This document shows, piece by piece, positions 1-64,000 of a stretch of 64,000 nt of DNA. The position numbers were made by a program, and so were the translations under genes. The stretch lies in NCBI GenBank assembly GCA_029262795.1, contig JAJCYT010000031.1, positions 124,001-188,000 on the forward strand, read 5' to 3'. The notes beneath the pieces are model-generated. The model had not been told where the DNA came from. It did not search any database and saw only the letters and a program-made list of their open reading frames with translations. The DNA is from Candidatus Fraserbacteria bacterium. GTDB taxonomy: Bacteria > Bipolaricaulota > Bipolaricaulia > RBG-16-55-9 > JAJCYT01. Each line of letters starts with the position of its first letter. The stretch's first letter is position 1.

Positions 1-206
1 GCATTTTTAAAGCCATCCAAAATCCACCAAACAACACCCGCGCTGCCGGACGTGCCCAAGTGGTCAAGGGTTTGATTGATCGCAAGCAACCCCATTATGT
101 CATTGAGTGGGATGGCATCCTCGCGGATGAAGATCGTGTCCTGCTCTTTGAAAACCCCTTCCATGATTACATGGATGAGGCCGACGAATTCCTAAAACTT
201 TTCTAA
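1..206 (+). CDS. C-terminal end of an unrecognised protein (5' truncated by window edge)
   Basis: The reading frame is open from base 3 to the TAA at 204-206 and gives about 67 residues. It runs through NNTRAAGRAQVVKGLIDR and ends in DEADEFLKLF. The composition is normal for a coding region, and no other long frame competes here. I do not recognise the family. The window edge removes the start, so total length and domains cannot be judged. It converges on the small zinc-ribbon gene that ends 5 bases further on. Confidence 0.6.
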   Translation, partial: IFKAIQNPPNNTRAAGRAQVVKGLIDRKQPHYVIEWDGILADEDRVLLFENPFHDYMDEADEFLKLF

Positions 207-211
207 ATAAT

Positions 212-439
212 TCAATTCTCAGCCCAGGCTGGCATAGCTTTCATGAAGTGTTCGGCGCGTTGAATGGCTTGTTCCTGATTGATGTCTGGTTGCCAAGTGG
301 TCAGCCACTGGGCGATGCCAAATTTTATATCTTCGTATGATTTTAGATTGCCTTGATCATCCTGACAATGTTGGCAGTAGCGTTTGTCTTTTCCCTGTGT
401 TTGTGCTGAAAGTGGCATGGTGCATGATTGGCAAAACAT
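212..439 (-). CDS. Small putative zinc-ribbon protein
   Basis: A 75-residue protein starts MFCQSCTMPL and carries a second CxxC (YCQHCQ) about 16 residues later. Together they form a four-cysteine zinc knuckle, followed by an acidic, Trp-rich helical tail. This layout matches the 'putative zinc ribbon' family (PF12674 type), whose members are usually 75-100 residues and of unknown function. The gene stands alone between the convergent upstream fragment and the terminator of the pyrimidine operon. The family call rests on cysteine spacing and length; a DNA, RNA or protein partner cannot be read from the sequence. Confidence 0.7.
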   Translation of the reverse strand: MFCQSCTMPLSAQTQGKDKRYCQHCQDDQGNLKSYEDIKFGIAQWLTTWQPDINQEQAIQRAEHFMKAMPAWAEN

Positions 440-508
440 AGATGAATCACCTTCAAAGGTTCGAGATTGATTTTTTATTTAAGCATGACTTGGATTCTTA
501 GTCAATTC

Positions 509-540
509 AAAAAAGGAAGGGTGTGAATGAACACACCCTT
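509..540 (-). terminator. Rho-independent terminator of the pyrimidine operon
   Basis: A perfect 9-bp inverted repeat (arms 517-525 and 532-540, 6-base loop) is followed on the minus strand by CCTTTTTTG. It lies 29 bases beyond the aldehyde dehydrogenase stop codon, so it should end the minus-strand operon. Confidence 0.85.
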
Positions 541-568
541 CTCAATACGAACTCTGATTTTAAAAAAC

Positions 569-2056
569 TTAATAGATGTTGCTCTTACGCGCACCACCCG
601 TGTAATCGAGGAACACCGTCTTCAATTCGGTGAAAAAGTGTAAGCCTTCTTTGGCCATTTCACGATCACCAATGCCACTGGCTTTGATGCCGCCGAAAGG
701 CACTTGGGCTTCGCCGCCCAAGGTTGGTGAGTTGATGTGTACCATACCGGCTTCGATATCGTCAGAGAATTTCATGGCTTGGTTGATGTCACGTGTGTAA
801 ATAGAACTCGACAAACCGTATTTGGTATTGTTGGACATCTCTATGGCTTCCTCATAATTCTTGGCGCGGATGATGGACAACACAGGGCCAAACACTTCTT
901 CCTGTGCAAGGTAGGAGTTTTGATCCACGTGATCGAATACGGTTGGGCGTACAAAGAAGCCTTTGTCCATACCGTTTTCAGTCACACGTTCGCCACCGGC
1001 CAGGAGTTTGAATCCGTCCTTGTTGCCGCTTTCGATAAAGCCGAGCACCGTGTCCAACTGAGACTGGTCAATGACCGGCCCCATGTCCACATCGTCATTG
1101 ATACCAGGGCCAACTTTGAGCGCATTTGCGCCTTCGGCCACGCGGGCAGCAAATTCATCAGCGATGGATTCTTCCACAATCAGGCGGCTGGTTGCAGTGC
1201 AACGCTGACCTGATGCGCCAAATGCACCTTTGAGAACGCCAGCGAGGGCCGAATCCAGATCGGCATCGGCCATGACCACACAAGGGTTTTTGCCACCAAG
1301 TTCACAGCAAAGTTTCTTGCCGGTTTCCATGGCGGCTTGTTCAATCTGTTTACCCACTTCATTAGAGCCGGTGAATGAAATGCCACACACTTTGTCGGCA
1401 TGAATCAATTCGTTGCCGACTTTTCTGCCGGAGCCAACCACCAAGTTCAATACACCTGGAGGCAAGCCTGCATCTTCAAAACATTTCGCCAAGTGATAGG
1501 CGCTCAATGGCGTAAAACTGGCAGGCTTGAACACCACAGAATTTCCGGCGACCAGTGCAGGCGCTATTTTCCAGCAAGGAATGGCCCAAGGGAAATTCCA
1601 AGGGGTGATAATACTGACAGCGCCGAGTGGTTCACGTTTGGTGAACAATAAGTTGTTTCCCAACTCAGAAGGTGCGGCATCACCGATCAGACGAAGCCCT
1701 TCGCCAGAGTAGAACTCCAGAAGGTTACAGCCTTTGATGACTTCGCCACGAGCATCGCTGAGCACTTTGCCTGCTTCCAGGCTCATGTCTCGGGCAATTT
1801 GATCTTCGCGTTCTTCGGCCAATTGAAGGGCTTTTCGCACAATACGCGCACGCTGTGGCGGTGAGGTGCGACGCCAGCCCTGAAAGGCATCCTGTGCGGC
1901 TTGCAGGGCTTCGTGTGTTTGTTCAGTGGAGACCATGGAGAAGCGCGACAGCACTTCATCCTGATTGGCAGGATTCAGCACTTGAAGTTCGCCTGCCTGG
2001 CCATCCACCCATTTCCCATTAATAAAGTTTTTGTAAACGGCGGTTGCGGTTGCCAT
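569..2056 (-). CDS. NAD(P)-dependent aldehyde dehydrogenase (semialdehyde type)
   Basis: The 495-residue protein has the full ALDH layout: cofactor region ITPWNFPWA, general base Glu252 in ELGGK, catalytic Cys286 in GQRCTA, and the C-terminal VPFGGIKASG. I chose the ATG at 2056 because AAGGA lies upstream; a longer frame would run into the preceding gene. It resembles the succinate/2-oxoglutarate semialdehyde and betaine aldehyde dehydrogenases more than the CoA-dependent methylmalonate semialdehyde enzyme. As the last gene of a pyrimidine operon, its likely substrate is malonate semialdehyde (or the 2-methyl form from thymine) made by the aminotransferase just upstream. The substrate is inferred from context only. 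Confidence 0.88.
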   Translation of the reverse strand: MATATAVYKNFINGKWVDGQAGELQVLNPANQDEVLSRFSMVSTEQTHEALQAAQDAFQGWRRTSPPQRARIVRKALQLAEEREDQIARDMSLEAGKVLSDARGEVIKGCNLLEFYSGEGLRLIGDAAPSELGNNLLFTKREPLGAVSIITPWNFPWAIPCWKIAPALVAGNSVVFKPASFTPLSAYHLAKCFEDAGLPPGVLNLVVGSGRKVGNELIHADKVCGISFTGSNEVGKQIEQAAMETGKKLCCELGGKNPCVVMADADLDSALAGVLKGAFGASGQRCTATSRLIVEESIADEFAARVAEGANALKVGPGINDDVDMGPVIDQSQLDTVLGFIESGNKDGFKLLAGGERVTENGMDKGFFVRPTVFDHVDQNSYLAQEEVFGPVLSIIRAKNYEEAIEMSNNTKYGLSSSIYTRDINQAMKFSDDIEAGMVHINSPTLGGEAQVPFGGIKASGIGDREMAKEGLHFFTELKTVFLDYTGGARKSNIY

Positions 2057-2079
2057 TTTTAAAATATCCTTCCTAATCT

Positions 2080-3384
2080 TTAAAGCTGTTCGTCTGCCCA
2101 ACTGAGGGCTTTATCCAGTGCAGCTACACCTTCGTCGATCTGGGCTTCCGTGATGATCAATGGTGGGGCAAGAATCAGTGTGTTGATCATGGGCACCACG
2201 TAAACGCCCTCGGCCATCAATTTGCCACCAACCTGAGCCAGGACGCTTGGCTTGCCTTTAATCTTGGCATCGTAATCGTCGAATGGCTCTTTGGTTTCGC
2301 GGTTCTTCACGAGTTCCACACCACAGAACAAGCCCACGCCGCGAACGTCACCCACACTCGGATGTTGTTCTTTCAGTTCACAAAGTTTGTCCATCAGATA
2401 ACGGCCTTTTTCTTTGACGCCTGCAATGATGTTTTCATCTTCGTAAATCTGAATTGTTTCCAAAGCGCAAGCCACGGTCATTGGATGGCCAGAATAGGTA
2501 TGGCCGATGTTAAAGAAGTTTTCGTCAAAATGGGCCGCAATTTCTTCAGATACCGTGGTGGCTGCCAATGGAAGATAAGCGGAGGTAATCCCTTTTGCCA
2601 TGGTGATGATATCTGGCTGCATGTTCCACAAATCGCAGGCGAACCATTCGCCGCAGCGACCAAAACCACTCATCACCTCGTCAGCAATCAACAATGCGCC
2701 ATGTTTTTCACAGATGCGTTTCAATTCAGGCATGTAGTCAGGCGGTGGCACCAGGATGCCGTTAGAACCAACCACAGGCTCTGCAATGACAGCAGCGACC
2801 TGGTCGCCTTCATGGGTCATCATTTCATCGATGTAATCCAGCGTCTGCATCGCATTTTTGAACAAGGTGCGATATTCGTAAGGGGCAGGCGCTTTGAGGA
2901 ATCCGGCCATGCCGTGTTCCGTGGCCCATCGTCGCTGTTCAGCCGTCATTTGGGCTGAGACATAGGTAGAACCATGATAGGAATTGTAACGCGAAATAAT
3001 TTTATGTTTGCCCGTAAACCAGCGTGCGATCATGATGGCCGCTTCATTGGCTTCGGTCCCGCCTGGAGAGAAGAAGGTTTTCTTCAAATTGCCAGGAGTA
3101 ATTTCAGCCAGCTTTTTGCCGAGCTTGGCGCGCGCTTCATTGGTGAAGCCGGGAGCCATGAAGGCAAATTTCTCAGCTTGGGCATTCATCGCTTTGTTGA
3201 TACGTTCGTTCTTATGACCAAGTTGGGAACACATCAACTGAGAAGAAAAATCTAAAAATTTGTTGCCATCCGCATCGGTAAAGTAAACACCCTCGGCATC
3301 GACAATCTGTTTAGGATTGTACGCTTTTTGAAACGCCCAGGTTCCAAACACGTACTCTTTATCCATACGTTCAATATCGTTCAT
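2080..3384 (-). CDS. Class III aminotransferase, probably beta-alanine:pyruvate type
   Basis: The 434-residue PLP enzyme shows class III aminotransferase landmarks: GGTEANEAAIMIAR near the cofactor phosphate, LIADEVMSGFGR with the PLP-binding Asp, and the Schiff-base lysine in TMAKGITSAY. The start overlaps the dihydropyrimidinase stop by 4 bases (ATGA) behind a GGAGG site. Relatives act on beta-alanine, taurine or other omega-amino acids. Directly after dihydropyrimidinase and beta-ureidopropionase, the sensible role is moving the amino group of beta-alanine or 3-aminoisobutyrate to pyruvate or 2-oxoglutarate. Fold and class are clear; exact substrate is inferred from the operon. Confidence 0.88.
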   Translation of the reverse strand: MNDIERMDKEYVFGTWAFQKAYNPKQIVDAEGVYFTDADGNKFLDFSSQLMCSQLGHKNERINKAMNAQAEKFAFMAPGFTNEARAKLGKKLAEITPGNLKKTFFSPGGTEANEAAIMIARWFTGKHKIISRYNSYHGSTYVSAQMTAEQRRWATEHGMAGFLKAPAPYEYRTLFKNAMQTLDYIDEMMTHEGDQVAAVIAEPVVGSNGILVPPPDYMPELKRICEKHGALLIADEVMSGFGRCGEWFACDLWNMQPDIITMAKGITSAYLPLAATTVSEEIAAHFDENFFNIGHTYSGHPMTVACALETIQIYEDENIIAGVKEKGRYLMDKLCELKEQHPSVGDVRGVGLFCGVELVKNRETKEPFDDYDAKIKGKPSVLAQVGGKLMAEGVYVVPMINTLILAPPLIITEAQIDEGVAALDKALSWADEQL

Positions 3385-4787
3385 GCCAAGCCTCCTTGTG
3401 GGGGATTTTTGAGCACTTCTTTAGAAATGCGACGTTCCACAAATTTGCCACGGCCGCGTTCAGCTTTGAGTTTACCTTTTTCAACAACCACTTCACCACG
3501 GGAAATGGTGTAGATAGGCCAACCTTTGAGTTCGCGACCTTGATAGATGGTGTAATCCGTGGCGCTGTGCATGTTTTTAGCCGTAATTTTTTTCTTCAGT
3601 TGTGGGTCAATAATAACGATGTCTGCATCTTTACCCACTTCCAACGAACCTTTCTTTTGTAGGCCATGAATTTTGGCCGTGTTCTCGCTGGTCAATTGTG
3701 CCAGGCGATTGAGTGTGATGCGGCCTTTGTTCACGCCTTCGCTGAACATGTAAGGTAACATGATCTCTGTGCCCATAACGCCGTTTGGCACTTTGGAGAA
3801 AAGGTTCTTGCCTTGGTTTTTCTGCTTCATGGTGAATGGGCAATGGTCTGTGCCCATGCAGTTGACCGAACCGTTCTGGATGCCTTCCCATAATTTGCGA
3901 TTGTCATTTTTGGTGCGGAAGGGAGGCGTCATATAATACTTATGACCATCTTTTTCGTTGTACTTTTCATTGGTGAATTCCAAGAACTGTGGACAAGATT
4001 CCACAATCATCGGATGGCCTTCAGATTGAGCCTTGTGCATATGGGCCAAACCTTCAGCCGTGCTGAGGTGAACCACATACAGAGGCGCCTTGGCTTGCTT
4101 GGCCAACTCGATACTTGTTGCAATCGACGTGGCTTCCACAAAGTTTGGTCGACTGTCGTAGTGCTGCATCCAAGAGACTTTGCCTTTTGCATTTTCTTCA
4201 TCCATAAAGCGCATCACCAAATCTGCATTTTCAGCATGGATCAGCAACAAGCCACCGTGTTTTTTGGTTTCCTGCAACATACGGAACATAAAGCCGTCGC
4301 CCACTGCAAAGCCCTCGCGCACATAAGGCAGCAACAGTTTGAATGTGGGAATGCCCATGTCAATCAGTTCTTTGACGTAATTAAGATTCTTCTGGCATTC
4401 TTCGGTAAACCCTGCGTGAAAGCTGTAGTCAATGACTGAATCCGGGGCAGCCAGTTTCTGTCGTGCTTTCAAATGTTTCAGCATGTCTTTGCCGCGTGCA
4501 TGGATGGCAAAGTCGATGTAAGTGGTCACGCCGCCAAAGGCACCGGCCACAGAACCATCGTAATAATCGTCGGCAGAGATCGCGCCCTGAAACGGCAAGG
4601 CAAAGTGAACGTGCGGGTCAATGGCCCCTGGCATCACCACTTTGCCCGATGCATCGATGACACGTTTGCCTTGCAGCTTGGTTTTGCTAAGCGCGGCGAT
4701 AGAGCCGCCTTTAATGCCGATGGAATATTTTTCTACGCCACCTGGGGTGACAACTTTTCCTTTTTCAATGACTAGATCGTACATCAT
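3381..4787 (-). CDS. Dihydropyrimidinase (D-hydantoinase)
   Basis: The 468-residue cyclic amidohydrolase opens 5,6-dihydrouracil or dihydrothymine to N-carbamoyl-beta-alanine or its methyl form. It has the metal-binding HxH in DPHVHFALPFQG, a lysine in GIPTFKLLLPY where the family carries its carboxylated metal-bridging Lys, and the late MGTDHCPF aspartate. The start is the first ATG of the ATG-ATG pair at 4787. Its AGGAG site overlaps the TAG stop of the upstream amidase, so the two should be translationally coupled. Length fits the family (about 460-480). Allantoinase or dihydroorotase are less likely given the beta-ureidopropionase neighbour. Confidence 0.92.
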   Translation of the reverse strand: MMYDLVIEKGKVVTPGGVEKYSIGIKGGSIAALSKTKLQGKRVIDASGKVVMPGAIDPHVHFALPFQGAISADDYYDGSVAGAFGGVTTYIDFAIHARGKDMLKHLKARQKLAAPDSVIDYSFHAGFTEECQKNLNYVKELIDMGIPTFKLLLPYVREGFAVGDGFMFRMLQETKKHGGLLLIHAENADLVMRFMDEENAKGKVSWMQHYDSRPNFVEATSIATSIELAKQAKAPLYVVHLSTAEGLAHMHKAQSEGHPMIVESCPQFLEFTNEKYNEKDGHKYYMTPPFRTKNDNRKLWEGIQNGSVNCMGTDHCPFTMKQKNQGKNLFSKVPNGVMGTEIMLPYMFSEGVNKGRITLNRLAQLTSENTAKIHGLQKKGSLEVGKDADIVIIDPQLKKKITAKNMHSATDYTIYQGRELKGWPIYTISRGEVVVEKGKLKAERGRGKFVERRISKEVLKNPPQGGLA

Positions 4788-4797
4788 GGTCTCACTC

Positions 4798-5673
4798 CTA
4801 AGGTAAATCTTGTGCCAATGCTCCGTAAGCATCAGGTCGGCGGTCACGGTAGAACTGCCACACTTGGCGCACTTCTTCGATCTGGTCCATGTCCATGTCG
4901 GCAATTACAATTTCATCGTTGTCTTCGCCGGCTTGCGCAATCATTTCACCACGAGGGTTACAGAAGTAGCTAGAGCCATACCACTTGCCAATGTCCCAAG
5001 GCTGTTCATGTCCCACGCGATTGATAGCGCCCACAAAGTATTGATTGGCCACAGCGTGTGCGGGTTGTTCAATTTCCCAAAGATACTGGCTCAAGCCAGC
5101 AACTGTAGCAGAAGGGTTAAACACAATTTCTGCGCCATTCAAACCCAAAGCACGAGCACCTTCAGGGAAGTGACGATCATAGCAAATATAGACGCCCACT
5201 TTGCCCACAGCGGTATCGAACACGGGGTAGCCTAAATTGCCTGGGCGGAAATAAAATTTTTCCCAGAAGCCTGGGTGTGTGTGAGGAATATGTGTTTTGC
5301 GGTATTTTCCAAGATAGGTGCCGTCGGCATCAATCACAGAAGCGGTATTGTAATACACACCTGTAATGTCTTCTTCATAGATAGGAATCACGAGTACGAT
5401 ACCGTGTTTTTTAGCCACTTCCTGCATCAATACGGTTGTTTCGCCGTCAGGAATTTTTTCGGTGAGATCGTACCAGCGAATGTTCTGTTCAGCGCAAAAA
5501 TAAGGTCCATAAAACAATTCCTGCAAACAGACCACTTGCGCACCTTTTTCGGCGGCTTCATCAATCATCTTTAAATGTTTGTCCGTCATGTTTCGTTTGA
5601 TGACCTCATTGGGTTCATCAACTGATGTGTTCAGGGAAGCCTGAATCAGGCCTCCGCGTACCATTCTGCTCAT
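4798..5673 (-). CDS. Beta-ureidopropionase (N-carbamoyl-beta-alanine amidohydrolase)
   Basis: The 291-residue nitrilase-superfamily enzyme has the Glu-Lys-Cys triad: Glu in CLQELFYGPYF, Lys in KYRKTHIPH and Cys in VYICYDRHFPEG. It would hydrolyse N-carbamoyl-beta-alanine to beta-alanine, CO2 and ammonia. The nearest alternative is N-carbamoylputrescine amidase, which shares this architecture, but dihydropyrimidinase is the next gene and no agmatine gene is present. It is the first gene of the operon; the start at 5673 follows a GGAGG site. Its stop is TAG, which shows that TAG is an ordinary stop codon in this genome. Confidence 0.9.
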   Translation of the reverse strand: MSRMVRGGLIQASLNTSVDEPNEVIKRNMTDKHLKMIDEAAEKGAQVVCLQELFYGPYFCAEQNIRWYDLTEKIPDGETTVLMQEVAKKHGIVLVIPIYEEDITGVYYNTASVIDADGTYLGKYRKTHIPHTHPGFWEKFYFRPGNLGYPVFDTAVGKVGVYICYDRHFPEGARALGLNGAEIVFNPSATVAGLSQYLWEIEQPAHAVANQYFVGAINRVGHEQPWDIGKWYGSSYFCNPRGEMIAQAGEDNDEIVIADMDMDQIEEVRQVWQFYRDRRPDAYGALAQDLP

Positions 5674-5719
5674 AACGCCTCCTTGCAGCTCTTTAGTTTT
5701 TGTATTGATCTAAAATTAA

Positions 5720-5806
5720 ATTTTTGAAAAAACATTTGTCTGAATAATAAATTTTCAAAACCCCTACGGGCCTCTACTTCTAGCATATTTTATAAAAACC
5801 TGTCAA
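5720..5806 (-). promoter_or_regulatory. Control region of the pyrimidine operon
   Basis: The 129-base gap before the operon is very AT rich. On the minus strand it holds TTGACA (5806-5801), overlapping the thiolase stop, but the best -10-like hexamers lie at 13-14 bp rather than 17 bp. Downstream is a 9-bp inverted repeat, TTTTGAAAA (5722-5730) and TTTTCAAAA (5752-5760), with centres 30 bp apart. That is a reasonable operator or looping site. The promoter assignment is weak. Confidence 0.35.
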
Positions 5807-7395
5807 CTTGATTTTTTCTTGCGTTTGACGGCGAAGTAGTGGGTTTTCAAGCTGCTGCCCGATAAAAAATCTTTGACTTGAGACAAAGCGCCTTTGGGTT
5901 TGCGGTCCAGCATTTTGACAGACACTTCACCTTGTTTAACGCGCTCGGCATCATCGGTGAAGTAATAGGGGCCGCCCTCGCCACTTGCCTCAATCTTTTT
6001 GAGATGAACAGTTTGCCCAATTTCAACAGGGCGTTCGGGGTCACCCCGTGCAATAATGTGGTTGCCACCTTTGGTGTTGACCAATGCCAACAGCATCGGA
6101 GCGGGAAATCCTTCCGCAGGCGCATTCAAATAAGTGAACGTTTCAACCACGCCCGTGGTCTGCCGTCGTGGTCGTTTGCCATTAAGCAAGGAAAGTCGTT
6201 CTGGTACATGAAGTTGCTCGACTGTTTCTGGTTCAATCGGCGCTTTGCGTGCGCGAGGTTTTCCCAGAATGGTGACAAAACTTTGGTTGAACAATCCGCC
6301 CGTGCTTTGACAGAGCGCCATGCCTGTCTTTTTAATCTGAACTTGCTTGTCAACCTGACCACGCATTTGGCTCACCGCTTCGATCACCTGAGCTAAGCCG
6401 GATGTGCTAACGGGATGACCTCTTGCTTTCAGACCGCCACTGATGTTGGTTGGCAGTTTCCCTTTGATGTGTGTGATTTCATCCAGTTCCGCTTGTGCGG
6501 ATGTGCCACGTTCCATTAGGCCGGTGTCTTCCAAACTTAGAACTTCAAACGGAATAAAGGCATCATGAATTTCAGCGAACTGAATGGTCTGAGGTCCGCG
6601 TCCCGCCATGTTGTAGGCGCGAATAGCCGCAGCCCTTGTTGATCTAAATGAAGTTAATTCTTCACGATCTGTCATGGATAGCGTATCAGTGCCTTGACCG
6701 ATACCCCAGATGCGAATATCTGTGGGTTCAGAAGTCAGCAGCATTGCGGCTGCACCGTCGGTAATAGGTGCACAATCGTAAAGGCACAACGGAGACGAAA
6801 CCATTCGGCTGTCGAAATATTTTTCTTCAGAAATCGGCTTGCGGAATTGCGCACGATCATTGAATTGCCCCATGTCGTGATTCTTCACAGCCACCTTCAT
6901 CAAAGCGCGACGGCAATCTTCCTCAGATAATTTGGCATCGTGCATCCAACGCTGGGTTACCATGGCTGCCAACGCAGGCATGGTGGCCCCTGCCTGACGA
7001 TCTTTTGCGGCAATGACCTGAGATAAAAGTTGTGTCACTTTGCGGGTTGGCAAATGCGTCATTGCATCACCCGCAACAACCAACGCACGCTTGACATTGC
7101 CCGATGCCACCGCCTGAAACGCTTCATGCAACACGGCTGCTCCCGTTGAGGAGGTGGCTTCCACACGCATGGCAGGAACCCCACTCAGTCCCAGGCGGTC
7201 CGTGAGCCAGGCGGCAAAATTACTGTCACCAACAAAGCCTTCAGGATTCATCAGGCCAACGTAAATGGCATCGGGTGAAAGATGTTCAGATTCTGATAGC
7301 GCCCCTTGGGCAGCATGAACCAATAAATCAATGAGTGGTTCATGCAACTTGCCAAACTGTGTCATGCCTGTGCCAGCGATGTAGACAGGTTTCAT
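5803..7395 (-). CDS. Thiolase-like enzyme fused to a C-terminal DUF35 (OB-fold) domain
   Basis: The 530-residue protein has a thiolase-fold part (about 1-385) with the late catalytic histidines in EIHDAFIPFEV and KARGHPVSTSG. A shorter domain follows (about 400-500) with GNHIIARGD and IGQTVHLKK, resembling the DUF35 OB-fold. The position where SCP2-type thiolases carry the nucleophilic Cys (VEAACASG) reads VEATSSTG, so Ser82 replaces Cys. DUF35 proteins are normally separate partners of acetoacetyl-CoA thiolases in archaea and of thiolase-like retro-aldolases such as Ltp2. The fusion plus the missing Cys points away from ordinary acetyl-CoA acetyltransferase. It lies 35 bases after the amino acid dehydrogenase and is probably co-transcribed with it. 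Confidence 0.75.
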   Translation of the reverse strand: MKPVYIAGTGMTQFGKLHEPLIDLLVHAAQGALSESEHLSPDAIYVGLMNPEGFVGDSNFAAWLTDRLGLSGVPAMRVEATSSTGAAVLHEAFQAVASGNVKRALVVAGDAMTHLPTRKVTQLLSQVIAAKDRQAGATMPALAAMVTQRWMHDAKLSEEDCRRALMKVAVKNHDMGQFNDRAQFRKPISEEKYFDSRMVSSPLCLYDCAPITDGAAAMLLTSEPTDIRIWGIGQGTDTLSMTDREELTSFRSTRAAAIRAYNMAGRGPQTIQFAEIHDAFIPFEVLSLEDTGLMERGTSAQAELDEITHIKGKLPTNISGGLKARGHPVSTSGLAQVIEAVSQMRGQVDKQVQIKKTGMALCQSTGGLFNQSFVTILGKPRARKAPIEPETVEQLHVPERLSLLNGKRPRRQTTGVVETFTYLNAPAEGFPAPMLLALVNTKGGNHIIARGDPERPVEIGQTVHLKKIEASGEGGPYYFTDDAERVKQGEVSVKMLDRKPKGALSQVKDFLSGSSLKTHYFAVKRKKKSS

Positions 7396-7430
7396 ACAGC
7401 GATTATATCAAATTGGTTGCCGGATTCATC

Positions 7431-8585
7431 TCATTTTTGCAGGCGTTGCTCTGCAAGTTGAACAGCCACATCGCGTGGCAAAATCTTCTCCTGTTGGCTG
7501 AGGCTCAACACATCACGCGTTGACTTTCGCATTCGCCTGCCCAGCTCTGTGAAAACAGCTTCCGGCTCTAAAGGCACTTGGTTGGTAAGCAATAAACCAA
7601 ACCCGCCTGCCGTGCCGACATTGGCAATGAAGTCTGGCACCACAGCGATGCCGTGATCAAATAAATATTTTTCTGCAACCTCAGTCACAGGAATGTTGGC
7701 TGCTTCGATGATCAAACTGGCTTTGATTTGAGACACATTTTTCATATGAATCGTATCCGCAATCGCTGCGGGGATGAGTACATCTACATCCAATCCCAGC
7801 CATTCATCTCGATCTAAGGATTGATATTCTGAATCAAGTTTTGTTCGATCAATCGTGCCTAACGAATTTTTAGCGGCGAGTAATTCATCAACCACCAATC
7901 CACCAGGGTGATAAAGCGTGCCTTCCACATCAGACACTGCCACCACTTTGAATCCTTTTTGATTCAGATTCCTTGCAGTGATGCTGCCCACAGTGCCAAA
8001 GCCTTGAATAGCCACTCGTGTTTGAGTGGTGTCTAATTGCAAAACGTCACAAGCTTCTTCAGTCACTTCGGCCACGCCAAAGCCAGTGAGCTCTTCTTCC
8101 AGATTCACGCCGTTGAGGTCGGTTGGATTGAAATCAGGGGTAAGGCTTAACGTTGCGCCATCTTGGCCCATGTGTTTTTTTACCACATCAAACCAGGAAC
8201 AATTGGCTTGGCTGTAGATCAACCCCACATCCGCAGCAGTGGTGCCCATGTCTTCGCCAGCAACATACATTTCACTTAGAAAAGGTGCTGCCATTTTTGC
8301 AAATGCACGCAGATGAACTTCCCGATCTGGCGAATTTGGATCGGCCACAATGCCCGATTTGGAACCGCCGACAGGAACATCAACCGCACTGAATTTATAG
8401 GTCATGGCTTGCGCTAGACGATGTACTTCTTCTTTGGTTACGGTGGGCGACATGCGGATACCACCACCACAAAAGCCATTTCGTAATGTATCTATGATCA
8501 AGAAAGCATGGGTGTTGGTTTCAGGGTCATGCATTTCAATCTGATATTTTGGTTGGCGTGGTTGAACCTGCATGCGGATTGCCAT
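7431..8585 (-). CDS. Glu/Leu/Phe/Val-type amino acid dehydrogenase
   Basis: The 384-residue NAD(P)-dependent oxidative deaminase has the substrate-binding stretch GFCGGGIRMS, the catalytic lysine region PVGGSKSGIVAD and a Rossmann motif in QGFGTVGSITARNL. Length is intermediate between leucine dehydrogenase (about 360) and glutamate dehydrogenase (about 420), so the substrate is not settled. The ATG at 8585 is preceded by AAGGAGG. It begins a minus-strand pair with the thiolase fusion and is divergent from the ABC importer, which suggests amino acid use or nitrogen release. Confidence 0.85.
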   Translation of the reverse strand: MAIRMQVQPRQPKYQIEMHDPETNTHAFLIIDTLRNGFCGGGIRMSPTVTKEEVHRLAQAMTYKFSAVDVPVGGSKSGIVADPNSPDREVHLRAFAKMAAPFLSEMYVAGEDMGTTAADVGLIYSQANCSWFDVVKKHMGQDGATLSLTPDFNPTDLNGVNLEEELTGFGVAEVTEEACDVLQLDTTQTRVAIQGFGTVGSITARNLNQKGFKVVAVSDVEGTLYHPGGLVVDELLAAKNSLGTIDRTKLDSEYQSLDRDEWLGLDVDVLIPAAIADTIHMKNVSQIKASLIIEAANIPVTEVAEKYLFDHGIAVVPDFIANVGTAGGFGLLLTNQVPLEPEAVFTELGRRMRKSTRDVLSLSQQEKILPRDVAVQLAEQRLQK

Positions 8586-8685
8586 GAAAAGCCTCCTTAT
8601 TGCACGTTGGATTATATGGATAAATGTTGGATGATGACACCGAGATATTGTGCAAAAAAGTGTTTAGAATCATCAATTTGTACAG

Positions 8686-8714
8686 TTGACACGCTTTTGA
8701 GAAAGAATTATGAT
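8686..8714 (+). promoter_or_regulatory. Sigma-70-type promoter of the ABC importer operon
   Basis: TTGACA (8686-8691), a 17-bp spacer and TATGAT (8709-8714) form a near-consensus promoter. Transcription would begin near 8721, leaving about 16 bases before the ATG at 8737. An upstream ATG at 8710 sits inside the -10 box and cannot be the start. Confidence 0.85.
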
Positions 8715-8736
8715 CCTCCTTACGGAGGCAACCCCT

Positions 8737-9561
8737 ATGACCGATGAAGTTGTAAAAGATGTCGAACAGGTGGCTGAGCCTGCCAATTCAATCATTTCTG
8801 TTCGCAATGTGAATAAAATTTTTCCCGGCAAGGAAGGCGATGTGATCGCCCTCAGTGGGTCCAATTTGAAGATTGCGTCAGGAGAATTTGTTTCTTTAAT
8901 TGGGCCTTCTGGTTGTGGGAAAACCACCTTGTTGCGATTGATTGCTGATTTGGAAAAAATTACCTCCGGCGAATTGTTGGTCAATCACAAATCACCAGAA
9001 CGGGCTCGTCTGGATCGTGATTATGGTTACGTGTTTCAAGCCCCTGTCTTATATGAGTGGCGCACGGTGCTTAAAAATGTTGAATTGCCTTTGGAGATTA
9101 TGGGCACTTCTGCCTCAAAGCGAAAGCAAACAGCATCTCGGTTGTTGGAGATGGTCGGCTTAGAACAATTTAAAGAACATTATCCCTGGCAGCTTTCCGG
9201 CGGGATGCAACAGCGTGTGTCGATTGCCAGAGCGCTTTCATTCTCTCCAAGCATTTTATTAATGGATGAGCCTTTTGGTGCATTAGACGAAATCACCCGC
9301 GAGCAGATGCAACAGGAAGTGCTTCGGCTTTGGCGCGAAACACAGACCACAACAGTGTTTGTGACTCACTCCATTTCAGAAGCTGTATTTTTATCTACGC
9401 ATGTGGTAATGATGAGCGCTCGCCCTGGACGAATTACCGAAATTATTGATATCGATTTGCCGCAACCGCGCAATGTGGAAACCCGCGAAAGCGAACGTTT
9501 TTATGAGTTGGTGACCGAAGTGCGTGAAGCCTTGCGGCGTAGTGAACAGGCATCAGGATGA
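8737..9561 (+). CDS. ABC transporter ATP-binding protein (SsuB/TauB/nitrate type)
   Basis: The 274-residue ATPase has Walker A GPSGCGKTT, signature LSGGMQQRVSIARAL, Walker B ILLMDEPFGALDE and the switch histidine in VTHSISEAV. This layout is typical of importers for sulfonates, taurine, nitrate or pyrimidine precursors. The start at 8737 is fixed by a GGAGG site and by the promoter just upstream. The stop overlaps the first permease (ATGA). No substrate-binding protein lies in the operon. The nearby pyrimidine operon makes a pyrimidine or precursor substrate attractive but unproven. Confidence 0.9.
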   Translation: MTDEVVKDVEQVAEPANSIISVRNVNKIFPGKEGDVIALSGSNLKIASGEFVSLIGPSGCGKTTLLRLIADLEKITSGELLVNHKSPERARLDRDYGYVFQAPVLYEWRTVLKNVELPLEIMGTSASKRKQTASRLLEMVGLEQFKEHYPWQLSGGMQQRVSIARALSFSPSILLMDEPFGALDEITREQMQQEVLRLWRETQTTTVFVTHSISEAVFLSTHVVMMSARPGRITEIIDIDLPQPRNVETRESERFYELVTEVREALRRSEQASG

Positions 9562-11456
9562 GGTTTTTACGAAAAGTCCTTCCGGTTTTTGTTGCTTTGG
9601 CCTTTATTTTTGTTATTGGCTATCCCACTGCTTTGCTTATCGGATTAAATAAAGCGCAAAGTGATATGAAGGATCGATCCCGTTGGGAACAACGGTCAGT
9701 GATGCCACTTGCCCCAATGGATTTAGGAAACGCAGACCAATTGCCATTTCTTCAATCGATCCACAATACAGGATTGTTGGTCAACGGAAATCAACCTTTG
9801 TCATTGTCAGCTATCCTCGGCAAAGATGCTGAGCAGAAAGTTGTTTATACAAACTTAAATGCAGATTCTAATGTATCTTTGTTGACGCCAGCTCCACTGG
9901 AAGGTGAGGTGGATGGTCAAAATCGTGTGTTTCATACCGATCGGGCCTTTAGTGATCACCCGCTTTATCTCAATGGACGTTTGTTGAATCCTCATTTTGA
10001 AAAACCGGAAGAAAAGCCGGATGGCGTCATTATTGAATTCAATTTTTCTTCATCTGATGGTGTTTTTATTTTAAATGGGAAATTGTTGGTGGAGGGTGAA
10101 GATTATCATCTGGATGACACTACTCTGGTGACGGCTGAGCCATTGCCCCTTTGGACCAGCGGACAGGAACCTGATTGGGGCCGTCCTTTGCGCGTCAGTG
10201 GAGATTATGCCTGGGCTGATAACCAAACCATTGTGTTGCGAGATCCGCCACCTGTGGGCGCCCGCTTAGAGTTGGCGGCCTCTTTTGTTGCTTGGGCAGA
10301 ACAATTGAGTGGCTCAGTGGATGGTTCCAACCGAACATTCCATTTTGCACAACCCCGACTGGTAACGACTGATCGGGATCGGGTGGTTTACGTCAATGAA
10401 CAACCACTCAATAACTCAGGCACTCGACTTAGAAACGTCAATGATAATGAATTGCAATTTGGTCTGCCTAAGCCGGAAGGCATTATTGTGATGGAGGAAC
10501 GCATTGAACGCGTGTTGCACCAAACACAGCTTTTTCCAGATGACGATTACACCATTGAGGAAAATACGCTCACGCTGGTCAACGCGTTAGATAAAAATCA
10601 ATCCCTGCGCCAATACGATTATCTGATTCTTGACAGTGAGTTCAGTCGTATTGTCCTGGCCAAAGCACCTGAACCTGGGAGTGTGGTCTGGACTGGACAT
10701 TACAAAGTATACGACCGGCCTGGTTGTGGCTTAACGGTATTCGAATGTTTTGTAACATTGCCACAGCATCCTGTGCCGCTGCCACATTGGATTATCACAT
10801 CGCTGCCAGACTTTTTCATTAATAATGCCAGCGTGTTTGGGCAAATTGCTTACACGACGTTTGGGAGTTTTGCCGCATTGGTGATGGGGGGCGTGGTTGG
10901 TTTGTTGTTGGCGTCTTTGTTTGTGCTTATTCGGCCACTGGAGCGTGCGTTTTTGCCGTGGGTGGTGGCTTCACAGACCGTGCCGATTATTGCGCTGGTG
11001 CCGGTGCTGATGCTGATTTTGTCGCAATTTGGCATCACCTTGCAAAGCAGTATTTTACCCACAGCTATTATTGGTGGTTACTTGAGTTTCTTTCCAATCA
11101 CCATTGGCACAGTCAAAGGCTTGCGCTCGGTAGATCCATTGTCGATTGACTTGATGCATTCTTATGCGGCCAACAAATGGCAGATTTTTTTCAAGGTGCG
11201 TTTCTACGCCGCTTTGCCATTTATGTTTGCCAGCTTCAAGGTCGGGGCCGCCGCTGCTTTGGTGGGGGCATTAATTTCGGAAACTGAAACATCAAATTCA
11301 AGTGGATTAGGGTATGAGATTTTAGGGCGGGTGCAGGCCGGTAACGTGGCGGATTTGTGGATTTTGTTCTTAATCTCCGTGCTGATGGGCATTATGTTTG
11401 TCTCAGCCGTGGGTTGGGTCGAGCGTCTATTGGCCCCGTGGATGCGTAAAGTATGA
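9558..11456 (+). CDS. ABC permease with a large extracytoplasmic beta-repeat domain
   Basis: The 632-residue protein has one N-terminal membrane helix (about 7-29), an extracytoplasmic region of about 400 residues, and then a normal SsuC/TauC-type permease core from about 430. The core includes the ATPase-coupling loop DLMHSYAANKWQIFFKVRF. The ectodomain seems to contain two related units (about 115-243 and 250-382). Each has VDGxNRxFH, then a LYLNG/VYVNE turn, then a GEDYH/DDDYT segment, a pattern I associate with beta-rich phage-fibre-like repeats. Usual permeases of this family have about 250-280 residues and no such domain. The gene overlaps both neighbours by 4 bases. Confidence 0.85.
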   Translation: MRFLRKVLPVFVALAFIFVIGYPTALLIGLNKAQSDMKDRSRWEQRSVMPLAPMDLGNADQLPFLQSIHNTGLLVNGNQPLSLSAILGKDAEQKVVYTNLNADSNVSLLTPAPLEGEVDGQNRVFHTDRAFSDHPLYLNGRLLNPHFEKPEEKPDGVIIEFNFSSSDGVFILNGKLLVEGEDYHLDDTTLVTAEPLPLWTSGQEPDWGRPLRVSGDYAWADNQTIVLRDPPPVGARLELAASFVAWAEQLSGSVDGSNRTFHFAQPRLVTTDRDRVVYVNEQPLNNSGTRLRNVNDNELQFGLPKPEGIIVMEERIERVLHQTQLFPDDDYTIEENTLTLVNALDKNQSLRQYDYLILDSEFSRIVLAKAPEPGSVVWTGHYKVYDRPGCGLTVFECFVTLPQHPVPLPHWIITSLPDFFINNASVFGQIAYTTFGSFAALVMGGVVGLLLASLFVLIRPLERAFLPWVVASQTVPIIALVPVLMLILSQFGITLQSSILPTAIIGGYLSFFPITIGTVKGLRSVDPLSIDLMHSYAANKWQIFFKVRFYAALPFMFASFKVGAAAALVGALISETETSNSSGLGYEILGRVQAGNVADLWILFLISVLMGIMFVSAVGWVERLLAPWMRKV

Positions 11457-12700
11457 GAACAAATTTTTTAGTGCTGTTGGGTGTATTGGTTGTTTTGGTG
11501 GGGTTGTATGGCCCCTGGACGCCTGTTGAGAATTTCAGCAACGTCAGCAACCTTGAAGTGACATTAACAGACTTTTCTGACAACAAAGTGTATTTAGATG
11601 CCTTTGGTGTATTGTTCACATTGGCAATTATTGCGTTAATTGTCACCTTTTTTCTTTCTCGATGGATTTTTGTGGGGCTTGTTGGTATTGGATTATTAGG
11701 TGCTTTCTTTTCACTGCTTGCCTATAAAGATTTCTTGGGGATAGACGCTGCTTTGGATTTACCCGCTTCGTGGGGGTTTTGGCTAACTTTCTCTGGATTT
11801 TTATGGATTGTTATTGCATCCATCAGTAAGCTGGCAACGTTGCCAGCCATTCGGCCAGGTGATCGGGTAACTTATGTGTTGAGAAATATTCTGCCGCCTG
11901 CAACTGTTCCCTTCCTGGTCATGCTAATTTGGGAAGCGGTGGTGGAGGGGCTCCGTGTTCAAATGGCATTCTTGCCAAGTATCAGTGGCATTTTTATGGT
12001 GTTTGTTCAGGATTTAAGTGATTTGGACTTCCAAATTAATTTTTCGAAAAAATGCTACGTCCTGACAGGAAGCAATTTGTTAGATAGCAGTTTGTGTACG
12101 CTTTATAAGAAAGTGTTGCCTGGATATGCGATTGGATCATTCATTGGCCTTTTGTTTGGTTTCCTTGTTTCACTTAGCTTGTTCTTAAGGCGAGGGTTTT
12201 TACCATTGGCTACAGCTTTTAGCACTATCCCTATTGTAGGTTTGGCACCCGTTCTTGGACGAGCTTTAGGCATTGATGAAGAGTCAAAAATTGCCGTTGC
12301 CATTATCGTCAGTTTCTTTCCAGTGTTGATCAATGTTGTCCAAGGGTTGATTACCATTGATCCACTCAAGCTCGATTTAATGCAATCTTATGCAGCCAAA
12401 AATCATCACATCTTATTAAAATTACGATTCTGGAATGCAATGCCTTATGTGTTTAACGCGCTTAAAATCGCGAGTATTATAGTGTTAATTAGCGTGATTG
12501 TGGCAGAATTTCTTATTCCAAGCTCGCCTCAGGTGTTGGGTCAGCGAATTAGTATTACGGCGCGCAGTGGTCAAAGGGATGTGACCTTTGCTTTCATTGT
12601 TGTTGCCAGTGTGATGGGGATTGTGTTTTACAATGTGATCGCATTGATTGAGCGTTTCTTTACATCTTGGCACAGCTCTTTTCGTGAAAAAGAATCATAA
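11453..12700 (+). CDS. Second ABC permease subunit, enlarged N-terminus
   Basis: The 415-residue membrane protein has a SsuC-type C-terminal core with coupling loop DLMQSYAAKNHHILLKLRF. In front of it are extra segments: a helix at about 5-22, a short outside loop (about 23-50), three further hydrophobic stretches to about 130, and a 30-residue insertion with two cysteines (SKKCYVLTG, SSLCTLYKK) before the core. The ATGA overlap with the first permease implies a heterodimeric channel driven by the ATPase at 8737. The substrate is unknown. It ends 66 bases before the convergent sensor kinase. Confidence 0.85.
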   Translation: MRTNFLVLLGVLVVLVGLYGPWTPVENFSNVSNLEVTLTDFSDNKVYLDAFGVLFTLAIIALIVTFFLSRWIFVGLVGIGLLGAFFSLLAYKDFLGIDAALDLPASWGFWLTFSGFLWIVIASISKLATLPAIRPGDRVTYVLRNILPPATVPFLVMLIWEAVVEGLRVQMAFLPSISGIFMVFVQDLSDLDFQINFSKKCYVLTGSNLLDSSLCTLYKKVLPGYAIGSFIGLLFGFLVSLSLFLRRGFLPLATAFSTIPIVGLAPVLGRALGIDEESKIAVAIIVSFFPVLINVVQGLITIDPLKLDLMQSYAAKNHHILLKLRFWNAMPYVFNALKIASIIVLISVIVAEFLIPSSPQVLGQRISITARSGQRDVTFAFIVVASVMGIVFYNVIALIERFFTSWHSSFREKES

Positions 12701-12766
12701 CGTGGTGGTTGCCTCCTGTTGAGATTCCATTCTTGTTACAAATTCCAATTGTTTTAAAAATTCTTG

Positions 12767-14170
12767 TTAATGAACCGGTAAGCTGAAACCAAATGTGCTG
12801 CCTTGGTTCAATGCAGTTTGTACCCACATCTTGCCACCGTGGGCTTCAACCAATCGTTTGGAGATAGACAAGCCCAACCCTGAACCGCCACTGTGGCGGG
12901 TGCGGGATTGATCAGCACGCCAGAAACGTTCAAAAACGCGAGTGGCTTCTTCTTCGGACATGCCTGGGCCGGTGTCGGTGACGGTGCAATTGAGTTCGCC
13001 ATTTTCGCGATGCAAGTTAATGAACACGGTGCCGCCTGAAGGTGTATAACGAATGGCATTGCTGATGAGGTTGCGCAGCACTTGGGCGATGCGATCTGCA
13101 TCGGCTTCGATTTCGGAAACGACATCGGTGTTGTTAAATTCGAGCCTGATGCCATTGCTTTCCGCTTTGATTTGATAAGCTTGGACGATCTGCTGAACGA
13201 TAGCTTTGATATCTGTGTTTTCACGCTCCAAGGGCAATTCGCCAGCTTCCAGCAGACTGAGTTCGCGCAGATCGTCAATCAGGCGAGAGACTCGATGGGT
13301 TTCGTCGAGCAACGATTGAAACGTTTCCTGATTGGCGGGATAAACACCATCAATCACAGCTTCTAAGTCGCCTTGAATCACGCTCATGGGGGTGCGAAGT
13401 TCGTGGGCGATGTCGGCGGTCATTTGGCGGCGCAAGTCTTCGGAACCTTTCAGTTTGGAACTCATGGTATTGAATGCTTGAGCCAGCTCGCCAATTTCAT
13501 CCTGCGTGTTGACTTCAACGTTTTGTTCAAGGTGGCCTTCGGATATCTTTTCGGAGGCTTGAGTAAGTTCATTCAAGGGTCTTGCCAGTTGGCGAACCAG
13601 TAACGTGATCAGCAAGAAAGAACCAGCAATAACAATCACAACCACCAGCAACATGCTACGATTAAGTGAATTGAAAAACTGTCTGGCCAGTGGAGTGAAA
13701 CGCTCGAATGCCACGCCACTGAGCATGGTGCCAATTTTCTCTCCGTTGCTTTCAAGTGAAACACCTTGATCCAATACAGGTGGAGGCAGCGTTTGGCCTA
13801 GCAGTTGGCGATCTACGTCAAAAACAACTTGGCCATTGACATCAACAATAATCAAATCTTCACGGGCAATCAGAAAATAAATCTGGGCAAGGACAGGGTT
13901 TCTACGATCAGGGCCGCCACCTGCTTGCACATTCAAAGCGCGATTGAGGCCTTCCCAGGTGTTGGCTTGTTCGTAATATCCTACAAACAGAGGGGCGATT
14001 CGGTCTGCGTCTCTAGAAAAACGCTCGGAGGTCAGTTTGGAATATTGATCGATCACGGTTCTCGCGCTGACAAAATAGATGGAAGCAAATCCCACCATGA
14101 TGACCAGTAAAAATGTGCCAAGCAGTTTCCAACGAAACGGGGTTCGTCGCCAAAAAGATTGAATCGACAT
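12767..14170 (-). CDS. Membrane sensor histidine kinase
   Basis: The 467-residue kinase has two membrane helices (about 16-34 and 172-192) around a 135-residue outside sensor domain, then a HAMP linker (about 191-245). The HisKA site is His256 in AHELRTP, and the ATPase domain has NLISNAIRYTPSGG (N box), DTGPGMS (G1) and GGSGLGLSISKRL (G2). It lies 2 bases behind the response regulator and should phosphorylate it. The sensor domain has no named motif that I can see, so the signal is unknown. Confidence 0.93.
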   Translation of the reverse strand: MSIQSFWRRTPFRWKLLGTFLLVIMVGFASIYFVSARTVIDQYSKLTSERFSRDADRIAPLFVGYYEQANTWEGLNRALNVQAGGGPDRRNPVLAQIYFLIAREDLIIVDVNGQVVFDVDRQLLGQTLPPPVLDQGVSLESNGEKIGTMLSGVAFERFTPLARQFFNSLNRSMLLVVVIVIAGSFLLITLLVRQLARPLNELTQASEKISEGHLEQNVEVNTQDEIGELAQAFNTMSSKLKGSEDLRRQMTADIAHELRTPMSVIQGDLEAVIDGVYPANQETFQSLLDETHRVSRLIDDLRELSLLEAGELPLERENTDIKAIVQQIVQAYQIKAESNGIRLEFNNTDVVSEIEADADRIAQVLRNLISNAIRYTPSGGTVFINLHRENGELNCTVTDTGPGMSEEEATRVFERFWRADQSRTRHSGGSGLGLSISKRLVEAHGGKMWVQTALNQGSTFGFSLPVH

Positions 14171-14172
14171 AT

Positions 14173-14865
14173 TTAAAACCCTTGCTGAAATTTATACCCG
14201 ACCCCGCGTACAGTGTGAACAAAGTGTGGTTGAGTTGGATCTGCCTCAATTTTACGGCGCAGGTTTTTGATATGTGTGTCGATAGCGCGTTCTACCGTGG
14301 CATAGCCAGACTCCGTGATGGCTTCCATCAACTGACGCCGAGTAAAGGCACGACCAGGCTGTTCTGCCATTGTGCGAAGCAAGGTGAATTCTGAAGGCGT
14401 TAAGTCCACCACCTGATTACTCATGGTGGCCTGATGGCCGTCCACGTCAATGACCAATTGGTCAAATTCCAATTTGGAAGCCGCAGGGGCATGAGCGCCT
14501 CGACGTAATACAGCGCGCACTCTGGCGACCAGTTCACGAGGGCTAAACGGCTTGGCCACGTAATCGTCCGCGCCCAATTCCAGACCGACCACGCGATCAG
14601 TTTCTTCCACTTTGGCGGTGAGCATGATGATGGGTACGCTGGAGGTCTGGCGAATACGGCGAGCCACTTCCAAGCCGTCCATTTCAGGCATCATCCAGTC
14701 GAGTACAATTAAATCCGGTTCTTCACGCTCAAATTGAATCAACGCTTGTGTGCCGTTGTAGGCGGTGACTACCTGAAAGCCGGATTCTTGCAGGTAGGCT
14801 TGCACCAGCCGCACCAATTTCATTTCATCATCAACCACAAGAATCTTTTGCATGTTATTAAACAT
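14173..14865 (-). CDS. OmpR/PhoB-family response regulator
   Basis: The 230-residue regulator has a receiver domain (phosphoacceptor Asp56 in LIVLDWMMPEMDG, acidic pair VDDE, Lys in DDYVAKPFSPREL). A winged-helix DNA-binding domain follows, ending in IDTHIKNLRRKIEAD and VRGVGYKF. I chose the ATG at 14865 over an upstream in-frame start because AGGGAG stands at a normal distance. It is the first gene of a two-gene operon with its kinase. The direct repeats upstream may be its own binding site. Confidence 0.93.
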   Translation of the reverse strand: MFNNMQKILVVDDEMKLVRLVQAYLQESGFQVVTAYNGTQALIQFEREEPDLIVLDWMMPEMDGLEVARRIRQTSSVPIIMLTAKVEETDRVVGLELGADDYVAKPFSPRELVARVRAVLRRGAHAPAASKLEFDQLVIDVDGHQATMSNQVVDLTPSEFTLLRTMAEQPGRAFTRRQLMEAITESGYATVERAIDTHIKNLRRKIEADPTQPHFVHTVRGVGYKFQQGF

Positions 14866-14940
14866 AAGCGTTTCTCCCTGCACAATCAACAGTCTCAGTG
14901 GGTATTTTTACAAAAAACGATCAGCACCTGTTGAGTAATT

Positions 14941-14959
14941 TGTGAGGGTTTTGTGAGGG
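14941..14959 (-). promoter_or_regulatory. Direct-repeat site, probable response-regulator box
   Basis: TGTGAGGG occurs at 14941-14948 and again at 14952-14959, exactly 11 bp apart (CCCTCACA repeats on the minus strand). OmpR-family regulators bind such one-turn direct repeats. The site is about 75-95 bases upstream of the regulator start and about 30 bp before an AT-rich -10-like stretch (14910-14904). Autoregulation is the simplest reading. Confidence 0.5.
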
Positions 14960-15025
14960 TTTTTCATTTGCCCTAGATAGGTTGTTCTTTGGGTTTTATT
15001 TGATTCTTACAGGATTGGGAAGGGG

Positions 15026-15961
15026 TTAATGGAGTAAATTTTCAACCAGATGTTGTACTTTTAGGCCGTCTTCAAAGCTGGGTAAAGCTGGCGTGCCTTC
15101 GAGTGTTTTGACCAGGGCGTTGAGTTGAAACTCTAGTGGAGCCGATTCCTTGACATCCGGCATCACATCGTACCAGCGCTGCTCATCGCCTACTTTGAGT
15201 TCGGCCCAGTCTTGAAATCGGTAGGATTTTTTCGATCCATATAAAGTCCATTCATTGTAGTCTGGCGCGGCTCCACCTACACCACCATTGAGGCTGATGG
15301 GGATGCCCCCACTATTCAACTGAGCCAAAATATAATTTTCAGACTGAGAAGAATTTTTTGGATAGATAAGGTGCTTTGATTCAATCTCACATTCTCCAAT
15401 CAGCCTGTGGGTGAGATACGCGAAGTGTGAAAACACTTCGCGTAGAAATCCGCCTTGTACTCGACCAGACAGCCAACTTGCCGCATCCTGTTGCCAAAAG
15501 CGAGGCCATTGAGAAAAGTGAAAACGAATGTCAATTTGTTCGATTTCTCCATGTGTGTTTTCTTTCAATAATCGTTCGAGTGTGGCAACCCCAGGTGTCG
15601 AAGCAAAAGGAAAATTAATGGCATTGGGCAATCCGCTGGCATTGACTTCGTCAACCAATTGCTGAGAAGCTTTAATATCTACAGCCAACGGTTTTTCGCA
15701 AAAGATGGCTTTGTTGGCGTGTAAGGCCAAGCGAGAATATTCAATATGAGACAAGGGTGGTGTGGCAATATAAACCGCATCAATGTCTGATTCAATCAAG
15801 GATTGAGCGTTTGGGTGAAAAATCAGGTCTGGAAATTTCTTGCTGGCAGATGTATTCAAATCCCAAATGTCGGTCACTTGAAAGGATGGATGATGCGCCA
15901 TGCCGTTCATCATGCGTTGCCCCATGATGCCAAGTCCGATCACACCAATTTTAAAATTCAT
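15026..15961 (-). CDS. Gfo/Idh/MocA-family oxidoreductase
   Basis: The 311-residue protein has an N-terminal Rossmann motif (GVIGLGIMGQRM) and the family signature CEKPLAVD, followed by the alpha/beta substrate domain. Members oxidise or reduce sugars, inositols or related polyols with NAD(P). Length is at the short end of the family (usually 320-380). It stands alone between the two-component operon and a small cysteine protein. No sugar genes are close enough to suggest a substrate. Confidence 0.85.
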   Translation of the reverse strand: MNFKIGVIGLGIMGQRMMNGMAHHPSFQVTDIWDLNTSASKKFPDLIFHPNAQSLIESDIDAVYIATPPLSHIEYSRLALHANKAIFCEKPLAVDIKASQQLVDEVNASGLPNAINFPFASTPGVATLERLLKENTHGEIEQIDIRFHFSQWPRFWQQDAASWLSGRVQGGFLREVFSHFAYLTHRLIGECEIESKHLIYPKNSSQSENYILAQLNSGGIPISLNGGVGGAAPDYNEWTLYGSKKSYRFQDWAELKVGDEQRWYDVMPDVKESAPLEFQLNALVKTLEGTPALPSFEDGLKVQHLVENLLH

Positions 15962-16041
15962 TGCAATGGTTTAGTTAAATTTCCAAAAAAGGCCAAGTCT
16001 AAAGTGAAATTGCCTACCCTTAGTGAATACTCTAAGGTCGT

Positions 16042-17706
<1,665 letters not shown>

Positions 17707-17708
17707 CT

Positions 17709-18029
17709 ATGGCTGTGTCTGGCCGCCTGGTTGAATTTCAAAAACGCTTGCGCCAAGGGTTACGCTACGCTGTGTTGGCAACCCTTGTGGGATTGGTTGG
17801 CGTGATTGGCTATGCATTTTACCTGCAAATCAGTGTGGTGTTGAACCTTCATCAAGCTCATGTACAGTTGCAGGCTGAAATTCAGGTGGTCGAACAAGAA
17901 AATGAAGCACTCAACCAAGAGCTTCAACTTAAAGACGATACCGAATATTTAGAATATTTGGCCAGAAATATGCTGGGTTTGATCAGGTCAGGGGAAACAA
18001 AAATCATTCTGCCGCCTGAAATGCCTTAA
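17709..18029 (+). CDS. FtsB/DivIC-like septum formation initiator
   Basis: The 106-residue protein has a short basic cytoplasmic N-terminus, one membrane helix (about 20-42) and a coiled coil (about 48-80). It ends in the conserved short domain EYLARNMLGLIRSGE, where the family has its 'ARxxLGxxxPGE' motif. Such proteins join FtsL and FtsQ (DivIB) in the cell-division complex. Placement directly after eno is the arrangement known for ftsB in many bacteria. The motif's usual Pro is replaced (LIRSGE). Confidence 0.88.
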   Translation: MAVSGRLVEFQKRLRQGLRYAVLATLVGLVGVIGYAFYLQISVVLNLHQAHVQLQAEIQVVEQENEALNQELQLKDDTEYLEYLARNMLGLIRSGETKIILPPEMP

Positions 18030-18040
18030 AGACAGTTGTA

Positions 18041-18118
18041 CAAGTTTTTATTAAAAAACTTGCTGGGGACCAAAAAGATCACAGAGGGGGAATAAGGCTC
18101 TAAAGATCATCGAGCCTT
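18041..18118 (+). promoter_or_regulatory. Two hairpins between the FtsB-like gene and dnaE
   Basis: The first hairpin has 9-bp arms, CAAGTTTTT (18041-18049) and AAAAACTTG (18054-18062). The second has 7-bp arms, AAGGCTC (18094-18100) and GAGCCTT (18112-18118), ending 9 bases before the dnaE start. Neither is followed by a clear T-run. They may attenuate transcription into dnaE or mask its weak ribosome site. Function is inferred. Confidence 0.4.
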
Positions 18119-18127
18119 TGTTGTGGT

Positions 18128-21100
18128 ATGAGTTTTGTCCATCTTCACAATCATTCAGAATTTAGTTTGCTGGACGCCACTTGTCGTATTGATGCGTTAT
18201 TAAAGCAGGCCAAAGAATTTGACATGCCCGCCGTGGCTCTGACTGATCATGGCACAATGAGTGGCTTGGTTCAGTTTTACAAAGGCGCAAAGAAATATGA
18301 CATCAAGCCTATTTTGGGTTGTGAATTGTATCTGGCTGCCGGAGATCGCCGTGAGAAAATGGCCACACCGGATGGTAAGAAATTTTATCACTTGTTGGCA
18401 CTCGCTGTGGATTTAGAAGGCTATCATAACCTCATTAAACTGTCGAGCTATGCGTATTTGGAAGGCTATTATTACAAACCCCGTATTGATAAAGCTTTGC
18501 TTCGCCAACACAGTAAAGGGTTAATTTCAACCACCAGTTGCCGTAGTGGTGAAGTGCCTCGTCTGTTAATGCAGGATAAATACGAAGAAGCCAAATTAGC
18601 GGCGATGGAATATATGGACATTTTTGGCGAAGGCAACTACTACGTAGAGCTGCAAAACCATAATGTGGATGTTGAGGAAAAACTTAATGCCCAATTGTTC
18701 CAACTCTCGCAGGATTTAAACATCCCCATCATTGCCACGAACGATGTTCATTATTTAACACATGAAGATTGCGACGCGCATGAAGTGCTGCTCAACGTGC
18801 AGAACAAAGGCGCCAACAAGCGCAGCTATGACAGCGATCAATATTATTTCAAATCAGCAGATGAAATGAGAAAGCTGTTTGAAGCCTATCCCGAAGCGAT
18901 TGCCAATACGGTCAAAATTGCAGATCGTTGTGATGTCAAAATAGACTTTGATACCTACTTGTTGCCATCCATTGGGATTCCAAAAGAGTATCCGTCCGTG
19001 GATGAATACATGGACAAGCTCACCTGGGAAGGTGCAGAGTGGCGCTACGGTGAAGTGACCGATGAGATTAAAGAACGCATTGAATACGAAATTGGCGTGA
19101 TCCAAAAAATGGGCTACTCGGCCTACTTTTTGATTGTGCAGGATTTCATGAACTATGCACGCGAACAAAATATTCCGGTGGGACCAGGGCGTGGCTCGGC
19201 TGCGGGTTCCGTGGTGGCGTATTGCTTGGCCATTACGGATGTGGACCCGCTTCAATTTGACCTGATTTTTGAACGATTTCTCAATCCCGCACGTGTCAGC
19301 ATGCCGGATGTGGATATCGATTTTTGTGAACGCCGCCGTGAAGAAGTGATTCGTTACGTGGAACAAAAATATGGCGAAGATCAGGTGGCTCAAATTGTGA
19401 CATCTTCCACTATGAAAGCCCGTGGTGCTTTGCGTGATGTGGCGCGCGTGTTTGAGATTTCCTTTGCCGATGCAGATCGCATTGCCAAACTGATTCCGAT
19501 GAATGCCACGTTGGATGAAGCGCTGGAAAAATCCAAGGAATTGGGCACAGAGTATCGCACCAATCCACAAATCAAGAGCCTGATTGACACTGCCAAACAA
19601 CTCGAAGGCTTGGCGCGCAACAACTCCACTCATGCAGCCGGTGTGATTATTGCACCAGGGCCGATGATGGATTATTGCCCTGTTCAACGTGTGGGATCAG
19701 GTGAAGATCAAGCCTATGTGACGCAATTCAACATGAAGGATGCTGAATCCATCGGCCTGTTGAAAATGGACTTCTTGGGATTGCGAACGCTCACCGTGAT
19801 GCAGGATGCGATTGACAGTATCAAAAGAGAAAAAGACATCGACATCGAATTAATGAAAGTGCCTTTGGATGATGAAAAAGCATACCAATTGTTGCAGCGT
19901 GGGGCCACGATGGGGGTGTTCCAGTTTGAAGGCAGTGGCATCCGCGAAATGGGGCTACGGCTCCAGCCCAGTGAATTCAATGATATCATCGCTTGGGGTG
20001 CACTTTATCGCCCAGGTCCGTTGGAAAGTGGGATTGCTGATGCCTACATTGAGCGCAAACATGGCCGGCAAAAGGTGAGCTATGATCACCCAGACCTGGA
20101 TCAGGTGCTTGGCGGTACCTACGGATTGCCAATTTATCAGGAACAATTGATGCAAATGGCGCAAGTACTGGCCAAATTTTCCCTGAGCGAAGCCGACACT
20201 CTACGCATGGCGATGGGGAAAAAGATCAAAGCTTTGATGGAAGAAATGCGTGATAAGTTCATCGACGGTTGCGTGAACAACAACATCGACAAAAAATTGG
20301 CCACCAAAATTTTTGAAGAGATCGAAAAATTCTCACGCTATGGTTTCAACAAATCACACTCCACCGCGTATGCGTTGATTTCCTACTGGACTGCGCACCT
20401 CAAAGCCAATCACCCTGTGCATTACATGGCCGCACTGTTATCCAGTGTTGCCAGTAACAACGAAAAAGTGGCCGAATATATCGGTGAATGTAAAGATTTG
20501 GGCCTCACTGTGTTGCCGCCAAATGTCAATGTTAGTCAAGTGGCGTTTTATCCAAAAGAGGATAACGAAATCACGTTTGGCCTTAGCGCGGTGAAGAACG
20601 TGGGACGTGGTGCGGTTGAAGCTATTTTGGAAGGTCGTGAAGAAGGTCCATTTGAAAATTTCTTTGATTTCTGTGAACGAATCAATCCCAGTAGAGTCAA
20701 TCGAGAAGTGATTGAAAGTTTAATTAAAGTGGGGGCTTTTGATGCGTTTGGCACTCGAAAAGGTCTGTTGGCTCAGGTTGATGCTGGCTTGGAAATGAGT
20801 CAACGCGCTTTGGAGGAACGCCGAAGCGGTCAGCAAGGATTGTTTGGTGAACCAGAGGAATCCAGCGCACAAACAGCGGTGGGGGTTAATATTCAGATTT
20901 CAACGGAAGAGTTTGATGAAGAAATTCTGCTCCAATTTGAAAAAGAACTTCTGGGGTTATACGTCAGCAAAAACCCTCTGGAAGATGCCGAAGTCTATTT
21001 CTCTGCCTTTCGTACGTGTTCATTGGACGAGCTTCGACAAAAAGCGAATGGCGGTTCGTTGAATTTGGGGGGCCGTATCGCCGATGCTCGCGTCATCACG

Positions 21101-21541
21101 ACCAAAAAAGGTTTACCAATGGCGTTTGTGAAACTGGAAGATTTGAAAGGCACCATCGAAGTGACGGTGTTTTCCGATGCCTTTGAGCAATGCGGTGAGC
21201 ATTTGGTGGTCGATAACTTGGTGGCCGTCACCGGCAAAGCTGAGGAACGCAAAGGCCAGCTTCAAATTCTGGCTGACACCATTACGCCCCTACATGAGCT
21301 TCAGACAGAACTCACTTGTCATTTGCGTCTGGACACTGAACAAATTGATGAGCCATTCCTCATCTCACTCAAAGAAACGCTGGAGGAGCATCAAGGCCCA
21401 ATGCCTGTGGTGGTTCATGTTTGTGAAATGGAAGAACGAAAAGCGCTGCCCCTCACCTTTAAAGTGAAGTGGGATGGTCCTTTGCAAGAAGGGTTGCATG
21501 ACTTGTTGGGCGCAAGTCATGTTCGTCTACAGAAGCAATAA
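18128..21541 (+). CDS. dnaE: DNA polymerase III alpha subunit
   Basis: The 1137-residue replicative polymerase starts with a PHP domain (HLHNHSEFSLLDA, LTDHGTMSG). The polymerase core has the three catalytic aspartates in MPDVDIDF and the GPGRGSAAGS loop, with SRYGFNKSHSTAYA and NVGRGAVEAI in the fingers. A C-terminal OB-fold follows (LGGRIADARVITTKKG, then LEDLKGTIEVTVF). The length is typical of DnaE1. The start MSFVHLHNHS is the usual family beginning, but no strong Shine-Dalgarno is visible, only a purine-rich GGGGG further back inside the hairpin region. Confidence 0.97.
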   Translation: MSFVHLHNHSEFSLLDATCRIDALLKQAKEFDMPAVALTDHGTMSGLVQFYKGAKKYDIKPILGCELYLAAGDRREKMATPDGKKFYHLLALAVDLEGYHNLIKLSSYAYLEGYYYKPRIDKALLRQHSKGLISTTSCRSGEVPRLLMQDKYEEAKLAAMEYMDIFGEGNYYVELQNHNVDVEEKLNAQLFQLSQDLNIPIIATNDVHYLTHEDCDAHEVLLNVQNKGANKRSYDSDQYYFKSADEMRKLFEAYPEAIANTVKIADRCDVKIDFDTYLLPSIGIPKEYPSVDEYMDKLTWEGAEWRYGEVTDEIKERIEYEIGVIQKMGYSAYFLIVQDFMNYAREQNIPVGPGRGSAAGSVVAYCLAITDVDPLQFDLIFERFLNPARVSMPDVDIDFCERRREEVIRYVEQKYGEDQVAQIVTSSTMKARGALRDVARVFEISFADADRIAKLIPMNATLDEALEKSKELGTEYRTNPQIKSLIDTAKQLEGLARNNSTHAAGVIIAPGPMMDYCPVQRVGSGEDQAYVTQFNMKDAESIGLLKMDFLGLRTLTVMQDAIDSIKREKDIDIELMKVPLDDEKAYQLLQRGATMGVFQFEGSGIREMGLRLQPSEFNDIIAWGALYRPGPLESGIADAYIERKHGRQKVSYDHPDLDQVLGGTYGLPIYQEQLMQMAQVLAKFSLSEADTLRMAMGKKIKALMEEMRDKFIDGCVNNNIDKKLATKIFEEIEKFSRYGFNKSHSTAYALISYWTAHLKANHPVHYMAALLSSVASNNEKVAEYIGECKDLGLTVLPPNVNVSQVAFYPKEDNEITFGLSAVKNVGRGAVEAILEGREEGPFENFFDFCERINPSRVNREVIESLIKVGAFDAFGTRKGLLAQVDAGLEMSQRALEERRSGQQGLFGEPEESSAQTAVGVNIQISTEEFDEEILLQFEKELLGLYVSKNPLEDAEVYFSAFRTCSLDELRQKANGGSLNLGGRIADARVITTKKGLPMAFVKLEDLKGTIEVTVFSDAFEQCGEHLVVDNLVAVTGKAEERKGQLQILADTITPLHELQTELTCHLRLDTEQIDEPFLISLKETLEEHQGPMPVVVHVCEMEERKALPLTFKVKWDGPLQEGLHDLLGASHVRLQKQ

Positions 21542-21638
21542 TTTTTAAACATCATTTGTTCGTATCGTTACATTGAATTTATCGAATGTTGCGACGTTCA
21601 CATTCCCCGACACGGTTGAAGGATATAAAGGTTACACC

Positions 21639-22925
21639 ATGAGCCGTACAAAACGTTTGTTACGCTGGCTTTACCCTGGTATTGGGGTGAAACGCTGGGC
21701 AGGTCTTGCTGTCATTGGCGCATTGATTAGCGCGTTGGGCATCCTGGCCTGGGTTGGTCGTGAGTTGGCATTAAACGTTTGGACATTTTTATCGCAATTT
21801 TCTTCAGATCGACAGATCATTTACCTGGTTGCCGGTGCCATGATTTTGGCTGGACTGGTGATGTTGATAGGCGGCATCGGACGGATGGTCAACGCCATTG
21901 TTCGAGGTATTTCGCCTGAAAGCGAAGGTCGTGCTTCAGAAGTTATTTACAGTCGCAGACGCCTGGGGCGCGGTCCCAAAATTGTGACTGTGGGCGGCGG
22001 CACAGGATTGTCTACCCTGTTGCGCGGTTTGAAAGAATGGACGTCCAACACCACTGCCGTGGTCACAGTCATGGATGATGGTGGCAGTTCTGGGCGACTC
22101 CGTGAAGAAATGAAAATGCTGCCCCCTGGCGATATTCGCAACTGCCTGATTGCGCTGGCTGAAGATGAAGACGAAATCGCCTACCTGTTTCAACATCGTT
22201 TTAAAAATGGGTCCGGCAGCCTGGACGGTCATTCCTTGGGCAACCTCATTTTGGCCGGATTGCAGCAGAACACGGGACGATTCGACGTGGCGGTGGAGAA
22301 ATTCAGCCACATTATCAAAGTACGCGGTCAGGTGGTGCCTACCACCCTAGAAGATGTCAAGCTGGTGGCTGAAATGGAAGATGGGGGGCAGGTAACAGGT
22401 GAGGTCAACATTGCCGAAGATGAACGGCAGATCAAAAAATTGGGCCTATCTCAGGCTCATGTTCAACCTTATCGAAAAGTGATTGAAGCAATCGATGATG
22501 CAGAACTTATTTTGCTTGGGCCAGGCAGCTTGTTTACAAGTATTATTCCCAATCTGTTGGTGGAAGGTGTTTCCCAGTCCATAGAACGAAGCAAGGCTGC
22601 AAAAATTTATGTGGCCAATTTGATGACACAGCCAGGGGAAACGGATCAATTTTCACTCTCAGATCACCTTCGTATTTTAGGGGAATACATTGACCTGAAC
22701 ACGCTTGATTTTGTGGTTGCCAATGACAAACTTTTTCCTGAAGATTTAGAAAAGCGGTATCGCAGTGAAGGTGCCATCCCTGTTGAATTGGATAAAATTT
22801 CCGATCTTACCAAAGCCAAATTGGTGACTGCAGATTTGTGTGACATTCTTGAAATGGACAACAAACGAACGCTCAAGCACCACTCTCAACAACTGGCACA
22901 AACTATCATTCAGTGCGTAAGATAA
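21639..22925 (+). CDS. yvcK: YvcK/CofD-family UDP-sugar-binding protein with N-terminal membrane hairpin
   Basis: The 428-residue protein has two N-terminal membrane helices (about 21-43 and 60-82) followed by a YvcK domain with TVGGGTGLSTLLRGLK, VVTVMDDGGSSGRLR and LPPGDIRNCL. Soluble YvcK of firmicutes binds UDP-N-acetylglucosamine and controls carbon flux to the cell wall. Membrane-anchored versions occur in cyanobacteria and Chloroflexota. I chose the ATG at 21639 with AAAGG upstream over a TTG start at 21573. It does not look like a coenzyme F420 CofD, since no other F420 gene is present. Confidence 0.92.
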   Translation: MSRTKRLLRWLYPGIGVKRWAGLAVIGALISALGILAWVGRELALNVWTFLSQFSSDRQIIYLVAGAMILAGLVMLIGGIGRMVNAIVRGISPESEGRASEVIYSRRRLGRGPKIVTVGGGTGLSTLLRGLKEWTSNTTAVVTVMDDGGSSGRLREEMKMLPPGDIRNCLIALAEDEDEIAYLFQHRFKNGSGSLDGHSLGNLILAGLQQNTGRFDVAVEKFSHIIKVRGQVVPTTLEDVKLVAEMEDGGQVTGEVNIAEDERQIKKLGLSQAHVQPYRKVIEAIDDAELILLGPGSLFTSIIPNLLVEGVSQSIERSKAAKIYVANLMTQPGETDQFSLSDHLRILGEYIDLNTLDFVVANDKLFPEDLEKRYRSEGAIPVELDKISDLTKAKLVTADLCDILEMDNKRTLKHHSQQLAQTIIQCVR

Positions 22926-22932
22926 CGTCCTG

Positions 22933-23466
22933 ATGATCCCTTTAAATCTCATTCCAGCAGAGCCACAGCACGCCCGTCAATGGTATCTGTGGCGCAAGGA
23001 TGCCACTGCGTTGCGTTACAATCCCATGTCTGAAGTGCCGCTTGATTTGCTGCAGGATCGCTTGAGTCAGTCGAGCAGCGATCTTTCTAATGAAACGTTT
23101 CACGAATACCGTTGGATCATCGAAACTGAAGGCAACCTGGTTGGTACAGTTTCATTGCATCGAGTTTCCTGGCCGCATCTTCATGCTGACCTTGGCTATC
23201 AGATCGATTCAGCCTATCAAGGGCAACGATTGGGCAGTTGTGCCGTGAACATGCTGATTCAAAAAACATTCCAGGAAAGCCGACTCAACCGATTGATGGC
23301 CCTGATTCACAGTGAAAATGAAGCATCTATCAAAATTGTTCAACGCCTTGGTTTTCAGCATGAAGGCACCCTTCGATCTCATTTTCAAATTAATGGCCAG
23401 TTTGTGAATGAAGAAGTGTATGGTCTGCTACGCCATGAGTGGCAAGATTCATCTGTTTCAGATTAA
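22933..23466 (+). CDS. GNAT acetyltransferase, RimJ/RimL type
   Basis: The 177-residue protein resembles ribosomal-protein and spermidine acetyltransferases (Acetyltransf_3). It has DLGYQIDSAYQGQRLGSCAV at the acetyl-CoA loop and IVQRLGFQHEGTLRSHF near the end. It starts 7 bases after yvcK and is followed by another GNAT gene, so all three may share a transcript. The acceptor is not predictable. Confidence 0.85.
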   Translation: MIPLNLIPAEPQHARQWYLWRKDATALRYNPMSEVPLDLLQDRLSQSSSDLSNETFHEYRWIIETEGNLVGTVSLHRVSWPHLHADLGYQIDSAYQGQRLGSCAVNMLIQKTFQESRLNRLMALIHSENEASIKIVQRLGFQHEGTLRSHFQINGQFVNEEVYGLLRHEWQDSSVSD

Positions 23467-23475
23467 ACTCAAATC

Positions 23476-23979
23476 ATGATCATTCGACCTGCAACCCTGG
23501 CCGATGCCGAATCCATTGCTGCTGTGCATATCGCCTCTTGGCAGCAGGCGTATAAAGATTTGCTGCCCCAAGATCGTTTGGGTCAATTGCCTCTGGATCG
23601 TTATATCAGTCGTTGGAATCAACGGCTGCAAGAATCTACCCAAATCAATTTTGTGGCTGAACTTGAAACTGAGATTGTTGGGTTTTCTTCTGTTGGACCT
23701 TCCCGCGATGACGATGCCCAAGCTCATACTGCAGAGCTTTATGCCATCTATCTTTTGTCATCCACTTGGGGAAAAGGGATCGGTAAAGCTTTATGCGAAA
23801 AATCACTGAAACGATTGAAAGAAGATGGCTATCAAAATGTGACACTTTGGGTGTTTGAGGACAATGAGAATGCCAGAAAATTCTACGAACACATGGGATT
23901 TGTGTTCGATGGGAAAACATCCACGTTTGAAATCTTTGATATCGTTAAATCAGAAGCTCGTTACGAACGAACTTTATAA
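23476..23979 (+). CDS. GNAT acetyltransferase
   Basis: The 167-residue enzyme has the acetyl-CoA pyrophosphate loop in SSTWGKGIGKALCEKSL, a beta-bulge LWVFEDNENARKFYEHMGF and an early ESIAAVHIASWQQAYKDLL stretch common in GNATs of this subgroup. The gene follows the previous acetyltransferase by 9 bases; they are only distantly alike, so they are not a recent duplication. Substrate unknown. Confidence 0.85.
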   Translation: MIIRPATLADAESIAAVHIASWQQAYKDLLPQDRLGQLPLDRYISRWNQRLQESTQINFVAELETEIVGFSSVGPSRDDDAQAHTAELYAIYLLSSTWGKGIGKALCEKSLKRLKEDGYQNVTLWVFEDNENARKFYEHMGFVFDGKTSTFEIFDIVKSEARYERTL

Positions 23980-24018
23980 TTACTGGCAGGAAATTTTCCG
24001 GTCTCTACAATACTCAGC

Positions 24019-24291
24019 ATGGAACTGTGGATTGACATACTGGGCTGGGCAGGCGCATTGGCCGTGCTGTTGGCATATGGATTGGTGTCCAATCATAAAG
24101 TCAAAGGGGATTCGCAAATTTATCAATGGTTGAATTTGGCAGGTGGCATTTTTTTATTGATCAACACCATCTACTTTGGTGCCATACCTTCAGCATTTGT
24201 AAACGTGGTTTGGATTGGCATTGCAGTGGTTGCCTTAATTAAAATTTGGACCAGCCCATTTAGAGGTCGCCGTGAACAAAAAACTGATTGA
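24019..24291 (+). CDS. Small three-helix membrane protein (CBU_0592-like)
   Basis: The 90-residue protein has three hydrophobic segments (about 5-22, 36-55 and 58-78) with conserved-looking WAGALAVLLAYGL and YQWLNLAGGIFLLINT. The pattern matches the small CBU_0592-type membrane family of unknown function. Its end overlaps the cyclase gene by 20 bases, so the two are probably translated together. Confidence 0.7.
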   Translation: MELWIDILGWAGALAVLLAYGLVSNHKVKGDSQIYQWLNLAGGIFLLINTIYFGAIPSAFVNVVWIGIAVVALIKIWTSPFRGRREQKTD

Positions 24292-24931
24292 TCTGAGTCA
24301 CACCATCGAAGATGGCCTGATTACCTATAAAGGGTTACCTGCGCCCATTGTGTGCGATTTTTTGAAGCGTGAAGATTCTGAGCCTCATTATGCCCCTGGC
24401 ACTCAATTTCAAATTGCCAAAATCGACATGGTGGTCAACTCAGGCACCTATGTGGATGCCCCTTCCCATCGCTATAAGGATGGGAAAGATATTTCGGAAT
24501 TGCCGCTGTCTTCGTTGGCAAATCTGGATACGGTGGTGATCCACAGCGACTATCGTCAAGGTCGAGCCACTGATGCATCTGCTTTTCAGAATGTGAATAT
24601 CAAAGGCAAAGCGGTGTTAATTCACACAGGCTGGTCAGATCATTGGAACACGGATCAGTATTTTGAGGGCCATTCTTTTTTGACAGAAGATGCGGCCATT
24701 TATTTGCGTGATCAAGGTGCCGTGTTTGTTGGTATCGATTCGCTGAATATTGACGATACGGATGTGGGGCAGCGTCCTGTTCACACTATTTTGCTGAAAC
24801 ATGAAATTCCTATTTGCGAACATTTAACGAATTTGAAGACATTGCCTGATACAGGTTTTCGATTTTTTGCGGTGCCTGTAAAGGTGAAAGCCGTTGGTTC
24901 GTTTCCTGTTCGAGCGTTTGGGGTGGTTTGA
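24272..24931 (+). CDS. Cyclase-family hydrolase (kynurenine formamidase-like) with altered metal motif
   Basis: The 219-residue protein belongs to the cyclase family (PF04199) that includes kynurenine formamidase and isatin hydrolase. The defining HxGTHxDxPxH motif reads NSGTYVDAPSH (residues 56-66). Two of the expected metal-binding histidines are thus Asn56 and Tyr60, while Asp62, Pro64 and His66 remain. VFVGIDSLNIDD later is typical of the family. The start is GTG at 24272 behind AGAGGT. Metal use and substrate may differ from known members. No other tryptophan-degradation gene is nearby. Confidence 0.75.
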   Translation: MNKKLIDLSHTIEDGLITYKGLPAPIVCDFLKREDSEPHYAPGTQFQIAKIDMVVNSGTYVDAPSHRYKDGKDISELPLSSLANLDTVVIHSDYRQGRATDASAFQNVNIKGKAVLIHTGWSDHWNTDQYFEGHSFLTEDAAIYLRDQGAVFVGIDSLNIDDTDVGQRPVHTILLKHEIPICEHLTNLKTLPDTGFRFFAVPVKVKAVGSFPVRAFGVV

Positions 24932-25488
24932 TGCACCGGAAATCTTTACTTGAAAAGCTTGCTGCCTATCGACCTTTCGAGGATTCAGACAGAGATGCAA
25001 GGCAACGCCTGACTGACTTTGTAAATGAGCACAGCGATTGTTTCGAGCGATCACTCAAAGTCGGACACGTCACAGGCTCAGTTTGGTTGGTCGATGACAC
25101 GGGGCAAAACGTGTTGCTGACGCACCATCGCAAGCTTGGTATCTGGGTGCAGTTGGGCGGTCATTGCGATGGTGAATCAGACACCGTAGCGGTGGCGCTT
25201 CGAGAAGCTCAGGAAGAGTCTGGCATCATAGAACTGAACGTGTTATCAGAGGATATTTTCGATTTGGACATTCACCCCATCCCTGCCAGAGGCGATGAGC
25301 CGGATCATTTTCATTATGACGTTCGCTATGTGATTCAAACACAAGGCAACACCAATTTTGTGGTCAGCGAAGAATCACATGATCTGGCTTGGATTCCCAT
25401 CGAAAAACTTTCAGACTATTCTCAGGAAACCTCAATGCTGCGAATGGGCCGAAAATGGCAAGCGCAACTTCAATCACTCGATATCTAA
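24931..25488 (+). CDS. Nudix hydrolase
   Basis: The 185-residue protein has a Nudix box, LGGHCDGESDTVAVALREAQ followed by EESGI, in the GGHxDG variant that is common in one branch of the superfamily. Nudix enzymes split nucleoside diphosphates linked to another group; the compound cannot be told from the box. I use the ATG at 24931, which overlaps the cyclase stop by one base (TGATG), rather than the TTG three bases earlier. Confidence 0.85.
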   Translation: MHRKSLLEKLAAYRPFEDSDRDARQRLTDFVNEHSDCFERSLKVGHVTGSVWLVDDTGQNVLLTHHRKLGIWVQLGGHCDGESDTVAVALREAQEESGIIELNVLSEDIFDLDIHPIPARGDEPDHFHYDVRYVIQTQGNTNFVVSEESHDLAWIPIEKLSDYSQETSMLRMGRKWQAQLQSLDI

Positions 25489-25500
25489 AGGAGTGTGTGG

Positions 25501-26124
25501 ATGTATCTCCCCAGCCCTTTTAAAGAAGATAATTTAAACTCACTCCACGAAGTGATTCGTAATTACAATTTCGCCCCCTTATTCAGCCAATCAGATGACA
25601 TGCCGTATGCTACGCACCTGCCCTTTATGCTCGATCCAGATCGCGGCCCAAATGGCACGCTAATTGCTCATATGGCACGGGCCAATCCACACTGGAAATC
25701 GTTTGATGAAAACACGCAAGCTTTGGTTGTGTTTCAAGGTCCACACGCTTACATCTCTACATCCTGGTATGAAAAAGAAGAACACGTACCTACTTGGAAT
25801 TATGCTGCCGTCCATGCTTATGGTGTACCTCAATTGATTCATGAACCAGAAGAGCTTCTTTCGATGGTTGAAGCTTTGGTGAACAACCACGAAGCTTCGA
25901 TCAGTGGCATTAAAAATCTTGATGAACATAAAGAAATTTTGTTGCCACAACTCAAAGCCATCGTCGGCTTTGAAATTCCTATCGAAAAAATTGAAGGTAA
26001 ATTCAAGTTCAACCAGAATCGTTCCACCGAAGATCAGCAAGGTGTGGTCAATGCCTTGGAAAATCATGATGATCCACTGATTCAAGGGGTGGCTGACATC
26101 ATGAAAAAAAACCTTCAACAGTAA
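25501..26124 (+). CDS. PaiB-like FMN-binding protein
   Basis: The 207-residue protein has the PaiB hallmark stretches ATHLPFMLD, LIAHMARANPHWKSF, VVFQGPHAYISTSWY and VPTWNYAAVHAYG. PaiB of Bacillus was first described as a repressor of sporulation and protease genes together with the acetyltransferase PaiA; structurally it is a split-barrel flavin-binding fold. The ATG at 25501 has AAAGGAG 7 bases upstream. It follows two GNAT genes in the same direction, which is reminiscent of paiAB. Confidence 0.85.
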   Translation: MYLPSPFKEDNLNSLHEVIRNYNFAPLFSQSDDMPYATHLPFMLDPDRGPNGTLIAHMARANPHWKSFDENTQALVVFQGPHAYISTSWYEKEEHVPTWNYAAVHAYGVPQLIHEPEELLSMVEALVNNHEASISGIKNLDEHKEILLPQLKAIVGFEIPIEKIEGKFKFNQNRSTEDQQGVVNALENHDDPLIQGVADIMKKNLQQ

Positions 26125-26142
26125 TTTTTTCTCTTCTCTGAA

Positions 26143-26182
26143 AACGTGCTATACTGCTTCAAAATCAGAATGAGGGCACGTT
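26143..26182 (+). promoter_or_regulatory. Inverted repeat around a -10-like box before the TPR gene
   Basis: AACGTGC (26143-26149) and GCACGTT (26176-26182) flank TATACT (26150-26155). The matching -35 is poor. The arms would place a repressor over the start of transcription of the TPR and kinase-lyase genes, or form a hairpin in the leader. Confidence 0.4.
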
Positions 26183-26214
26183 ACATTGATGCAATCAGTT
26201 AGGAAATCTCAAAC

Positions 26215-27888
26215 ATGAATGACTATTATGACCTTGGTTCGTACACCCGTGCTGTCAGTACCAATTCCGAAGAAGCCCAGCTTTGGTTTGATCGTGGATT
26301 AAGTTGGTGCTATGGGTATCATCACGAAGAATCCGTTCGCTGTTATCAAAAAGCCAGTGAGCTTGATCCAAATTGCGCCATGGCGTATTGGGGCATCGCT
26401 TATGCGGCAGGCCCCAACTACAACAAACCATGGGAAGCCTTTGAAGAAGATGAGCTAAAGCAGGCTGTGGTCACCACCCATACCGCTGCACAAGAAGCGC
26501 TGAAACGAATTGATAACGCCTCGCCAGTCGAACAGGCGTTGATTAAGGCATTGGTACATCGCTACCCTTCCGACCAAGTGGTTGACAGCGATGAATTCAG
26601 TGCCTGGAACGATGCCTATGCAGCCGCCATGAAAACGGTCTATGCTGATTTTTCAGATGATCTGGATGTTGCAGCCCTCTATGCTGAAGCCATGATGAAT
26701 CGCACACCATGGCAGTTGTGGGACCTCAAAAGCGGCGAACCCGCTGAAGGCGCAGATACACTTGAGGCTGCAAATGTGCTTGAAAATGCCATGCAGCAAG
26801 TGGAAGACAGCAGCCAACAGCCTCACCTTGGTCTGTTGCACATGTACATCCATGTGATGGAAATGTCGCCCCATCCTGAACGTGCATTGCGAGCCGGAGA
26901 TGCACTGCGCGAACTGGTTCCTGATGCAGGCCATTTGTGCCATATGCCGACCCATGTGGACATCCTGTGCGGCAACTACAATGACGCCGTGGTGTCCAAC
27001 AGCAGGGCCATTGTCGCAGACAGAAAATGGCTCGAACGCGAAGGCTCCATTAACTTCTACACGCTGTATCGCTGCCACAACTATCATTTCAAACTCTACG
27101 CGGCCATGTTTTTGGGTCAATACAAAACTGCTCTCGCGGCGGCTGAGGAATTGGTGGCAACCACACCAGCAGAAGTTTTGCGCGTTGAACAGCCGCCGAT
27201 GGCCGATTGGCTGGAAGGGTTTATTCCAATGAAGATGCACGTGTTGATCCGCTTTGGAAAATGGCAGGAAATTATTGACGAACCGTTACCCGATGATCCT
27301 GAACTCTACTGCTACACAACGGCCATCATTCATTACGCCAAAGCCGTTGCCCATTCTGCCATTGACAACATAGAAGCGGCAGAAGCAGAGAAGGCAAACT
27401 TTCAAGCGGCCGTTGCCAACGTCCCTGAATCGCGCACGATTTTTAACAACACGTGTGTGGATATCTTGGCCATCGCATCTGAAATGCTCAATGGCGAACT
27501 TGAGTACCGCAAAGGCAATCATGATCAGGCATTTGACCATCTACGAAAGTCAGCTAAACTTGACGATCATCTGCCCTACGATGAGCCATGGGGTTGGATG
27601 CAGCCGACCCGACACGCACTCGGCGCACTGTTGTTAGAACAAGGGCGAGTGGAAGAGGCCGAAAAAGTTTATCGTGCTGACCTGGGTCTGGACAACACAT
27701 TGAGCCGACCTTCGCAACATCCGGAAAATGTGTGGAGCCTGCACGGTTATGTGGAATGCCTGCAACGACAGGAAAAACACGCAGAGGCTGAGGCTGCACA
27801 AGCCCGGCTTGATCTTGCCATGGCGCGTGCAGATGTGCCGATCAACGCTTCGTGTTATTGCCGACTTGATGCGTGTTGCGATGATTAA
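26215..27888 (+). CDS. TPR-repeat protein of unknown function
   Basis: The 557-residue soluble protein has tetratricopeptide-like helices, clearest in SVRCYQKASELDPNCAMAYW near the start and EYRKGNHDQAFDHLRKSAKL near residue 430. There is no signal peptide. The centre contains His/Met-rich helices (HLGLLHMYIHVMEMSPHPER, LCHMPTHVDI), and the end is cysteine rich (CYCRLDACCDD). Those could bind metal, but this is a guess. It lies 10 bases before the kinase/phospho-lyase fusion and probably belongs to its operon. Confidence 0.75.
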   Translation: MNDYYDLGSYTRAVSTNSEEAQLWFDRGLSWCYGYHHEESVRCYQKASELDPNCAMAYWGIAYAAGPNYNKPWEAFEEDELKQAVVTTHTAAQEALKRIDNASPVEQALIKALVHRYPSDQVVDSDEFSAWNDAYAAAMKTVYADFSDDLDVAALYAEAMMNRTPWQLWDLKSGEPAEGADTLEAANVLENAMQQVEDSSQQPHLGLLHMYIHVMEMSPHPERALRAGDALRELVPDAGHLCHMPTHVDILCGNYNDAVVSNSRAIVADRKWLEREGSINFYTLYRCHNYHFKLYAAMFLGQYKTALAAAEELVATTPAEVLRVEQPPMADWLEGFIPMKMHVLIRFGKWQEIIDEPLPDDPELYCYTTAIIHYAKAVAHSAIDNIEAAEAEKANFQAAVANVPESRTIFNNTCVDILAIASEMLNGELEYRKGNHDQAFDHLRKSAKLDDHLPYDEPWGWMQPTRHALGALLLEQGRVEEAEKVYRADLGLDNTLSRPSQHPENVWSLHGYVECLQRQEKHAEAEAAQARLDLAMARADVPINASCYCRLDACCDD

Positions 27889-27898
27889 GTGTTGAAAA

Positions 27899-30226
27899 AT
27901 GGCTGAACTTTTAGGGCTAAAATCTGCATTCTCTGAATCACAGGCAGCCGATTTGGCGCAGCAGCTTTATGGTCTGGATGTCACTGCGAAATTATTGACC
28001 GGAGAAATGGATCAAAACTTTCATTTGACTGCTGAATCAGCTGAAGCCTACGTCCTCAAAATCGCCAATGCTTCAGCCAGTGAACCTGTGCTTGATTTTC
28101 AGAATCAGGCCATCGCTCATTTAAATCGGAATTTGGAACAAGATCGTCTTCCTGAAGTTATGGCTGATGTTAATGGGAATTTGATTTCAAGCGTTGAGCA
28201 GAATGGAACACATCATTTGGTCAGGTTGTTGACATTCGTGCCTGGAACATTTTTGTCAGATATTGAGACTCATTCACCGGAACTCATGAAAAGTTTCGGT
28301 GCATTCCTGGGTCGAATGAATCGCGCATTTGAAAGCTTTAATCACCCTGCTGTCCATCGTTATTTGGATTGGGACATGAAGCATGCCAGTTATGTGATTC
28401 GTAAACATCTGGACAAACTTCAGGCTGATCAACGTAGTGTGGTTGAAATGTTTTTGCTCCGCTTTGAAACAGAAGTGCTTCCTGTTTTTCCAGAGCTGAG
28501 AACCAGTGTGATTCATAACGATGCAAATGATTACAATGTGTTGGTCGATGAAACCAACCAAGTTTCAGGTATCATCGACTTTGGCGATATGGTCCACACC
28601 TACACCATTTGTGAACTTGCCATTGGATGTGCCTATGCCATCCTCAACAAAGAACATCTACTTGAAACTATTCTGGAAATGGTGAAAGGTTACCACAAAA
28701 CATTTCCATTGGATAACAATGAACTAGAGATTTTGTTCCATCTAATCTGTATTCGACTTTGCACAAGTGCGGCAATTGCGGCGCATGGTCTGCAACAGCG
28801 CCCCGATGATGAATATTTGCAGATTTCACAAAAGCCTGTGTGGAAGGCGCTTAAACAACTCAACGACATTGATCCACTCCTTGCCACAAATCAGATGAAG
28901 CAAGCGTGTGGTATTGAATTACCTTCAGGTTTGGATGCATCAACTATTGTTGAATTGAGAGATAAACATCTTAATCGCAATTTAAGTGTGGCTTATCAGG
29001 CGCCATTGAAGATCGTTCGGGGCAAAGGCCAGTATCTTTACGATGAATCAGGAAAAGCTTATCTGGATATGGTCAACAACGTTTGCCATGTGGGCCATTG
29101 CCATCCCAAAGTGGTTCAGGCAGGGCAACGACAGATGGCGATGCTCAATACCAACACACGTTACTTGCATGATCGTCTTGTAGAGTTTGCCGAACGTCTT
29201 TGTACGACTATGCCTGATCCCCTCAGTGTTTGTACCTTTGTTTGCACAGGGAGCGAAGCCAACGATTTAGCGTTGAGAATGGCGAAAGCTTACACAGGTG
29301 GTACCGACGTGGTGGTGGTTGAGGGCGCTTATCATGGCCATTTATCCTCGATCATCGACGTGAGCCCATACAAATTCAATCGTCGAGGCGGTGCAGGCAG
29401 ACCTGATCATGTTTATATCACACCGATGCCTGATCCGTATCGAGGCTTGTATCGCAGTGATGATCCAGAAGCGGGCGTGAAATATGGCCAACACGTCAAA
29501 GATTCTATTGATCAGCTTAAAGAGCAAGACCGCAAACTAAATGCCTACTATTGCGAATCCATTCAAGGTGTCGGTGGGCAGATCGTCATGCCAGATGGCT
29601 ACCTCAAAGAAGCTTATTGTCATGTTCGAGATGCCGGTGGGGTTTGCATTGCTGATGAAGTTCAAGTGGGTATGGGACGTGTTGGCTCTCATTTTTGGGC
29701 ATTCGAGACACAAGATGTGATTCCCGATATCGTCACGATTGGCAAGCCACTTGGCAATGGACATCCTGTTGCTGCTGTGATCACGACGCCAGAGATTGCA
29801 TTCGCTTTCAACAACGGCATGGAATATTTCAACACCTTTGGTGGAAATCCTGTTTCATGTGCGATTGGCTTGGCGGTATTGGACGTGATTGAACAAGAAG
29901 GCTTGCAGCAAAACGCACTCGATGTCGGGAATTATTTGATGGATGAATTGAAGACTTTACAGCAGGACCATCAACTGATTGGCGATGTGCGTGGTCTTGG
30001 TTTGTTTATTGGTGTTGAATTGGTATTAGATCGTCAAACGCTTGAACCTGCCACGAAGGAAGCCAACTTCATTTCGGAGTGGATGAAAGATCAAGGTATC
30101 CTTGTCACCACCGAGGGGCCGTTTGCCAATGTGTTTAAGATCAAGCCGCCAATCATTTTCAATAGATCTAATGCGGATTTCTTTGTTCAAAAGCTCGCTG
30201 AAGCATTGAGTCAGTTAGCTGGTTAG
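27899..30226 (+). CDS. APH-type kinase fused to class III phospho-lyase (hydroxylysine or ethanolamine type)
   Basis: The 775-residue fusion starts with an aminoglycoside phosphotransferase-like kinase (about 1-320) with catalytic [10 protein letters not shown] and metal site GIIDFGDM. From about 345 it continues as a class III PLP enzyme with [32 protein letters not shown] and PLP lysine in [10 protein letters not shown]. This second half resembles AGXT2L-type lyases that act on O-phosphoethanolamine or 5-phosphohydroxylysine. The mammalian partners are separate proteins: hydroxylysine kinase and phosphohydroxylysine phospho-lyase. One chain would therefore phosphorylate an amino alcohol and then eliminate phosphate. 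Relatives with an extra M23 peptidase domain exist in other bacteria; it is absent here. Confidence 0.85.
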
Positions 30227-30229
30227 TTC

Positions 30230-30334
30230 GCTCACTCATTAGCAGAACATCTGTTTATCCACCTCCATCACAAACTGAGGTGCTCACTGTCTGTCTGGTG
30301 AGGGAAACAACGCCTTACGTAATCCGTATTACCT
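30230..30334. promoter_or_regulatory. Repeat-rich region upstream of parA, possible centromere or operator
   Basis: The 127-base gap holds GCTCACT twice (30230-30236 and 30282-30288) and an inverted repeat CACCTC/GAGGTG (30260-30265 and 30277-30282). It also holds CTCAC/GTGAG (30283-30287 and 30298-30302) and GTAAT/ATTAC (30319-30323 and 30328-30332). Such clustered short repeats are usual where a ParA partner binds. No clear -35/-10 pair stands out. Confidence 0.4.
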
Positions 30335-30353
30335 TTGCCATCATGAATGAACT

Positions 30354-31133
30354 ATGGCAATTACGATATCGATTTCTAATCAAAAGGGTGGCACGGGCAA
30401 AACGACCACGGCTACCAATCTGGCTGCTGGCCTGGCGTTAAAGGGCCACAAAACCTTACTTGTTGATTTTGATGCACAGAAAAACAGTTCAGACTACTTC
30501 GATCTGGTGGCCCCGGAAGTCACTGTGATCGATGTAATGGATGGGCGTTGCAAGGCAGAGGACGCCGTCTATGAAACCGATATAGATCACCTCTATCTTA
30601 TCGGCGGCTCGAAAGAGCTGAAAAACTATGAGGCCACCTTGCTCACTCAACCGGCACGAGAAAGAATTCTGCAACGTCGCCTGCAAGGCATTCAGGAGGA
30701 CGTTGACTTTATTCTTATTGATTGCGCCGGGGATCTTGGCACCACCACACTCAATGCCTTGACTGCGGCGGATTACGTGTTGATTGCCTCTCAGGCAGAG
30801 GAGTTTTCGTTTAGAGGCGTGGAAGATTTGCTTCACACGGTAGACATCATCCGTGATGCGCTCAATCCAAAACTGGAAGTGTTGGGGGTGTTATTGACCA
30901 TGTATCAGAAAACGCTCAGGCATCATCGAGACATTGAGCATCATCTGTTCAGCAATGACACACTGACTGACAAATTGTTTGACACCAAAATTCGGCGCAA
31001 CATTCAATTGTCAAACGCTGCTTCGGTCGGCCAACCTATCCAGCTTTACGACGCCGGATGTCATGGCGCAAAGGATTACACCCTGCTCACGGAGGAGGTT
31101 TTATCCCGATGCCACCAACCCGTACAACTTTAA
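30354..31133 (+). CDS. parA: ParA/Soj-family partition ATPase
   Basis: The 259-residue ATPase has the deviant Walker A motif NQKGGTGKTTTATN, Walker A' LLVDFDAQKN and Walker B ILIDCAGDLG. The last would usually read CPPSLG, so the catalytic loop differs slightly. No N-terminal helix-turn-helix is present, as in chromosomal Soj and type Ib plasmid ParA. The last 25 bases overlap the ribbon-helix-helix gene, which takes the place of parB. No other plasmid or phage gene is near, so this is a stand-alone cassette that may position DNA or another cargo. Confidence 0.9.
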   Translation: MAITISISNQKGGTGKTTTATNLAAGLALKGHKTLLVDFDAQKNSSDYFDLVAPEVTVIDVMDGRCKAEDAVYETDIDHLYLIGGSKELKNYEATLLTQPARERILQRRLQGIQEDVDFILIDCAGDLGTTTLNALTAADYVLIASQAEEFSFRGVEDLLHTVDIIRDALNPKLEVLGVLLTMYQKTLRHHRDIEHHLFSNDTLTDKLFDTKIRRNIQLSNAASVGQPIQLYDAGCHGAKDYTLLTEEVLSRCHQPVQL

Positions 31134-31345
31134 AAGGCGAACCAGCACGGCCTTCCACATTGCCAGGCCAAGACATTCAGCCAGTGGAAGATCGCAAGCA
31201 GTTTGCTTACCGGATGCGCAGGTCGCTGGGGGAAAAGTTTCAACTTTATGCCAAGTACAATCGTGGCATGAATGCCCAAGACCTGATGGAGGAATTGCTG
31301 GAAGAGTTTTTGAGAGATAAGGAGATCAGGCTGCCTGGCGCTTGA
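31109..31345 (+). CDS. Small ribbon-helix-helix protein, probable ParA partner
   Basis: The 78-residue protein starts at the ATG 31109 behind GGAGGAGG, inside the end of parA. An unstructured basic N-terminal tail (about 1-28) precedes a ribbon-helix-helix pattern: strand FAYRMRRS, helix LGEKFQLYAKYN, helix AQDLMEELLEEFLRDKE. ParG and omega, partners of ParF-type ATPases, have the same tail-plus-RHH layout. It is about 40 percent identical, by eye over some 44 residues, to the RHH protein at 45508-45750. The tail would be expected to touch ParA and the RHH dimer to bind DNA. Confidence 0.75.
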   Translation: MPPTRTTLKGEPARPSTLPGQDIQPVEDRKQFAYRMRRSLGEKFQLYAKYNRGMNAQDLMEELLEEFLRDKEIRLPGA

Positions 31346-31350
31346 TTCTC

Positions 31351-31361
31351 CACTGTCTGTC
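31351..31361 (+). repeat. 11-bp direct repeat, downstream copy
   Basis: CACTGTCTGTC lies here and also at 30285-30295, so the copies sit on either side of the parA-RHH genes. They could be binding sites for the RHH protein or chance matches. Confidence 0.35.
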
Positions 31362-31371
31362 CATTCTGCAG

Positions 31372-31412
31372 GAGCAAAGCCGCTGGAAAGTCGCCAGCGG
31401 CTTTGCTCTTTT
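31372..31412 (+). terminator. Strong terminator closing the parA cassette
   Basis: A perfect 15-bp stem (31372-31386 with 31394-31408, 7-base loop) is followed by TTTT and more AT-rich sequence. It separates the parA cassette from the amidohydrolase. Confidence 0.93.
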
Positions 31413-31539
31413 AATTTATGTCTAAACTTGAAAAGGATGAAGCTGGCCCTTGATGGCCTTTTATAGAAATTGCTTTCTTGCAGGCTTGGCAATTATTATG
31501 ACTAAAAGCCATTTCAAGCCAGCCATAAGGGGAGGAATC

Positions 31540-33123
31540 ATGCTGCTAAAATCTCAAACTTTTATCGCATCATTGCTGCTGTTTGTGACTTTTGCCTTAT
31601 CAGTTCAAACAGTTCAAGCGCAAACTGTGGCGTTTGTTAACGTTCATGTGATTCCGATGGATTCGGAACGGATTCTGGAAGACCGTACTGTGATCATTCA
31701 AGATGGCAAAATCTCAGACATTGGCCCATCTGATCAATTGATTGTTCCTGATGGCGTAGACATCATAGATGGCGAAGGTGGCTACTTGATGCCAGGATTG
31801 GCCGACATGCACACGCATCTGGGAGTTTTCGATAATGATCCGCGACACTTGTTGCTCTATCTGGCAGAAGGAACGACCACCGTACGAACTCTCACTGGCT
31901 CTCAGTTGGAATTGAACTGGCGAGATCAGGTGCAGCAGGGGGAATTGCTTGGCCCGTCGATCCTGGTTGGTCGCACGATGTTTGGCATGTATCAGGATTC
32001 TATAGGGCTCAATGGTTTTATTTCGATGTTTCGTCTTGGAGTTTTTGCCTTCCCTTTAGTGTTTATAGGGCTGGCGATGTTGCTTGGATTTCTCCCAAGA
32101 GACCTTTTGATAGGACTTGGTGCTTTAGGCATTGGTGTGCTCAGTTGGATACTTCCATATCCGGCCGCCTCGCCAACATTGTCTACACTGCTTGAACGGC
32201 CAGATGTTTTCGTTTCCGAATCTCCGAGCCAGGCGGTAGAAGAAGTACAGCGAATGCATCAGGCTGGCTTTGATTTCTTTAAAGCTTATGACGGCCTGAC
32301 TGAGCTTGAATTTGTTGCAGCGGTGCGCAAAGCAAATGCCTTGGGGTTTTACACACTTGGTCATTTACCCAATCAAATTCCTATGGAAAAAGCTTTTAGC
32401 ACAGGTTTGCAAGAAATTGCTCACATGGATGAGTTATTGTCTTTTCATTGGATAGACTATGATCCTAATGGTGAAAACGATCCTGAACTTTTACGAAAAG
32501 GGTTTTCTGTCAATTTTGAAACGATTCCAGATACTGTCGCTGTTTTACAAGCATACGATGTGTCTGTTGTTGCCAACCTTTCCACTGATGAAGTACTGTA
32601 TCGCCTCGTCTTCGACACACCAGGCGTATTGGCTGGACCTGAGTATGCGGTTATTCGTCCACAGGCCCTTGAGGCGTGGGCGACAACCGGTCGCAATGTA
32701 ACAAGTTTTGCAGAGCAAGGTCCAAACCGCCGTGACGAAGTGCAACCTTTTTTGGAAGAACTGACACTTGCTTTACATGAAGCAGGTGTGGTCATCACGA
32801 TTGGCACAGATTCCAATGTAGAAGGTTGCATCCCGAGTAATATTCATCGAGAATTTGAATTACTAGTCAAAGCTGGACTTAGCGATTATGAAGCACTTGT
32901 TGCTGGCACCAAAGCGGCCAACGAAGTGGCTGGCCGAATGGGCAAAGGAAATCATTTTGGCACCGTTGAGGTTGGCAAACGCGCAGACCTTATCCTGCTC
33001 AATCATAATCCTTTAGAAAATGTGAGCCACACAAGGGATCGAAAGGGTGTTATGGTCCAAGGTGTGTGGCATACTCAAGAAGAATTGGATGCAATGGTTC
33101 AAGCATTTGTTTCAACTTATTAG
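31540..33123 (+). CDS. Exported amidohydrolase with an inserted membrane hairpin
   Basis: The 527-residue protein starts with a signal peptide (about 1-27, ending VQAQ). It has the metal-dependent amidohydrolase motifs PGLADMHTHLG (about 85-95), TLGHLPN, IAHMDELLSF and ITIGTDSNVEG. It resembles imidazolonepropionase- and prolidase-like members. Residues about 165-184 and 187-206 are strongly hydrophobic and look like two membrane helices placed inside the barrel, which is unusual. I chose the ATG at 31540 because GGGGAGG stands just before it and the signal peptide then begins at residue 1. The stop is TAG. Substrate unknown. Confidence 0.8.
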   Translation: MLLKSQTFIASLLLFVTFALSVQTVQAQTVAFVNVHVIPMDSERILEDRTVIIQDGKISDIGPSDQLIVPDGVDIIDGEGGYLMPGLADMHTHLGVFDNDPRHLLLYLAEGTTTVRTLTGSQLELNWRDQVQQGELLGPSILVGRTMFGMYQDSIGLNGFISMFRLGVFAFPLVFIGLAMLLGFLPRDLLIGLGALGIGVLSWILPYPAASPTLSTLLERPDVFVSESPSQAVEEVQRMHQAGFDFFKAYDGLTELEFVAAVRKANALGFYTLGHLPNQIPMEKAFSTGLQEIAHMDELLSFHWIDYDPNGENDPELLRKGFSVNFETIPDTVAVLQAYDVSVVANLSTDEVLYRLVFDTPGVLAGPEYAVIRPQALEAWATTGRNVTSFAEQGPNRRDEVQPFLEELTLALHEAGVVITIGTDSNVEGCIPSNIHREFELLVKAGLSDYEALVAGTKAANEVAGRMGKGNHFGTVEVGKRADLILLNHNPLENVSHTRDRKGVMVQGVWHTQEELDAMVQAFVSTY

Positions 33124-33253
33124 CTTTTATTTGATCTAAAAGGGAAAACATGATTTATGCCCACCCTGAATTGGGTCTGAGTGGTTATTGATTCAAGGTG
33201 AGTATCGGCATCTCAATATGTCAGCGTCAATAAAAACAATATAGAATCATCTT

Positions 33254-33793
33254 ATGGAATACCGTGAAATGAATCCTGATGAACTTGTCCGAATCGGGGA
33301 AGTCAATCGGGAAGAAGTTGTTAAAGGCATTTACAAGCCAGAACCTGATGAATCTGGGCTTGGCATCATCGCCCACTACAAAAAGCTTGAAAAGCCAGTG
33401 AACCTCAACCATTGGGGCGAAGCAGGCACAGAGAGCCGAATTAAAAGCTGGAAGCCCGCACTTGATAACGGTGGTGCGATGTATGGCGCATTTGAAGGCG
33501 ATACATTTGCTGGTTTCATCATTCTAGGCCCACCACAAAACGATGCTTCTGCTGAAGTGGTTGCTCTGTTCATTGATCGGGATTTCCGTTATCAAGGGGT
33601 GGGTTCAAAGCTTATGCAGTGGGCAGAGGTAAAGTGCAAAGAAATGAATGTCAAAGCCATGTACGTCTATTCCAACCCAACTGTGTCTTCAGCGAATTTC
33701 TATATGAAATCAGGGTTTCAAATCTCTGGTTTGGTTTCAAAACACATCGTCAAGAGTTTGCCTGGTGACCTTGTGCTTGCAAAAAAGATTTGA
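33254..33793 (+). CDS. GNAT acetyltransferase
   Basis: The 179-residue protein has the GNAT core FRYQGVGSKLMQWAEVKC (acetyl-CoA loop QGVGS) and the late strand-helix VYSNPTVSSANFYMKSGFQI. The N-terminal 80 residues, with KKLEKPVNLNHWGEAG, are not typical and may set the substrate. It stands alone between the amidohydrolase and a nucleoside hydrolase. The acceptor is unknown. Confidence 0.85.
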   Translation: MEYREMNPDELVRIGEVNREEVVKGIYKPEPDESGLGIIAHYKKLEKPVNLNHWGEAGTESRIKSWKPALDNGGAMYGAFEGDTFAGFIILGPPQNDASAEVVALFIDRDFRYQGVGSKLMQWAEVKCKEMNVKAMYVYSNPTVSSANFYMKSGFQISGLVSKHIVKSLPGDLVLAKKI

Positions 33794-33907
33794 AAATCAT
33801 CTGTTTAATTATTACTCACAATTCTCCTAAATAGAAAAAATTGGTGAGTTGTCAAAAAACAATTTCGTTTTTACAATCCGCTTGACCTTGTGAAAAAAGG
33901 AATCTTC

Positions 33908-34861
33908 ATGTCCACCAAAATTATTCTCGACACCGATCCTGGCATTGATGATACGATGGCCATCTTTTATGCCATTGCTCATCCTGAAATCGAATTAATT
34001 GCCATGACCAGTATTTTTGGCAATGTGTCTGCAAAAGAAGCGGCACACAATGCATGTACACTATTAGATTATGTCGGTGTTGATGCCGATGTTGCCAAAG
34101 GTGCAGGCAAGCCTTTGGTCGCTGAACCTCGCCCCCACTCCTATCATGTGCATGGTGAAGATGGTTTTGGAAACGTAAATTTGTCTTTGTCGGAAAAACC
34201 TTTGCATGAATTGTCCTCAGCCGAATATCTGGTAGAAAAGACCAAAGCACATCCTGGCGAAATTACTATTGTGGCTGTTGGTCCTCTGACCAATCTTGCG
34301 TTGGCATTGGACATGGACCCACAGATTGTCAACCGCGTGAAAGAAGTCGTTGTCATGGGCGGGGTAGTTTATCATTCGGGCAACGCATCTCCTGTGGCTG
34401 AAGCGAATATCCTTAACGATCCTCATGCCGCCGAAAAAGTGTTTGCGGCTTCCTGGCCTTTGGTGCTGGCTCCAATGGATGTGACCATGCCTGTCGTGTT
34501 TACACCGAATTATTTTGCAGATCTTGCAGATGCAGCACCTAAGATGGGTGGTTTGATGAAACAAATGGCGAAATTCTATATCCGATTTTACAAACGCTAT
34601 CATGGCTTTGACGGCTGTGTGCCTCACGATGTGATGGCGCTGACCTATTTAACAGCACCCGGCATGTTTTTAAGAAAGCGCGGTTCGCTCAGTGTGGTGA
34701 CAGAAGGCATAGCAGTAGGGCAAACGGTTTTTGTACCCTCAGGAAAATTCAAACATGTGGCATTCTGGCAGAATCGACCTCAGCATGATGTGTTGCTGGA
34801 GATTGATGCCAATATGTTCTTGTCGCATTATTTCCAAACCATCGAAAATTGGGAAGCTTAA
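33908..34861 (+). CDS. Inosine-uridine preferring nucleoside hydrolase
   Basis: The 317-residue enzyme splits ribonucleosides into base and ribose. It has the calcium-binding aspartate cluster DTDPGIDDTM at the N-terminus, VAVGPLTNLALAL, EANILNDPHAAEKVF, and the catalytic-side His region in VPHDVMALTYL. I chose the ATG at 33908 with AAGGAA upstream over a GTG six codons earlier. It could feed uracil into the pyrimidine-degradation operon at the start of the window, although the two are 28 kb apart. Confidence 0.92.
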   Translation: MSTKIILDTDPGIDDTMAIFYAIAHPEIELIAMTSIFGNVSAKEAAHNACTLLDYVGVDADVAKGAGKPLVAEPRPHSYHVHGEDGFGNVNLSLSEKPLHELSSAEYLVEKTKAHPGEITIVAVGPLTNLALALDMDPQIVNRVKEVVVMGGVVYHSGNASPVAEANILNDPHAAEKVFAASWPLVLAPMDVTMPVVFTPNYFADLADAAPKMGGLMKQMAKFYIRFYKRYHGFDGCVPHDVMALTYLTAPGMFLRKRGSLSVVTEGIAVGQTVFVPSGKFKHVAFWQNRPQHDVLLEIDANMFLSHYFQTIENWEA

Positions 34862-34866
34862 GTGAC

Positions 34867-35550
34867 ATGCATCCTCTCACAAAGCTGATTCAGAAACAAC
34901 TCAAAGAAGCGGCTGACTCTGACAAAGCAGTTCCGATGCAGGCTTATATGAAAACTGATCAACCGTTCTATGGTGTTCAGGCAAGGGCACGAAAGAAGTT
35001 ACTCAAAACGGCAGTTAAAGATTTTAAAAACATCAGCCGCGATGAATACCAAAAAATCATTTTTGAGTTATGGTCGGGCGAGTATCGTGAAGAGATGTAT
35101 CAGGCATTGGAAGTGGCCTGTCATTATAAAAAATTTCGAGACGAAACCTCCTGGTCTATCTATGGAAAGCTGACCCGAACTGCGACTTGGTGGGACACGA
35201 TTGATTGGATAGCGAGCCAACTCATCGGTTTATTGGTTCTGGAATATCGACATCTGGAATCCCATTTGATTGTATGGTCAGAGGATGAAAGCATGTGGGT
35301 AAGGCGTACTTCTTTGTTGGCACATCTCAAACACAAAGAGGCGACCAACACAAAACTACTCACAGACACTATTTTGAAGCTGTGTCACGAAGAAGAATTT
35401 TTCATTCGTAAAGCGATTGGGTGGGCACTGCGGCAATATTCTCACACCAATCCTGAGTGGGTCAAAACATTTGTGCAGCAGCACGAACAAAAACTTTCCA
35501 ACCTCAGCAAACGTGAGGCATTAAAGCATATTCAGCGTCAGGGATTATAA
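34867..35550 (+). CDS. AlkD-type DNA alkylation repair protein
   Basis: The 227-residue all-helical protein has the HEAT-like pattern of AlkD glycosylases: FYGVQARARKKLLK, LWSGEYREEMYQALEVA, WWDTIDWIAS with the catalytic Asp region, and the highly typical EEFFIRKAIGWALRQYSHTN. It would remove 3- and 7-alkylated purines from DNA. The ATG at 34867, 5 bases after the nucleoside hydrolase stop, fits family length. An in-frame non-ATG start at 34849 is less likely. Confidence 0.9.
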   Translation: MHPLTKLIQKQLKEAADSDKAVPMQAYMKTDQPFYGVQARARKKLLKTAVKDFKNISRDEYQKIIFELWSGEYREEMYQALEVACHYKKFRDETSWSIYGKLTRTATWWDTIDWIASQLIGLLVLEYRHLESHLIVWSEDESMWVRRTSLLAHLKHKEATNTKLLTDTILKLCHEEEFFIRKAIGWALRQYSHTNPEWVKTFVQQHEQKLSNLSKREALKHIQRQGL

Positions 35551-35561
35551 AGCTGAGAAGC

Positions 35562-36569
35562 TTAAATCATTTTGAGAACTGCCCGAAAGCGAACATCTCC
35601 GGCCATCATTTTCTCGAAAGCTTCATTGACCTGTGACAATGGAAACACTTCAATCATCGGTTTAACGCCATGAGCCTGAGCAAAGGCCATTGCATCTGTG
35701 GAGTCCACTGCCGTGCCTGAAGACCACCCTTGAATGCGACGTGTAAAGGACACCAGACCCTGCACATTAATTTCAATTGGCTCCCCTGGCACACCAAGTA
35801 CCATTAAACAGCCTTGGACCCCAAGTCCATCTGACAATGCTGAAATAGAAGCTGCATCCGGCGCGGTGGCCAAAATAGCCTTCGCACCACCCATTGCCAT
35901 GAGTTGCTCAGAAACAGACGCAGCTTGAGTGTCTATGTAGTGATGGGCACCCAACTCTTTTGCAAACGATGCTTTATCAGCGCCACGCGAAATGGCTGCG
36001 ACTTCATAGCCCATTGTCTTTGCGTATTGAATGGCCACGTGCCCCAGGCCGCCCAATCCTTGAATGCCGACCAACTCACCTGGACTTGCTCCAGAGTTTC
36101 TTAGTGCGTTAAAGGAAGTCACGCCCGCACACATCAATGGTGCGGCTTCTTCTAAGGCCATAGCATCAGGAATGTTTGCACAAGCCACAGAGGGTGCAAT
36201 CATATATTCTGCATACCCTCCGTCTGTCGTGATACCAGTGACCTGAGCATTTTCGCAGCGTTGCAGGTGTCCGGCCAAACAGGCATTGCAGGTGCCATCA
36301 TGACCACCATGCCAACCGACACCCACTTTGTCACTGACTTTCAATCGACTTTCGCCTAGGGCAATGGCTTCCACTACGCCAGCCACTTCATGACCAGGAA
36401 CGCGAGGATATTGCTGATTCTGCCAAAGCCCATCAGTGACCAGGTGATCGCTATGGCAAATGCCACAAGCATGTACTTTGATAAGCACTTCACCTGGCTT
36501 GGGTTGAGGAATCTCGCGTTCTTCTTCGTTAAACAATTCGCCTTGTGCTCGAACGGCCATGACTTTCAT
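35562..36569 (-). CDS. Zinc-dependent alcohol dehydrogenase (AdhP-like)
   Basis: The 335-residue medium-chain dehydrogenase has the catalytic zinc ligands in CGICHSDH and GHEVAGVVE. The structural zinc loop has the Cys pattern DGTCNACLAGHLQRCEN, and the Rossmann motif is GIQGLGGLGHVAIQYA. It would interconvert primary alcohols and aldehydes with NAD(H). It is 12 bases downstream of the PLP decarboxylase, on the same strand. The pair could decarboxylate an amino acid and handle the alcohol or aldehyde that follows, but the link is only positional. Confidence 0.92.
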   Translation of the reverse strand: MKVMAVRAQGELFNEEEREIPQPKPGEVLIKVHACGICHSDHLVTDGLWQNQQYPRVPGHEVAGVVEAIALGESRLKVSDKVGVGWHGGHDGTCNACLAGHLQRCENAQVTGITTDGGYAEYMIAPSVACANIPDAMALEEAAPLMCAGVTSFNALRNSGASPGELVGIQGLGGLGHVAIQYAKTMGYEVAAISRGADKASFAKELGAHHYIDTQAASVSEQLMAMGGAKAILATAPDAASISALSDGLGVQGCLMVLGVPGEPIEINVQGLVSFTRRIQGWSSGTAVDSTDAMAFAQAHGVKPMIEVFPLSQVNEAFEKMMAGDVRFRAVLKMI

Positions 36570-36581
36570 AGAGATTCCTTT

Positions 36582-38039
36582 TTAGAGAAGACTTTTGCCC
36601 AGCCGAACCACTTCTTCAACGAGCAAATCAAAATCTTCGCTTCGGGTGCGGTGGTTGGTGTTGGCCACACGAATCATGAACTTGCCATCCAGCGTGGCAT
36701 AGGAAGGCGCAGCCACACCACTTTCGTGAAGCTGCATCAAGATTTCCTTGTTGAGATCACTTAATTGTTCATCACTCAATCCATGTTCAGTAAATCGGAA
36801 ACAAGCAACATTTAGTGGAGAAGGTGCCATCATTTCCAGGCTTGGGTGAGTTTCGACAAGCTTTACCAGATACTGAACCTGATCCACATTTTGCTTGATG
36901 AGGCGGCCATATTTTTCGATGCCGTGTTCCTTCAGTGACATCCATACTTTCAAGGCGCGGAAGTTACGACTTAGCTGAACACCATACTCACTGGGCCACC
37001 AATTGCCTGAAGCCATGCCGCGTTCCATAAAGGCCAAATAGCTGGCAGGGGTATTAAATGTGTTGCGATGTGCTTCAGGAAAACGCACCAAGGTACAGCC
37101 AACTTCAATCGGCATGTACATCCACTTGTGTAAATCAAAAGCCAAAGAATCGGCACGATCCAAACCGTTGACCATCGGGCGCAGTTCTGGCGATACAGCG
37201 GCCAACGATCCAAATGCGCCATCAATGTGAAACCATAAGTCTTCAGCCTGAGCGATATCGGCCAGCGAATTGAGATCATCAATGGCGCCTGTGTTTACCG
37301 TGCCAGCGTTGCCCACAATGCAGAAAGGTTGATGACCGGCTGCATTATCCTGCTGGATCGCTGATTTGAGCGCATCAAGATCAATTTGATAATCGGCGTT
37401 GACGGGAATTTTTCTCAATGATTGGCTGCCCAAACCTAATAACTCAACGCCTTTGTCCACGGAATTGTGAACCTGATCTGAGGCATACACCATCATTCGA
37501 GCTTTTTCAGCCAGGCCTTCTTGACGAATATCAAAATTGGCCTTGGTGTTTCGAGCCACGGTCAGGCCAGTGATATTGGCCATTGAGCCGCCACTGGTCA
37601 GCAGGCCGCTGGCTTCAGGTGTAAAGCCAAGCATTTCTTTGCACCAGTCGATGACTTGAAGCTCAACTTCATTTGAAATCTGTTCGCCGCCGCCCACATT
37701 AAAATTCATGCCTGCACAAAGCATGTCGGCCAGCATACCCATTGGGGTGCCTGTGCCAATGACCCACCCCCAGAAACGAGGATGAATGTTTCCTAAAGGG
37801 CGAGGCATGATCTACTCTTTAAAATCCTGATAGGCTTGATTTGCACCTTCTGGTTGTTGTGGTGCATCTTGCTTAAAGAAATCTTTGACTTCTTGGGGGA
37901 TAGGTTGCCACACAGGTTTTTCACGGATGCCTTGTAGCAAATCCATCATATCATCGACCATTTGATGGCCGAGATTGCGCATTTCCTGCCAATCCTGTGG
38001 GTCTAATGTTTCTTCCTGAAGTTTCAATTTGTCGGTCAT
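36582..38039 (-). pseudogene. Group II PLP decarboxylase interrupted by an in-frame TAG
   Basis: Two frames in the same phase together form a pyridoxal-dependent decarboxylase of the aromatic amino acid/glutamate group of about 485 residues. The first piece (38039-37812, 75 codons) starts behind AAGGAG and holds the usual N-terminal helices, ending YQDFKE. Then come TAG (37814-37812), ATC, and ATG at 37808, continuing PRPLGNIHPRFWGWV, which normally follows within the same chain. The large piece (408 residues) keeps the catalytic lysine in AFDLHKWMYMPIE. The gene may be freshly inactivated, read through, or translated as two parts from the ATG that follows the stop. TAG ends other genes here, so the code is not changed. 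Confidence 0.75.
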
Positions 38040-38073
38040 GGTTCACTCCTTGAACAGATTCAAACGAACACCG

Positions 38074-38104
38074 ATTATACATTTTTTTGCATCGGCTGTG
38101 GCAA
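38074..38104 (-). promoter_or_regulatory. Promoter candidate of the PLP decarboxylase
   Basis: On the minus strand TATAAT (38079-38074) is preceded by TTGCCA (38104-38099) with a long 19-bp spacer. The site lies 35 bases before the decarboxylase start in the gap to the divergent dipeptidase. Confidence 0.45.
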
Positions 38105-38172
38105 AAGGCGCTTGCTGGATTAAATTGTGCCAAACCGTTAAAACATAAATACCCCCAACTTCAGGAGGACGT

Positions 38173-39555
38173 ATGAGTGCTTGGCAAACTTACCTTGATA
38201 ACAACCAGGACAAATTTTTAAATGACTTTCTTGAGTTTTTAAAATTCCCCAGCATTTCCAGCTTGCCTGAACACATGGATGATGTTCGACGTGCAGGCCA
38301 GTGGGTGATGGATTATCTGAATAATATTGGCATGGAGAATGTTCAGATGTTGGAAACAGGTGCGCATCCCATCGTTTATGCCGATTGGATGCATGCTGAA
38401 GGCAAACCAACCGTATTAATCTATGGCCATTTTGACACTCAGCCTGTCGATCCTTTGGATCAGTGGGACAACCCACCGTTTGAGCCAACCGTCAAAGACG
38501 GACGTGTGTATGCACGCGGAGCCAGTGATGACAAAGGTGGGATGTTTACGCCGATCGTTGCTGCGGAAGCATTGCTCAAAGGTGAAGGTGCACTTCCTGT
38601 CAATGTTAAATTCTTTTTTGAAGGCCAGGAAGAAATTGGCAGCCCACAATTGCCTGAGTTCATGGAAAAGCACAAAGACCTGCTGGCCTGTGATTTGGCC
38701 CTTAGTGCCGATGGCGGACAATGGGGAGAAGATCAGCCTTCGCTGATGTTGGGGTTTAAAGGCATGTGTGCATTGCAGATTGATGTTCGGGGGCCGAATC
38801 TGGACCTGCACTCTGGCTTGTATGGAGGGGCAGTACAAAACCCGATTCACGCACTCGTCCGCATCCTCGACTCGTTGCGAAGTCCAGAAGGAAAAATCCT
38901 TGTTGGTGGCTTCTTCGATGACGTGGTCGATTTAACAGATGCAGACAAAGCAGGTTTTGCCGAAGTGCCTTACGATGATGCTTCTTACAAAAAAGACCTG
39001 GATGTCGATGCCCTTTTTGGTGAACCAGGATACACCACGTACGAGCAGACATGGGCACGGCCAACATTAGAGGTCAATGGTATTTATGGTGGCTTCCAGG
39101 ATGAAGGTGTTAAAACTGTGATTCCTAGTCTGGCACACGCCAAGATCACCTGTCGGTTGGTGGCCGACCAGGACCCTCAGAAAATCTTCAATGCAATCAA
39201 AACACATATCGAAAAGAACACGCCTCCTGGCGCAAAAGTGACCGTAACGGCTTTGGGCGATGGGGTCGAAGCTTATCTGATGCCATCCGACCATCCAGGC
39301 AATCACGCGGCATCTGCGGTATTGACCGAGTTGTATGGCAAAAAGCCCTATTACGTTCGCGTTGGTGGCAGCTTGCCGGTGTGTACCCTGTTCAAAAAAT
39401 ACTTGGATGTGTACATGATTAACTATGCATTTTGTTTGATGGACGAACAGGCGCACGCGCCCAATGAGTTTTTCCGTCTGAGTAATTTTGATCGGGGTCA
39501 CAAAGCTTACTGCATGCTGCTTCATCATTTAGGAGAACACGGATTGGCCAGCTAA
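38173..39555 (+). CDS. M20-family dipeptidase
   Basis: The 460-residue metallopeptidase has the first zinc ligands and Asp in [17 protein letters not shown], the bridging region [15 protein letters not shown], the catalytic Glu pair in [10 protein letters not shown], and the later [14 protein letters not shown] dimer-domain stretch. It matches bacterial M20 dipeptidases close to carnosinases. The start at 38173 follows CAGGAGG. It is cytoplasmic, as no signal peptide is visible. The pyrophosphatase follows within 26 bases. Confidence 0.93.
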
Positions 39556-39580
39556 TACAATGGATGCTAAAGGAGATCAC

Positions 39581-40195
39581 ATGAGCTTTCCTGAACCTTT
39601 TTATCGTTGGCGACCTCATCCTTGGCATGGGTTGGAAGTGGGTCCAAATCCGCCAGAAACGGTGTATGCGTATATTGAAATCACCCCGTTTGATTTGATG
39701 AAATATGAGTTGGACAAACTTACCGGTCACCTGAAAATTGACCGTCCACAGCGTACTTCCTCTCAGCCGCCCACGTTGTATGGCTTTATTCCGCGCACCT
39801 ATTGTGGCAAGCGTGTTGGCGAACTCATGGAGGGAGCCACCCGTGGAGATGCTGACCCACTCGATATTTGTGTGGTCAGCGAACGCCCCATTTCGCGCTC
39901 CGAAGTTTTTCTGAGCGCCAGAGTCATTGGTGGCCTGGAAATGATTGATGACGGAGAAGAAGCAGATGACAAAATTATCGCCGTGCTGGAAAATGACAGA
40001 TTTTGGGACAAAGTATCGGATGTTAGAGACCTGCCAGATGTATTGGTTGATCGGCTTCGGCACTATTTCAGCACCTACAAAATGAGTTCAAGAGGTCAAA
40101 ACTCCGTCACAGTTGGCGATCCTTATGACCTTGCGCATGCAAAAAAAGTCATCCAAGCTGCCATGGCTGATTATCAGGACATGTTCGGAGAGTAG
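39581..40195 (+). CDS. Inorganic pyrophosphatase
   Basis: The 204-residue protein is a family I soluble pyrophosphatase: [17 protein letters not shown] near the start, the metal-binding aspartates in [17 protein letters not shown], and [12 protein letters not shown] later. These match the signature D(G/A)DPLD. Slightly longer than E. coli Ppa (175) but in the family range. ATG at 39581 has AAGGAGA upstream. The signature lacks the usual DGDPLDV wording, reading DADPLDI, which keeps all three aspartates. Confidence 0.9.
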
Positions 40196-40196
40196 C

Positions 40197-40658
40197 GTGG
40201 AAATTCGTGAAGATGATCTAACAGGTAAGGAGATTGCCAATCTGCTTCAGGAACACTTGGATGATATGCATGAAACTTCACCGCCTGAGAGTGCTCATGC
40301 GTTGGGTTTAGAAGCGTTACAATCTTCCGATATCACCTTATGGTCAGCATGGAATGATGATGTCCTGCTCGGTTGTGGGGCATTGAAAGAGCTCGACTCA
40401 TATTCTGGCGAAGTGAAGTCCATGCGAACTGCTAAGGATCATCGTGGCAAAGGTGTGGCTTCAAAAATCCTTGAACATATGATCAAAGAAGCTCAACGCC
40501 GTGGCTATAAAGTCCTTAATCTGGAAACAGGTTCAATGGTTGAATTTACCCCTGCCCGCACTCTATATGAGCGATATGGTTTCGAATACTGTGGTCCTTT
40601 TGCGGACTACACTGAAGACCCAAATAGTGTGTTTATGACCAAGAAACTCGTTGACTAA
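40197..40658 (+). CDS. GNAT acetyltransferase (YafP/PhnO-like)
   Basis: The 153-residue enzyme has GNAT features MRTAKDHRGKGVASKILEHM, LNLETGSMVEFTPARTLYER and an end YTEDPNSVFMTKKL, which is typical of a small acetyltransferase subgroup. The start GTG at 40197 has GGAGAG in front, 2 bases after the pyrophosphatase stop, so the two are co-translated. A longer in-frame start would overlap the pyrophosphatase by 80 bases and lacks such a site. Confidence 0.83.
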   Translation: MEIREDDLTGKEIANLLQEHLDDMHETSPPESAHALGLEALQSSDITLWSAWNDDVLLGCGALKELDSYSGEVKSMRTAKDHRGKGVASKILEHMIKEAQRRGYKVLNLETGSMVEFTPARTLYERYGFEYCGPFADYTEDPNSVFMTKKLVD

Positions 40659-40679
40659 GCAGAGCCAACGTTGCATTTA

Positions 40680-41222
40680 TTAACGCGTCAATGCCAATCC
40701 TGTAGCCAAGCGGACAGTATTATCAACCAATTCATGTAAGCGTTCTTTCATCTCGCCATCGATATCACCCCCCTGGAAAGCGGCGCGGGTGGCATACACA
40801 AAGCGCGGCACGATGTAGCTGCGGAAATCGAACATCAAACTGTTAGCCAAACCAATTGGAGACATATAGCTGTTGGCACCACCTGCTGAGCACATCAAGC
40901 CAACCACTTTGTTTTCCCAGGCGCTGCCGGTCAGTTCTATCACGTTTTTGGCGGCGGCGTTGAGGTCGTAATTATACACAGGTGCAGCCAGCAAAATAGC
41001 ATCAGATTCATCAATCACAGTTTTGAGTTTTCCAACAGATTCGTGACCATAAGCGGCATTGCCATCACAAAAAGGCATGTCGAGTTCGCGTAAATCCATG
41101 TGGCTTGTAGGGATGCTTTGTTCGTCGAGATACGCCTTGGCCGCTTCAGCGAGTTTGGCAGAATTACTGCCAGGGTTTAGAGAACAACTTAACACCAGAA
41201 CTTTAATGATGGCCTCATTCAT
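40680..41222 (-). CDS. NADPH-dependent FMN reductase/flavodoxin-like oxidoreductase
   Basis: The 180-residue flavoprotein has the FMN phosphate loop SCSLNPGSNSAKLAEA, the PVYNYDLNAAAKNVIEL stretch around the flavin and VGLMCSAGGANSYMSP. These are typical of NADPH-dependent FMN/quinone reductases (PF03358). It stands alone, convergent with the acetyltransferase and divergent from the class V aminotransferase. Confidence 0.85.
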   Translation of the reverse strand: MNEAIIKVLVLSCSLNPGSNSAKLAEAAKAYLDEQSIPTSHMDLRELDMPFCDGNAAYGHESVGKLKTVIDESDAILLAAPVYNYDLNAAAKNVIELTGSAWENKVVGLMCSAGGANSYMSPIGLANSLMFDFRSYIVPRFVYATRAAFQGGDIDGEMKERLHELVDNTVRLATGLALTR

Positions 41223-41321
41223 GGATGCTTCAACCTCCAGGTTTGGTTACAATTCAAATTCATTTTGATCAGAATGGATAACAGCATATCGAGATATTTT
41301 TCATTTTGCATTGGAGCGTCC

Positions 41322-42509
41322 ATGACTCTAGATCTTGAACAAATTCGTAAAGACACACCAGGGGTGAACCATTGCATTCACCTCAACAACTGTGGGGCCA
41401 GTTTACCACCTCAACCTGTAATGGATGCCATCAGTGAACATCAACATCTGGAAGCCACCATAGGAGGCTATGAGGCGGCGGCTCAAGCTCAGGACAAACT
41501 GGAGCGCATGTATGATGCCATTGCAAAACTCATCAATTGTTCCAGGGAAGAAGTGGCTTTTATCGAAAACGCCACCCGTGCCTGGGACATGGCCTTTTAT
41601 TCATTCGACTTCCAACCAGGTGATTGCATCATCACGGCGATGGCAGAGTACGCATCCAATTACATTGCCTATCTTCAAGTGGCACGCAAGCATGGCCTGA
41701 CGATCAAAGTGGTTCCCAATGATGAATTCGGTCAATTGAGCATCAAGGCACTCGAAAGTTTGATTGACGAAGATGTCAAACTGATCTCGGTGGTGCATGT
41801 GCCGACCAATGGTGGATTAGTGAATCCTGCCGAAGCAGTAGGGAAAATTGCACGAGCCAATAATATTCCTTTTTTGCTTGACACATGCCAGTCCATCGGC
41901 CAAATGCCTGTCGATGTGGATGCGCTCCATGCGGATATCATTATCGGTACAGGTAGAAAATATTTGAGAGGGCCGCGAGGTACGGGTTTTTTATATGTGC
42001 GTGACTCATTGATTGAACAACTTGAGCCACCCTTCCTGGATCTGCAAGCAGCCACCTGGACTGGGCGGGATCAGTTTGAAATCCGTAAGGATGCACGGCG
42101 CTTTGAAACCTGGGAGCGGCATGTGGCTGGTCAAATTGGATTGGGTGTGGCCGTTGATTATGCTTTGGATTTGGGATTGGAAAATATCTATGACCGGATT
42201 CAAACGCTGGCCGATAGTTTGAGGCATCAATTGGCAGCACTGCCAAGTATCACAGTTCGAGATTTGGGGCAGGAACAGTGTGGCATTGTGACGTTTACAT
42301 CAGATCAAAAGACACCCGAACAAATTCAAACCGGACTATCTAAGCGGAACACCAACACCAGTCTGTCACAAGCCCCAAGCACGTTGCTGGATATGAATCA
42401 GCGAGGGTTGGAAACAGTCATCCGAGCAGGCGTCCACTATTACAACACAGAAGAAGAAATCATCACACTGGTTGATACAATTGAAGAAATTCTGAAAGAG
42501 GATGGATGA
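41322..42509 (+). CDS. Class V aminotransferase-fold PLP enzyme
   Basis: The 395-residue PLP enzyme has HLNNCGASLPPQPVMDAI near the start, FIENATRAWDMAFYSF, the cofactor Asp in DTCQSIGQMPVDVDAL and the Schiff-base lysine in IIGTGRKYLRGPRGTGFLYV. It resembles isopenicillin-N epimerase-like and cysteine desulfurase-like members. No cysteine-loop motif of IscS is seen, so sulfur transfer is doubtful. The ATG at 41322 has GGAG 7 bases upstream. Its stop overlaps the LLM gene by 4 bases. Confidence 0.85.
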   Translation: MTLDLEQIRKDTPGVNHCIHLNNCGASLPPQPVMDAISEHQHLEATIGGYEAAAQAQDKLERMYDAIAKLINCSREEVAFIENATRAWDMAFYSFDFQPGDCIITAMAEYASNYIAYLQVARKHGLTIKVVPNDEFGQLSIKALESLIDEDVKLISVVHVPTNGGLVNPAEAVGKIARANNIPFLLDTCQSIGQMPVDVDALHADIIIGTGRKYLRGPRGTGFLYVRDSLIEQLEPPFLDLQAATWTGRDQFEIRKDARRFETWERHVAGQIGLGVAVDYALDLGLENIYDRIQTLADSLRHQLAALPSITVRDLGQEQCGIVTFTSDQKTPEQIQTGLSKRNTNTSLSQAPSTLLDMNQRGLETVIRAGVHYYNTEEEIITLVDTIEEILKEDG

Positions 42510-43366
42510 AATACGGCATTCACCTGCCCAACGTTGGCCCTTTTGGCAGTGCTCGTGTGATGGCCGATTTGGCCAAGGAAACGGAAACCGCAGGTTGGGA
42601 TGGGTTTTTTATTTGGGATCACATCAATCGCGCTTACGTGTTTGATAATGTGAACCCTTGGGTGGCATTGGCCGCCATTGCGATGAACACCTCCACGGTC
42701 AAAATTGGCGCGCATGTGACGCCAACACCCAGGCGTCGACCCTGGAATCTGGCACGGGAAACGGTGTCAATTGATCATCTTTCGGATGGTCGCCTGATCT
42801 TTGGCTTTGGCATAGGTAGCGGCGCGCGCGAGGAATGGGATGTTTTTGGCGAAGAAACCAACCCCAAAATTCGTGGTGAAATGCTGGATGAAGGGCTGGC
42901 TGTTTTAACGGGGCTGTGGACTGGTGAACGCTTTTCATTTGAAGGCAAACATTACAAGGTCGAAGAAACAAAATTTATTCCCAAACCAATCCAGTCTCCT
43001 CGCATCCCATTATGGGGCGCAGGCGTTTGGCCCAACAAAGCACCGTTTCGGCGGGCAGCTCAGTTTGATGGCATCTATCCGATTATTAACCCTGGTGAAA
43101 CCCCGGAGTTGGAACAGTTTCAACAGATGGTTGCTTTTATGAAAGAGCAACAGATTCAAGCTGATTTCGATTTTATCTTCATGGCAAATTTTCAAAAACC
43201 AGAGACTTGGGACTCTGTTGAAGATCAAGTGGAACAGTATGCAAAAGCGGGTGCCACTTGGTGGATTGAGGAATTTACACCTGGACAATTTGGATTGCAG
43301 TGGGATGATCCCTGGCCGGTGGATGTGTTGAAAGAACGCATTGCAAAAGGCCCGCCTTCCTTTTGA
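42506..43366 (+). CDS. LLM-class flavin-dependent oxidoreductase
   Basis: The 286-residue luciferase-like monooxygenase has the family core GWDGFFIWDHINRAYVFDN, VKIGAHVTPTPRRRPWNLAR, LSDGRLIFGFGIGS and IPLWGAGVWPNKAPFRRAA. It would use FMN or F420. Only the YvcK/CofD-fold protein hints at F420 here and it does not look like a true CofD. The ATGA overlap couples it to the class V aminotransferase. Confidence 0.9.
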   Translation: MKYGIHLPNVGPFGSARVMADLAKETETAGWDGFFIWDHINRAYVFDNVNPWVALAAIAMNTSTVKIGAHVTPTPRRRPWNLARETVSIDHLSDGRLIFGFGIGSGAREEWDVFGEETNPKIRGEMLDEGLAVLTGLWTGERFSFEGKHYKVEETKFIPKPIQSPRIPLWGAGVWPNKAPFRRAAQFDGIYPIINPGETPELEQFQQMVAFMKEQQIQADFDFIFMANFQKPETWDSVEDQVEQYAKAGATWWIEEFTPGQFGLQWDDPWPVDVLKERIAKGPPSF

Positions 43367-43412
43367 GCATTTTGATTTAACAGATATGCTTCAAGTAAGA
43401 AAGGACAAATTC

Positions 43413-43718
43413 ATGATTCTTGAAGTGGCGACATTGGATGTGAAGGCAGGTCAGCAAGATGATTTTGAAGTTGCTTTTAAAGAAGCTGAATCGATCATTT
43501 CCAGCATGAAGGGGTACCTTTCACATCAGCTTCAAAAATGCATGGAAGTTGAGAACCGTTATCTGTTGTTAGTTCGCTGGGAAACATTGGAGGCTCATAC
43601 CGAGGGGTTTCGAGGTTCACCGGAATATCAGGTATGGCGAGAAAAATTGCACCATTTCTACGACCCGTTTCCAGAAGTGGTTCATTATGAATTGATTTCA
43701 GAGCAAACCAAATCATAA
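43413..43718 (+). CDS. Antibiotic biosynthesis monooxygenase (ABM)-domain protein
   Basis: The 101-residue ferredoxin-like-fold protein has LEVATLDVKAGQQDDFEVAF, LLLVRWETLEAHTEGFRGSP and ends in a strand after FYDPFPEVVHYEL. These small dimeric domains act in quinone or aromatic monooxygenation and haem degradation, or are of unknown role. ATG at 43413 has AAAGGA 8 bases upstream; the earlier in-frame start would overlap the LLM gene. Confidence 0.82.
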   Translation: MILEVATLDVKAGQQDDFEVAFKEAESIISSMKGYLSHQLQKCMEVENRYLLLVRWETLEAHTEGFRGSPEYQVWREKLHHFYDPFPEVVHYELISEQTKS

Positions 43719-43739
43719 CTATTTGAAAGGGAGGGCGTT

Positions 43740-44066
43740 ATGGATCAGGAAACCACTGTTGTTGAACTAAAACATTTGATTGCAAGTTTTGTAAAATCAA
43801 GAAATTGGGAGCAGTTTCACACCGCCAAAAATCTGTCCATGAGTATTTCAATTGAAGCGGCTGAGCTGATGGAGCATTTTCAATGGCTGGATGGGGAAGA
43901 AAGCAAGCAGTTCATGCAGGATCGCAGCTTTAAAGCACAGGTAGCCGATGAGTTGGCAGATGTGTTGATTTACTGTATCAGCTTTGCCAATCAACATGAG
44001 ATTGACATCAGTGAAGCCATTCGTACAAAAATGATGAAAAATGAAGATCGTTTTCCTGCAAAGTGA
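43740..44066 (+). CDS. MazG-like nucleotide pyrophosphohydrolase
   Basis: The 108-residue all-helical enzyme of the dCTPase/RS21-C6 type has the metal-binding Glu cluster SISIEAAELMEHFQW and the later ELADVLIYCISFANQHEID. It would hydrolyse non-canonical or surplus dNTPs to dNMP and pyrophosphate. Length is typical. Good GGGAGG ribosome site upstream. Confidence 0.9.
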   Translation: MDQETTVVELKHLIASFVKSRNWEQFHTAKNLSMSISIEAAELMEHFQWLDGEESKQFMQDRSFKAQVADELADVLIYCISFANQHEIDISEAIRTKMMKNEDRFPAK

Positions 44067-44145
44067 ATTTTTAACGATTGTTTGACTATTTGTATGAACA
44101 TGTGATGGGCTGAACTTGCGACACAGAAGAGAGTGAGTCATTTAC

Positions 44146-44557
44146 ATGTTGCAGAAGTTTATTCCGTTGGTTGGGCGTTTGTTCATTGCTTTACCACTTC
44201 TTAATTTCGGTACTTATAAAATCAACAACTGGGAAATGTTGGTAGGCTGACTGGATTTCAAAGGCTTGCTATTACCGGCTGTTTTACTGGGGTTGTCCAT
44301 TGCCATTGAACTTGGTAGGCGCTTTGTTACTCATTCTTGGTTTACAGGTTCGTGCTGCGGCAGTGGTGTTGTTTCTTTATTTAATTCCCGTGACATTTAT
44401 CATGCACAATTTTTGGGCCATGTCTGCCGCTGAACAACAGTTTGCAATCGAAAGCTTTGGTAAGGGCTTAATGATTATGGGCGGATTGTTTTATGTTTAC
44501 ACGTTTGGCAGTGGTCCTCTAAGCCTCGATCAAAAATCAAATAAATCCAGTAAATGA
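44146..44557 (+). pseudogene. DoxX-family membrane protein gene with a nonsense codon and a frameshift
   Basis: The frame from ATG 44146 reads as a DoxX N-terminus (KFIPLVGRLFIALPLLNFG) until a TGA at 44248-44250. The same frame then continues in DoxX-like sequence LPAVLLGLSIAIEL. At about 44313 one extra T shifts the frame, and the rest (VGALLLILGLQVRAAAVVLF, then IPVTFIMHNFWAM) follows in the next phase to the stop at 44557. Removing one T in GAACTTGGTA restores ELVGA. Two separate lesions suggest a decaying gene rather than one sequencing error. Intact homologues are about 130-150 residue quinone-linked membrane proteins. Confidence 0.8.
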
Positions 44558-44609
44558 ATCAATAAAGAGTAAGCATAAACTTTCATTATCCGGCGGCAGC
44601 CATATAAAG

Positions 44610-44939
44610 TTATTCGAGGATGAGGTGCCAGTGGTCTAGGTCTTTGAGGGCTTGTTCCACAGCACGGCCAGATTCCATAACCTGTTTGGACAGGCTGGCC
44701 AGAGTTTGCTCATCTTGGTCGGCGATGGCTTTGTCGAACACTTCCATGATGTCTTTTTCCTGTCGCAGGGCAGAGACCACCGCTTCTAGTTGGGTGATGT
44801 ATGAGATGAGAAAAGGAACATCTACACTGGCCAGTTTGCCCGAAGATGTTTTGACATCGGTTTTCGCGCGCTCGGATTCGCCAACCACTGTGGCGGTTTT
44901 CAAAATCTCTTCGAGTCGGGCGTTCATTTTTTCGGACAT
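44610..44939 (-). CDS. Hypothetical helical protein
   Basis: The 109-residue soluble protein is predicted to be mainly helical: LEEILKTATVV, then a central ISYITQLEAVVSALRQEKD coiled-coil-like helix, then LASLSKQVMESGRAVEQALK. It has a clear AAAGGA ribosome site before the ATG at 44939. No cysteines, signal peptide or known motif. Convergent with the DoxX remnant. Confidence 0.65.
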   Translation of the reverse strand: MSEKMNARLEEILKTATVVGESERAKTDVKTSSGKLASVDVPFLISYITQLEAVVSALRQEKDIMEVFDKAIADQDEQTLASLSKQVMESGRAVEQALKDLDHWHLILE

Positions 44940-45027
44940 GGCAATCCTTTCTCAGTCACAATTGGCTCACTGGATATGATACCAAATCTTGGTAACAGAT
45001 GTTGAGAAAGATGTAAAAATGAGAGGT

Positions 45028-45058
45028 GGGCAGTTGGTTCTTGCCTGACCAACTGCCC
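45028..45058 (-). terminator. Terminator after the small membrane protein
   Basis: An 11-bp perfect stem (45028-45038 with 45048-45058, 9-base loop) is followed on the minus strand by CCTCTCATTTTTAC. It lies 37 bases past the stop at 45096 and would end the RHH/membrane-protein pair. Confidence 0.65.
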
Positions 45059-45095
45059 TAGTCTTGGCTATGGGGAAGATCGTGAAGAGAGTCGT

Positions 45096-45497
45096 TTAGA
45101 ATGATTTTGCGTACAACAGAACCTTGTCAATGGTGCAGCCGGAAGCGATCATTTCGAACTGCCACTGCTGGCCTTCTTTGAGGTCTACAGCGTGATCGAA
45201 AACCGATTCACAGATGTCGCCATCTGGGTTCATCAGGTTTGCTCGGATGAGCAGAAACTCTACATCTTCGTTTGCTTCTAACTGACCAATAACCTTGTTT
45301 TTGTAGACCGCGATGGTGTTGGGAAGCCATTCGACGGTCTCGTTGGTCAGCGTCTCAACACCGACTCTAATCCCCTCATCCGCTTCGGATTGAGTCAGGT
45401 TGGTGAAATCAACAGTGCCCGATACGGCCACCATGATAAACGCTCCGACCACCAACACGGTCGCTACGACCACGACAGAAGCGAATGTTTTTAACAT
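45096..45497 (-). CDS. Hypothetical single-pass or exported protein
   Basis: The 133-residue protein starts with a hydrophobic stretch (about 6-27, VVVVATVLVVGAFIMVAVSG) that is a membrane anchor or signal peptide. A compact outside domain follows with two cysteines (DICESVF, ASGCTIDK) that could form a disulfide. Its AAGGAG site overlaps the TAA of the RHH gene 10 bases upstream, so both are translated from one message. Function unknown; this kind of anchored domain resembles small FxLYD-like proteins, but I would not name it. Confidence 0.65.
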   Translation of the reverse strand: MLKTFASVVVVATVLVVGAFIMVAVSGTVDFTNLTQSEADEGIRVGVETLTNETVEWLPNTIAVYKNKVIGQLEANEDVEFLLIRANLMNPDGDICESVFDHAVDLKEGQQWQFEMIASGCTIDKVLLYAKSF

Positions 45498-45507
45498 GAA
45501 TATCTCC

Positions 45508-45750
45508 TTACTTGGCGTTGTAGCGGATGACAATTTCCTTGCCGTCCATAAATTCAACCATCAATTCTTTCAATTGGTTTTGTGCGGTGAACCCATTGGT
45601 TTGGCACCACAACTTAAACGCATTGCCTAAATCCTTTGGCAAGCGATAGGTAAAGTCTTTTAGTTCCACAACCTCCGACTCTGATCCACCTCCCGACAGC
45701 CCGTTGTTTCTTGGTTTGCCGTTGGCGCTGACCGAGTGCTTTTTTGCCAT
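45508..45750 (-). CDS. Second ribbon-helix-helix DNA-binding-like protein
   Basis: The 80-residue protein has a basic, Gly/Ser-rich tail (about 1-32) and then an RHH pattern: strand FTYRLPKD, helix LGNAFKLWCQTNG, helix TAQNQLKELMVEFMDGKE. It aligns with the ParA partner at 31109-31345 (about 18 identities in 44 with one gap). The ATG at 45750 follows AGGAGG. Immediately upstream is the GC-rich, palindrome-loaded region, an obvious candidate binding site. No ParA is beside it. Confidence 0.75.
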   Translation of the reverse strand: MAKKHSVSANGKPRNNGLSGGGSESEVVELKDFTYRLPKDLGNAFKLWCQTNGFTAQNQLKELMVEFMDGKEIVIRYNAK

Positions 45751-45840
45751 GGTTAAAAGAACCTCCTGTTGCCAGTTGCTGTGTCTTGTTTGTTGATGCC
45801 CACAGATTAGCGGAGGGTGAAAAACACTCACATCCCAGAC

Positions 45841-45975
45841 GGTACGGCTGGCGCGCCAGCTTGGTACGCCACTTGGGTGACGCGCGTCACTTACGGCCAG
45901 GGCAAGGGATTTTGGGCCAGAAAGCTGGACACCTGGGTGGCTGGGTTGTCATATGACTGGTCATTAATATGACAA
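45841..45975. promoter_or_regulatory. Palindrome-rich, GC-rich block upstream of the RHH gene
   Basis: Two perfect 14-bp palindromes occur, GCTGGCGCGCCAGC (45847-45860) and GTGACGCGCGTCAC (45877-45890). GGTACG is repeated at 45841 and 45863, 22 bp apart. A 9-bp inverted repeat lies at 45946-45954 and 45967-45975 (TTGTCATAT/ATATGACAA), and the left arm also forms GTCATATGAC. GC content from about 45836 to 45945 is well above the flanks. No reading frame explains it. It could be an operator array or a centromere-like site. Confidence 0.6.
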
Positions 45976-46030
45976 TTAAGTCACACTAAGGGTTGTGTAA
46001 CAATGTATCTTTTTGGTCAGCAAAATGGGT

Positions 46031-47401
46031 TTATGGAGCGTGCATATCATCACTTTGATTTAACAACCAACTGGAAATCAATTCCAGAAAGCCATCCACA
46101 AATTTCTTTGCGAGCGCTGCATATTCTTGCGGGCTGCCGGTGTTGGCAAGTTGGAACAAATGATTGGCACCTTCAAATAAATGAAAGGTGACATTTGTAT
46201 TGCCAGCCGCTTCAAAGCCGATTTCCATGCCTGCCTGATTGGACGCTGCGGGCACTTGCAAATCGAGCGAGCCAAAAATGGCCAGAATCGGGATCTGAAT
46301 TTTTTCCAGGAAAGGCATGGGATCGTATAACGTAAACGAGCGATACCAATTGGACTGAATCAAAGCCAGTTGCTGATCGATGTTGGGAATGCCTGCTTGG
46401 CGGAATCGGTCTACCAACACAGCCCAGTCTTCTTCCGCATCGGTGCTGATGGCTTGATACATAAGGTCCAGCAGTTCTAACTGCAACGCAACAGCTTCTT
46501 CGCTGGCACCTGCGGCACGCATCAGCAATTCTGACTGTTCTTTTAGCAACTGTGTGCCTGTGGTGCCCAGGCCTGCAATCATGACCATAAAGGCGACATC
46601 TGTTGATTGTGCTGCGACCATTGGGCCAACCACACCGCCTTCGCTATGGCCGACAATGCCAATTTGTTTTGGGTCAACCGATGGATGTTGTTTCAAAAAT
46701 TCAATCGCTGATATCACATCCGCCGCGCGATCATCTAAAGTGGCTTCGGCCCAATTGCCAGTAGAACCACCCACGCCACGGTCATCGTAGCGTAACACAG
46801 CGATGCCGTTTTTAGAAAGATGATCTGCAATGGCTTCAAATGTTTTGAAGCCAAAAAAATCTGAATTGCGATCCTGCGGCCCACTGCCACTGACCATCAC
46901 CACAGCGGGGTGTTGGCCTTCTACATTGGGAATGGTCATTGTGCCGGAAAATAAAACCTCATCATTGCGGAATTGGACTTCCTCAGCGCGATACAAAGGT
47001 GGGTATTGGAATGAAGATTCAAGCAATCCATCAGGCGTTCTTAAAGAGATGATGGCAGCATCGTTAGGCAATGTGAACGCTGCCTGCCAGAACAGGTTGA
47101 TGTTTAATCCACCACACACGTCATCCACTTGATTGATATTGGCTGGGCCAGAATGGACCAGCAACTCACCGCGTCCAGGTACAATGCAGTTATTTGGAAA
47201 TGAATAGCGTGTTTGGCGTGAATAATTGGGCCGTTGTACGCTCAGCGACCAGCCAGTGAGATCTACCATTTGATTGGTGATGTTGACAATGCGAATGGTT
47301 TCATCTGTGCTGACTGCTTGTACTTCCTCGATGCTTAACTGTGCTTGAGTTGCCACACTCCATGAAAGCAGCATTGCAACCAATGCGGTAAGAATTTTCA
47401 T
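46031..47401 (-). CDS. Exported lamin-tail domain/alpha-beta hydrolase fusion
   Basis: The 456-residue protein has a signal peptide (about 1-20, cut near TQAQ). A beta-sandwich follows (about 22-110) with the lamin-tail pattern IRIVNITNQMVDLTGWSL and PGRGELLVHSG, then a serine hydrolase. The hydrolase shows VVMVSGSGPQDRNSDF, RYDDRGVGGS, the nucleophile elbow GIVGHSEGGVVGP, Asp in FGSLDLQVP and His in GANHLFQLA. The nearest relatives are exported dipeptidyl or acyl hydrolases. Lamin-tail domains bring exported enzymes to cell surfaces or DNA. Start at 47401 follows GGGAAAGGG. A longer frame exists but lacks a signal peptide. Confidence 0.82.
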   Translation of the reverse strand: MKILTALVAMLLSWSVATQAQLSIEEVQAVSTDETIRIVNITNQMVDLTGWSLSVQRPNYSRQTRYSFPNNCIVPGRGELLVHSGPANINQVDDVCGGLNINLFWQAAFTLPNDAAIISLRTPDGLLESSFQYPPLYRAEEVQFRNDEVLFSGTMTIPNVEGQHPAVVMVSGSGPQDRNSDFFGFKTFEAIADHLSKNGIAVLRYDDRGVGGSTGNWAEATLDDRAADVISAIEFLKQHPSVDPKQIGIVGHSEGGVVGPMVAAQSTDVAFMVMIAGLGTTGTQLLKEQSELLMRAAGASEEAVALQLELLDLMYQAISTDAEEDWAVLVDRFRQAGIPNIDQQLALIQSNWYRSFTLYDPMPFLEKIQIPILAIFGSLDLQVPAASNQAGMEIGFEAAGNTNVTFHLFEGANHLFQLANTGSPQEYAALAKKFVDGFLELISSWLLNQSDDMHAP

Positions 47402-47476
47402 AAAACCCTTTCCCTGAGTTTTTACAGTTTGTGATTCACCCCTTTTGTGAACCAGCCATTTCATTATGTCAAAGAA

Positions 47477-47504
47477 AGAGGACCAAGGCGGACCTTGGTC
47501 CTCT
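47477..47504 (-). terminator. Terminator of the ECF sigma operon
   Basis: A perfect 12-bp stem (47477-47488 with 47493-47504, 4-base loop) is followed on the minus strand by TTCTTTGA. Next to it lies a 12-bp palindrome CCGCTTAAGCGG (47516-47527). Both stand between the propeller protein and the lamin-tail hydrolase. The other bases of this 234-base gap hold nothing I can name. Confidence 0.65.
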
Positions 47505-47635
47505 CGAAAGGGTCTCCGCTTAAGCGGGATGGAAAAAGTTGAATTCAACAGTCTTTTTCAATTTTAAACATCACGTTTTTCTATTGGCGAGATGTTTTTG
47601 ATGCGGAGTCCAAGACCCAATTTAAATCAAATTCT

Positions 47636-48820
47636 TCAATAAAAAAATTCCAAAAGTTGATCCCACCAGTTTTTTTGTTGATCTAACGAAAAGCGATAGA
47701 TGGCGGTTTTTCCATCAGCCACATCGCTAACCAGCAAGAAGTTATCGTCAGTCACTGTTAAAGCAAAGGGGCCGCCTTGTTGTAGTGGGTTGTCAATCTG
47801 GTCTGTTTTCATTTGACCACTGAAGCCGGTGGAGAACACGTCAATTCGACTGCGCTCTGTAATGAGGCCATTGTCAGGCATCAGGTGCAACACGCGTCCA
47901 CGCCCATGTTCAGCCAGGTAGAGGGATTGATCAGGCGCAAAGGCCAATCCTGCGGGATAGTTGAGGCCGCTTTTGACCACATGGGAATCACCGTTGGTTT
48001 CGATGGCAATCAGGGTGCCATCGGCAATGTGTTCAGTCACATAGGTTCGTCCATTGGTGTCCACTGCCACGCCAGTGGGATTTCTCAGGCCCGTGGTGAC
48101 CAATTTTGTCTGTGTTTGATCATTTTCCTTTTTGACGCGAAACAGACTGGATTGATTGGGGACAACCATTTCTTTACGCCAAAGGCCGACGGAAGCAATT
48201 TGTGCGCTAAACAACCCTGACAACAATTGTTCCATATCAATATCTTGAGCACTTGATCTACTGTTTGCTGCATTGATTTGTAGCGCAGGGGCTGCGGTGG
48301 TGGTTGCTGTGCTTGTCGCGGCATCTTCACTGTCGGCGACAGATGTGGCTTCATCATCAACGGGTTCTTCGGCTTCCGATTCCATGGCCACGCCTTCTGC
48401 AGCATCTGATGCAGAAGATTCAGTGGCAGCGCTGGGCTGACTCAAGGCGCCTGTGGCATCGGCTGCGACATAACCAAACCCATCTACATCGACAGGTTTG
48501 CCGGCTTCTTCATAAATGGCTTGATAAGGTAGGTTTTCACTGGTGCCCATAAAGGTGCCATCCACCCCGGATATGGCTACAGGCGAAAAGGGATTTTGTT
48601 GTTGATTCCCTAAATAAAAACCCATACCAACAGCAAAAACAAGCACTGCGAATGCGCCTACAGGTCGCATTAAAAAATTCCATGAAAGCGAGGGCTTGGT
48701 AACAACAGCTTGTGGTTGAACGCGGGTGAGTCGGGCATCCAGTTCGGGCACCATGCTGTCGATGTCTTGGGCCAGGGCGGCGCGTATTTCGGTATCGATG
48801 GGGTCGTGATGTTCGCTCAT
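47636..48820 (-). CDS. Membrane-anchored NHL/SMP-30-like propeller, probable anti-sigma partner
   Basis: The 394-residue protein has a 50-residue cytoplasmic N-terminus and one membrane helix (about 52-70). A low-complexity Ala/Ser/Glu/Thr linker follows (about 118-190), then repeated propeller strands: GLRNPTGVAVDTNGRTYVTE, GLNYPAGLAFAPDQSLYLAE and GGPFALTVTDDNFLLVSD. The start overlaps the ECF sigma gene by 4 bases, the classic position of an anti-sigma factor. The usual zinc anti-sigma motif HxxxCxxC is absent. The propeller would be the outside sensor. Function is inferred from order and topology. Confidence 0.78.
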   Translation of the reverse strand: MSEHHDPIDTEIRAALAQDIDSMVPELDARLTRVQPQAVVTKPSLSWNFLMRPVGAFAVLVFAVGMGFYLGNQQQNPFSPVAISGVDGTFMGTSENLPYQAIYEEAGKPVDVDGFGYVAADATGALSQPSAATESSASDAAEGVAMESEAEEPVDDEATSVADSEDAATSTATTTAAPALQINAANSRSSAQDIDMEQLLSGLFSAQIASVGLWRKEMVVPNQSSLFRVKKENDQTQTKLVTTGLRNPTGVAVDTNGRTYVTEHIADGTLIAIETNGDSHVVKSGLNYPAGLAFAPDQSLYLAEHGRGRVLHLMPDNGLITERSRIDVFSTGFSGQMKTDQIDNPLQQGGPFALTVTDDNFLLVSDVADGKTAIYRFSLDQQKNWWDQLLEFFY

Positions 48821-49374
48821 GCTGGGCTTCCTTCAAGTATGGTTTTTAACTGCTGCTTGGCACGATTCAGGCGGCTGGCCACGGTCCCGCGTTTGACGGG
48901 TGTGCCTTCCATTTCACTTAACGTTTCTGCAATTTCGTCATAGTCCATTTGTTCATAGTAGCGCAGGATCAATGGGATCCGATATGTTTCATCCAGTTGA
49001 TCAATCGCTTCGCGCATGGCATCCTGACGTGCGTCTTTTTCTACAATTTCATCCACGCCAGGTGTGCTAAATGTGTGCTTGTTGCCTGCCATCCATTTCT
49101 TGAGCCACGCCTGGCCGCGTTTTTTCTTGCGTAACATATCTTTGCAGGTGTTGGCTGCAATCGTGTACAGCCAGGCCCGCACATTGCCGGAGGTCTGGAC
49201 GCGGTGTGAGTATTTAAAGGCTTTTACAAAGGCCTCTTCTGCTGCATCCAATGCGTCTTCGCGGTTGCGCAAATACCCTAGGCACAATCCAATCACGCCT
49301 CTTTTGTACTCTTGGTATAGCTCTTCCCAGGCTCTCTCGTCGCCTTGAGAAAGACGCTCTGCCAAATTATCCAC
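48817..49374 (-). CDS. ECF-type RNA polymerase sigma factor
   Basis: The 185-residue sigma factor has region 2 (YQEYKRGVIGLCLGYLRNRE, DALDAAEEAFVKAF, RAWLYTIAANTCKDMLRKKK) and region 4 (LDETYRIPLILRYYEQMDYD, VASRLNRAKQQLK), with an acidic linker between. I chose the GTG at 49374, with AAAGGG 5 bases before it, over a GTG six codons upstream that would sit on the predicted start of transcription. The propeller protein overlaps it downstream. Confidence 0.92.
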   Translation of the reverse strand: MDNLAERLSQGDERAWEELYQEYKRGVIGLCLGYLRNREDALDAAEEAFVKAFKYSHRVQTSGNVRAWLYTIAANTCKDMLRKKKRGQAWLKKWMAGNKHTFSTPGVDEIVEKDARQDAMREAIDQLDETYRIPLILRYYEQMDYDEIAETLSEMEGTPVKRGTVASRLNRAKQQLKTILEGSPA

Positions 49375-49393
49375 AAATACCCTTTCAAACACT

Positions 49394-49420
49394 TATACGC
49401 CGAAGTTGCCAAAAGTTTCC
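49394..49420 (-). promoter_or_regulatory. ECF-type promoter of the sigma operon (probable autoregulation)
   Basis: On the minus strand GGAAAC (49420-49415), a 15-bp spacer and CGTATA (49399-49394) match the GGAAC...CGT style of ECF promoters. The predicted start of transcription lies 10-15 bases before the sigma-factor GTG. Most ECF factors activate their own operon from such a site. Confidence 0.6.
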
Positions 49421-49584
49421 CAATATGATCTTAATTTTCGCTTATTGAGATTAAATCCAGTTTGTTGGCGGCCCTTACTTACCCAATCTATAATCTACGC
49501 ATACGGCGTGTCAATGAAATCATTATTACTGTGATTGAAGCAAAGGACAAATCGTTACATCTGCGCCAGTGAAGGAATGGGCCC

Positions 49585-50766
49585 ATGAGTATCGAAAAAA
49601 CAAAGCGAAAGTTTGGGATGGCCAGCGAACAGGAAATCCTGGATGGCAGAGTGACAGACGTTTATTTTGAAAGAACCCACCAAATTCTTGAAGCAAAAAA
49701 TATCAGCAAGCGCGTCAAAATGGAGATTCGTCTTAAGAGTTTGCCGAATCAATGGACCTGGGGTGTGTTAAGTGGGATCGAAGAAGGACTCAACTTTCTG
49801 GAAGGTCATCCGCTCAATGTGTGGGCATTGCCTGAAGGCACCTTGTTTCGATCACAGGAACCCGTGATGGTAATTGAAGCCAATTATGAAGATTTCGATA
49901 AATTGGAAACTTCTTTGCTCGGTTTCCTGTGTCATGCCAGTGGGATTGCCACGAAGGCGGCGCGTTCGGTCATTGCTGCGGATGGGCGACCTGTGGCCAG
50001 CTTTGGTGCCCGTCGCGCTCATCCTGCCATTTCGCCAATGATTGAACGGTCTGCGTTTATTGGGGGCTGCAATGGGGTATCAACGGTATTGGCGGCAGAT
50101 TATTTGGGTGTCAAACCAGTTGGTACCATCCCGCATGCGTTGATTTTATTGGTTGAAGATTCCAGTAAAGCTGTCTCCATGTTTGATGAGGTGATTGATT
50201 CTTCTGTGCCGCGAGTGGTGCTGGTAGACACGTTTGGCGATGAAAAATTTGAAGCACTGGCCAATGCAAACATGTTGGGCGAAAAGCTTTATGCTGTTCG
50301 CCTGGACACCCCATCATCACGCCGTGGGAATATGTTGGAAATAGCACGGGAAGTTCGCTGGGAATTGGATATTCATGGCCATAATCATGTCAAAATCTTT
50401 ATCACCGGTGGCTTGGATGAAGACACGATTCCGCCTCTGAATGAAGTGGCCGATGCGTATGGCGTTGGCACCTCTATCTGTAATGCCAGGGTGTTTGATT
50501 TTGGTTTGGATATTATCGAGATTGAAGGCAGGCCAGTGTCGAAGCGCGGTAAGTTTTCTGGAACAAAACAACTTTATATCTGCCCTCAATGCGGCGAACG
50601 TTTGGTCAAGCTTTGGGATGATGAAAATGCGATTTGTCCAAACGATGGCCAAAAAGCGCTGCCTCAATTGGAGCAAGTGATGGATCAGGGCAAATTGTTG
50701 ATTGACCTCCCTACACCCCAGGAGATTCAAGCATTTGTTTTAAAGCACCTTCCTAAAACACTTTAA
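49585..50766 (+). CDS. pncB: Nicotinate phosphoribosyltransferase, archaeal-like with zinc ribbon
   Basis: The 393-residue enzyme makes nicotinate mononucleotide from nicotinate and PRPP. It has an N-terminal LDGRVTDVYFERTHQIL, the barrel FGARRAHPAISPMIERSAFI with the catalytic His, SGGLDEDTI-like ITGGLDEDTIPPL, and GVGTSICNARVFDFG. The C-terminus holds a zinc ribbon CPQCGERLVKLWDDENAICP, two CxxC-type pairs seen in the archaeal and some bacterial forms. The upstream ribosome site is weak. It is divergent from the ECF sigma gene. Confidence 0.9.
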   Translation: MSIEKTKRKFGMASEQEILDGRVTDVYFERTHQILEAKNISKRVKMEIRLKSLPNQWTWGVLSGIEEGLNFLEGHPLNVWALPEGTLFRSQEPVMVIEANYEDFDKLETSLLGFLCHASGIATKAARSVIAADGRPVASFGARRAHPAISPMIERSAFIGGCNGVSTVLAADYLGVKPVGTIPHALILLVEDSSKAVSMFDEVIDSSVPRVVLVDTFGDEKFEALANANMLGEKLYAVRLDTPSSRRGNMLEIAREVRWELDIHGHNHVKIFITGGLDEDTIPPLNEVADAYGVGTSICNARVFDFGLDIIEIEGRPVSKRGKFSGTKQLYICPQCGERLVKLWDDENAICPNDGQKALPQLEQVMDQGKLLIDLPTPQEIQAFVLKHLPKTL

Positions 50767-50848
50767 ATTTTTTCAATGGAAATCGATCCGTAGTTCAGAA
50801 CTTACTTTCAATGGTCAATCGTAGCCCTCTTTCGATTTTGAAAGGGTC

Positions 50849-50866
50849 CCCCTTAGAACCAAGGGG
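50849..50866. terminator. Weak bidirectional hairpin between convergent genes
   Basis: CCCCTT (50849-50854) and AAGGGG (50861-50866) form a 6-bp stem in the 139-base gap between the convergent pncB and PrsW genes. A smaller CTTTC/GAAAG hairpin precedes it. There is no clear T-run on either side. Confidence 0.35.
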
Positions 50867-50905
50867 TGGATTGAAGCCTTTTATCCCAAAAAAATTTAAA
50901 TTTTT

Positions 50906-51679
50906 CTATGAATGTTTTCCTTCATTTTGCCGTTCCGGATGATGCGGTGAGATTTCGTGGACGTGGACCAGTTTTTTCCTCAAACGCAGAGCGAGGAAAC
51001 CGACTAAAACCATCACACCGATGAGGCCCCAGGTGAAGGTCATGGCAAGGAAGTTGAACAAGCCGTGGGCGATCATGGAGAAGAACAGGCCACGTTGGAT
51101 CAACTTTTCACCTTTGACGGGGTCCATGAATTTGGCCAGCCCCATAGGATAACTCCAGAGAGAAGCGAACAGCATGTGAGCGGGAACAGACAACAAAGCT
51201 CGTAAGAAAAAGGTGGAAGCGAGTTCGTTATCCAATTGAGCTGAGAATAAATAACCGACATTTTCCAGGGCGGCAAATCCTAATGCTGAAGCCGCGCCGT
51301 AGACCATGCCGTCCATGGGTTCGTTGAATTCTGGATGACCATAGACTTTCCAGCGGACCACAAAATATTTACAAAACTCTTCAGCGGGACCAACCACCAA
51401 GAACATGAGCAAGGCGATATAAAGCGTACGGCTTTGTGATAAGGAATCGGCAACAAATGCGGTGACAATGGGCGTGCCGATCAGTTCTAGAATGATTGCA
51501 GGGATGGTGGACGCCATGCCCCAAAGGAAAATACGGAACACCATCATGCGAGGCTCGGGTTCCCATTTATCACGTTCGTACATGAACCAAAGCCAGAAAA
51601 TACCAGGAGCCATGCCCAATAAAAATACCATGAAGAAGGTGATTTGATTGGGAGCCATGTCTAGAGAAAAAGGAGCCAT
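50906..51679 (-). CDS. PrsW-family intramembrane metalloprotease
   Basis: The 257-residue membrane protein has about seven hydrophobic segments and the PrsW motif set: the Glu-Glu pair in VGPAEEFCKYFVVR, the second motif GFAALENVGYLFSA, and the His motif AHMLFASLWSYPMG. A KWEPEPR stretch follows the first helix, as in relatives. PrsW in Bacillus cleaves the anti-sigma factor RsiW. An ECF sigma gene and its membrane partner lie 1.5-3 kb away, so a functional link is possible but only inferred. A second start at MAPNQ, seven codons in, is equally possible. Confidence 0.88.
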   Translation of the reverse strand: MAPFSLDMAPNQITFFMVFLLGMAPGIFWLWFMYERDKWEPEPRMMVFRIFLWGMASTIPAIILELIGTPIVTAFVADSLSQSRTLYIALLMFLVVGPAEEFCKYFVVRWKVYGHPEFNEPMDGMVYGAASALGFAALENVGYLFSAQLDNELASTFFLRALLSVPAHMLFASLWSYPMGLAKFMDPVKGEKLIQRGLFFSMIAHGLFNFLAMTFTWGLIGVMVLVGFLALRLRKKLVHVHEISPHHPERQNEGKHS

Positions 51680-51723
51680 GTGCTCATTTAAAATCTTTAT
51701 TTATCATTTGTCAATTCTGGAGA

Positions 51724-53655
51724 TTAAGCTCGGAAAAGATTTTTCAACAAAAACAACACATTGGCGGGACGTTCAGCAAGGCGACGCATGAAGTACGGGT
51801 ACCATTGCGTGCCGTAGGTGACGTAAACACGTACCTGATGGCCGGCCTCCGCAAGCTTTTGTTGCAAATCACGGCGGATGCCGTAAAGCATTTGGAATTC
51901 GTAATGATCGGTGGATATTTTTTCCTGTTGAACCAAATCACACACCCAGCGCAACACCTTTTCATCGTGAGAGGCGATGGAGGTATAAACACCATTTTGA
52001 AGTGCTTCGGGAGAAAGTGATTGTTGAATGAGTTGCGCATATGCCTTATCTACATCACTTTTTTGCTGGAATGCGATATTTTCAGGTTCCAGATAAGCAC
52101 CTTTGACCAAGCGAACTGGTGCGCCCATTTTGATCAATTGTTCCAGGTCGTCAAAGGTTCGCATCAAATTGGCCTGGAGGACGGTGCCCACCTGCTGTCC
52201 ATATTGCTGATGATATTTGGCAAACAATTCCAGCGTGGTTTGAGTGTATGGAGAATCTTCCATGTCGATGCAGATTTTGGTGTTGCTGGTTTGGGCGTAA
52301 GCCAGAATCTTGGTTAGTTCGGCATCACAAACATCTTTACCGAGGGACAGACCGATTTGGGTCGGCTTAATCGACACAGTGGTGTCCACGCCGGATTGGC
52401 CGATGGCATCGAGCAAGTTCAAATATTTGTCCGACGTTTGTCTGGCAATGAGAAGATCTTCCGTGTGTTCGCCCAGGTGGTTGACAGTTGCTTGAATATT
52501 GTTTTGGTTCAGTTGCCGCACCACTTCGATGGCTTCTGGAAATGTTTCTCCAGCGACAAATCGTTGCACCAGTTTTTTTGCGATGGGCCAGGATGAAAAC
52601 GCCTTTTGTGCTTGTTCATTTTCGGACAAAGCAAGGAACATCAGTTTTAAAGGTGGGGTAGACGTGTTTTTGGATGTTGTAGTATTGTCCTGCTTAGGTG
52701 CAGTCGGTATAAAATCTTCATGAATTGCTTTGCTTTGTGTCTGGCCCAATATTTTTTGGCGGTCATGGATTCTCTCGATGAATTGATGCAGTTTTTCTTC
52801 ATCAAACCCTTTGCCCTGCCACTGGTTGTTGAGGTCAAACTGACGACTGCCAATGCGAATCATCAGGCGATTGTTTTCCATCCATAGGTTGACCTGATTG
52901 AGTGGGTGTTCAATCCCGATACCAAGTTTGCCCAAGGCTTTGTCGATGAGTTCAGGCAGCCAATCATCCATTTTTTGAAACAGCCAGCCAACGCCTGTAG
53001 GTAAGGTGGATTTTTCACCACTGAGTTTGTCACGCAACGCATCGAGTTCCTGGCGCACGTATTTGCCGAGTTCGATCACCAGTTTATCATCATGGGTGAT
53101 GATTAAATTTAACGTTTGATCTTGAGTGGTCAATCGCATCGATTCTTTGCGCCAGATAATTTCATATAAAAGCACTTCGCCAATGCCTTTGATATCGCGT
53201 TCGCCAATGGTCATCCACTCCTGAGTAGAAGGATCGAGCTTTTCACGAATTGCATTGGAAACCACGATTTGACCGGAGCGTGCTTCATCGGCCAAACGCT
53301 TGGTGAAGTTGACGGCCAAGCCAAACAGATCGTCGTCTTCTTCAATCACTTCGCCGTGATGAATGCCTACACCAACCAGCAAAGGGGTGCTGGGATGGTT
53401 TTGCGTATGCGTGTTTGCATGGCTTTGCAAATCAATTGCAGCCGACACTGCATCAGACGCATTTTTAAAGCGAGCCATAGCCCCATCGCCATAGGTTTTA
53501 ATAAGTTGGCCCTGATAGGTTTCACAGGCATCCTGCACCATTTGGTTGTGAAGCTGCAACAAATTAAATGCCTGTTGATCGCCACGCTTGGCCGTGAACT
53601 CTGTAAAATCACGGATGTCGCTGAACAAAACATTGGTGTTGGCTTGGGCACCCAT
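51724..53655 (-). CDS. Class III adenylate cyclase domain fused to proline dehydrogenase
   Basis: The 643-residue protein has two catalytic parts. Residues about 5-165 are a class III nucleotide cyclase: metal Asp13 (FSDIRDFTEF) and Asp57 (YGDG), adenine-selecting Lys53 and Asp109, and transition-state Asn116/Arg120 in LAVNFTKRLADEA. All key residues for cAMP synthesis are present. Residues about 175-330 are an unassigned helical linker. From about 350 to the end is a flavin proline dehydrogenase barrel: VSIKPTQIGLSLG, CIDMEDSPYTQTTLELF, LQANLMRTFDDLEQL, RLVKGAYLEPEN, TSIASHDEKVL, FQMLYGIRRDLQQ and the C-terminal RRLAERPANVLFLLKNLF. AAGGAG precedes the ATG at 53655. No P5C dehydrogenase domain is attached. 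Confidence 0.9.
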   Translation of the reverse strand: MGAQANTNVLFSDIRDFTEFTAKRGDQQAFNLLQLHNQMVQDACETYQGQLIKTYGDGAMARFKNASDAVSAAIDLQSHANTHTQNHPSTPLLVGVGIHHGEVIEEDDDLFGLAVNFTKRLADEARSGQIVVSNAIREKLDPSTQEWMTIGERDIKGIGEVLLYEIIWRKESMRLTTQDQTLNLIITHDDKLVIELGKYVRQELDALRDKLSGEKSTLPTGVGWLFQKMDDWLPELIDKALGKLGIGIEHPLNQVNLWMENNRLMIRIGSRQFDLNNQWQGKGFDEEKLHQFIERIHDRQKILGQTQSKAIHEDFIPTAPKQDNTTTSKNTSTPPLKLMFLALSENEQAQKAFSSWPIAKKLVQRFVAGETFPEAIEVVRQLNQNNIQATVNHLGEHTEDLLIARQTSDKYLNLLDAIGQSGVDTTVSIKPTQIGLSLGKDVCDAELTKILAYAQTSNTKICIDMEDSPYTQTTLELFAKYHQQYGQQVGTVLQANLMRTFDDLEQLIKMGAPVRLVKGAYLEPENIAFQQKSDVDKAYAQLIQQSLSPEALQNGVYTSIASHDEKVLRWVCDLVQQEKISTDHYEFQMLYGIRRDLQQKLAEAGHQVRVYVTYGTQWYPYFMRRLAERPANVLFLLKNLFRA

Positions 53656-53742
53656 GCAGGCTCCTTATTGAAGATGTGTTCATAAGTATATAGAACGCGA
53701 AAACGGAAAACACATGGTCTGTGAAAATGGAAGGATTTGTCG

Positions 53743-53771
53743 TTGACAAGGCAATAATCCACAGCTATAGT
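53743..53771 (+). promoter_or_regulatory. Promoter of the tRNA gene
   Basis: TTGACA (53743-53748), a 17-bp spacer and TATAGT (53766-53771) give a nearly perfect sigma-70 promoter. Transcription would begin near 53778, about 12 bases before the mature tRNA. Confidence 0.88.
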
Positions 53772-53789
53772 AGCCATAGTTATTCAAAA

Positions 53790-53861
53790 GGGCCCATAGC
53801 TCAGCGGCAGAGCATCCGGCTCATAACCGGCGGGTCGCAGGTTCGATCCCTGCTGGGCCCA
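53790..53861 (+). tRNA. tRNA with CAT anticodon (elongator Met, or Ile2)
   Basis: The 72-base cloverleaf has a 7-bp acceptor stem (GGGCCCA with TGGGCCC) and discriminator A. The D arm is GCTC/GAGC, the anticodon loop is CTCATAA with CAT at 53822-53824, and the T arm is GCAGG-TTCGATC-CCTGC. The 3' CCA is not encoded. A paired first acceptor base rules out the initiator tRNA. Elongator methionine and the lysidine-modified isoleucine tRNA cannot be separated by eye. Confidence 0.93.
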
Positions 53862-53970
53862 CACCTTTTCTTCAAAGTTGAATATTTTTAACATCTCTTT
53901 TTCAATCATTCGCAATTGAGTTTCGGTTTCAGGTAGTCTTTAGGCACTTTGACCTGTTATGGAGGGCAGC

Positions 53971-54636
53971 ATGAAAAAATATGCCTTGATCTTTCTCATT
54001 TTTATTGCGACAACCACAGCGCTGGCAACTCAGGATTTTCAAAACGCATGGGTTTTTGACTCTGGCGAGCACACGATAAATCTGAATGAAGCAATGATTG
54101 ATCCTGATTCAGGGGATTTAATTTTGAATTATGATCTTGATTTCCAAACCTCTCAAGGATGGCGGTTTTCGTTTTATTCCATGACACCCACCTTGTTCTC
54201 ATTCATCAGAGATGAAAAAAAGTTGCTGGTTAATGGTGAAAGGGTGGACGCTGCAAATCCAGGCATCAGCCTGATTAGAAATGAACTAAGTGTTGGCGAT
54301 ATAAAAAGAGACAGCCTTGCAGGAACAGTTCGAGCAGAACAATTTTTGGCTGAAGGGGAGAGATTTTTAGTGGCTTCGGCCATCTGCAAAAATCCAAACT
54401 TTTTAGCGATGCTGGATGGAACGTTTATCTGGGGTCAGGAAGATTTCATTAACGCAGAGGGAAATCAACAATGTTGTGCAGATTTGGTTGGAGAAGTTAC
54501 CGGGTTTTATGTTGCTATGGTGGCAGAGTTTGAATATCAAACGCGTGCTGTTGAAATTAACGATCTGTCGATTCAGACATACGATTTTCAATTCAGACAT
54601 CCTGTTGATTTGAAAGCGCTTTGTTCATCGGCTTAA
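53971..54636 (+). CDS. Exported protein of unknown function
   Basis: The 221-residue protein has a clear signal peptide (about 1-18, cut near ALA). A beta-rich region follows without a motif that I recognise. A CC pair sits near residue 155 (NQQCCADLVG), and single cysteines occur at SAICKN and near the C-terminus. The ATG at 53971 follows GGAGGG. It lies just after the tRNA and before two more unknown genes. Confidence 0.7.
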   Translation: MKKYALIFLIFIATTTALATQDFQNAWVFDSGEHTINLNEAMIDPDSGDLILNYDLDFQTSQGWRFSFYSMTPTLFSFIRDEKKLLVNGERVDAANPGISLIRNELSVGDIKRDSLAGTVRAEQFLAEGERFLVASAICKNPNFLAMLDGTFIWGQEDFINAEGNQQCCADLVGEVTGFYVAMVAEFEYQTRAVEINDLSIQTYDFQFRHPVDLKALCSSA

Positions 54637-54664
54637 ATCTAATCCGTGCGAGATTGAGGTAAGA

Positions 54665-54904
54665 ATGAATGAAGATTTTCTCAAAAAGCTGATTGCTGAA
54701 GTCAGCGATGATTTTATAAAAGCTGATATTGCCAACGCATTTGAAACCAGATGGCAGGAATTCATGGCCATGTCTGAAGATGAACTGGATCACCTTCATG
54801 ACAAGACCAAAGCCTATGCCATGTTCGTTGCAGGCATGGTGTTCGGGGTTAAATACCGCAACAATTTTTTAGATCGTGGGAAAGATCAAAAGGATTCATC
54901 GTGA
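54665..54904 (+). CDS. Small hypothetical protein
   Basis: A 79-residue, acidic, helical protein has a good GAGGTAAGA ribosome site and ends with a 4-base overlap into the next gene. One hydrophobic helix (AYAMFVAGMVFGVKY) lies near the middle, too short and charged at its ends to be a sure membrane span. No known motif. Confidence 0.6.
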   Translation: MNEDFLKKLIAEVSDDFIKADIANAFETRWQEFMAMSEDELDHLHDKTKAYAMFVAGMVFGVKYRNNFLDRGKDQKDSS

Positions 54905-55461
54905 CGTTTGAAATTGGAGACCCATACCAAACAGCCAGGAAAACTTATGAGCCCATCACACAGTACAGTTTTCGAGCTGGCCGTCATGAATTGGGCTTGA
55001 TCCTGTCGAATCCCACGCCAGAACATATTCAAGGTTTGTGCGATTGCAAAGCTGAGGTGGCATTCTACGCCGAAGAAGATGTGATCTTTTTTCTCTATTA
55101 TTTCCCTGGAGAAATTGGTTGGACGGAAGTGCCATTTAACTATCATTTGCTTCCATCTGCTGAGCGATCATTGCCTGACGATCCAACCGGATTGCCAAAG
55201 GTATTTCGAGATCGATTGGATATGGTTTTTGTGAATAAGCAAACCAACGTGGTTGAGGGCATCCGAAGCAACCGTTTTGGACATGGTTTTACCGTCGCTT
55301 TCCGAGAAGCGCTTATTACCCAAGCCAAGCAACCGTGGGTGGGGCAAGCCATGTGGAATCGTCGCATCAGGCAAATCTATGCGCATCATCAAAACACCAA
55401 TTCCATGCTCATTGATTGTGATTATCAGTGCGTGCTCCAAGGATTAGAAACTCGATGGTAA
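54901..55461 (+). CDS. Hypothetical protein
   Basis: The 186-residue soluble protein begins with GTG at 54901, overlapping the preceding gene by 4 bases (GTGA), so the two are coupled. It has conserved-looking ELGLILSNPTPEHIQGL, VIFFLYYFPGEIGW and a helical C-terminus with WVGQAMWNRRIRQIY. I do not recognise a family. It is not an obvious enzyme by motif; the pair with the 79-residue protein may be a small module. Confidence 0.65.
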   Translation: MTFEIGDPYQTARKTYEPITQYSFRAGRHELGLILSNPTPEHIQGLCDCKAEVAFYAEEDVIFFLYYFPGEIGWTEVPFNYHLLPSAERSLPDDPTGLPKVFRDRLDMVFVNKQTNVVEGIRSNRFGHGFTVAFREALITQAKQPWVGQAMWNRRIRQIYAHHQNTNSMLIDCDYQCVLQGLETRW

Positions 55462-55479
55462 AGTCGAAAAAATGAAACC

Positions 55480-55989
55480 TTAGAGTTCACTTGATTGTTT
55501 GAGCAACCACGACATATGGGCAATTCGTTCCACAATCAGATGGCGATTGAACGCTTCTTCTAAAGAACTTCCCACACTGACTGGACCATGCTTGGCCATT
55601 AAAACCGCCTGTCGATTTCCTAATGCTCGGGCTGTATGTTGAGCAAGTTCTTCAGTGCCAGTTGCACCAAACGTTGCGGTTTCGATATGTGAGCCGATGT
55701 AAAGGTGGAGTTCTTCACTGTCCAAATTTAATGGTTTTTGTAAAAAGCTCCAGGCAGTTGCATAGAGGCTGTGGGTGTGAACCACGGCTTTGACATCCGC
55801 GCGCGCGTGATAGATCGCCAGATGCACACGCTTTTCGCTGGACGCTTGATGTGGCCCTTCCAAATGGTTTCCTTCGAGATCAATGATGATGACATCCTGT
55901 GGGGTTTGATTCTCATACGGAAGACCACTGGCCGTGATATAGATTTGATCACTATCACGGATACTGAAATTGCCCAGGTTGCTGACCAC
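55480..55989 (-). CDS. Class II aldolase/adducin-family protein with uncertain start
   Basis: From the GTG at 55989 the protein has 169 residues with VSNLGNFSIRD, the zinc-ligand pair in AVVHTHSLYATAW, and the later AVLMAKHGPVSVGSSLEEAF, all typical of fuculose-phosphate aldolase-like enzymes. Protein-like sequence (AEIIRVAKLARDQGL) continues at least 24 codons upstream, as expected for the family N-terminus, but without ATG, GTG or TTG. ATT at 56061 stands just after AAGGGG. The gene follows a PfkB sugar kinase on the same strand. Confidence 0.8.
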   Translation of the reverse strand: MVSNLGNFSIRDSDQIYITASGLPYENQTPQDVIIIDLEGNHLEGPHQASSEKRVHLAIYHARADVKAVVHTHSLYATAWSFLQKPLNLDSEELHLYIGSHIETATFGATGTEELAQHTARALGNRQAVLMAKHGPVSVGSSLEEAFNRHLIVERIAHMSWLLKQSSEL

Positions 55990-56072
55990 AAGTCCTTGAT
56001 CCCGTGCCAGCTTGGCAACTCGAATGATTTCAGCTTTGAGATGTTTGGAAGCGATTTGAATCCCCTTAAGTT

Positions 56073-57032
56073 TTATGAGTCACTGATTGTTTGAATTAAC
56101 GCTTCAACAGAAGCCAGATCTGGCAAAGCGCTCATGGCACCGAGTTTGGTTGCCGCCAATCCACCGCAGGCATTTGCAAATTGGATCATGCTGCGCAAGG
56201 TGGCTTCATCCAATTCAGCAATCGATTGTGAAAGTCTGCTGAGTTGAAAGCAAAACCCGCCCACAAAAGCATCGCCGCTGCCCGTGGTGTCCACCACAGC
56301 AACATCAGCCACAGGCACAGTGCCTCGGACTTGATGGTTGTCAAAATATGCGCCGTCTCCGCCGAGAGACACGCAACAGAGTTGGATGTTTTGTTCTAGT
56401 AAAGCACTACATCCTTGCTGTAAATCATTGGTTCCTGTCAAGAATCTCAATTCAGATTCATTCATCTTGATGACCGTGGCGAACTTGGAGGCAGACTTAA
56501 TCCAGCGTTTCGCTTCATCGAGATCAGCCCAGACTGCAGGGCGTAAATTGACATCAAATACCACATGGTGTTTGGCATCTTTGGCCCACTGTGCTGCTTT
56601 GAGTGTGGCCTCACGGCTTTGATTCGCCAGGCTGACCGAGCCGAAGTAAAACACTTGTGCTGATTCAATCACGTTTTTTGGCAAATCATCGACACTTAAT
56701 TTTTCTGCCGCACCATGATAAAGCGCAAAGTGTTGCTCGGTTGGACGGGGAGAGGCAACCACCGCCAGCATCGTGGGGGCAACAGGATCAGCCTGGAAAT
56801 GAGTGATATCCACGCCTGCCAGTTGTAAAGATTCCTGAAGCAATTTTCCGAATTCATCGTTTCCCACTCTGCCGATAAAGCCGACGTCTGCGCCCAAACG
56901 ACCCAGAGTCACAGCCACATTGGCAGGCGCACCGCCTGGAGAAGGCTTGAGTGATTCTGCTTCTTTTAAAGGTGTTCCAGGTTCGGCAAACAAGTCGATG
57001 AGAGCTTCACCCAATCCCACAATTTTTGGCAT
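56073..57032 (-). CDS. PfkB-family carbohydrate kinase (fructokinase-like)
   Basis: The 319-residue sugar kinase has GEALIDLFAEPG, the GGAPANVAVTLGRLGADVGF sugar-binding stretch and the catalytic anion-hole DTTGSGDAFVGGFCFQL, where the canonical form is DTTGAGDAF. Fructokinases match best. The aldolase gene is 11 bases downstream, so the two probably handle one sugar: phosphorylation, then retro-aldol cleavage. The sugar is unknown; deoxyribose- or methylthioribose-like by-products are possibilities. Confidence 0.88.
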   Translation of the reverse strand: MPKIVGLGEALIDLFAEPGTPLKEAESLKPSPGGAPANVAVTLGRLGADVGFIGRVGNDEFGKLLQESLQLAGVDITHFQADPVAPTMLAVVASPRPTEQHFALYHGAAEKLSVDDLPKNVIESAQVFYFGSVSLANQSREATLKAAQWAKDAKHHVVFDVNLRPAVWADLDEAKRWIKSASKFATVIKMNESELRFLTGTNDLQQGCSALLEQNIQLCCVSLGGDGAYFDNHQVRGTVPVADVAVVDTTGSGDAFVGGFCFQLSRLSQSIAELDEATLRSMIQFANACGGLAATKLGAMSALPDLASVEALIQTISDS

Positions 57033-57101
57033 TCAATCACCTGCGCTAAATGAAGGCTTGATGAAAACAAAGATATCGTGTTGTTGGAGAAGAAACAAAA
57101 T

Positions 57102-57130
57102 TTCGCACTTGACGGATTGAACAGTATAAT
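57102..57130 (+). promoter_or_regulatory. Promoter of the DAHP synthase gene
   Basis: TATAAT (57125-57130) is preceded at 17 bp by TTCGCA (57102-57107). The leader before the ATG at 57174 is about 37 bases and ends with AGAGGT. A TTGACG at 57109 is too near (10 bp) to serve as the -35. Confidence 0.6.
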
Positions 57131-57173
57131 CTGTGCTTGCTGGTTTATGGCAAAAGAATAGAGGTAATTACCC

Positions 57174-58544
57174 ATGGCACAATCTTGGCGTCCGGACAGT
57201 TGGCGGTCGAAGCCATTTATCCAAATGCCTGACTATAAAGACACACAGCATTTGGAAACCGTTGAAAACACATTGAGCAAATATCCACCTTTGGTGTTTG
57301 CCGGTGAAGCCAGACAACTGAAAAAGAACCTGGCCAAAGTGGCTGCAGGCGAAGCCTTTTTATTGCAAGGCGGCGACTGTGCCGAAAGCTTTGCCGAGTT
57401 TCACCCTGACGCCATCCGTGATACCTTCCGTGTGATGTTGCAAATGGCGGTGGTCATGACATTTGCAGGCAAACTGCCCGTGGTCAAGGTGGGGCGCATG
57501 GCGGGGCAATTTGCCAAGCCGCGTTCTGCGGACATGGAAAACCAAAACGGAACAGAGCTGCCATCCTATCGTGGTGACATTATTAACCGCATCAACTTTG
57601 ACGCTGAGTCCAGAGAGCCAAACCCTGAACGTATGGTTCAGGCCTACAATCAGGCTGCGGCCACGCTGAACTTGCTTCGTGCTTTTTCACAAGGGGGATA
57701 TGCAGATTTACATCAGGTGCATCGATGGAATCTCGACTTTATCTCTGACAGTTCACAGGGTGAACGCTATGAGGATTTGGCTATGAGGATTGAAGAATCT
57801 TTACAGTTTATGGCCGCCTGCGGCATCAATGAGCGAACGGCCAGCCCGATTCGCGAAACCGATTTCTTTACCTCACATGAAGCGTTGCTGTTGCCTTATG
57901 AACAGGCATTGACTCGCATCGATAGCACCACGGACGACTGGTACGACGTATCTGCCCACTTCCTTTGGGTGGGGGCGAGAACGGGGCAGCTTGAAAATGC
58001 GCATCTTGAGTTTGCACGCGGAATTAAAAACCCACTGGGCATCAAGTGTGCGCCGGATCTGGATACCGACCGCCTGTTGAAAATGATTGATTTATTGAAC
58101 CCTGAAAACGAGCCCGGACGCCTTACCTTGATTGTCCGCGTGGGCCATGATCAGGTCCAGGAGAAACTTCCTCACTTGATTCGGGCTGTTGAAAAGGAAG
58201 GCAAATCAGTGGTTTGGTCGTGTGATCCGATGCACGGCAATACGGTCAAAGCAGATTCCGGTTACAAAACGCGCCCGTTTGATTACATTCTTTCTGAGGT
58301 CCAAAATTTCTTTGCTGTGCATCGCGCGGAAGGCACACACCCTGGAGGCATCCATTTGGAAATGACCGGGCAGGATGTGACCGAATGTACTGGCGGTGCG
58401 CAGGAGATCACCGATCACAAACTGGCCGAGCGTTATCACACTCACTGCGATCCAAGGCTCAATGCAAGTCAGGCATTGGAGCTGGCTTTTTTGATCGCGG
58501 ATGAATTGGCTTCAGCCCGAAAACAGGCGCAGCAAAGGGCCTAA
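57174..58544 (+). CDS. Class II 3-deoxy-7-phosphoheptulonate (DAHP) synthase
   Basis: The 456-residue enzyme makes DAHP from phosphoenolpyruvate and erythrose 4-phosphate, the first step of aromatic amino acid synthesis. It has the plant/Mycobacterium (class II) signature: the N-terminal [90 protein letters not shown] and the metal site [15 protein letters not shown]. Full length. No other aromatic-pathway gene is in the window. It converges with the MocR regulator (4-base overlap of the 3' ends). Confidence 0.95.
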
Positions 58545-60052
58545 GCACTGGTGGCTGTTTCAATGGCTTGGGCCAGTTCTTTTACGTTGGTTTCGATCTG
58601 GGATTCAGTCGCGCTGCTGAATCCCAGCAGCAACCCATCTCGATGATGTTGATCCAGATAATTTAATGACAAAGCAACATTTTGAGCGTTGTATTTTTCC
58701 AAGTGTTTGGTCACATCTTGAACACGAACATTTTCGGGCAGCCAAATGTTGAGATGCATCCCGCCGTCATTGGGTCCAATTTCAATCATCTCTCCCAAAT
58801 GTTTTTTTAATGCGTCGAGCAGATGATTACGGCGTTGATGATACAGTTTTCGCATCCGCCGAATATGTCTGGAAAAATGTCCTTCCTGAATAAATTCAGC
58901 CAGCACTGCTTGAGACAACAAAGGCACATTGTTTCCCGTGGGCAGGTAAACGCCCACAAAGGCATCGACCAAATCCGGTGGAAGGATAAGGTAAGACAAG
59001 CGAAGTGCAGGAAACAACACCTTGCTAAATGTGCCCATGTAAATGACGCGGCCTTGATGATCCAGTCCTTGTAACGAAGCCAGTGGTGGGCCGCTGTAGC
59101 GAAATTCGCTGTCGTAATCATCTTCCAGAATCCAGGATTCATGTTGCGAGGCCCACTTCAATAATTGCAGCCTGCGGGGCAAACTCATCGTCATGCCCAA
59201 CGGATATTGGTGAGATGGGGTGACAATCGCCATGCGGGCATCCGCTTGAAGCTGAATCCCCTGCTCAACTTGGATGCCTTCATCATCGACAGGCACAGGA
59301 ACAATTTTGTGTCCCAGGTACATCATCACACCTTTTGATCCACTGTAGCCAGGTTCCTCAACCCAAACAGAATCATTTGGGTTGACCAAGGCTTGGGCTG
59401 CTGTGAAAAATCCTTGCTGTGAGCCTGAAACAATCAGTATTTGATCTGCTTCACACCGTACCGCGCGTGAGGTGCGCACATAGCGGGCAATGGCTTCGCG
59501 TAAAGGTCGATAGCCCAACGGATCTTGATGATAGCCAAAATGGTTGGCTGAAAGCTTTCGCTGCATTTTGGTCGAAAGCTTTGTCCATAACTCAAAAGGA
59601 AAGACTTCTAGTTCAGGAACACCGATCACAAAAATATGGTTGGTGTCTCGATAAATGTTTTGCGCACGGGCCAATTTTCCAAGCCAAATCAGTGATTGGC
59701 CGCGCTGCGATAAATGCCGTTCTGTTTCAGAAAACTGTGGTGAAGGTTTTACGAAAGCAAAGCTCAAATCATCCGGAAGCTGATGGCTGACAAAGGTGCC
59801 AGCGCCCACAAAAGATTCCAGATAACCTTCTGTGATCAATTGAGAAAACGCTGATTTAATTGTATTTCGAGACACATCATACAGGCTGGCCAACTCTCTG
59901 GTTGAAGGCAGTTTGGTGCCTGATTCAAGCTGCTGATTTAAAATGGCTCGACGTAGCTCGCTGTAAATCTGTTGATACAGAGGGGTGTCTTGACTTCGGT
60001 CCAATTGGACAAGGGAAGGCATCAATTGCTCTGAATTTCGCGGTGTTTTCAT
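58541..60052 (-). CDS. MocR-family transcription regulator (GntR HTH + aminotransferase domain)
   Basis: The 503-residue regulator has a GntR winged helix (about 10-80) with [20 protein letters not shown] and [21 protein letters not shown] class I aminotransferase-like domain follows with [21 protein letters not shown] and the PLP lysine in [15 protein letters not shown]. Such proteins use PLP or a PLP adduct as effector (PdxR, GabR). I chose the ATG at 60052 with GGAG 6 bases before it. The inverted repeat just upstream is a likely operator shared with the divergent lipoprotein. Confidence 0.92.
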
Positions 60053-60069
60053 GCAGGTCTCCAATTAAA

Positions 60070-60117
60070 AATGGGTCTATCATATTATGAATTAATGGAT
60101 CTTTTAATAGACCCATT
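60070..60117. promoter_or_regulatory. 11-bp inverted repeat between mocR and the lipoprotein gene
   Basis: AATGGGTCTAT (60070-60080) and ATAGACCCATT (60107-60117) are perfect arms around a 26-base AT-rich centre that contains TATTATGAAT. A half-similar AATGGATC lies at 60094. MocR regulators bind pairs of short repeats in such divergent regions. The arms could control both genes. Confidence 0.55.
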
Positions 60118-60177
60118 AAGATTTTACACTGGTTTCAAAATATTCCAAAATGACGATCACTTGAAAGGGAAAATAAA

Positions 60178-61224
60178 ATGATTTTCCAGAAGCAATTTTC
60201 AATGGCTTTTATTATTTTATTGATGCTTGGATTAGGATTGATGGGCTGTAACCATAAAAAACTTATCGAAACCGGATTTGCTTTAAGTGGAAGTGACCCC
60301 ATATTGGCGCGTGGTGCCAAGGGCGACTGGGATGGGGCACGAATTGATCCTGGTGGCATGGTTTTTCATGATGGTCAGTTTCATATGATTTTCAATGCTT
60401 TTTCCAAATGGCCAGGCAATGTTGAGATGGGCTATGCTGTTTCCAGCGATGGTATCCATTGGGAAAAACAGGGTGATGGCCCCGTCTTCAAAACCAGTGA
60501 TGTGCCTTATGCTGAAGTGGCAGCATCGGCCTCCAGTTTGTTGGTCGAAGATGATGGCACCTGGGTGCTCTACTTCCATGTTTGGCAAACCCGAAGTGCA
60601 AGCCTCGGCAATGGTTTCATTGGACGTGCAACAGCAGCACAGCCTCAAGGGCCGTGGACAGTTGATCCCGAACCTGTGTTGCGCATGAGTGAAGATGAGA
60701 ATGAATGGGATGGTGGACAAGTCTCGCAGGCCAACGTCCATAAAACCGAAAATGGTTATCTGATGTATTACACCGGCGCAGATAAAAAGGGCTATATGCG
60801 TATCGGTTTGGCCACCAGTGCGGATGGCATTCACTGGGTAAAGCATGATGATCCTGCCACTACGGAAGTGTCTTATGCAAACAGCGATCCTTTACTGGCT
60901 CCTAAAAGTGATTCATGGGAGAGCAATGGTATTTATCAGTCCCGCGTTGTGGTTACACCGGATGGCTGGATTATGCTCTACAAAAGTTTTGGCCTCTTTC
61001 CACAGAACAACGGCCTCGGTTTTGCCAGCAGTGAAGATGGGATTAACTGGGTGAAAGTAGAACAAAATCCGTTGATTTTTCCAAATATTGTGCCAGGACA
61101 GGGTGGGTTTGGTCAACCAGCACTTCTCTACGAAAAGGAAACTTATTGGCTCTATGCCGAAAGCATTTCTCTGAGTGGGTCAGCAGGGATCTTTTTAATT
61201 AATAACGAAGCCCCGATCTTTTAA
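60178..61224 (+). CDS. Lipoprotein with glycosidase-like five-blade propeller
   Basis: The 348-residue lipoprotein has a type II signal peptide ending LMGC (lipobox). Repeated blades of the GH43/GH32/GH130 superfamily style follow: DPGGMVFHDGQFHMIFNAFS, GYAVSSDGIHWEKQG, LLVEDDGTWVLYFHVWQ, GYLMYYTGADKKGYMRIGLA, TSADGIHWVKHD, and a final SEDGINWVKVEQNPL. The catalytic acids of true glycosidases are not obvious. A clear paralogue lies at 62444-63469. It probably sits on the outer face of the membrane. Confidence 0.82.
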   Translation: MIFQKQFSMAFIILLMLGLGLMGCNHKKLIETGFALSGSDPILARGAKGDWDGARIDPGGMVFHDGQFHMIFNAFSKWPGNVEMGYAVSSDGIHWEKQGDGPVFKTSDVPYAEVAASASSLLVEDDGTWVLYFHVWQTRSASLGNGFIGRATAAQPQGPWTVDPEPVLRMSEDENEWDGGQVSQANVHKTENGYLMYYTGADKKGYMRIGLATSADGIHWVKHDDPATTEVSYANSDPLLAPKSDSWESNGIYQSRVVVTPDGWIMLYKSFGLFPQNNGLGFASSEDGINWVKVEQNPLIFPNIVPGQGGFGQPALLYEKETYWLYAESISLSGSAGIFLINNEAPIF

Positions 61225-61251
61225 ACTTACGCCGATTTAGATTAGATAAAC

Positions 61252-61291
61252 ATGACAAAAAGCCACCCTTAATTGGGTGGCTTTTTGTCAT
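61252..61291 (+). terminator. Strong terminator after the propeller lipoprotein
   Basis: A 17-bp perfect stem (61252-61268 with 61275-61291, 6-base loop) has a T5 run inside the descending arm. It separates the two lipoprotein genes. Confidence 0.92.
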
Positions 61292-61362
61292 CTATTAAAA
61301 AGTATTGTAAGCTGAGTTGAGTGAGAACCTGCTACATTAATGAAGCCTGGGAAGAGGGGCAA

Positions 61363-62376
61363 ATGATGATTCGTCATTTCAAAACGTTGGGTATTTTTTT
61401 ATTGGCAGCAATTTTTTCTGTCGGTTTTCTAACTGCTTGTGATAACAACCAAACCAGTCAACAAGATCAACAAAACACAGATACCACCAATACCGATCAA
61501 ACTGAACCTGAAGTTCAACTGGTTGATCTGGCATTGAAGTTGGAAGCGGAAGAAACCTACCGGATGAAAATCACCACAACAGAAGATACCACTCAAACGA
61601 TGTTTGGTGAAACCACCAAGACCAAAAGTGAATCCGAAACAATTTACAAAATTGATGTCATAAACGTAGATGAAGATGGCAGTACCACACTGAAGTACAC
61701 GTATGAATCGATGAAAAGTATGTCTGATGGAGCGGTTGTTTTTGATTCCAATCTAGGCACTCAAACTGACAATCCACAGGGCAGAATTTATCAAACGTTG
61801 ATTGGAAATAGTTATAATGTTGTGCTCACCCCAATGGGCGAGATTCAATCCGTCAGTGGTGTTAATGAATTGATTGACACGATGCTGGATACAGTTGATT
61901 CTGAAATTCGTGATTTGATAGAACCACTTGTAAAAAGCATTGTCGGTGAAGAATCCATCAAGGATTTAATGCAAACTTCATTTGGAATGTATGCGGCAGA
62001 ACCAGTGAAGGTTGGGGATGAATGGACTGAATCTTGGTCGACCACCACTGGGTTTGCGGCCAATTTTGAAACCACTGTCAAATTTACAGAACTCACAGAT
62101 AATGGCATTAAGTTAAATACCACAATGACACTAAGCGACAACCCCAAAGCGGAAGCACTTGAGTTTGGTCCGTTTAAGATGCGATTCAACAACTTGAGCG
62201 GTGAAGGCAAAGGCGAATTTGAGCTTGACCAGGCCACAGGGCTCTTTAACACTGCAACGATCACACAAAAATTTGATGCTGAATTAGAACTCGAAGGCTT
62301 AGAAGTGATTACCAGTGATGAACCTGCAACAATTAGTGGCACCTCAGAAACCAAATATGAATTGTTGAAAAGTTAA
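61363..62376 (+). CDS. Lipoprotein resembling DUF6263 family
   Basis: The 337-residue protein has a lipobox signal (FLTAC near residue 25), a Gln/Thr/Asp-rich spacer (about 27-50) and a beta-rich outside domain. Its pattern, LKLEAEETYRMKITTTEDTT, VKVGDEWTESWS and ATGLFNTATITQKF, resembles DUF6263-type lipoproteins of unknown function. ATG at 61363 behind GAGGGG. It stands between the two propeller paralogues and has its own terminator. Confidence 0.72.
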   Translation: MMIRHFKTLGIFLLAAIFSVGFLTACDNNQTSQQDQQNTDTTNTDQTEPEVQLVDLALKLEAEETYRMKITTTEDTTQTMFGETTKTKSESETIYKIDVINVDEDGSTTLKYTYESMKSMSDGAVVFDSNLGTQTDNPQGRIYQTLIGNSYNVVLTPMGEIQSVSGVNELIDTMLDTVDSEIRDLIEPLVKSIVGEESIKDLMQTSFGMYAAEPVKVGDEWTESWSTTTGFAANFETTVKFTELTDNGIKLNTTMTLSDNPKAEALEFGPFKMRFNNLSGEGKGEFELDQATGLFNTATITQKFDAELELEGLEVITSDEPATISGTSETKYELLKS

Positions 62377-62403
62377 ACCTTAATAAAAAGATAGACCTAT
62401 TTG

Positions 62404-62446
62404 AAACAGGGTTGAACATTTTGCGTTCAACCCTGTTTTGTTTTTA
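62404..62446 (+). terminator. Terminator of the DUF6263-like gene
   Basis: A perfect 14-bp stem (62404-62417 with 62425-62438, 7-base loop) is followed by TTGTTTTT. It overlaps the last codon of the convergent propeller gene. Confidence 0.92.
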
Positions 62447-63469
62447 CCTAAATGAGCCTGAGAAGGTCGATACAAAAATATCTGTACCACCATCAAACGT
62501 ATCAGCTTCCAAATAGAAATAATATGTGCCATTTCGATAAGCCAATTCTGGATACCAAGGGTTGCGATTGACGTCCGAACGTGCCAGCACAGGTGTGGGC
62601 TGGATTTTCTCCCAGTTGATGCCATCATCACTGGTGGCAATGTTATAGCCTTGATTGCGGAAGTTGCCATTAAATGAACTGTAGAGCATCACCCAGCCGT
62701 CTGGCGTATTGATCACGCGCGGGTCCTGGATGTTCACTTCCCAATCTTGTGTTTTTCTTAGGATGGGATCACTTTTTGAAAAAGTGCCACTGGTGGAAGG
62801 ATTGTTGTATTTGGTCCATTCAAGCCCGTCATCACTGGTGGCCAGACCGATGGCCATGTCACCTTCATCGTTTCCGGCGGCGTAGTAGAGAAAGTAACCC
62901 CCATCTGTTTTGATCACATTGGTGATCGCCAAAAAGTTTTCGTCCCATTCGCCATCACTGCCAGGTTCCAGCAAGACTTGATCATCCATCACCCAGGTTG
63001 AGGTTGGGGTTTGTGCGGTGGCCCGAAGCACGCCCAAGGTGGGATTACCCTGGCTGTTAAACGGTGCGAAATAAAACACCCAGGTGCCGTCATCCTCCAC
63101 GATGGCGCTGGTTAACAAGGCAAGGCGGACACCATCAAACGGCACACTGCCATGAGAGAACACGGGCTGTTCCATCACCTCGGTCCATTGAACGCCATCT
63201 TCTGAAGTGAGATAACCCACTTGTGAAGGCTGAGGCCAACCTCGGTAACCATTACGAAACATATGAAACTGTCCGTCATGAAACACCACGGCACCAGGTG
63301 CGGTATGTCGAGCGTCCCATTCGTTGTTGGCACCGTGGCGAACCACAGGGCGGTTGAGATCAAACTCAAATTTCACCAAGTTTTCCTGAGCTTTGATGTC
63401 TGCATTGTCGCTGGCTGAAAATAAGAAAAACATCCCTAAACATAAAACACAAATCTTCAAATATCGCAT
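62444..63469 (-). CDS. Exported glycosidase-like propeller, paralogue of the 60178 gene
   Basis: The 341-residue protein has a signal peptide (about 1-20) without a lipobox; the sequence near its end is FSASDNADI. Blade motifs match the lipoprotein paralogue almost in order: PGAVVFHDGQFHMFRNGYRG, GYLTSEDGVQWTEVM, AIVEDDGTWVFYFAPFN, MAIGLATSDDGLEWTKYN and NTPDGWVMLYSSFNG. One copy is lipid-anchored and the other is probably released or anchored only by its signal. The MerR-like gene lies upstream on the same strand. Confidence 0.82.
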   Translation of the reverse strand: MRYLKICVLCLGMFFLFSASDNADIKAQENLVKFEFDLNRPVVRHGANNEWDARHTAPGAVVFHDGQFHMFRNGYRGWPQPSQVGYLTSEDGVQWTEVMEQPVFSHGSVPFDGVRLALLTSAIVEDDGTWVFYFAPFNSQGNPTLGVLRATAQTPTSTWVMDDQVLLEPGSDGEWDENFLAITNVIKTDGGYFLYYAAGNDEGDMAIGLATSDDGLEWTKYNNPSTSGTFSKSDPILRKTQDWEVNIQDPRVINTPDGWVMLYSSFNGNFRNQGYNIATSDDGINWEKIQPTPVLARSDVNRNPWYPELAYRNGTYYFYLEADTFDGGTDIFVSTFSGSFR

Positions 63470-63489
63470 CTGGAAAATCTCCTAAAATT

Positions 63490-64000
63490 TTAAAGTGGTT
63501 TGATGGGAATTTGCAGTTCGACTACGTTGTCGTTGTCATCTCTGGTGCTTCCTGGGTGGAGGTAAATTTCTCGAAACATGCCGTTGCACACTGCCTGGTT
63601 GATTTCCATCCATTGGCCAATCGTGGCAAAACAAGTGGGAATTTGCTGGCGTGGCCCACTTAAAACCATCGTAGCGACATCGGTGGCTTCCAAGTTTCGC
63701 TTATGAATGGTTCGTTTGCTCGGCAATATCAGTTGATCCGGCGAATCAGGTTGTACCACAAATCCAGCTTCTACACTGTGTCGATGCTGCTGATCAGATG
63801 GGCCGTGAATGACCACATGCCCCATACCATTGGTGTGTAGCTGGTGCTGATCCAGAGTGTCCGCTATTTCCATGAACAATCGCACCAAGTCTTGGTCATG
63901 TAACGTCACATGACCTGAAGACAGATAAGGCTGCGTGTTCAATTGCTTGACCACCACCTCATCGGGCTGCCAGTGACCTTCTTCCTGAATTTGGGCCAGA
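63490..64000 (-). CDS. C-terminal part of a MerR-like regulator with GyrI effector domain (5' truncated)
   Basis: The frame is open to the window edge (LAQIQEEGHWQPDEVVVKQ) and ends at 63490. About 150 residues form a GyrI/AraC-E-type effector-binding domain with a central CFATIGQWMEINQAV and the final REIYLHPG. The edge sequence looks like the end of a coiled coil, as in MerR/BmrR regulators where the N-terminal DNA-binding part precedes this domain. The DNA-binding part, if present, lies outside the window. An AraC-type or stand-alone GyrI-like protein remains possible. Confidence 0.7.
   Translation of the reverse strand, partial: LAQIQEEGHWQPDEVVVKQLNTQPYLSSGHVTLHDQDLVRLFMEIADTLDQHQLHTNGMGHVVIHGPSDQQHRHSVEAGFVVQPDSPDQLILPSKRTIHKRNLEATDVATMVLSGPRQQIPTCFATIGQWMEINQAVCNGMFREIYLHPGSTRDDNDNVVELQIPIKPL

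Follow-up and report, generated by a model that had tools for sequence, protein, structure and literature searches.

In the 64,000-nucleotide stretch of the Candidatus Fraserbacteria genome analysed here (positions 124,001 to 188,000 of contig JAJCYT010000031.1; hereafter the window), the gene of a ParA-family ATPase is followed by that of a small ribbon–helix–helix (RHH)-type protein, P0001, and a paralogue of the latter, P0002, is encoded elsewhere with no parA beside it. On balance, these loci are best read as a chromosomal ParA–RHH partition-type cassette that was duplicated and diverged, together with a third copy reduced to the RHH protein, a reading that we favour with some reservation. 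The features on which it is based are collected in Table 1.

Table 1. Features of the parA and orphan loci (positions in the window)
Position	Strand	Feature	Details
30211-30258	.	YYRR array, candidate centromere/operator of the parA operon	29/32 YYRR matches, 21.0 bits
30354-31133	+	ParA/Soj-type Walker ATPase, 259 aa	Pfam AAA_31 9e-50; PDB 8ray 7.5e-44
31109-31345	+	P0001, 78-aa RHH-type ParA partner	start overlaps parA stop by 25 nt
31370-31410	+	Strong intrinsic terminator, closes the parA-RHH operon	17 pairs
45096-45497	-	Small membrane-anchored/secreted protein, FxLYD-like domain	NCBIfam NF038353
45508-45750	-	P0002, 80-aa orphan RHH-type paralogue	no parA beside it
45847-45860	.	Perfect 14-bp palindrome GCTGGCGCGCCAGC	
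45877-45890	.	Perfect 14-bp palindrome GTGACGCGCGTCAC	
45917-45964	.	YYRR array, orphan promoter region	14.9 bits; block p 0.0018
45948-45957	.	10-bp palindrome GTCATATGAC	inside inverted repeat 45937-45984
45980-46001	-	Terminator-like stem, parts the upstream gene (46031-47548, -) from the orphan promoter region	

Homology, fold and distribution of the RHH-type proteins

An earlier note on this DNA had described two homologous RHH proteins, one of them associated with ParA. Both open reading frames have the lengths given there, and the coordinates of the orphan are correct, its strand being the minus strand, which the note had left out. BLASTP aligned P0001 and P0002 with 43 bits (E 2e-12, identity 23/70), and the BLOSUM62 Smith–Waterman score was 99, with 2000 shuffles reaching at most 48. 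Six further proteins of known or presumed RHH type, among them Arc and other ParA partners of the genome, scored 19–35 against either protein, so the similarity exceeds that of RHH folds in general. By these scores, P0001 and P0002 are true, specific homologues. Their scores to the copy on contig C26 and to three relatives from other genomes are 103–115, above the mutual score; both are therefore closer to these proteins than to each other and belong to one family rather than forming a private pair. In a tree, the six RHH proteins have very long branches and no resolved branching order. The tails of P0001 and P0002, which had been called basic, are net basic, if slightly so (5 K+R versus 3–4 D+E).

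The pair does not stand alone: a tblastn search found exactly three family members in the 4.05-Mb metagenome-assembled genome (MAG), from which about 8% is missing, namely the two in the window, which lies on the 380-kb contig C31, and one at C26:166187 that follows its own ParA at C26:165336. When 100 genomes of the phylum were searched with a family profile, only G006, G008 and G012, all of the same order, contained the family, and one weak match (19 bits) was obtained in G011. The family is small and, among the genomes searched, limited to four genomes of one Bipolaricaulota order. Each of the three relatives carries a single parA–RHH operon, located beside rpsB in G006, and no orphan RHH gene was found in these three genomes, none of which comes from the window organism's own family; co-occurrence of the pair is thus not supported by them. 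Viral contigs, scanned with the profile, and plasmids and phages, searched by tblastn, yielded no relative of the family; no confident assignment of the RHH proteins came from Pfam, NCBIfam or PHROGs, and no curated library searched names them.

The family profile matches the RHH repressor SvtR (2kel) with an E-value of 0.0022. The AlphaFold model of P0002 has a low-confidence tail (about residues 1–30) and helices at residues 39–52 and 56–68, and most of its PDB matches, all of them weak, are to RHH proteins (CopASO, Arc, omega, PutA, ORF56). The same two helices are present in the model of P0001, for which the PDB yielded no useful match and no RHH structure. The models are monomeric, and an RHH strand takes shape only on dimerisation; an RHH fold is likely for the family, not proven.

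ParA of the window and the N-terminal motif of its partners

The AAA_31 domain covers residues 4–176 of the window ParA, which has a ParA-type deviant Walker A motif (KGGTGKTT, residues 11–18), no N-terminal helix-turn-helix, and the residues K11, K16, D40, Q42 and D123. In the maximum-likelihood tree, the ParA proteins of C26 and C31 are sisters (95/89) inside a group with family f4 (99/98), which indicates that ParA was duplicated within this lineage and that the window copy then diverged, the C26 protein being the more canonical of the two. The best PDB match of the window ParA is Myxococcus xanthus ParA (8ray, E 7.5e-44); 8ray is named in PMC12462528, where the protein is described as the D60A variant and residues L150 and L152 are reported to be essential for interaction with ParB. 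If residue 41 of the 8ray chain is read as the D60A position, L150 and L152 correspond to its residues 131 and 133, for which the window ParA has Leu128 and Thr130 and its relatives have Leu at the first and V, I or M at the second position. The putative partner-binding loop of the window ParA has diverged (AGDLGTTT).

The partners of ParA in C26 and in family f4 have in common the N-terminal motif KRKxIVxxNPL, followed by LPGxD, and related motifs (RRSIAHDPL, KRRTIGTNPL) begin many small proteins whose genes follow further parA genes in the phylum. It is through a charged, disordered N-terminus that ParA/MinD ATPases are contacted by their partners (PMC10241942), and we refer to the above motif as the ParA handle. 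With a matrix built from 16 such tails, those of the C26 and G008 partners scored strongly, a positive control alone, both being training sequences. The P0001 tail did not match the matrix (shuffle p 0.78); it keeps LPGQD and is without the NPL motif. Since the tail of P0001 and the presumed receiving loop of ParA have both changed, the data fit either an insulated pair or decay, and they suggest that the window ParA and P0001 are an insulated second pair beside the C26 system. Because the tail no longer matches the handle, stimulation of the ATPase may have been lost.

A separate observation concerns family f8 of the phylum, where in five genomes the ParA gene lies directly before ftsZ and, in the two checked, after ftsA. 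The f8 FtsZ carries an N-terminal extension, e.g., MNKKRKSIGKDPLEDVMEDFYKS, that resembles the tail of f5 RHH partners, MKPRRSIAHDPLAESEIMKAFYK, and the f8 and f5 ParA groups are sisters (support 100/100). On this resemblance, the handle was apparently transferred between FtsZ and a DNA-binding protein.

4-bp-phased YYRR arrays

The array upstream of the window parA consists of degenerate tetranucleotide units of the form pyrimidine–pyrimidine–purine–purine (CTAG/CTGG/TTAG/CTAA-like), reading TCAG TTAG CTGG TTAG TTCG CTCA CTCA TTAG and onwards, and covers the final 16 bp of the preceding gene. It begins about 20 bp upstream of the region that the earlier note had named on this side (30230–30334), and perfect palindromes of at least 10 bp are absent from the parA side. 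The units at the orphan promoter are CCAG AAAG CTGG ACAC CTGG GTGG CTGG GTTG TCAT ATGA CTGG TCAT. For the YYRR phase over 48 bp, compared with blocks of equal length from contig C31, p was 0.0015 for the window parA array (0.0009–0.0016 over all tests of this region), 0.0008 for C26, 0.0005 for G008, 0 of 2063 blocks for G006 and 0.006 for the orphan promoter. These values are somewhat optimistic, since it was on these promoters that the YYRR form was recognised and several settings of length and lag were tried. The lag-4 self-match upstream of parA was 37/64 in C26, 44/64 in G006 and 28/64 in G008. No significant array precedes the G012 operon (p 0.33), and arrays are thus found upstream of four of the five parA–RHH operons of this RHH family. 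The upstream regions of 29 other ParA genes, mostly with other partner types, contained no clear array, the lowest p (0.017) being chance-like.

A period-4 position-specific scoring matrix (PSSM) was trained on C26, G006 and G008 alone, i.e., outside the window. In a ranking of the 123 intergenic regions of C31, it scored 26.6 bits at C31:285084–285300, followed by the parA and orphan promoters and then by 8.4; the two RHH loci accordingly lie beside one site class, their promoters ranking second and third. The first-ranked array, at C31:285094, is free-standing in a 217-bp intergenic gap, 131 kb away. The window parA array exceeds the order-3 Markov genome maximum of 18.1 (scan of 2.33 of 4.05 Mb); the orphan array does not rise above this genome-wide noise and reaches significance only when treated as a site specified beforehand. 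The parA and orphan promoters had no exact words in common above chance, so the link between them is visible only as a phased purine/pyrimidine pattern. The backward-read pattern, used as a search control, is not independent, since a shift of half a unit turns one into the other. In contig C31, CTAG occurs rarely (200 observed versus 1470 expected), and an Rfam search of positions 30000–47000 gave no match.

A strict search of the 100 genomes (10 units, at most 3 mismatches) detected arrays in 10 of them, including three of the four RHH-bearing genomes versus 7 of the 96 others (p 0.003); five f6 genomes without the RHH family also have strict arrays, of other flavours.

The orphan locus

The dense palindromes noted beside P0002 are real, two being perfect over 14 bp and one over 10 bp, and when the window is divided into 229 blocks of 280 bp, just 2 of them contain two palindromes of at least 12 bp. 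Between the upstream terminator-like stem and the orphan gene lies, in addition, a 23-bp imperfect inverted repeat. As a candidate dispersed repeat (REP/MITE), the promoter region was rejected, with no second copy in the genome. The gene of the FxLYD-like protein begins 10 nt past the end of the orphan gene, with which it is probably co-transcribed; its match to NF038353 (E 1.5e-4, 21.6 bits) is slightly below the cut-off of 23. Judged from this arrangement, the orphan is most likely an autoregulator that would bind the array and palindromes of its own promoter in an operon with the FxLYD protein, and an autoregulated two-gene operon is the simplest reading of the locus. It may also act as an accessory factor or a competitor at the ParA arrays; coupling to ParA is not indicated.

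Chromosomal setting

The 380-kb contig that carries the cassette has an ordinary chromosomal gene content, and by that context the cassette is not plasmid-borne. The GC skew of this contig showed no clear origin near the parA operon, and dnaA is on a different contig, C21. A search of the genome for ParB (PF02195) at E 1e-4 gave no match, the controls being positive in 9 of 14, and no exact or one-mismatch site for parS (TGTTTCACGTGAAACA) occurred in the 2.33 of 4.05 Mb scanned. Among the 100 Bipolaricaulota genomes, PF02195 was found in 13, and 77 gave no ParA match at the cut-off applied.

Proposed mechanism and alternatives

In the partition reading, RHH dimers would coat the YYRR array side by side, like omega on its heptads, and in doing so would both repress the parA operon and form a partition complex. 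Dimers of ParA–ATP would bind the nucleoid, and contact with the disordered N-terminus of the partner would trigger ATP hydrolysis and release the nucleoid-bound ParA, so that DNA carrying bound arrays (the parA locus and free-standing arrays such as that at C31:285094) would be positioned or segregated. At least four contiguous repeats are needed by omega to activate ParA (PMC9499535). With several arrays per genome, and ParB and parS not found, positioning of the chromosome or of a locus would be the natural cargo function. Our reservation stems from the degenerate nature of the array, whose beginning lies within the end of the gene before it, the lack of a significant one in G012, the long branch of the C31 ParA, the off-motif tail of P0001 and its model without an RHH match, as well as from f6 arrays that occur without the family, the restriction of the family to four genomes, and the roughly 8% of the MAG that is missing.

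The main rival is that the arrays are transcriptional operators alone, the RHH proteins being autorepressors and ParA positioning a protein cargo in the manner of McdA, ParC and PpfA. The location of arrays in promoters, the classic autorepressor role of RHH proteins, and the presence of a similar ParA-partner N-terminus on a non-DNA cargo, the FtsZ of family f8, would all suit such a function, which we regard as a serious but minority possibility. However, arrays occur away from parA not only in the genome under study (C31:285094) but also in G006 (C250:185 and C99:9210) and G008 (C6:13349), one extra G006 array being perfect and 1.9 kb from the G006 parA array, and the partner is a DNA-binding-type protein with no further domain.

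We consider it improbable that the window holds a decaying duplicate of the C26 system whose ParA and tail motifs are relaxed and which now serves no function: the branch of the C31 ParA is about twice as long (1.01 versus 0.49), prolines are lost from its motifs (DFDAQ for DxDPQ, DCAGDLG for DCPPSLx) and the NPL motif is lost from its partner, but full-length frames, catalytic residues, translational coupling, the array at 21 bits and the strong terminator have all been kept. We likewise give little credence to the model of the earlier note, in which one ParA drives both RHH loci and organises two sites 15 kb apart, for although the loci have a site class in common, their homologous RHH domains could form heterodimers and KKHSV in the P0002 tail weakly resembles KRKSI of the handle, that tail is marginal against the handle matrix (shuffle p 0.066) and without PL and LPGxD, the DNA-facing strand residues differ (QFAYR versus DFTYR), and the other operon-bearing genomes have no orphan.

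Relation to known systems

The partition reading brings the cassette closest to type Ib systems (ParF–ParG of TP228, delta–omega of pSM19035), which pair a ParA-family ATPase with a small RHH protein whose N-terminus is disordered, P0001 being a probable counterpart of the latter. The repeats of type Ib systems also serve as operators. A phased repeat array is likewise present in the window parA promoter (30211–30258). In type Ib systems, contiguous degenerate repeats constitute the centromere (PMC9499535, PMC7308502). Unlike their short ParF-like ATPases (about 190–220 aa), the window ParA has 259 residues and its best PDB match is a chromosomal Soj/ParA; its repeat has a 4-bp YYRR phase instead of a heptad, and the cassette lies on a chromosomal contig, its RHH protein being without a plasmid or phage match. 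Chromosomal ParABS (Soj–Spo0J) offers the same ParA subfamily (8ray, 1wcv) and a basic N-terminal partner motif, but here neither ParB nor, in the scanned part, parS was found, and the partner is of the RHH type, without a CTPase or sliding clamp.

Two paralogous small RHH proteins per genome are also known from M. xanthus, whose CdbA is essential and required for nucleoid organisation; however, cdbA and cdbB form one operon that is not known to have a ParA partner, their products bind c-di-GMP, and they are reported only in Myxococcales (PMC7156744). CdbA/CdbB were not retrieved when the family profile was compared with the PDB set. MetJ, Arc and omega resemble the proposed arrangement in that tandem RHH dimers occupy short phased boxes, and the model of P0002 is similar to Arc, omega and CopASO, but the 4-bp phase here is deduced from sequence alone and no metabolic ligand is known.

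Altogether, a duplicated ParA with its partner and a motor-less twin, both beside YYRR arrays, suggest an undescribed ParB-free DNA-positioning system. More tentatively, the chromosomes of one order might be segregated by a ParB-free Soj-type ParA with an RHH partner and dispersed YYRR arrays as centromeres, the handle being a portable module moved onto other cargos, including FtsZ in a sister family. Most Bipolaricaulota genomes searched yielded no ParB, and three proteins with named sites are here offered as a candidate for their chromosome segregation. If true, RHH-based partition would be extended from plasmids to the chromosome and a 4-bp-phased type of site would be added, and the N-terminal motif common to RHH proteins and FtsZ would show the swapping of ParA cargos in evolution.

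ParA genes and ParABS across the phylum

ParA of the kind encoded in the window was detected, at a cut-off of E <= 1e-20, in only 23 of 100 Bipolaricaulota genomes, and a canonical ParB domain was detected in 13 of 100; ParABS therefore appears to be missing from most of the phylum. The window's own genome carries four more ParA genes (C42:11875, C24:2640, C28:256428 and C9:21260; extracts L126-L129); directly behind each lies a small presumed RHH partner, a different one in every case. The loci on contigs C42 and C24 look mobile, since their neighbours are transposase-like and replication-type genes.

YYRR arrays away from parA

The top free-standing YYRR array in the scanned part of the genome is located 131 kb from parA. 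It falls within a gap of 217 bp that has a cystathionine-synthase-like gene on one side and a gene for a 157-aa protein on the other. In genome G006, a distance of 1.9 kb separates the perfect array from the one at parA; the perfect array sits where the rpsB gene group has its far end. The longest palindrome of the window, flanked by CTGG/CCAG, scored 12.3 bits with the period-4 array model.

Coordinates of arrays, palindrome and ParA-ftsZ loci
Feature	Position	Remark
Free-standing YYRR array	C31:285094-285141 (= L088:5094-5141)	31/32 matches at best
Perfect 10-unit array CCAGCTAGCTAACTAGCTAGCCAACTAGCTGGCTGGCTAA	G006 C250:185-224 (L131)	
18-bp perfect palindrome GCTGGCAACGTTGCCAGC	window 11830-11847	within an ORF
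ParA-ftsZ locus, family f8	L133:7693-9661	ftsA precedes ParA
ParA-ftsZ locus, family f8	L134:8453-10397	ftsA precedes ParA

ParA beside ftsZ

In five genomes of family f8 (G023, G026, G029, G032 and G035; extracts L061-L065), a ParA gene is located immediately 5' of ftsZ. One FtsZ copy was found in each of them, versus two in most ParA-less families. The f8 FtsZ carries an N-terminal extension, KRKSIGKDPLEDVMEDFYK, similar to the ParA-handle tail (the presumed ParA contact) of the RHH partners of family f5. The f8 ParA may position FtsZ directly.

Follow-up and report, generated by a model that had tools for sequence, protein, structure and literature searches.

Organization of the fusion locus

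In the window, the whole 64,000-nucleotide stretch of DNA that was analyzed, an open reading frame on the minus strand (51724..53655) begins with an ATG at 53655, closes with a TAA whose last base is position 51724, and comprises 643 codons with no internal stop. The encoded 643-residue protein consists of a class III adenylate cyclase, a conserved module, a tether, and a proline dehydrogenase (ProDH). The sole domains reported by the Pfam scan are Guanylate_cyc at residues 6-165 (E = 1.3e-17) and Pro_dh at residues 376-635 (E = 7e-39). The initial annotation had described a cyclase joined to ProDH in one chain, omitting the minus strand, and the intact reading frame and the two Pfam domains bear this description out. 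The start codon is preceded, across a 5-nt spacer, by the Shine-Dalgarno sequence AAGGAG (53661..53666, minus strand), which scores 6/6 when set against the genes of the window.

Directly upstream and divergent from the fusion gene lies a tRNA-Met gene detected by ARAGORN (53790..53862, plus strand). tRNA genes are frequent points of rearrangement; nothing here points to a role of this one in the origin of the fusion. Downstream, after a gap of 44 nt, a co-directional gene for a PrsW-like intramembrane protease (50906..51679, minus strand) is possibly co-transcribed with the fusion gene; its NCBIfam match, NF033739, reaches 128 bits and is thus under the cut-off of 225. A nicotinate phosphoribosyltransferase gene (49585-50766, plus strand) is found within a few kilobases of the fused ProDH. 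In two relatives, G008 and G003 (loci L038 and L040), this gene is also near ProDH, in an arrangement different from that of the window, and ProDH is the last gene of a co-directional run. Because nicotinate phosphoribosyltransferase is near ProDH in all three genomes, ProDH may have stayed close to its ancestral location, with the cyclase as the arriving partner.

The cyclase half and its associated module

The catalytic domain of the cyclase occupies residues 1-168 (53152..53655, minus strand), as delimited by Pfam PF00211, the family alignment, and Foldseek. Judged by its aligned residues and modeled fold, the N-terminal half of the fusion is a class III cyclase. Asp13, Lys53, Asp57, Asp109, Asn116, and Arg120 are invariant in the alignment of 21 family members, and their positions are exactly those previously assigned to the metal aspartates (Asp13 and Asp57) and to the Lys53/Asp109 and Asn116/Arg120 pairs. 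Among 33 invariant columns, the cyclase half differs at only 1, and in the tree it groups with the cyclase of G008, a genome of the same order (support 97/92). The catalytic fold is shared with Ma1120, a class III adenylyl cyclase of Mycobacterium avium (PDB 4wp8; Foldseek TM 0.91), and the adenine-selecting Lys/Asp pair and the metal aspartates of the two proteins match in the alignment. Unlike Ma1120, the fusion cyclase continues into an unnamed 130-residue module and then into ProDH. BLUF adenylate cyclases are also present among the PDB matches.

The module (residues 171-302; 52750..53145, minus strand) is predicted by AlphaFold2 as a confident stand-alone fold (pLDDT 86) with the order beta3-alpha/alpha/beta3-alpha, and the model suggests that it is built of two beta3-alpha units. 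It has no Pfam family and no sequence relative in the PDB, and the fold searches gave no PDB or viral match at E <= 0.001. Within the sample of the phylum (100 genomes, one class), the module is present in 48 genomes, 47 besides the source genome. The open reading frames that carry it are mostly 310-350 residues long and also contain the cyclase wherever positions were compared, so that the module apparently always occurs in cyclase reading frames. When the cyclase profile was run on 40 genomes of other phyla, the catalytic domain alone was matched and never the module. The unfused cyclase-module proteins of the phylum, such as G008:C60 (327 residues), share 47% identity with the entire N-terminal half of the fusion, including the module, whereas they stop at the equivalent of residue ~303 and lack ProDH. 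Since the module is common to unfused cyclases, it belongs to the cyclase family and not to the fusion. What had been regarded as a 150-residue linker is in fact a folded module of ~130 residues (171-302) followed by a disordered tether of ~30 residues. The cyclase half thereby reveals an unnamed folded module that is so far known only from the cyclases of one bacterial phylum.

The proline dehydrogenase half

The ProDH domain spans residues 335-643 (51724..52653, minus strand) and was recognized by Pfam PF01619, a match to NCBIfam ProDh_Thermus, Foldseek, and alignments. Both the N-terminal helical arm (alpha A-C) and the RRLAERPAN motif are present; in the AlphaFold2 model, the arm appears as helices 335-344, 347-355, and 357-363 ahead of the barrel. 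The substrate-binding RR-x-x-E motif corresponds to Arg624, Arg625, and Glu628. ProDH of Thermus and Deinococcus align with this half of the fusion at E values of 1e-54 to 1e-58, and Arg624 and Arg625 align with Arg288 and Arg289 of Thermus thermophilus ProDH, which bind proline (PMC6017737). The earlier statement that the ProDH motifs are kept therefore holds. The match to NCBIfam ProDh_Thermus scores 269 bits, under the equivalog cut-off of 500, and by sequence the domain is placed in the wider Pfam ProDH family and not in the ProDh_Thermus equivalog. The monofunctional ProDH of the Thermus/Deinococcus type (2g37/2ekg and 4h6q) have the whole barrel, the helical arm, and RR-x-x-E in common with the fused domain, and 2g37/2ekg match it with a Foldseek TM of 0.92 at 35-40% identity. 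In contrast to the fusion, no known monofunctional member has a cyclase in front.

Of 92 columns that are otherwise invariant, the fused ProDH differs at 13 and the other sequences at 0-5, and the fused ProDH sits on a long branch in the tree. A check with nicotinate phosphoribosyltransferase indicated that the lineage is divergent in general, and the divergence of the fused ProDH may reflect either decay or this wider trend. T. thermophilus ProDH remains highly active with MBP fused to its N terminus and can do without helices A and B of the arm (PMC6017737). The activity of the MBP fusion indicates that ProDH can work with a partner at its N terminus.

The junction

The two folded halves are joined by a tether at residues 303-334 (52654..52749, minus strand), where the coding signal is low. 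Residues 308-331 are predicted to be disordered, with a pLDDT of ~33 across them. Codons 300-338 show values that a former spacer would be expected to give (GC3 0.33; codon score at the 1.7th percentile of coding windows), and the tether is probably a one-time intergenic spacer. The junction contains two homopolymers (A6 at codon 300 and A5 at codon 329), and its other frames have stops at codons 312 (TGA), 320, and 336. No terminator- or promoter-like site was found on its coding strand. None of the in-frame starts in the junction has a Shine-Dalgarno sequence, while 44 of the 49 window genes show at least three Shine-Dalgarno bases near their start; among the internal translation starts checked, none was supported as the beginning of an independent ProDH. 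We estimate that a spacer of ~36 codons at 39% GC would be open in the ProDH frame in ~9% of cases by chance. The junction DNA is single-copy and lies in the middle of a 380-kb contig. Split or frameshifted genes were not noticed among the open reading frames of the window, and 1 internal stop was found in about 50 family matches in the source genome. The initial annotation had named a frameshift or an assembly join at the linker as grounds for doubting the fusion. The single-copy, mid-contig, and in-frame position of the junction answers this in part, and a junction indel retains a low probability.

The AlphaFold2 run, which used a 36-sequence alignment and a monomer, gave confident folds for the cyclase and ProDH with an overall pTM of 0.57, and the relative placement of the domains is undefined in the model. 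Because the tether is predicted to be disordered, it would be a poor transmitter of signals, and the earlier suggestion that the linker may carry a signal finds no support. A signaling helix or a fusion-specific linker was likewise ruled out, since residues 171-302 form the module of the unfused cyclases and residues 308-331 are predicted to be disordered.

Distribution of the fusion

Among the 100 genomes of the phylum, both halves occur in one frame, as a full-length match, only in the source genome. The cyclase–ProDH domain order was found in 0 of the 99 others, which rules out a conserved fusion family in the phylum. A joint search of both domains for a conserved fusion order, the check proposed earlier, thus yielded no second case, and the concern raised with it, homologs in which one half alone is kept, applies to all other genomes of the phylum. 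The proposed check was framed for Chloroflexota, an assignment that found no confirmation: a phylum represented by 100 species in a single class is at odds with Chloroflexota. A scan for ProDH motifs across 84,980 species gave at least 595 candidates; among the best 80 of these, not one match continues across the cyclase. No record among 72,556 plasmids covers 80% of the fusion protein, and a contig scan with the single fusion protein as query gave no matches.

An unfused ProDH, about 310 residues long, is present in most members of the order. G008, G010, and the source genome are the only genomes of the order in which the module-cyclase was found. In other families of the phylum, the module-cyclase is present and ProDH was not detected. 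Outside the source genome, the cyclase and ProDH genes of the phylum are separate and mostly do not co-occur. In the neighborhoods examined in relatives, the two genes are never adjacent, and adjacency as the source of the fusion was accordingly not found there.

Comparison with known fusions

Class III cyclases occur in combination with a wide range of sensor domains and with a few enzyme partners. LipJ (Rv1900c; PDB 1ybt/1ybu), in which an alpha/beta hydrolase is joined to a class III cyclase, offers a precedent for tying a cyclase to a metabolic-type enzyme, and its cyclase half matches that of the fusion. However, the partner in LipJ is an N-terminal hydrolase, whereas the partner here is a C-terminal ProDH. 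The fusion contains no hydrolase domain (73 bits in the LipJ-type test, against a cut-off of 800), and a LipJ-type lipase/cyclase identity was ruled out on this ground. PutA, which combines ProDH with P5C dehydrogenase (P5CDH) and in some forms has an RHH DNA-binding domain at its N terminus, likewise joins ProDH to another function. In contrast to PutA, the fusion has neither a P5CDH domain nor an RHH domain, and P5CDH is a separate gene; with Guanylate_cyc and Pro_dh as its only Pfam domains, the protein is not a PutA. The initial annotation knew of no described cyclase–ProDH fusion, and our search of open-access papers found none. What appears to be new is ProDH as the enzyme partner of a class III cyclase, which is undescribed in the papers searched.

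Proline pathway and cAMP network of the source genome

The fused ProDH is the sole ProDH of the genome, and P5C dehydrogenase is encoded elsewhere in it (TIGR01236, 794 bits). With only one ProDH and a separate P5C dehydrogenase, the pathway would be interrupted if ProDH lost its function, and proline oxidation in the source genome probably relies on the fusion.

The same genome (G000, loci L136-L149) encodes 15 class III cyclases, including the fusion, and 22 cNMP-binding domains. The 14 other cyclases and the cNMP-binding domains imply that cAMP has readers and a network to act in. Many of the cyclases are joined to TPR or NB-ARC/AAA regions. The architectures seen are cyclase-TPR, NB-ARC/AAA-TPR-cyclase, BTAD-cyclase-TPR, and 2TM-cyclase.

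Probable origin and proposed function of the fusion

With moderate confidence, we regard the gene as a real, probably recent, lineage-specific read-through fusion that would yield a bifunctional, co-localized protein. A cyclase typical of the phylum, consisting of the catalytic domain and its C-terminal module, would have landed directly upstream of the sole ProDH gene, and the intervening spacer would have turned into the in-frame, disordered tether of ~30 residues. The chain would dimerize via the cyclase domain to give two complete active sites, in each of which Asp13 and Asp57 from one chain and Lys53, Asp109, Asn116, and Arg120 from the other would convert ATP to cAMP. The FAD-dependent ProDH barrels would oxidize proline and so supply P5C to the P5C dehydrogenase encoded elsewhere. 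That the halves are translated as one chain, that both are active, and that the joint brings any benefit is what we infer from this arrangement, and the main consequence would be fixed 1:1 co-expression and co-localization. For example, docking of ProDH at the quinone pool would carry the cyclase to the membrane. The tolerance of ProDH for an N-terminal fusion, the intact pathway, and the presence of cAMP readers together favor such a bifunctional, co-localized protein, with cyclase and ProDH activities that are largely independent. Its occurrence in one genome, with no second example that would show selection for the joint, weighs against this reading, as do the low codon score and the homopolymers of the junction, the departures of the fused ProDH from invariant columns in a lineage that is divergent in general, and its ProDh_Thermus score under the cut-off.

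It is also conceivable, although unlikely, that the protein is a sensor–effector fusion in which proline binding, flavin redox state, or membrane docking directly sets the output of the cyclase, so that cAMP reports proline oxidation. Sensor-cyclase fusions are common, flavin photoreceptors of the BLUF type drive cyclases, Escherichia coli PutA shifts its membrane affinity upon flavin reduction, and the cAMP network of the genome is large. However, the tether resembles no signaling helix, ProDH lies C-terminal to a cyclase-module unit that is complete in itself and functions in relatives with no ProDH attached, the two genes show neither conserved co-occurrence nor conserved adjacency, and a second instance of the fusion was not found. 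Allosteric control by proline or flavin state is possible, with nothing in its favor beyond the physical joint, and rigid mechanical signaling through the linker is less likely than co-expression and co-localization; the disordered tether leaves room for possible control via membrane docking or domain contacts. Rather improbable is a read-through fusion that is real yet neutral or short-lived, has no functional effect, and includes a partly degenerate cyclase or ProDH. Its restriction to one genome, the relative divergence of the ProDH half, and the spacer-like junction would fit such a case, whereas the retention of the six cyclase residues and of the ProDH substrate motif, the nearly complete match of the cyclase half to the invariant columns, and the dependence of the genome on this one ProDH argue against it.

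A sequencing or assembly artifact, in which adjacent cyclase and ProDH genes seem fused because a junction indel or base error hides a stop, is more improbable still. An indel error in the A6 or A5 run could mimic a fusion, given that one of the other frames has a TGA at codon 312, and the stops at 312 and 320 would yield a cyclase of the usual length; the weak coding signal of the junction and the separate genes of every relative point the same way. On the other hand, the spacer would seldom be open in the ProDH frame by chance, none of the in-frame starts in the junction has the Shine-Dalgarno sequence that is usual in the window, the window and the genome show little sign of broken genes, and the junction is single-copy and mid-contig. 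We therefore retain the read-through fusion as the preferred reading. If its halves communicate, a central catabolic flavoenzyme would serve as the sensor for a second-messenger enzyme, linking amino acid use to cAMP. Without coupling, too, it would be an example of a read-through fusion that places a signaling enzyme at a metabolic one.

Other genes of the window

In an ABC transporter permease (9558-11456, plus strand), the BPD_transp_1 domain is preceded by ~440 residues that look beta-rich and for the most part have no Pfam match. One chain combines an APH-type phosphotransferase with a class III aminotransferase (27899-30226, plus strand), and another combines a Lamin tail domain with an alpha/beta hydrolase (46031-47548, minus strand). 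An amidohydrolase (31450-33123, plus strand) matches Pfam in two separate parts (residues ~105-124 and 431-539), and two apparently hydrophobic, membrane-type segments are inserted in the middle of the enzyme. Finally, two divergent secreted proteins with GH43/GH32-like five-bladed propellers (60178-61224, plus strand, and 62444-63469, minus strand) are encoded near each other on opposite strands.
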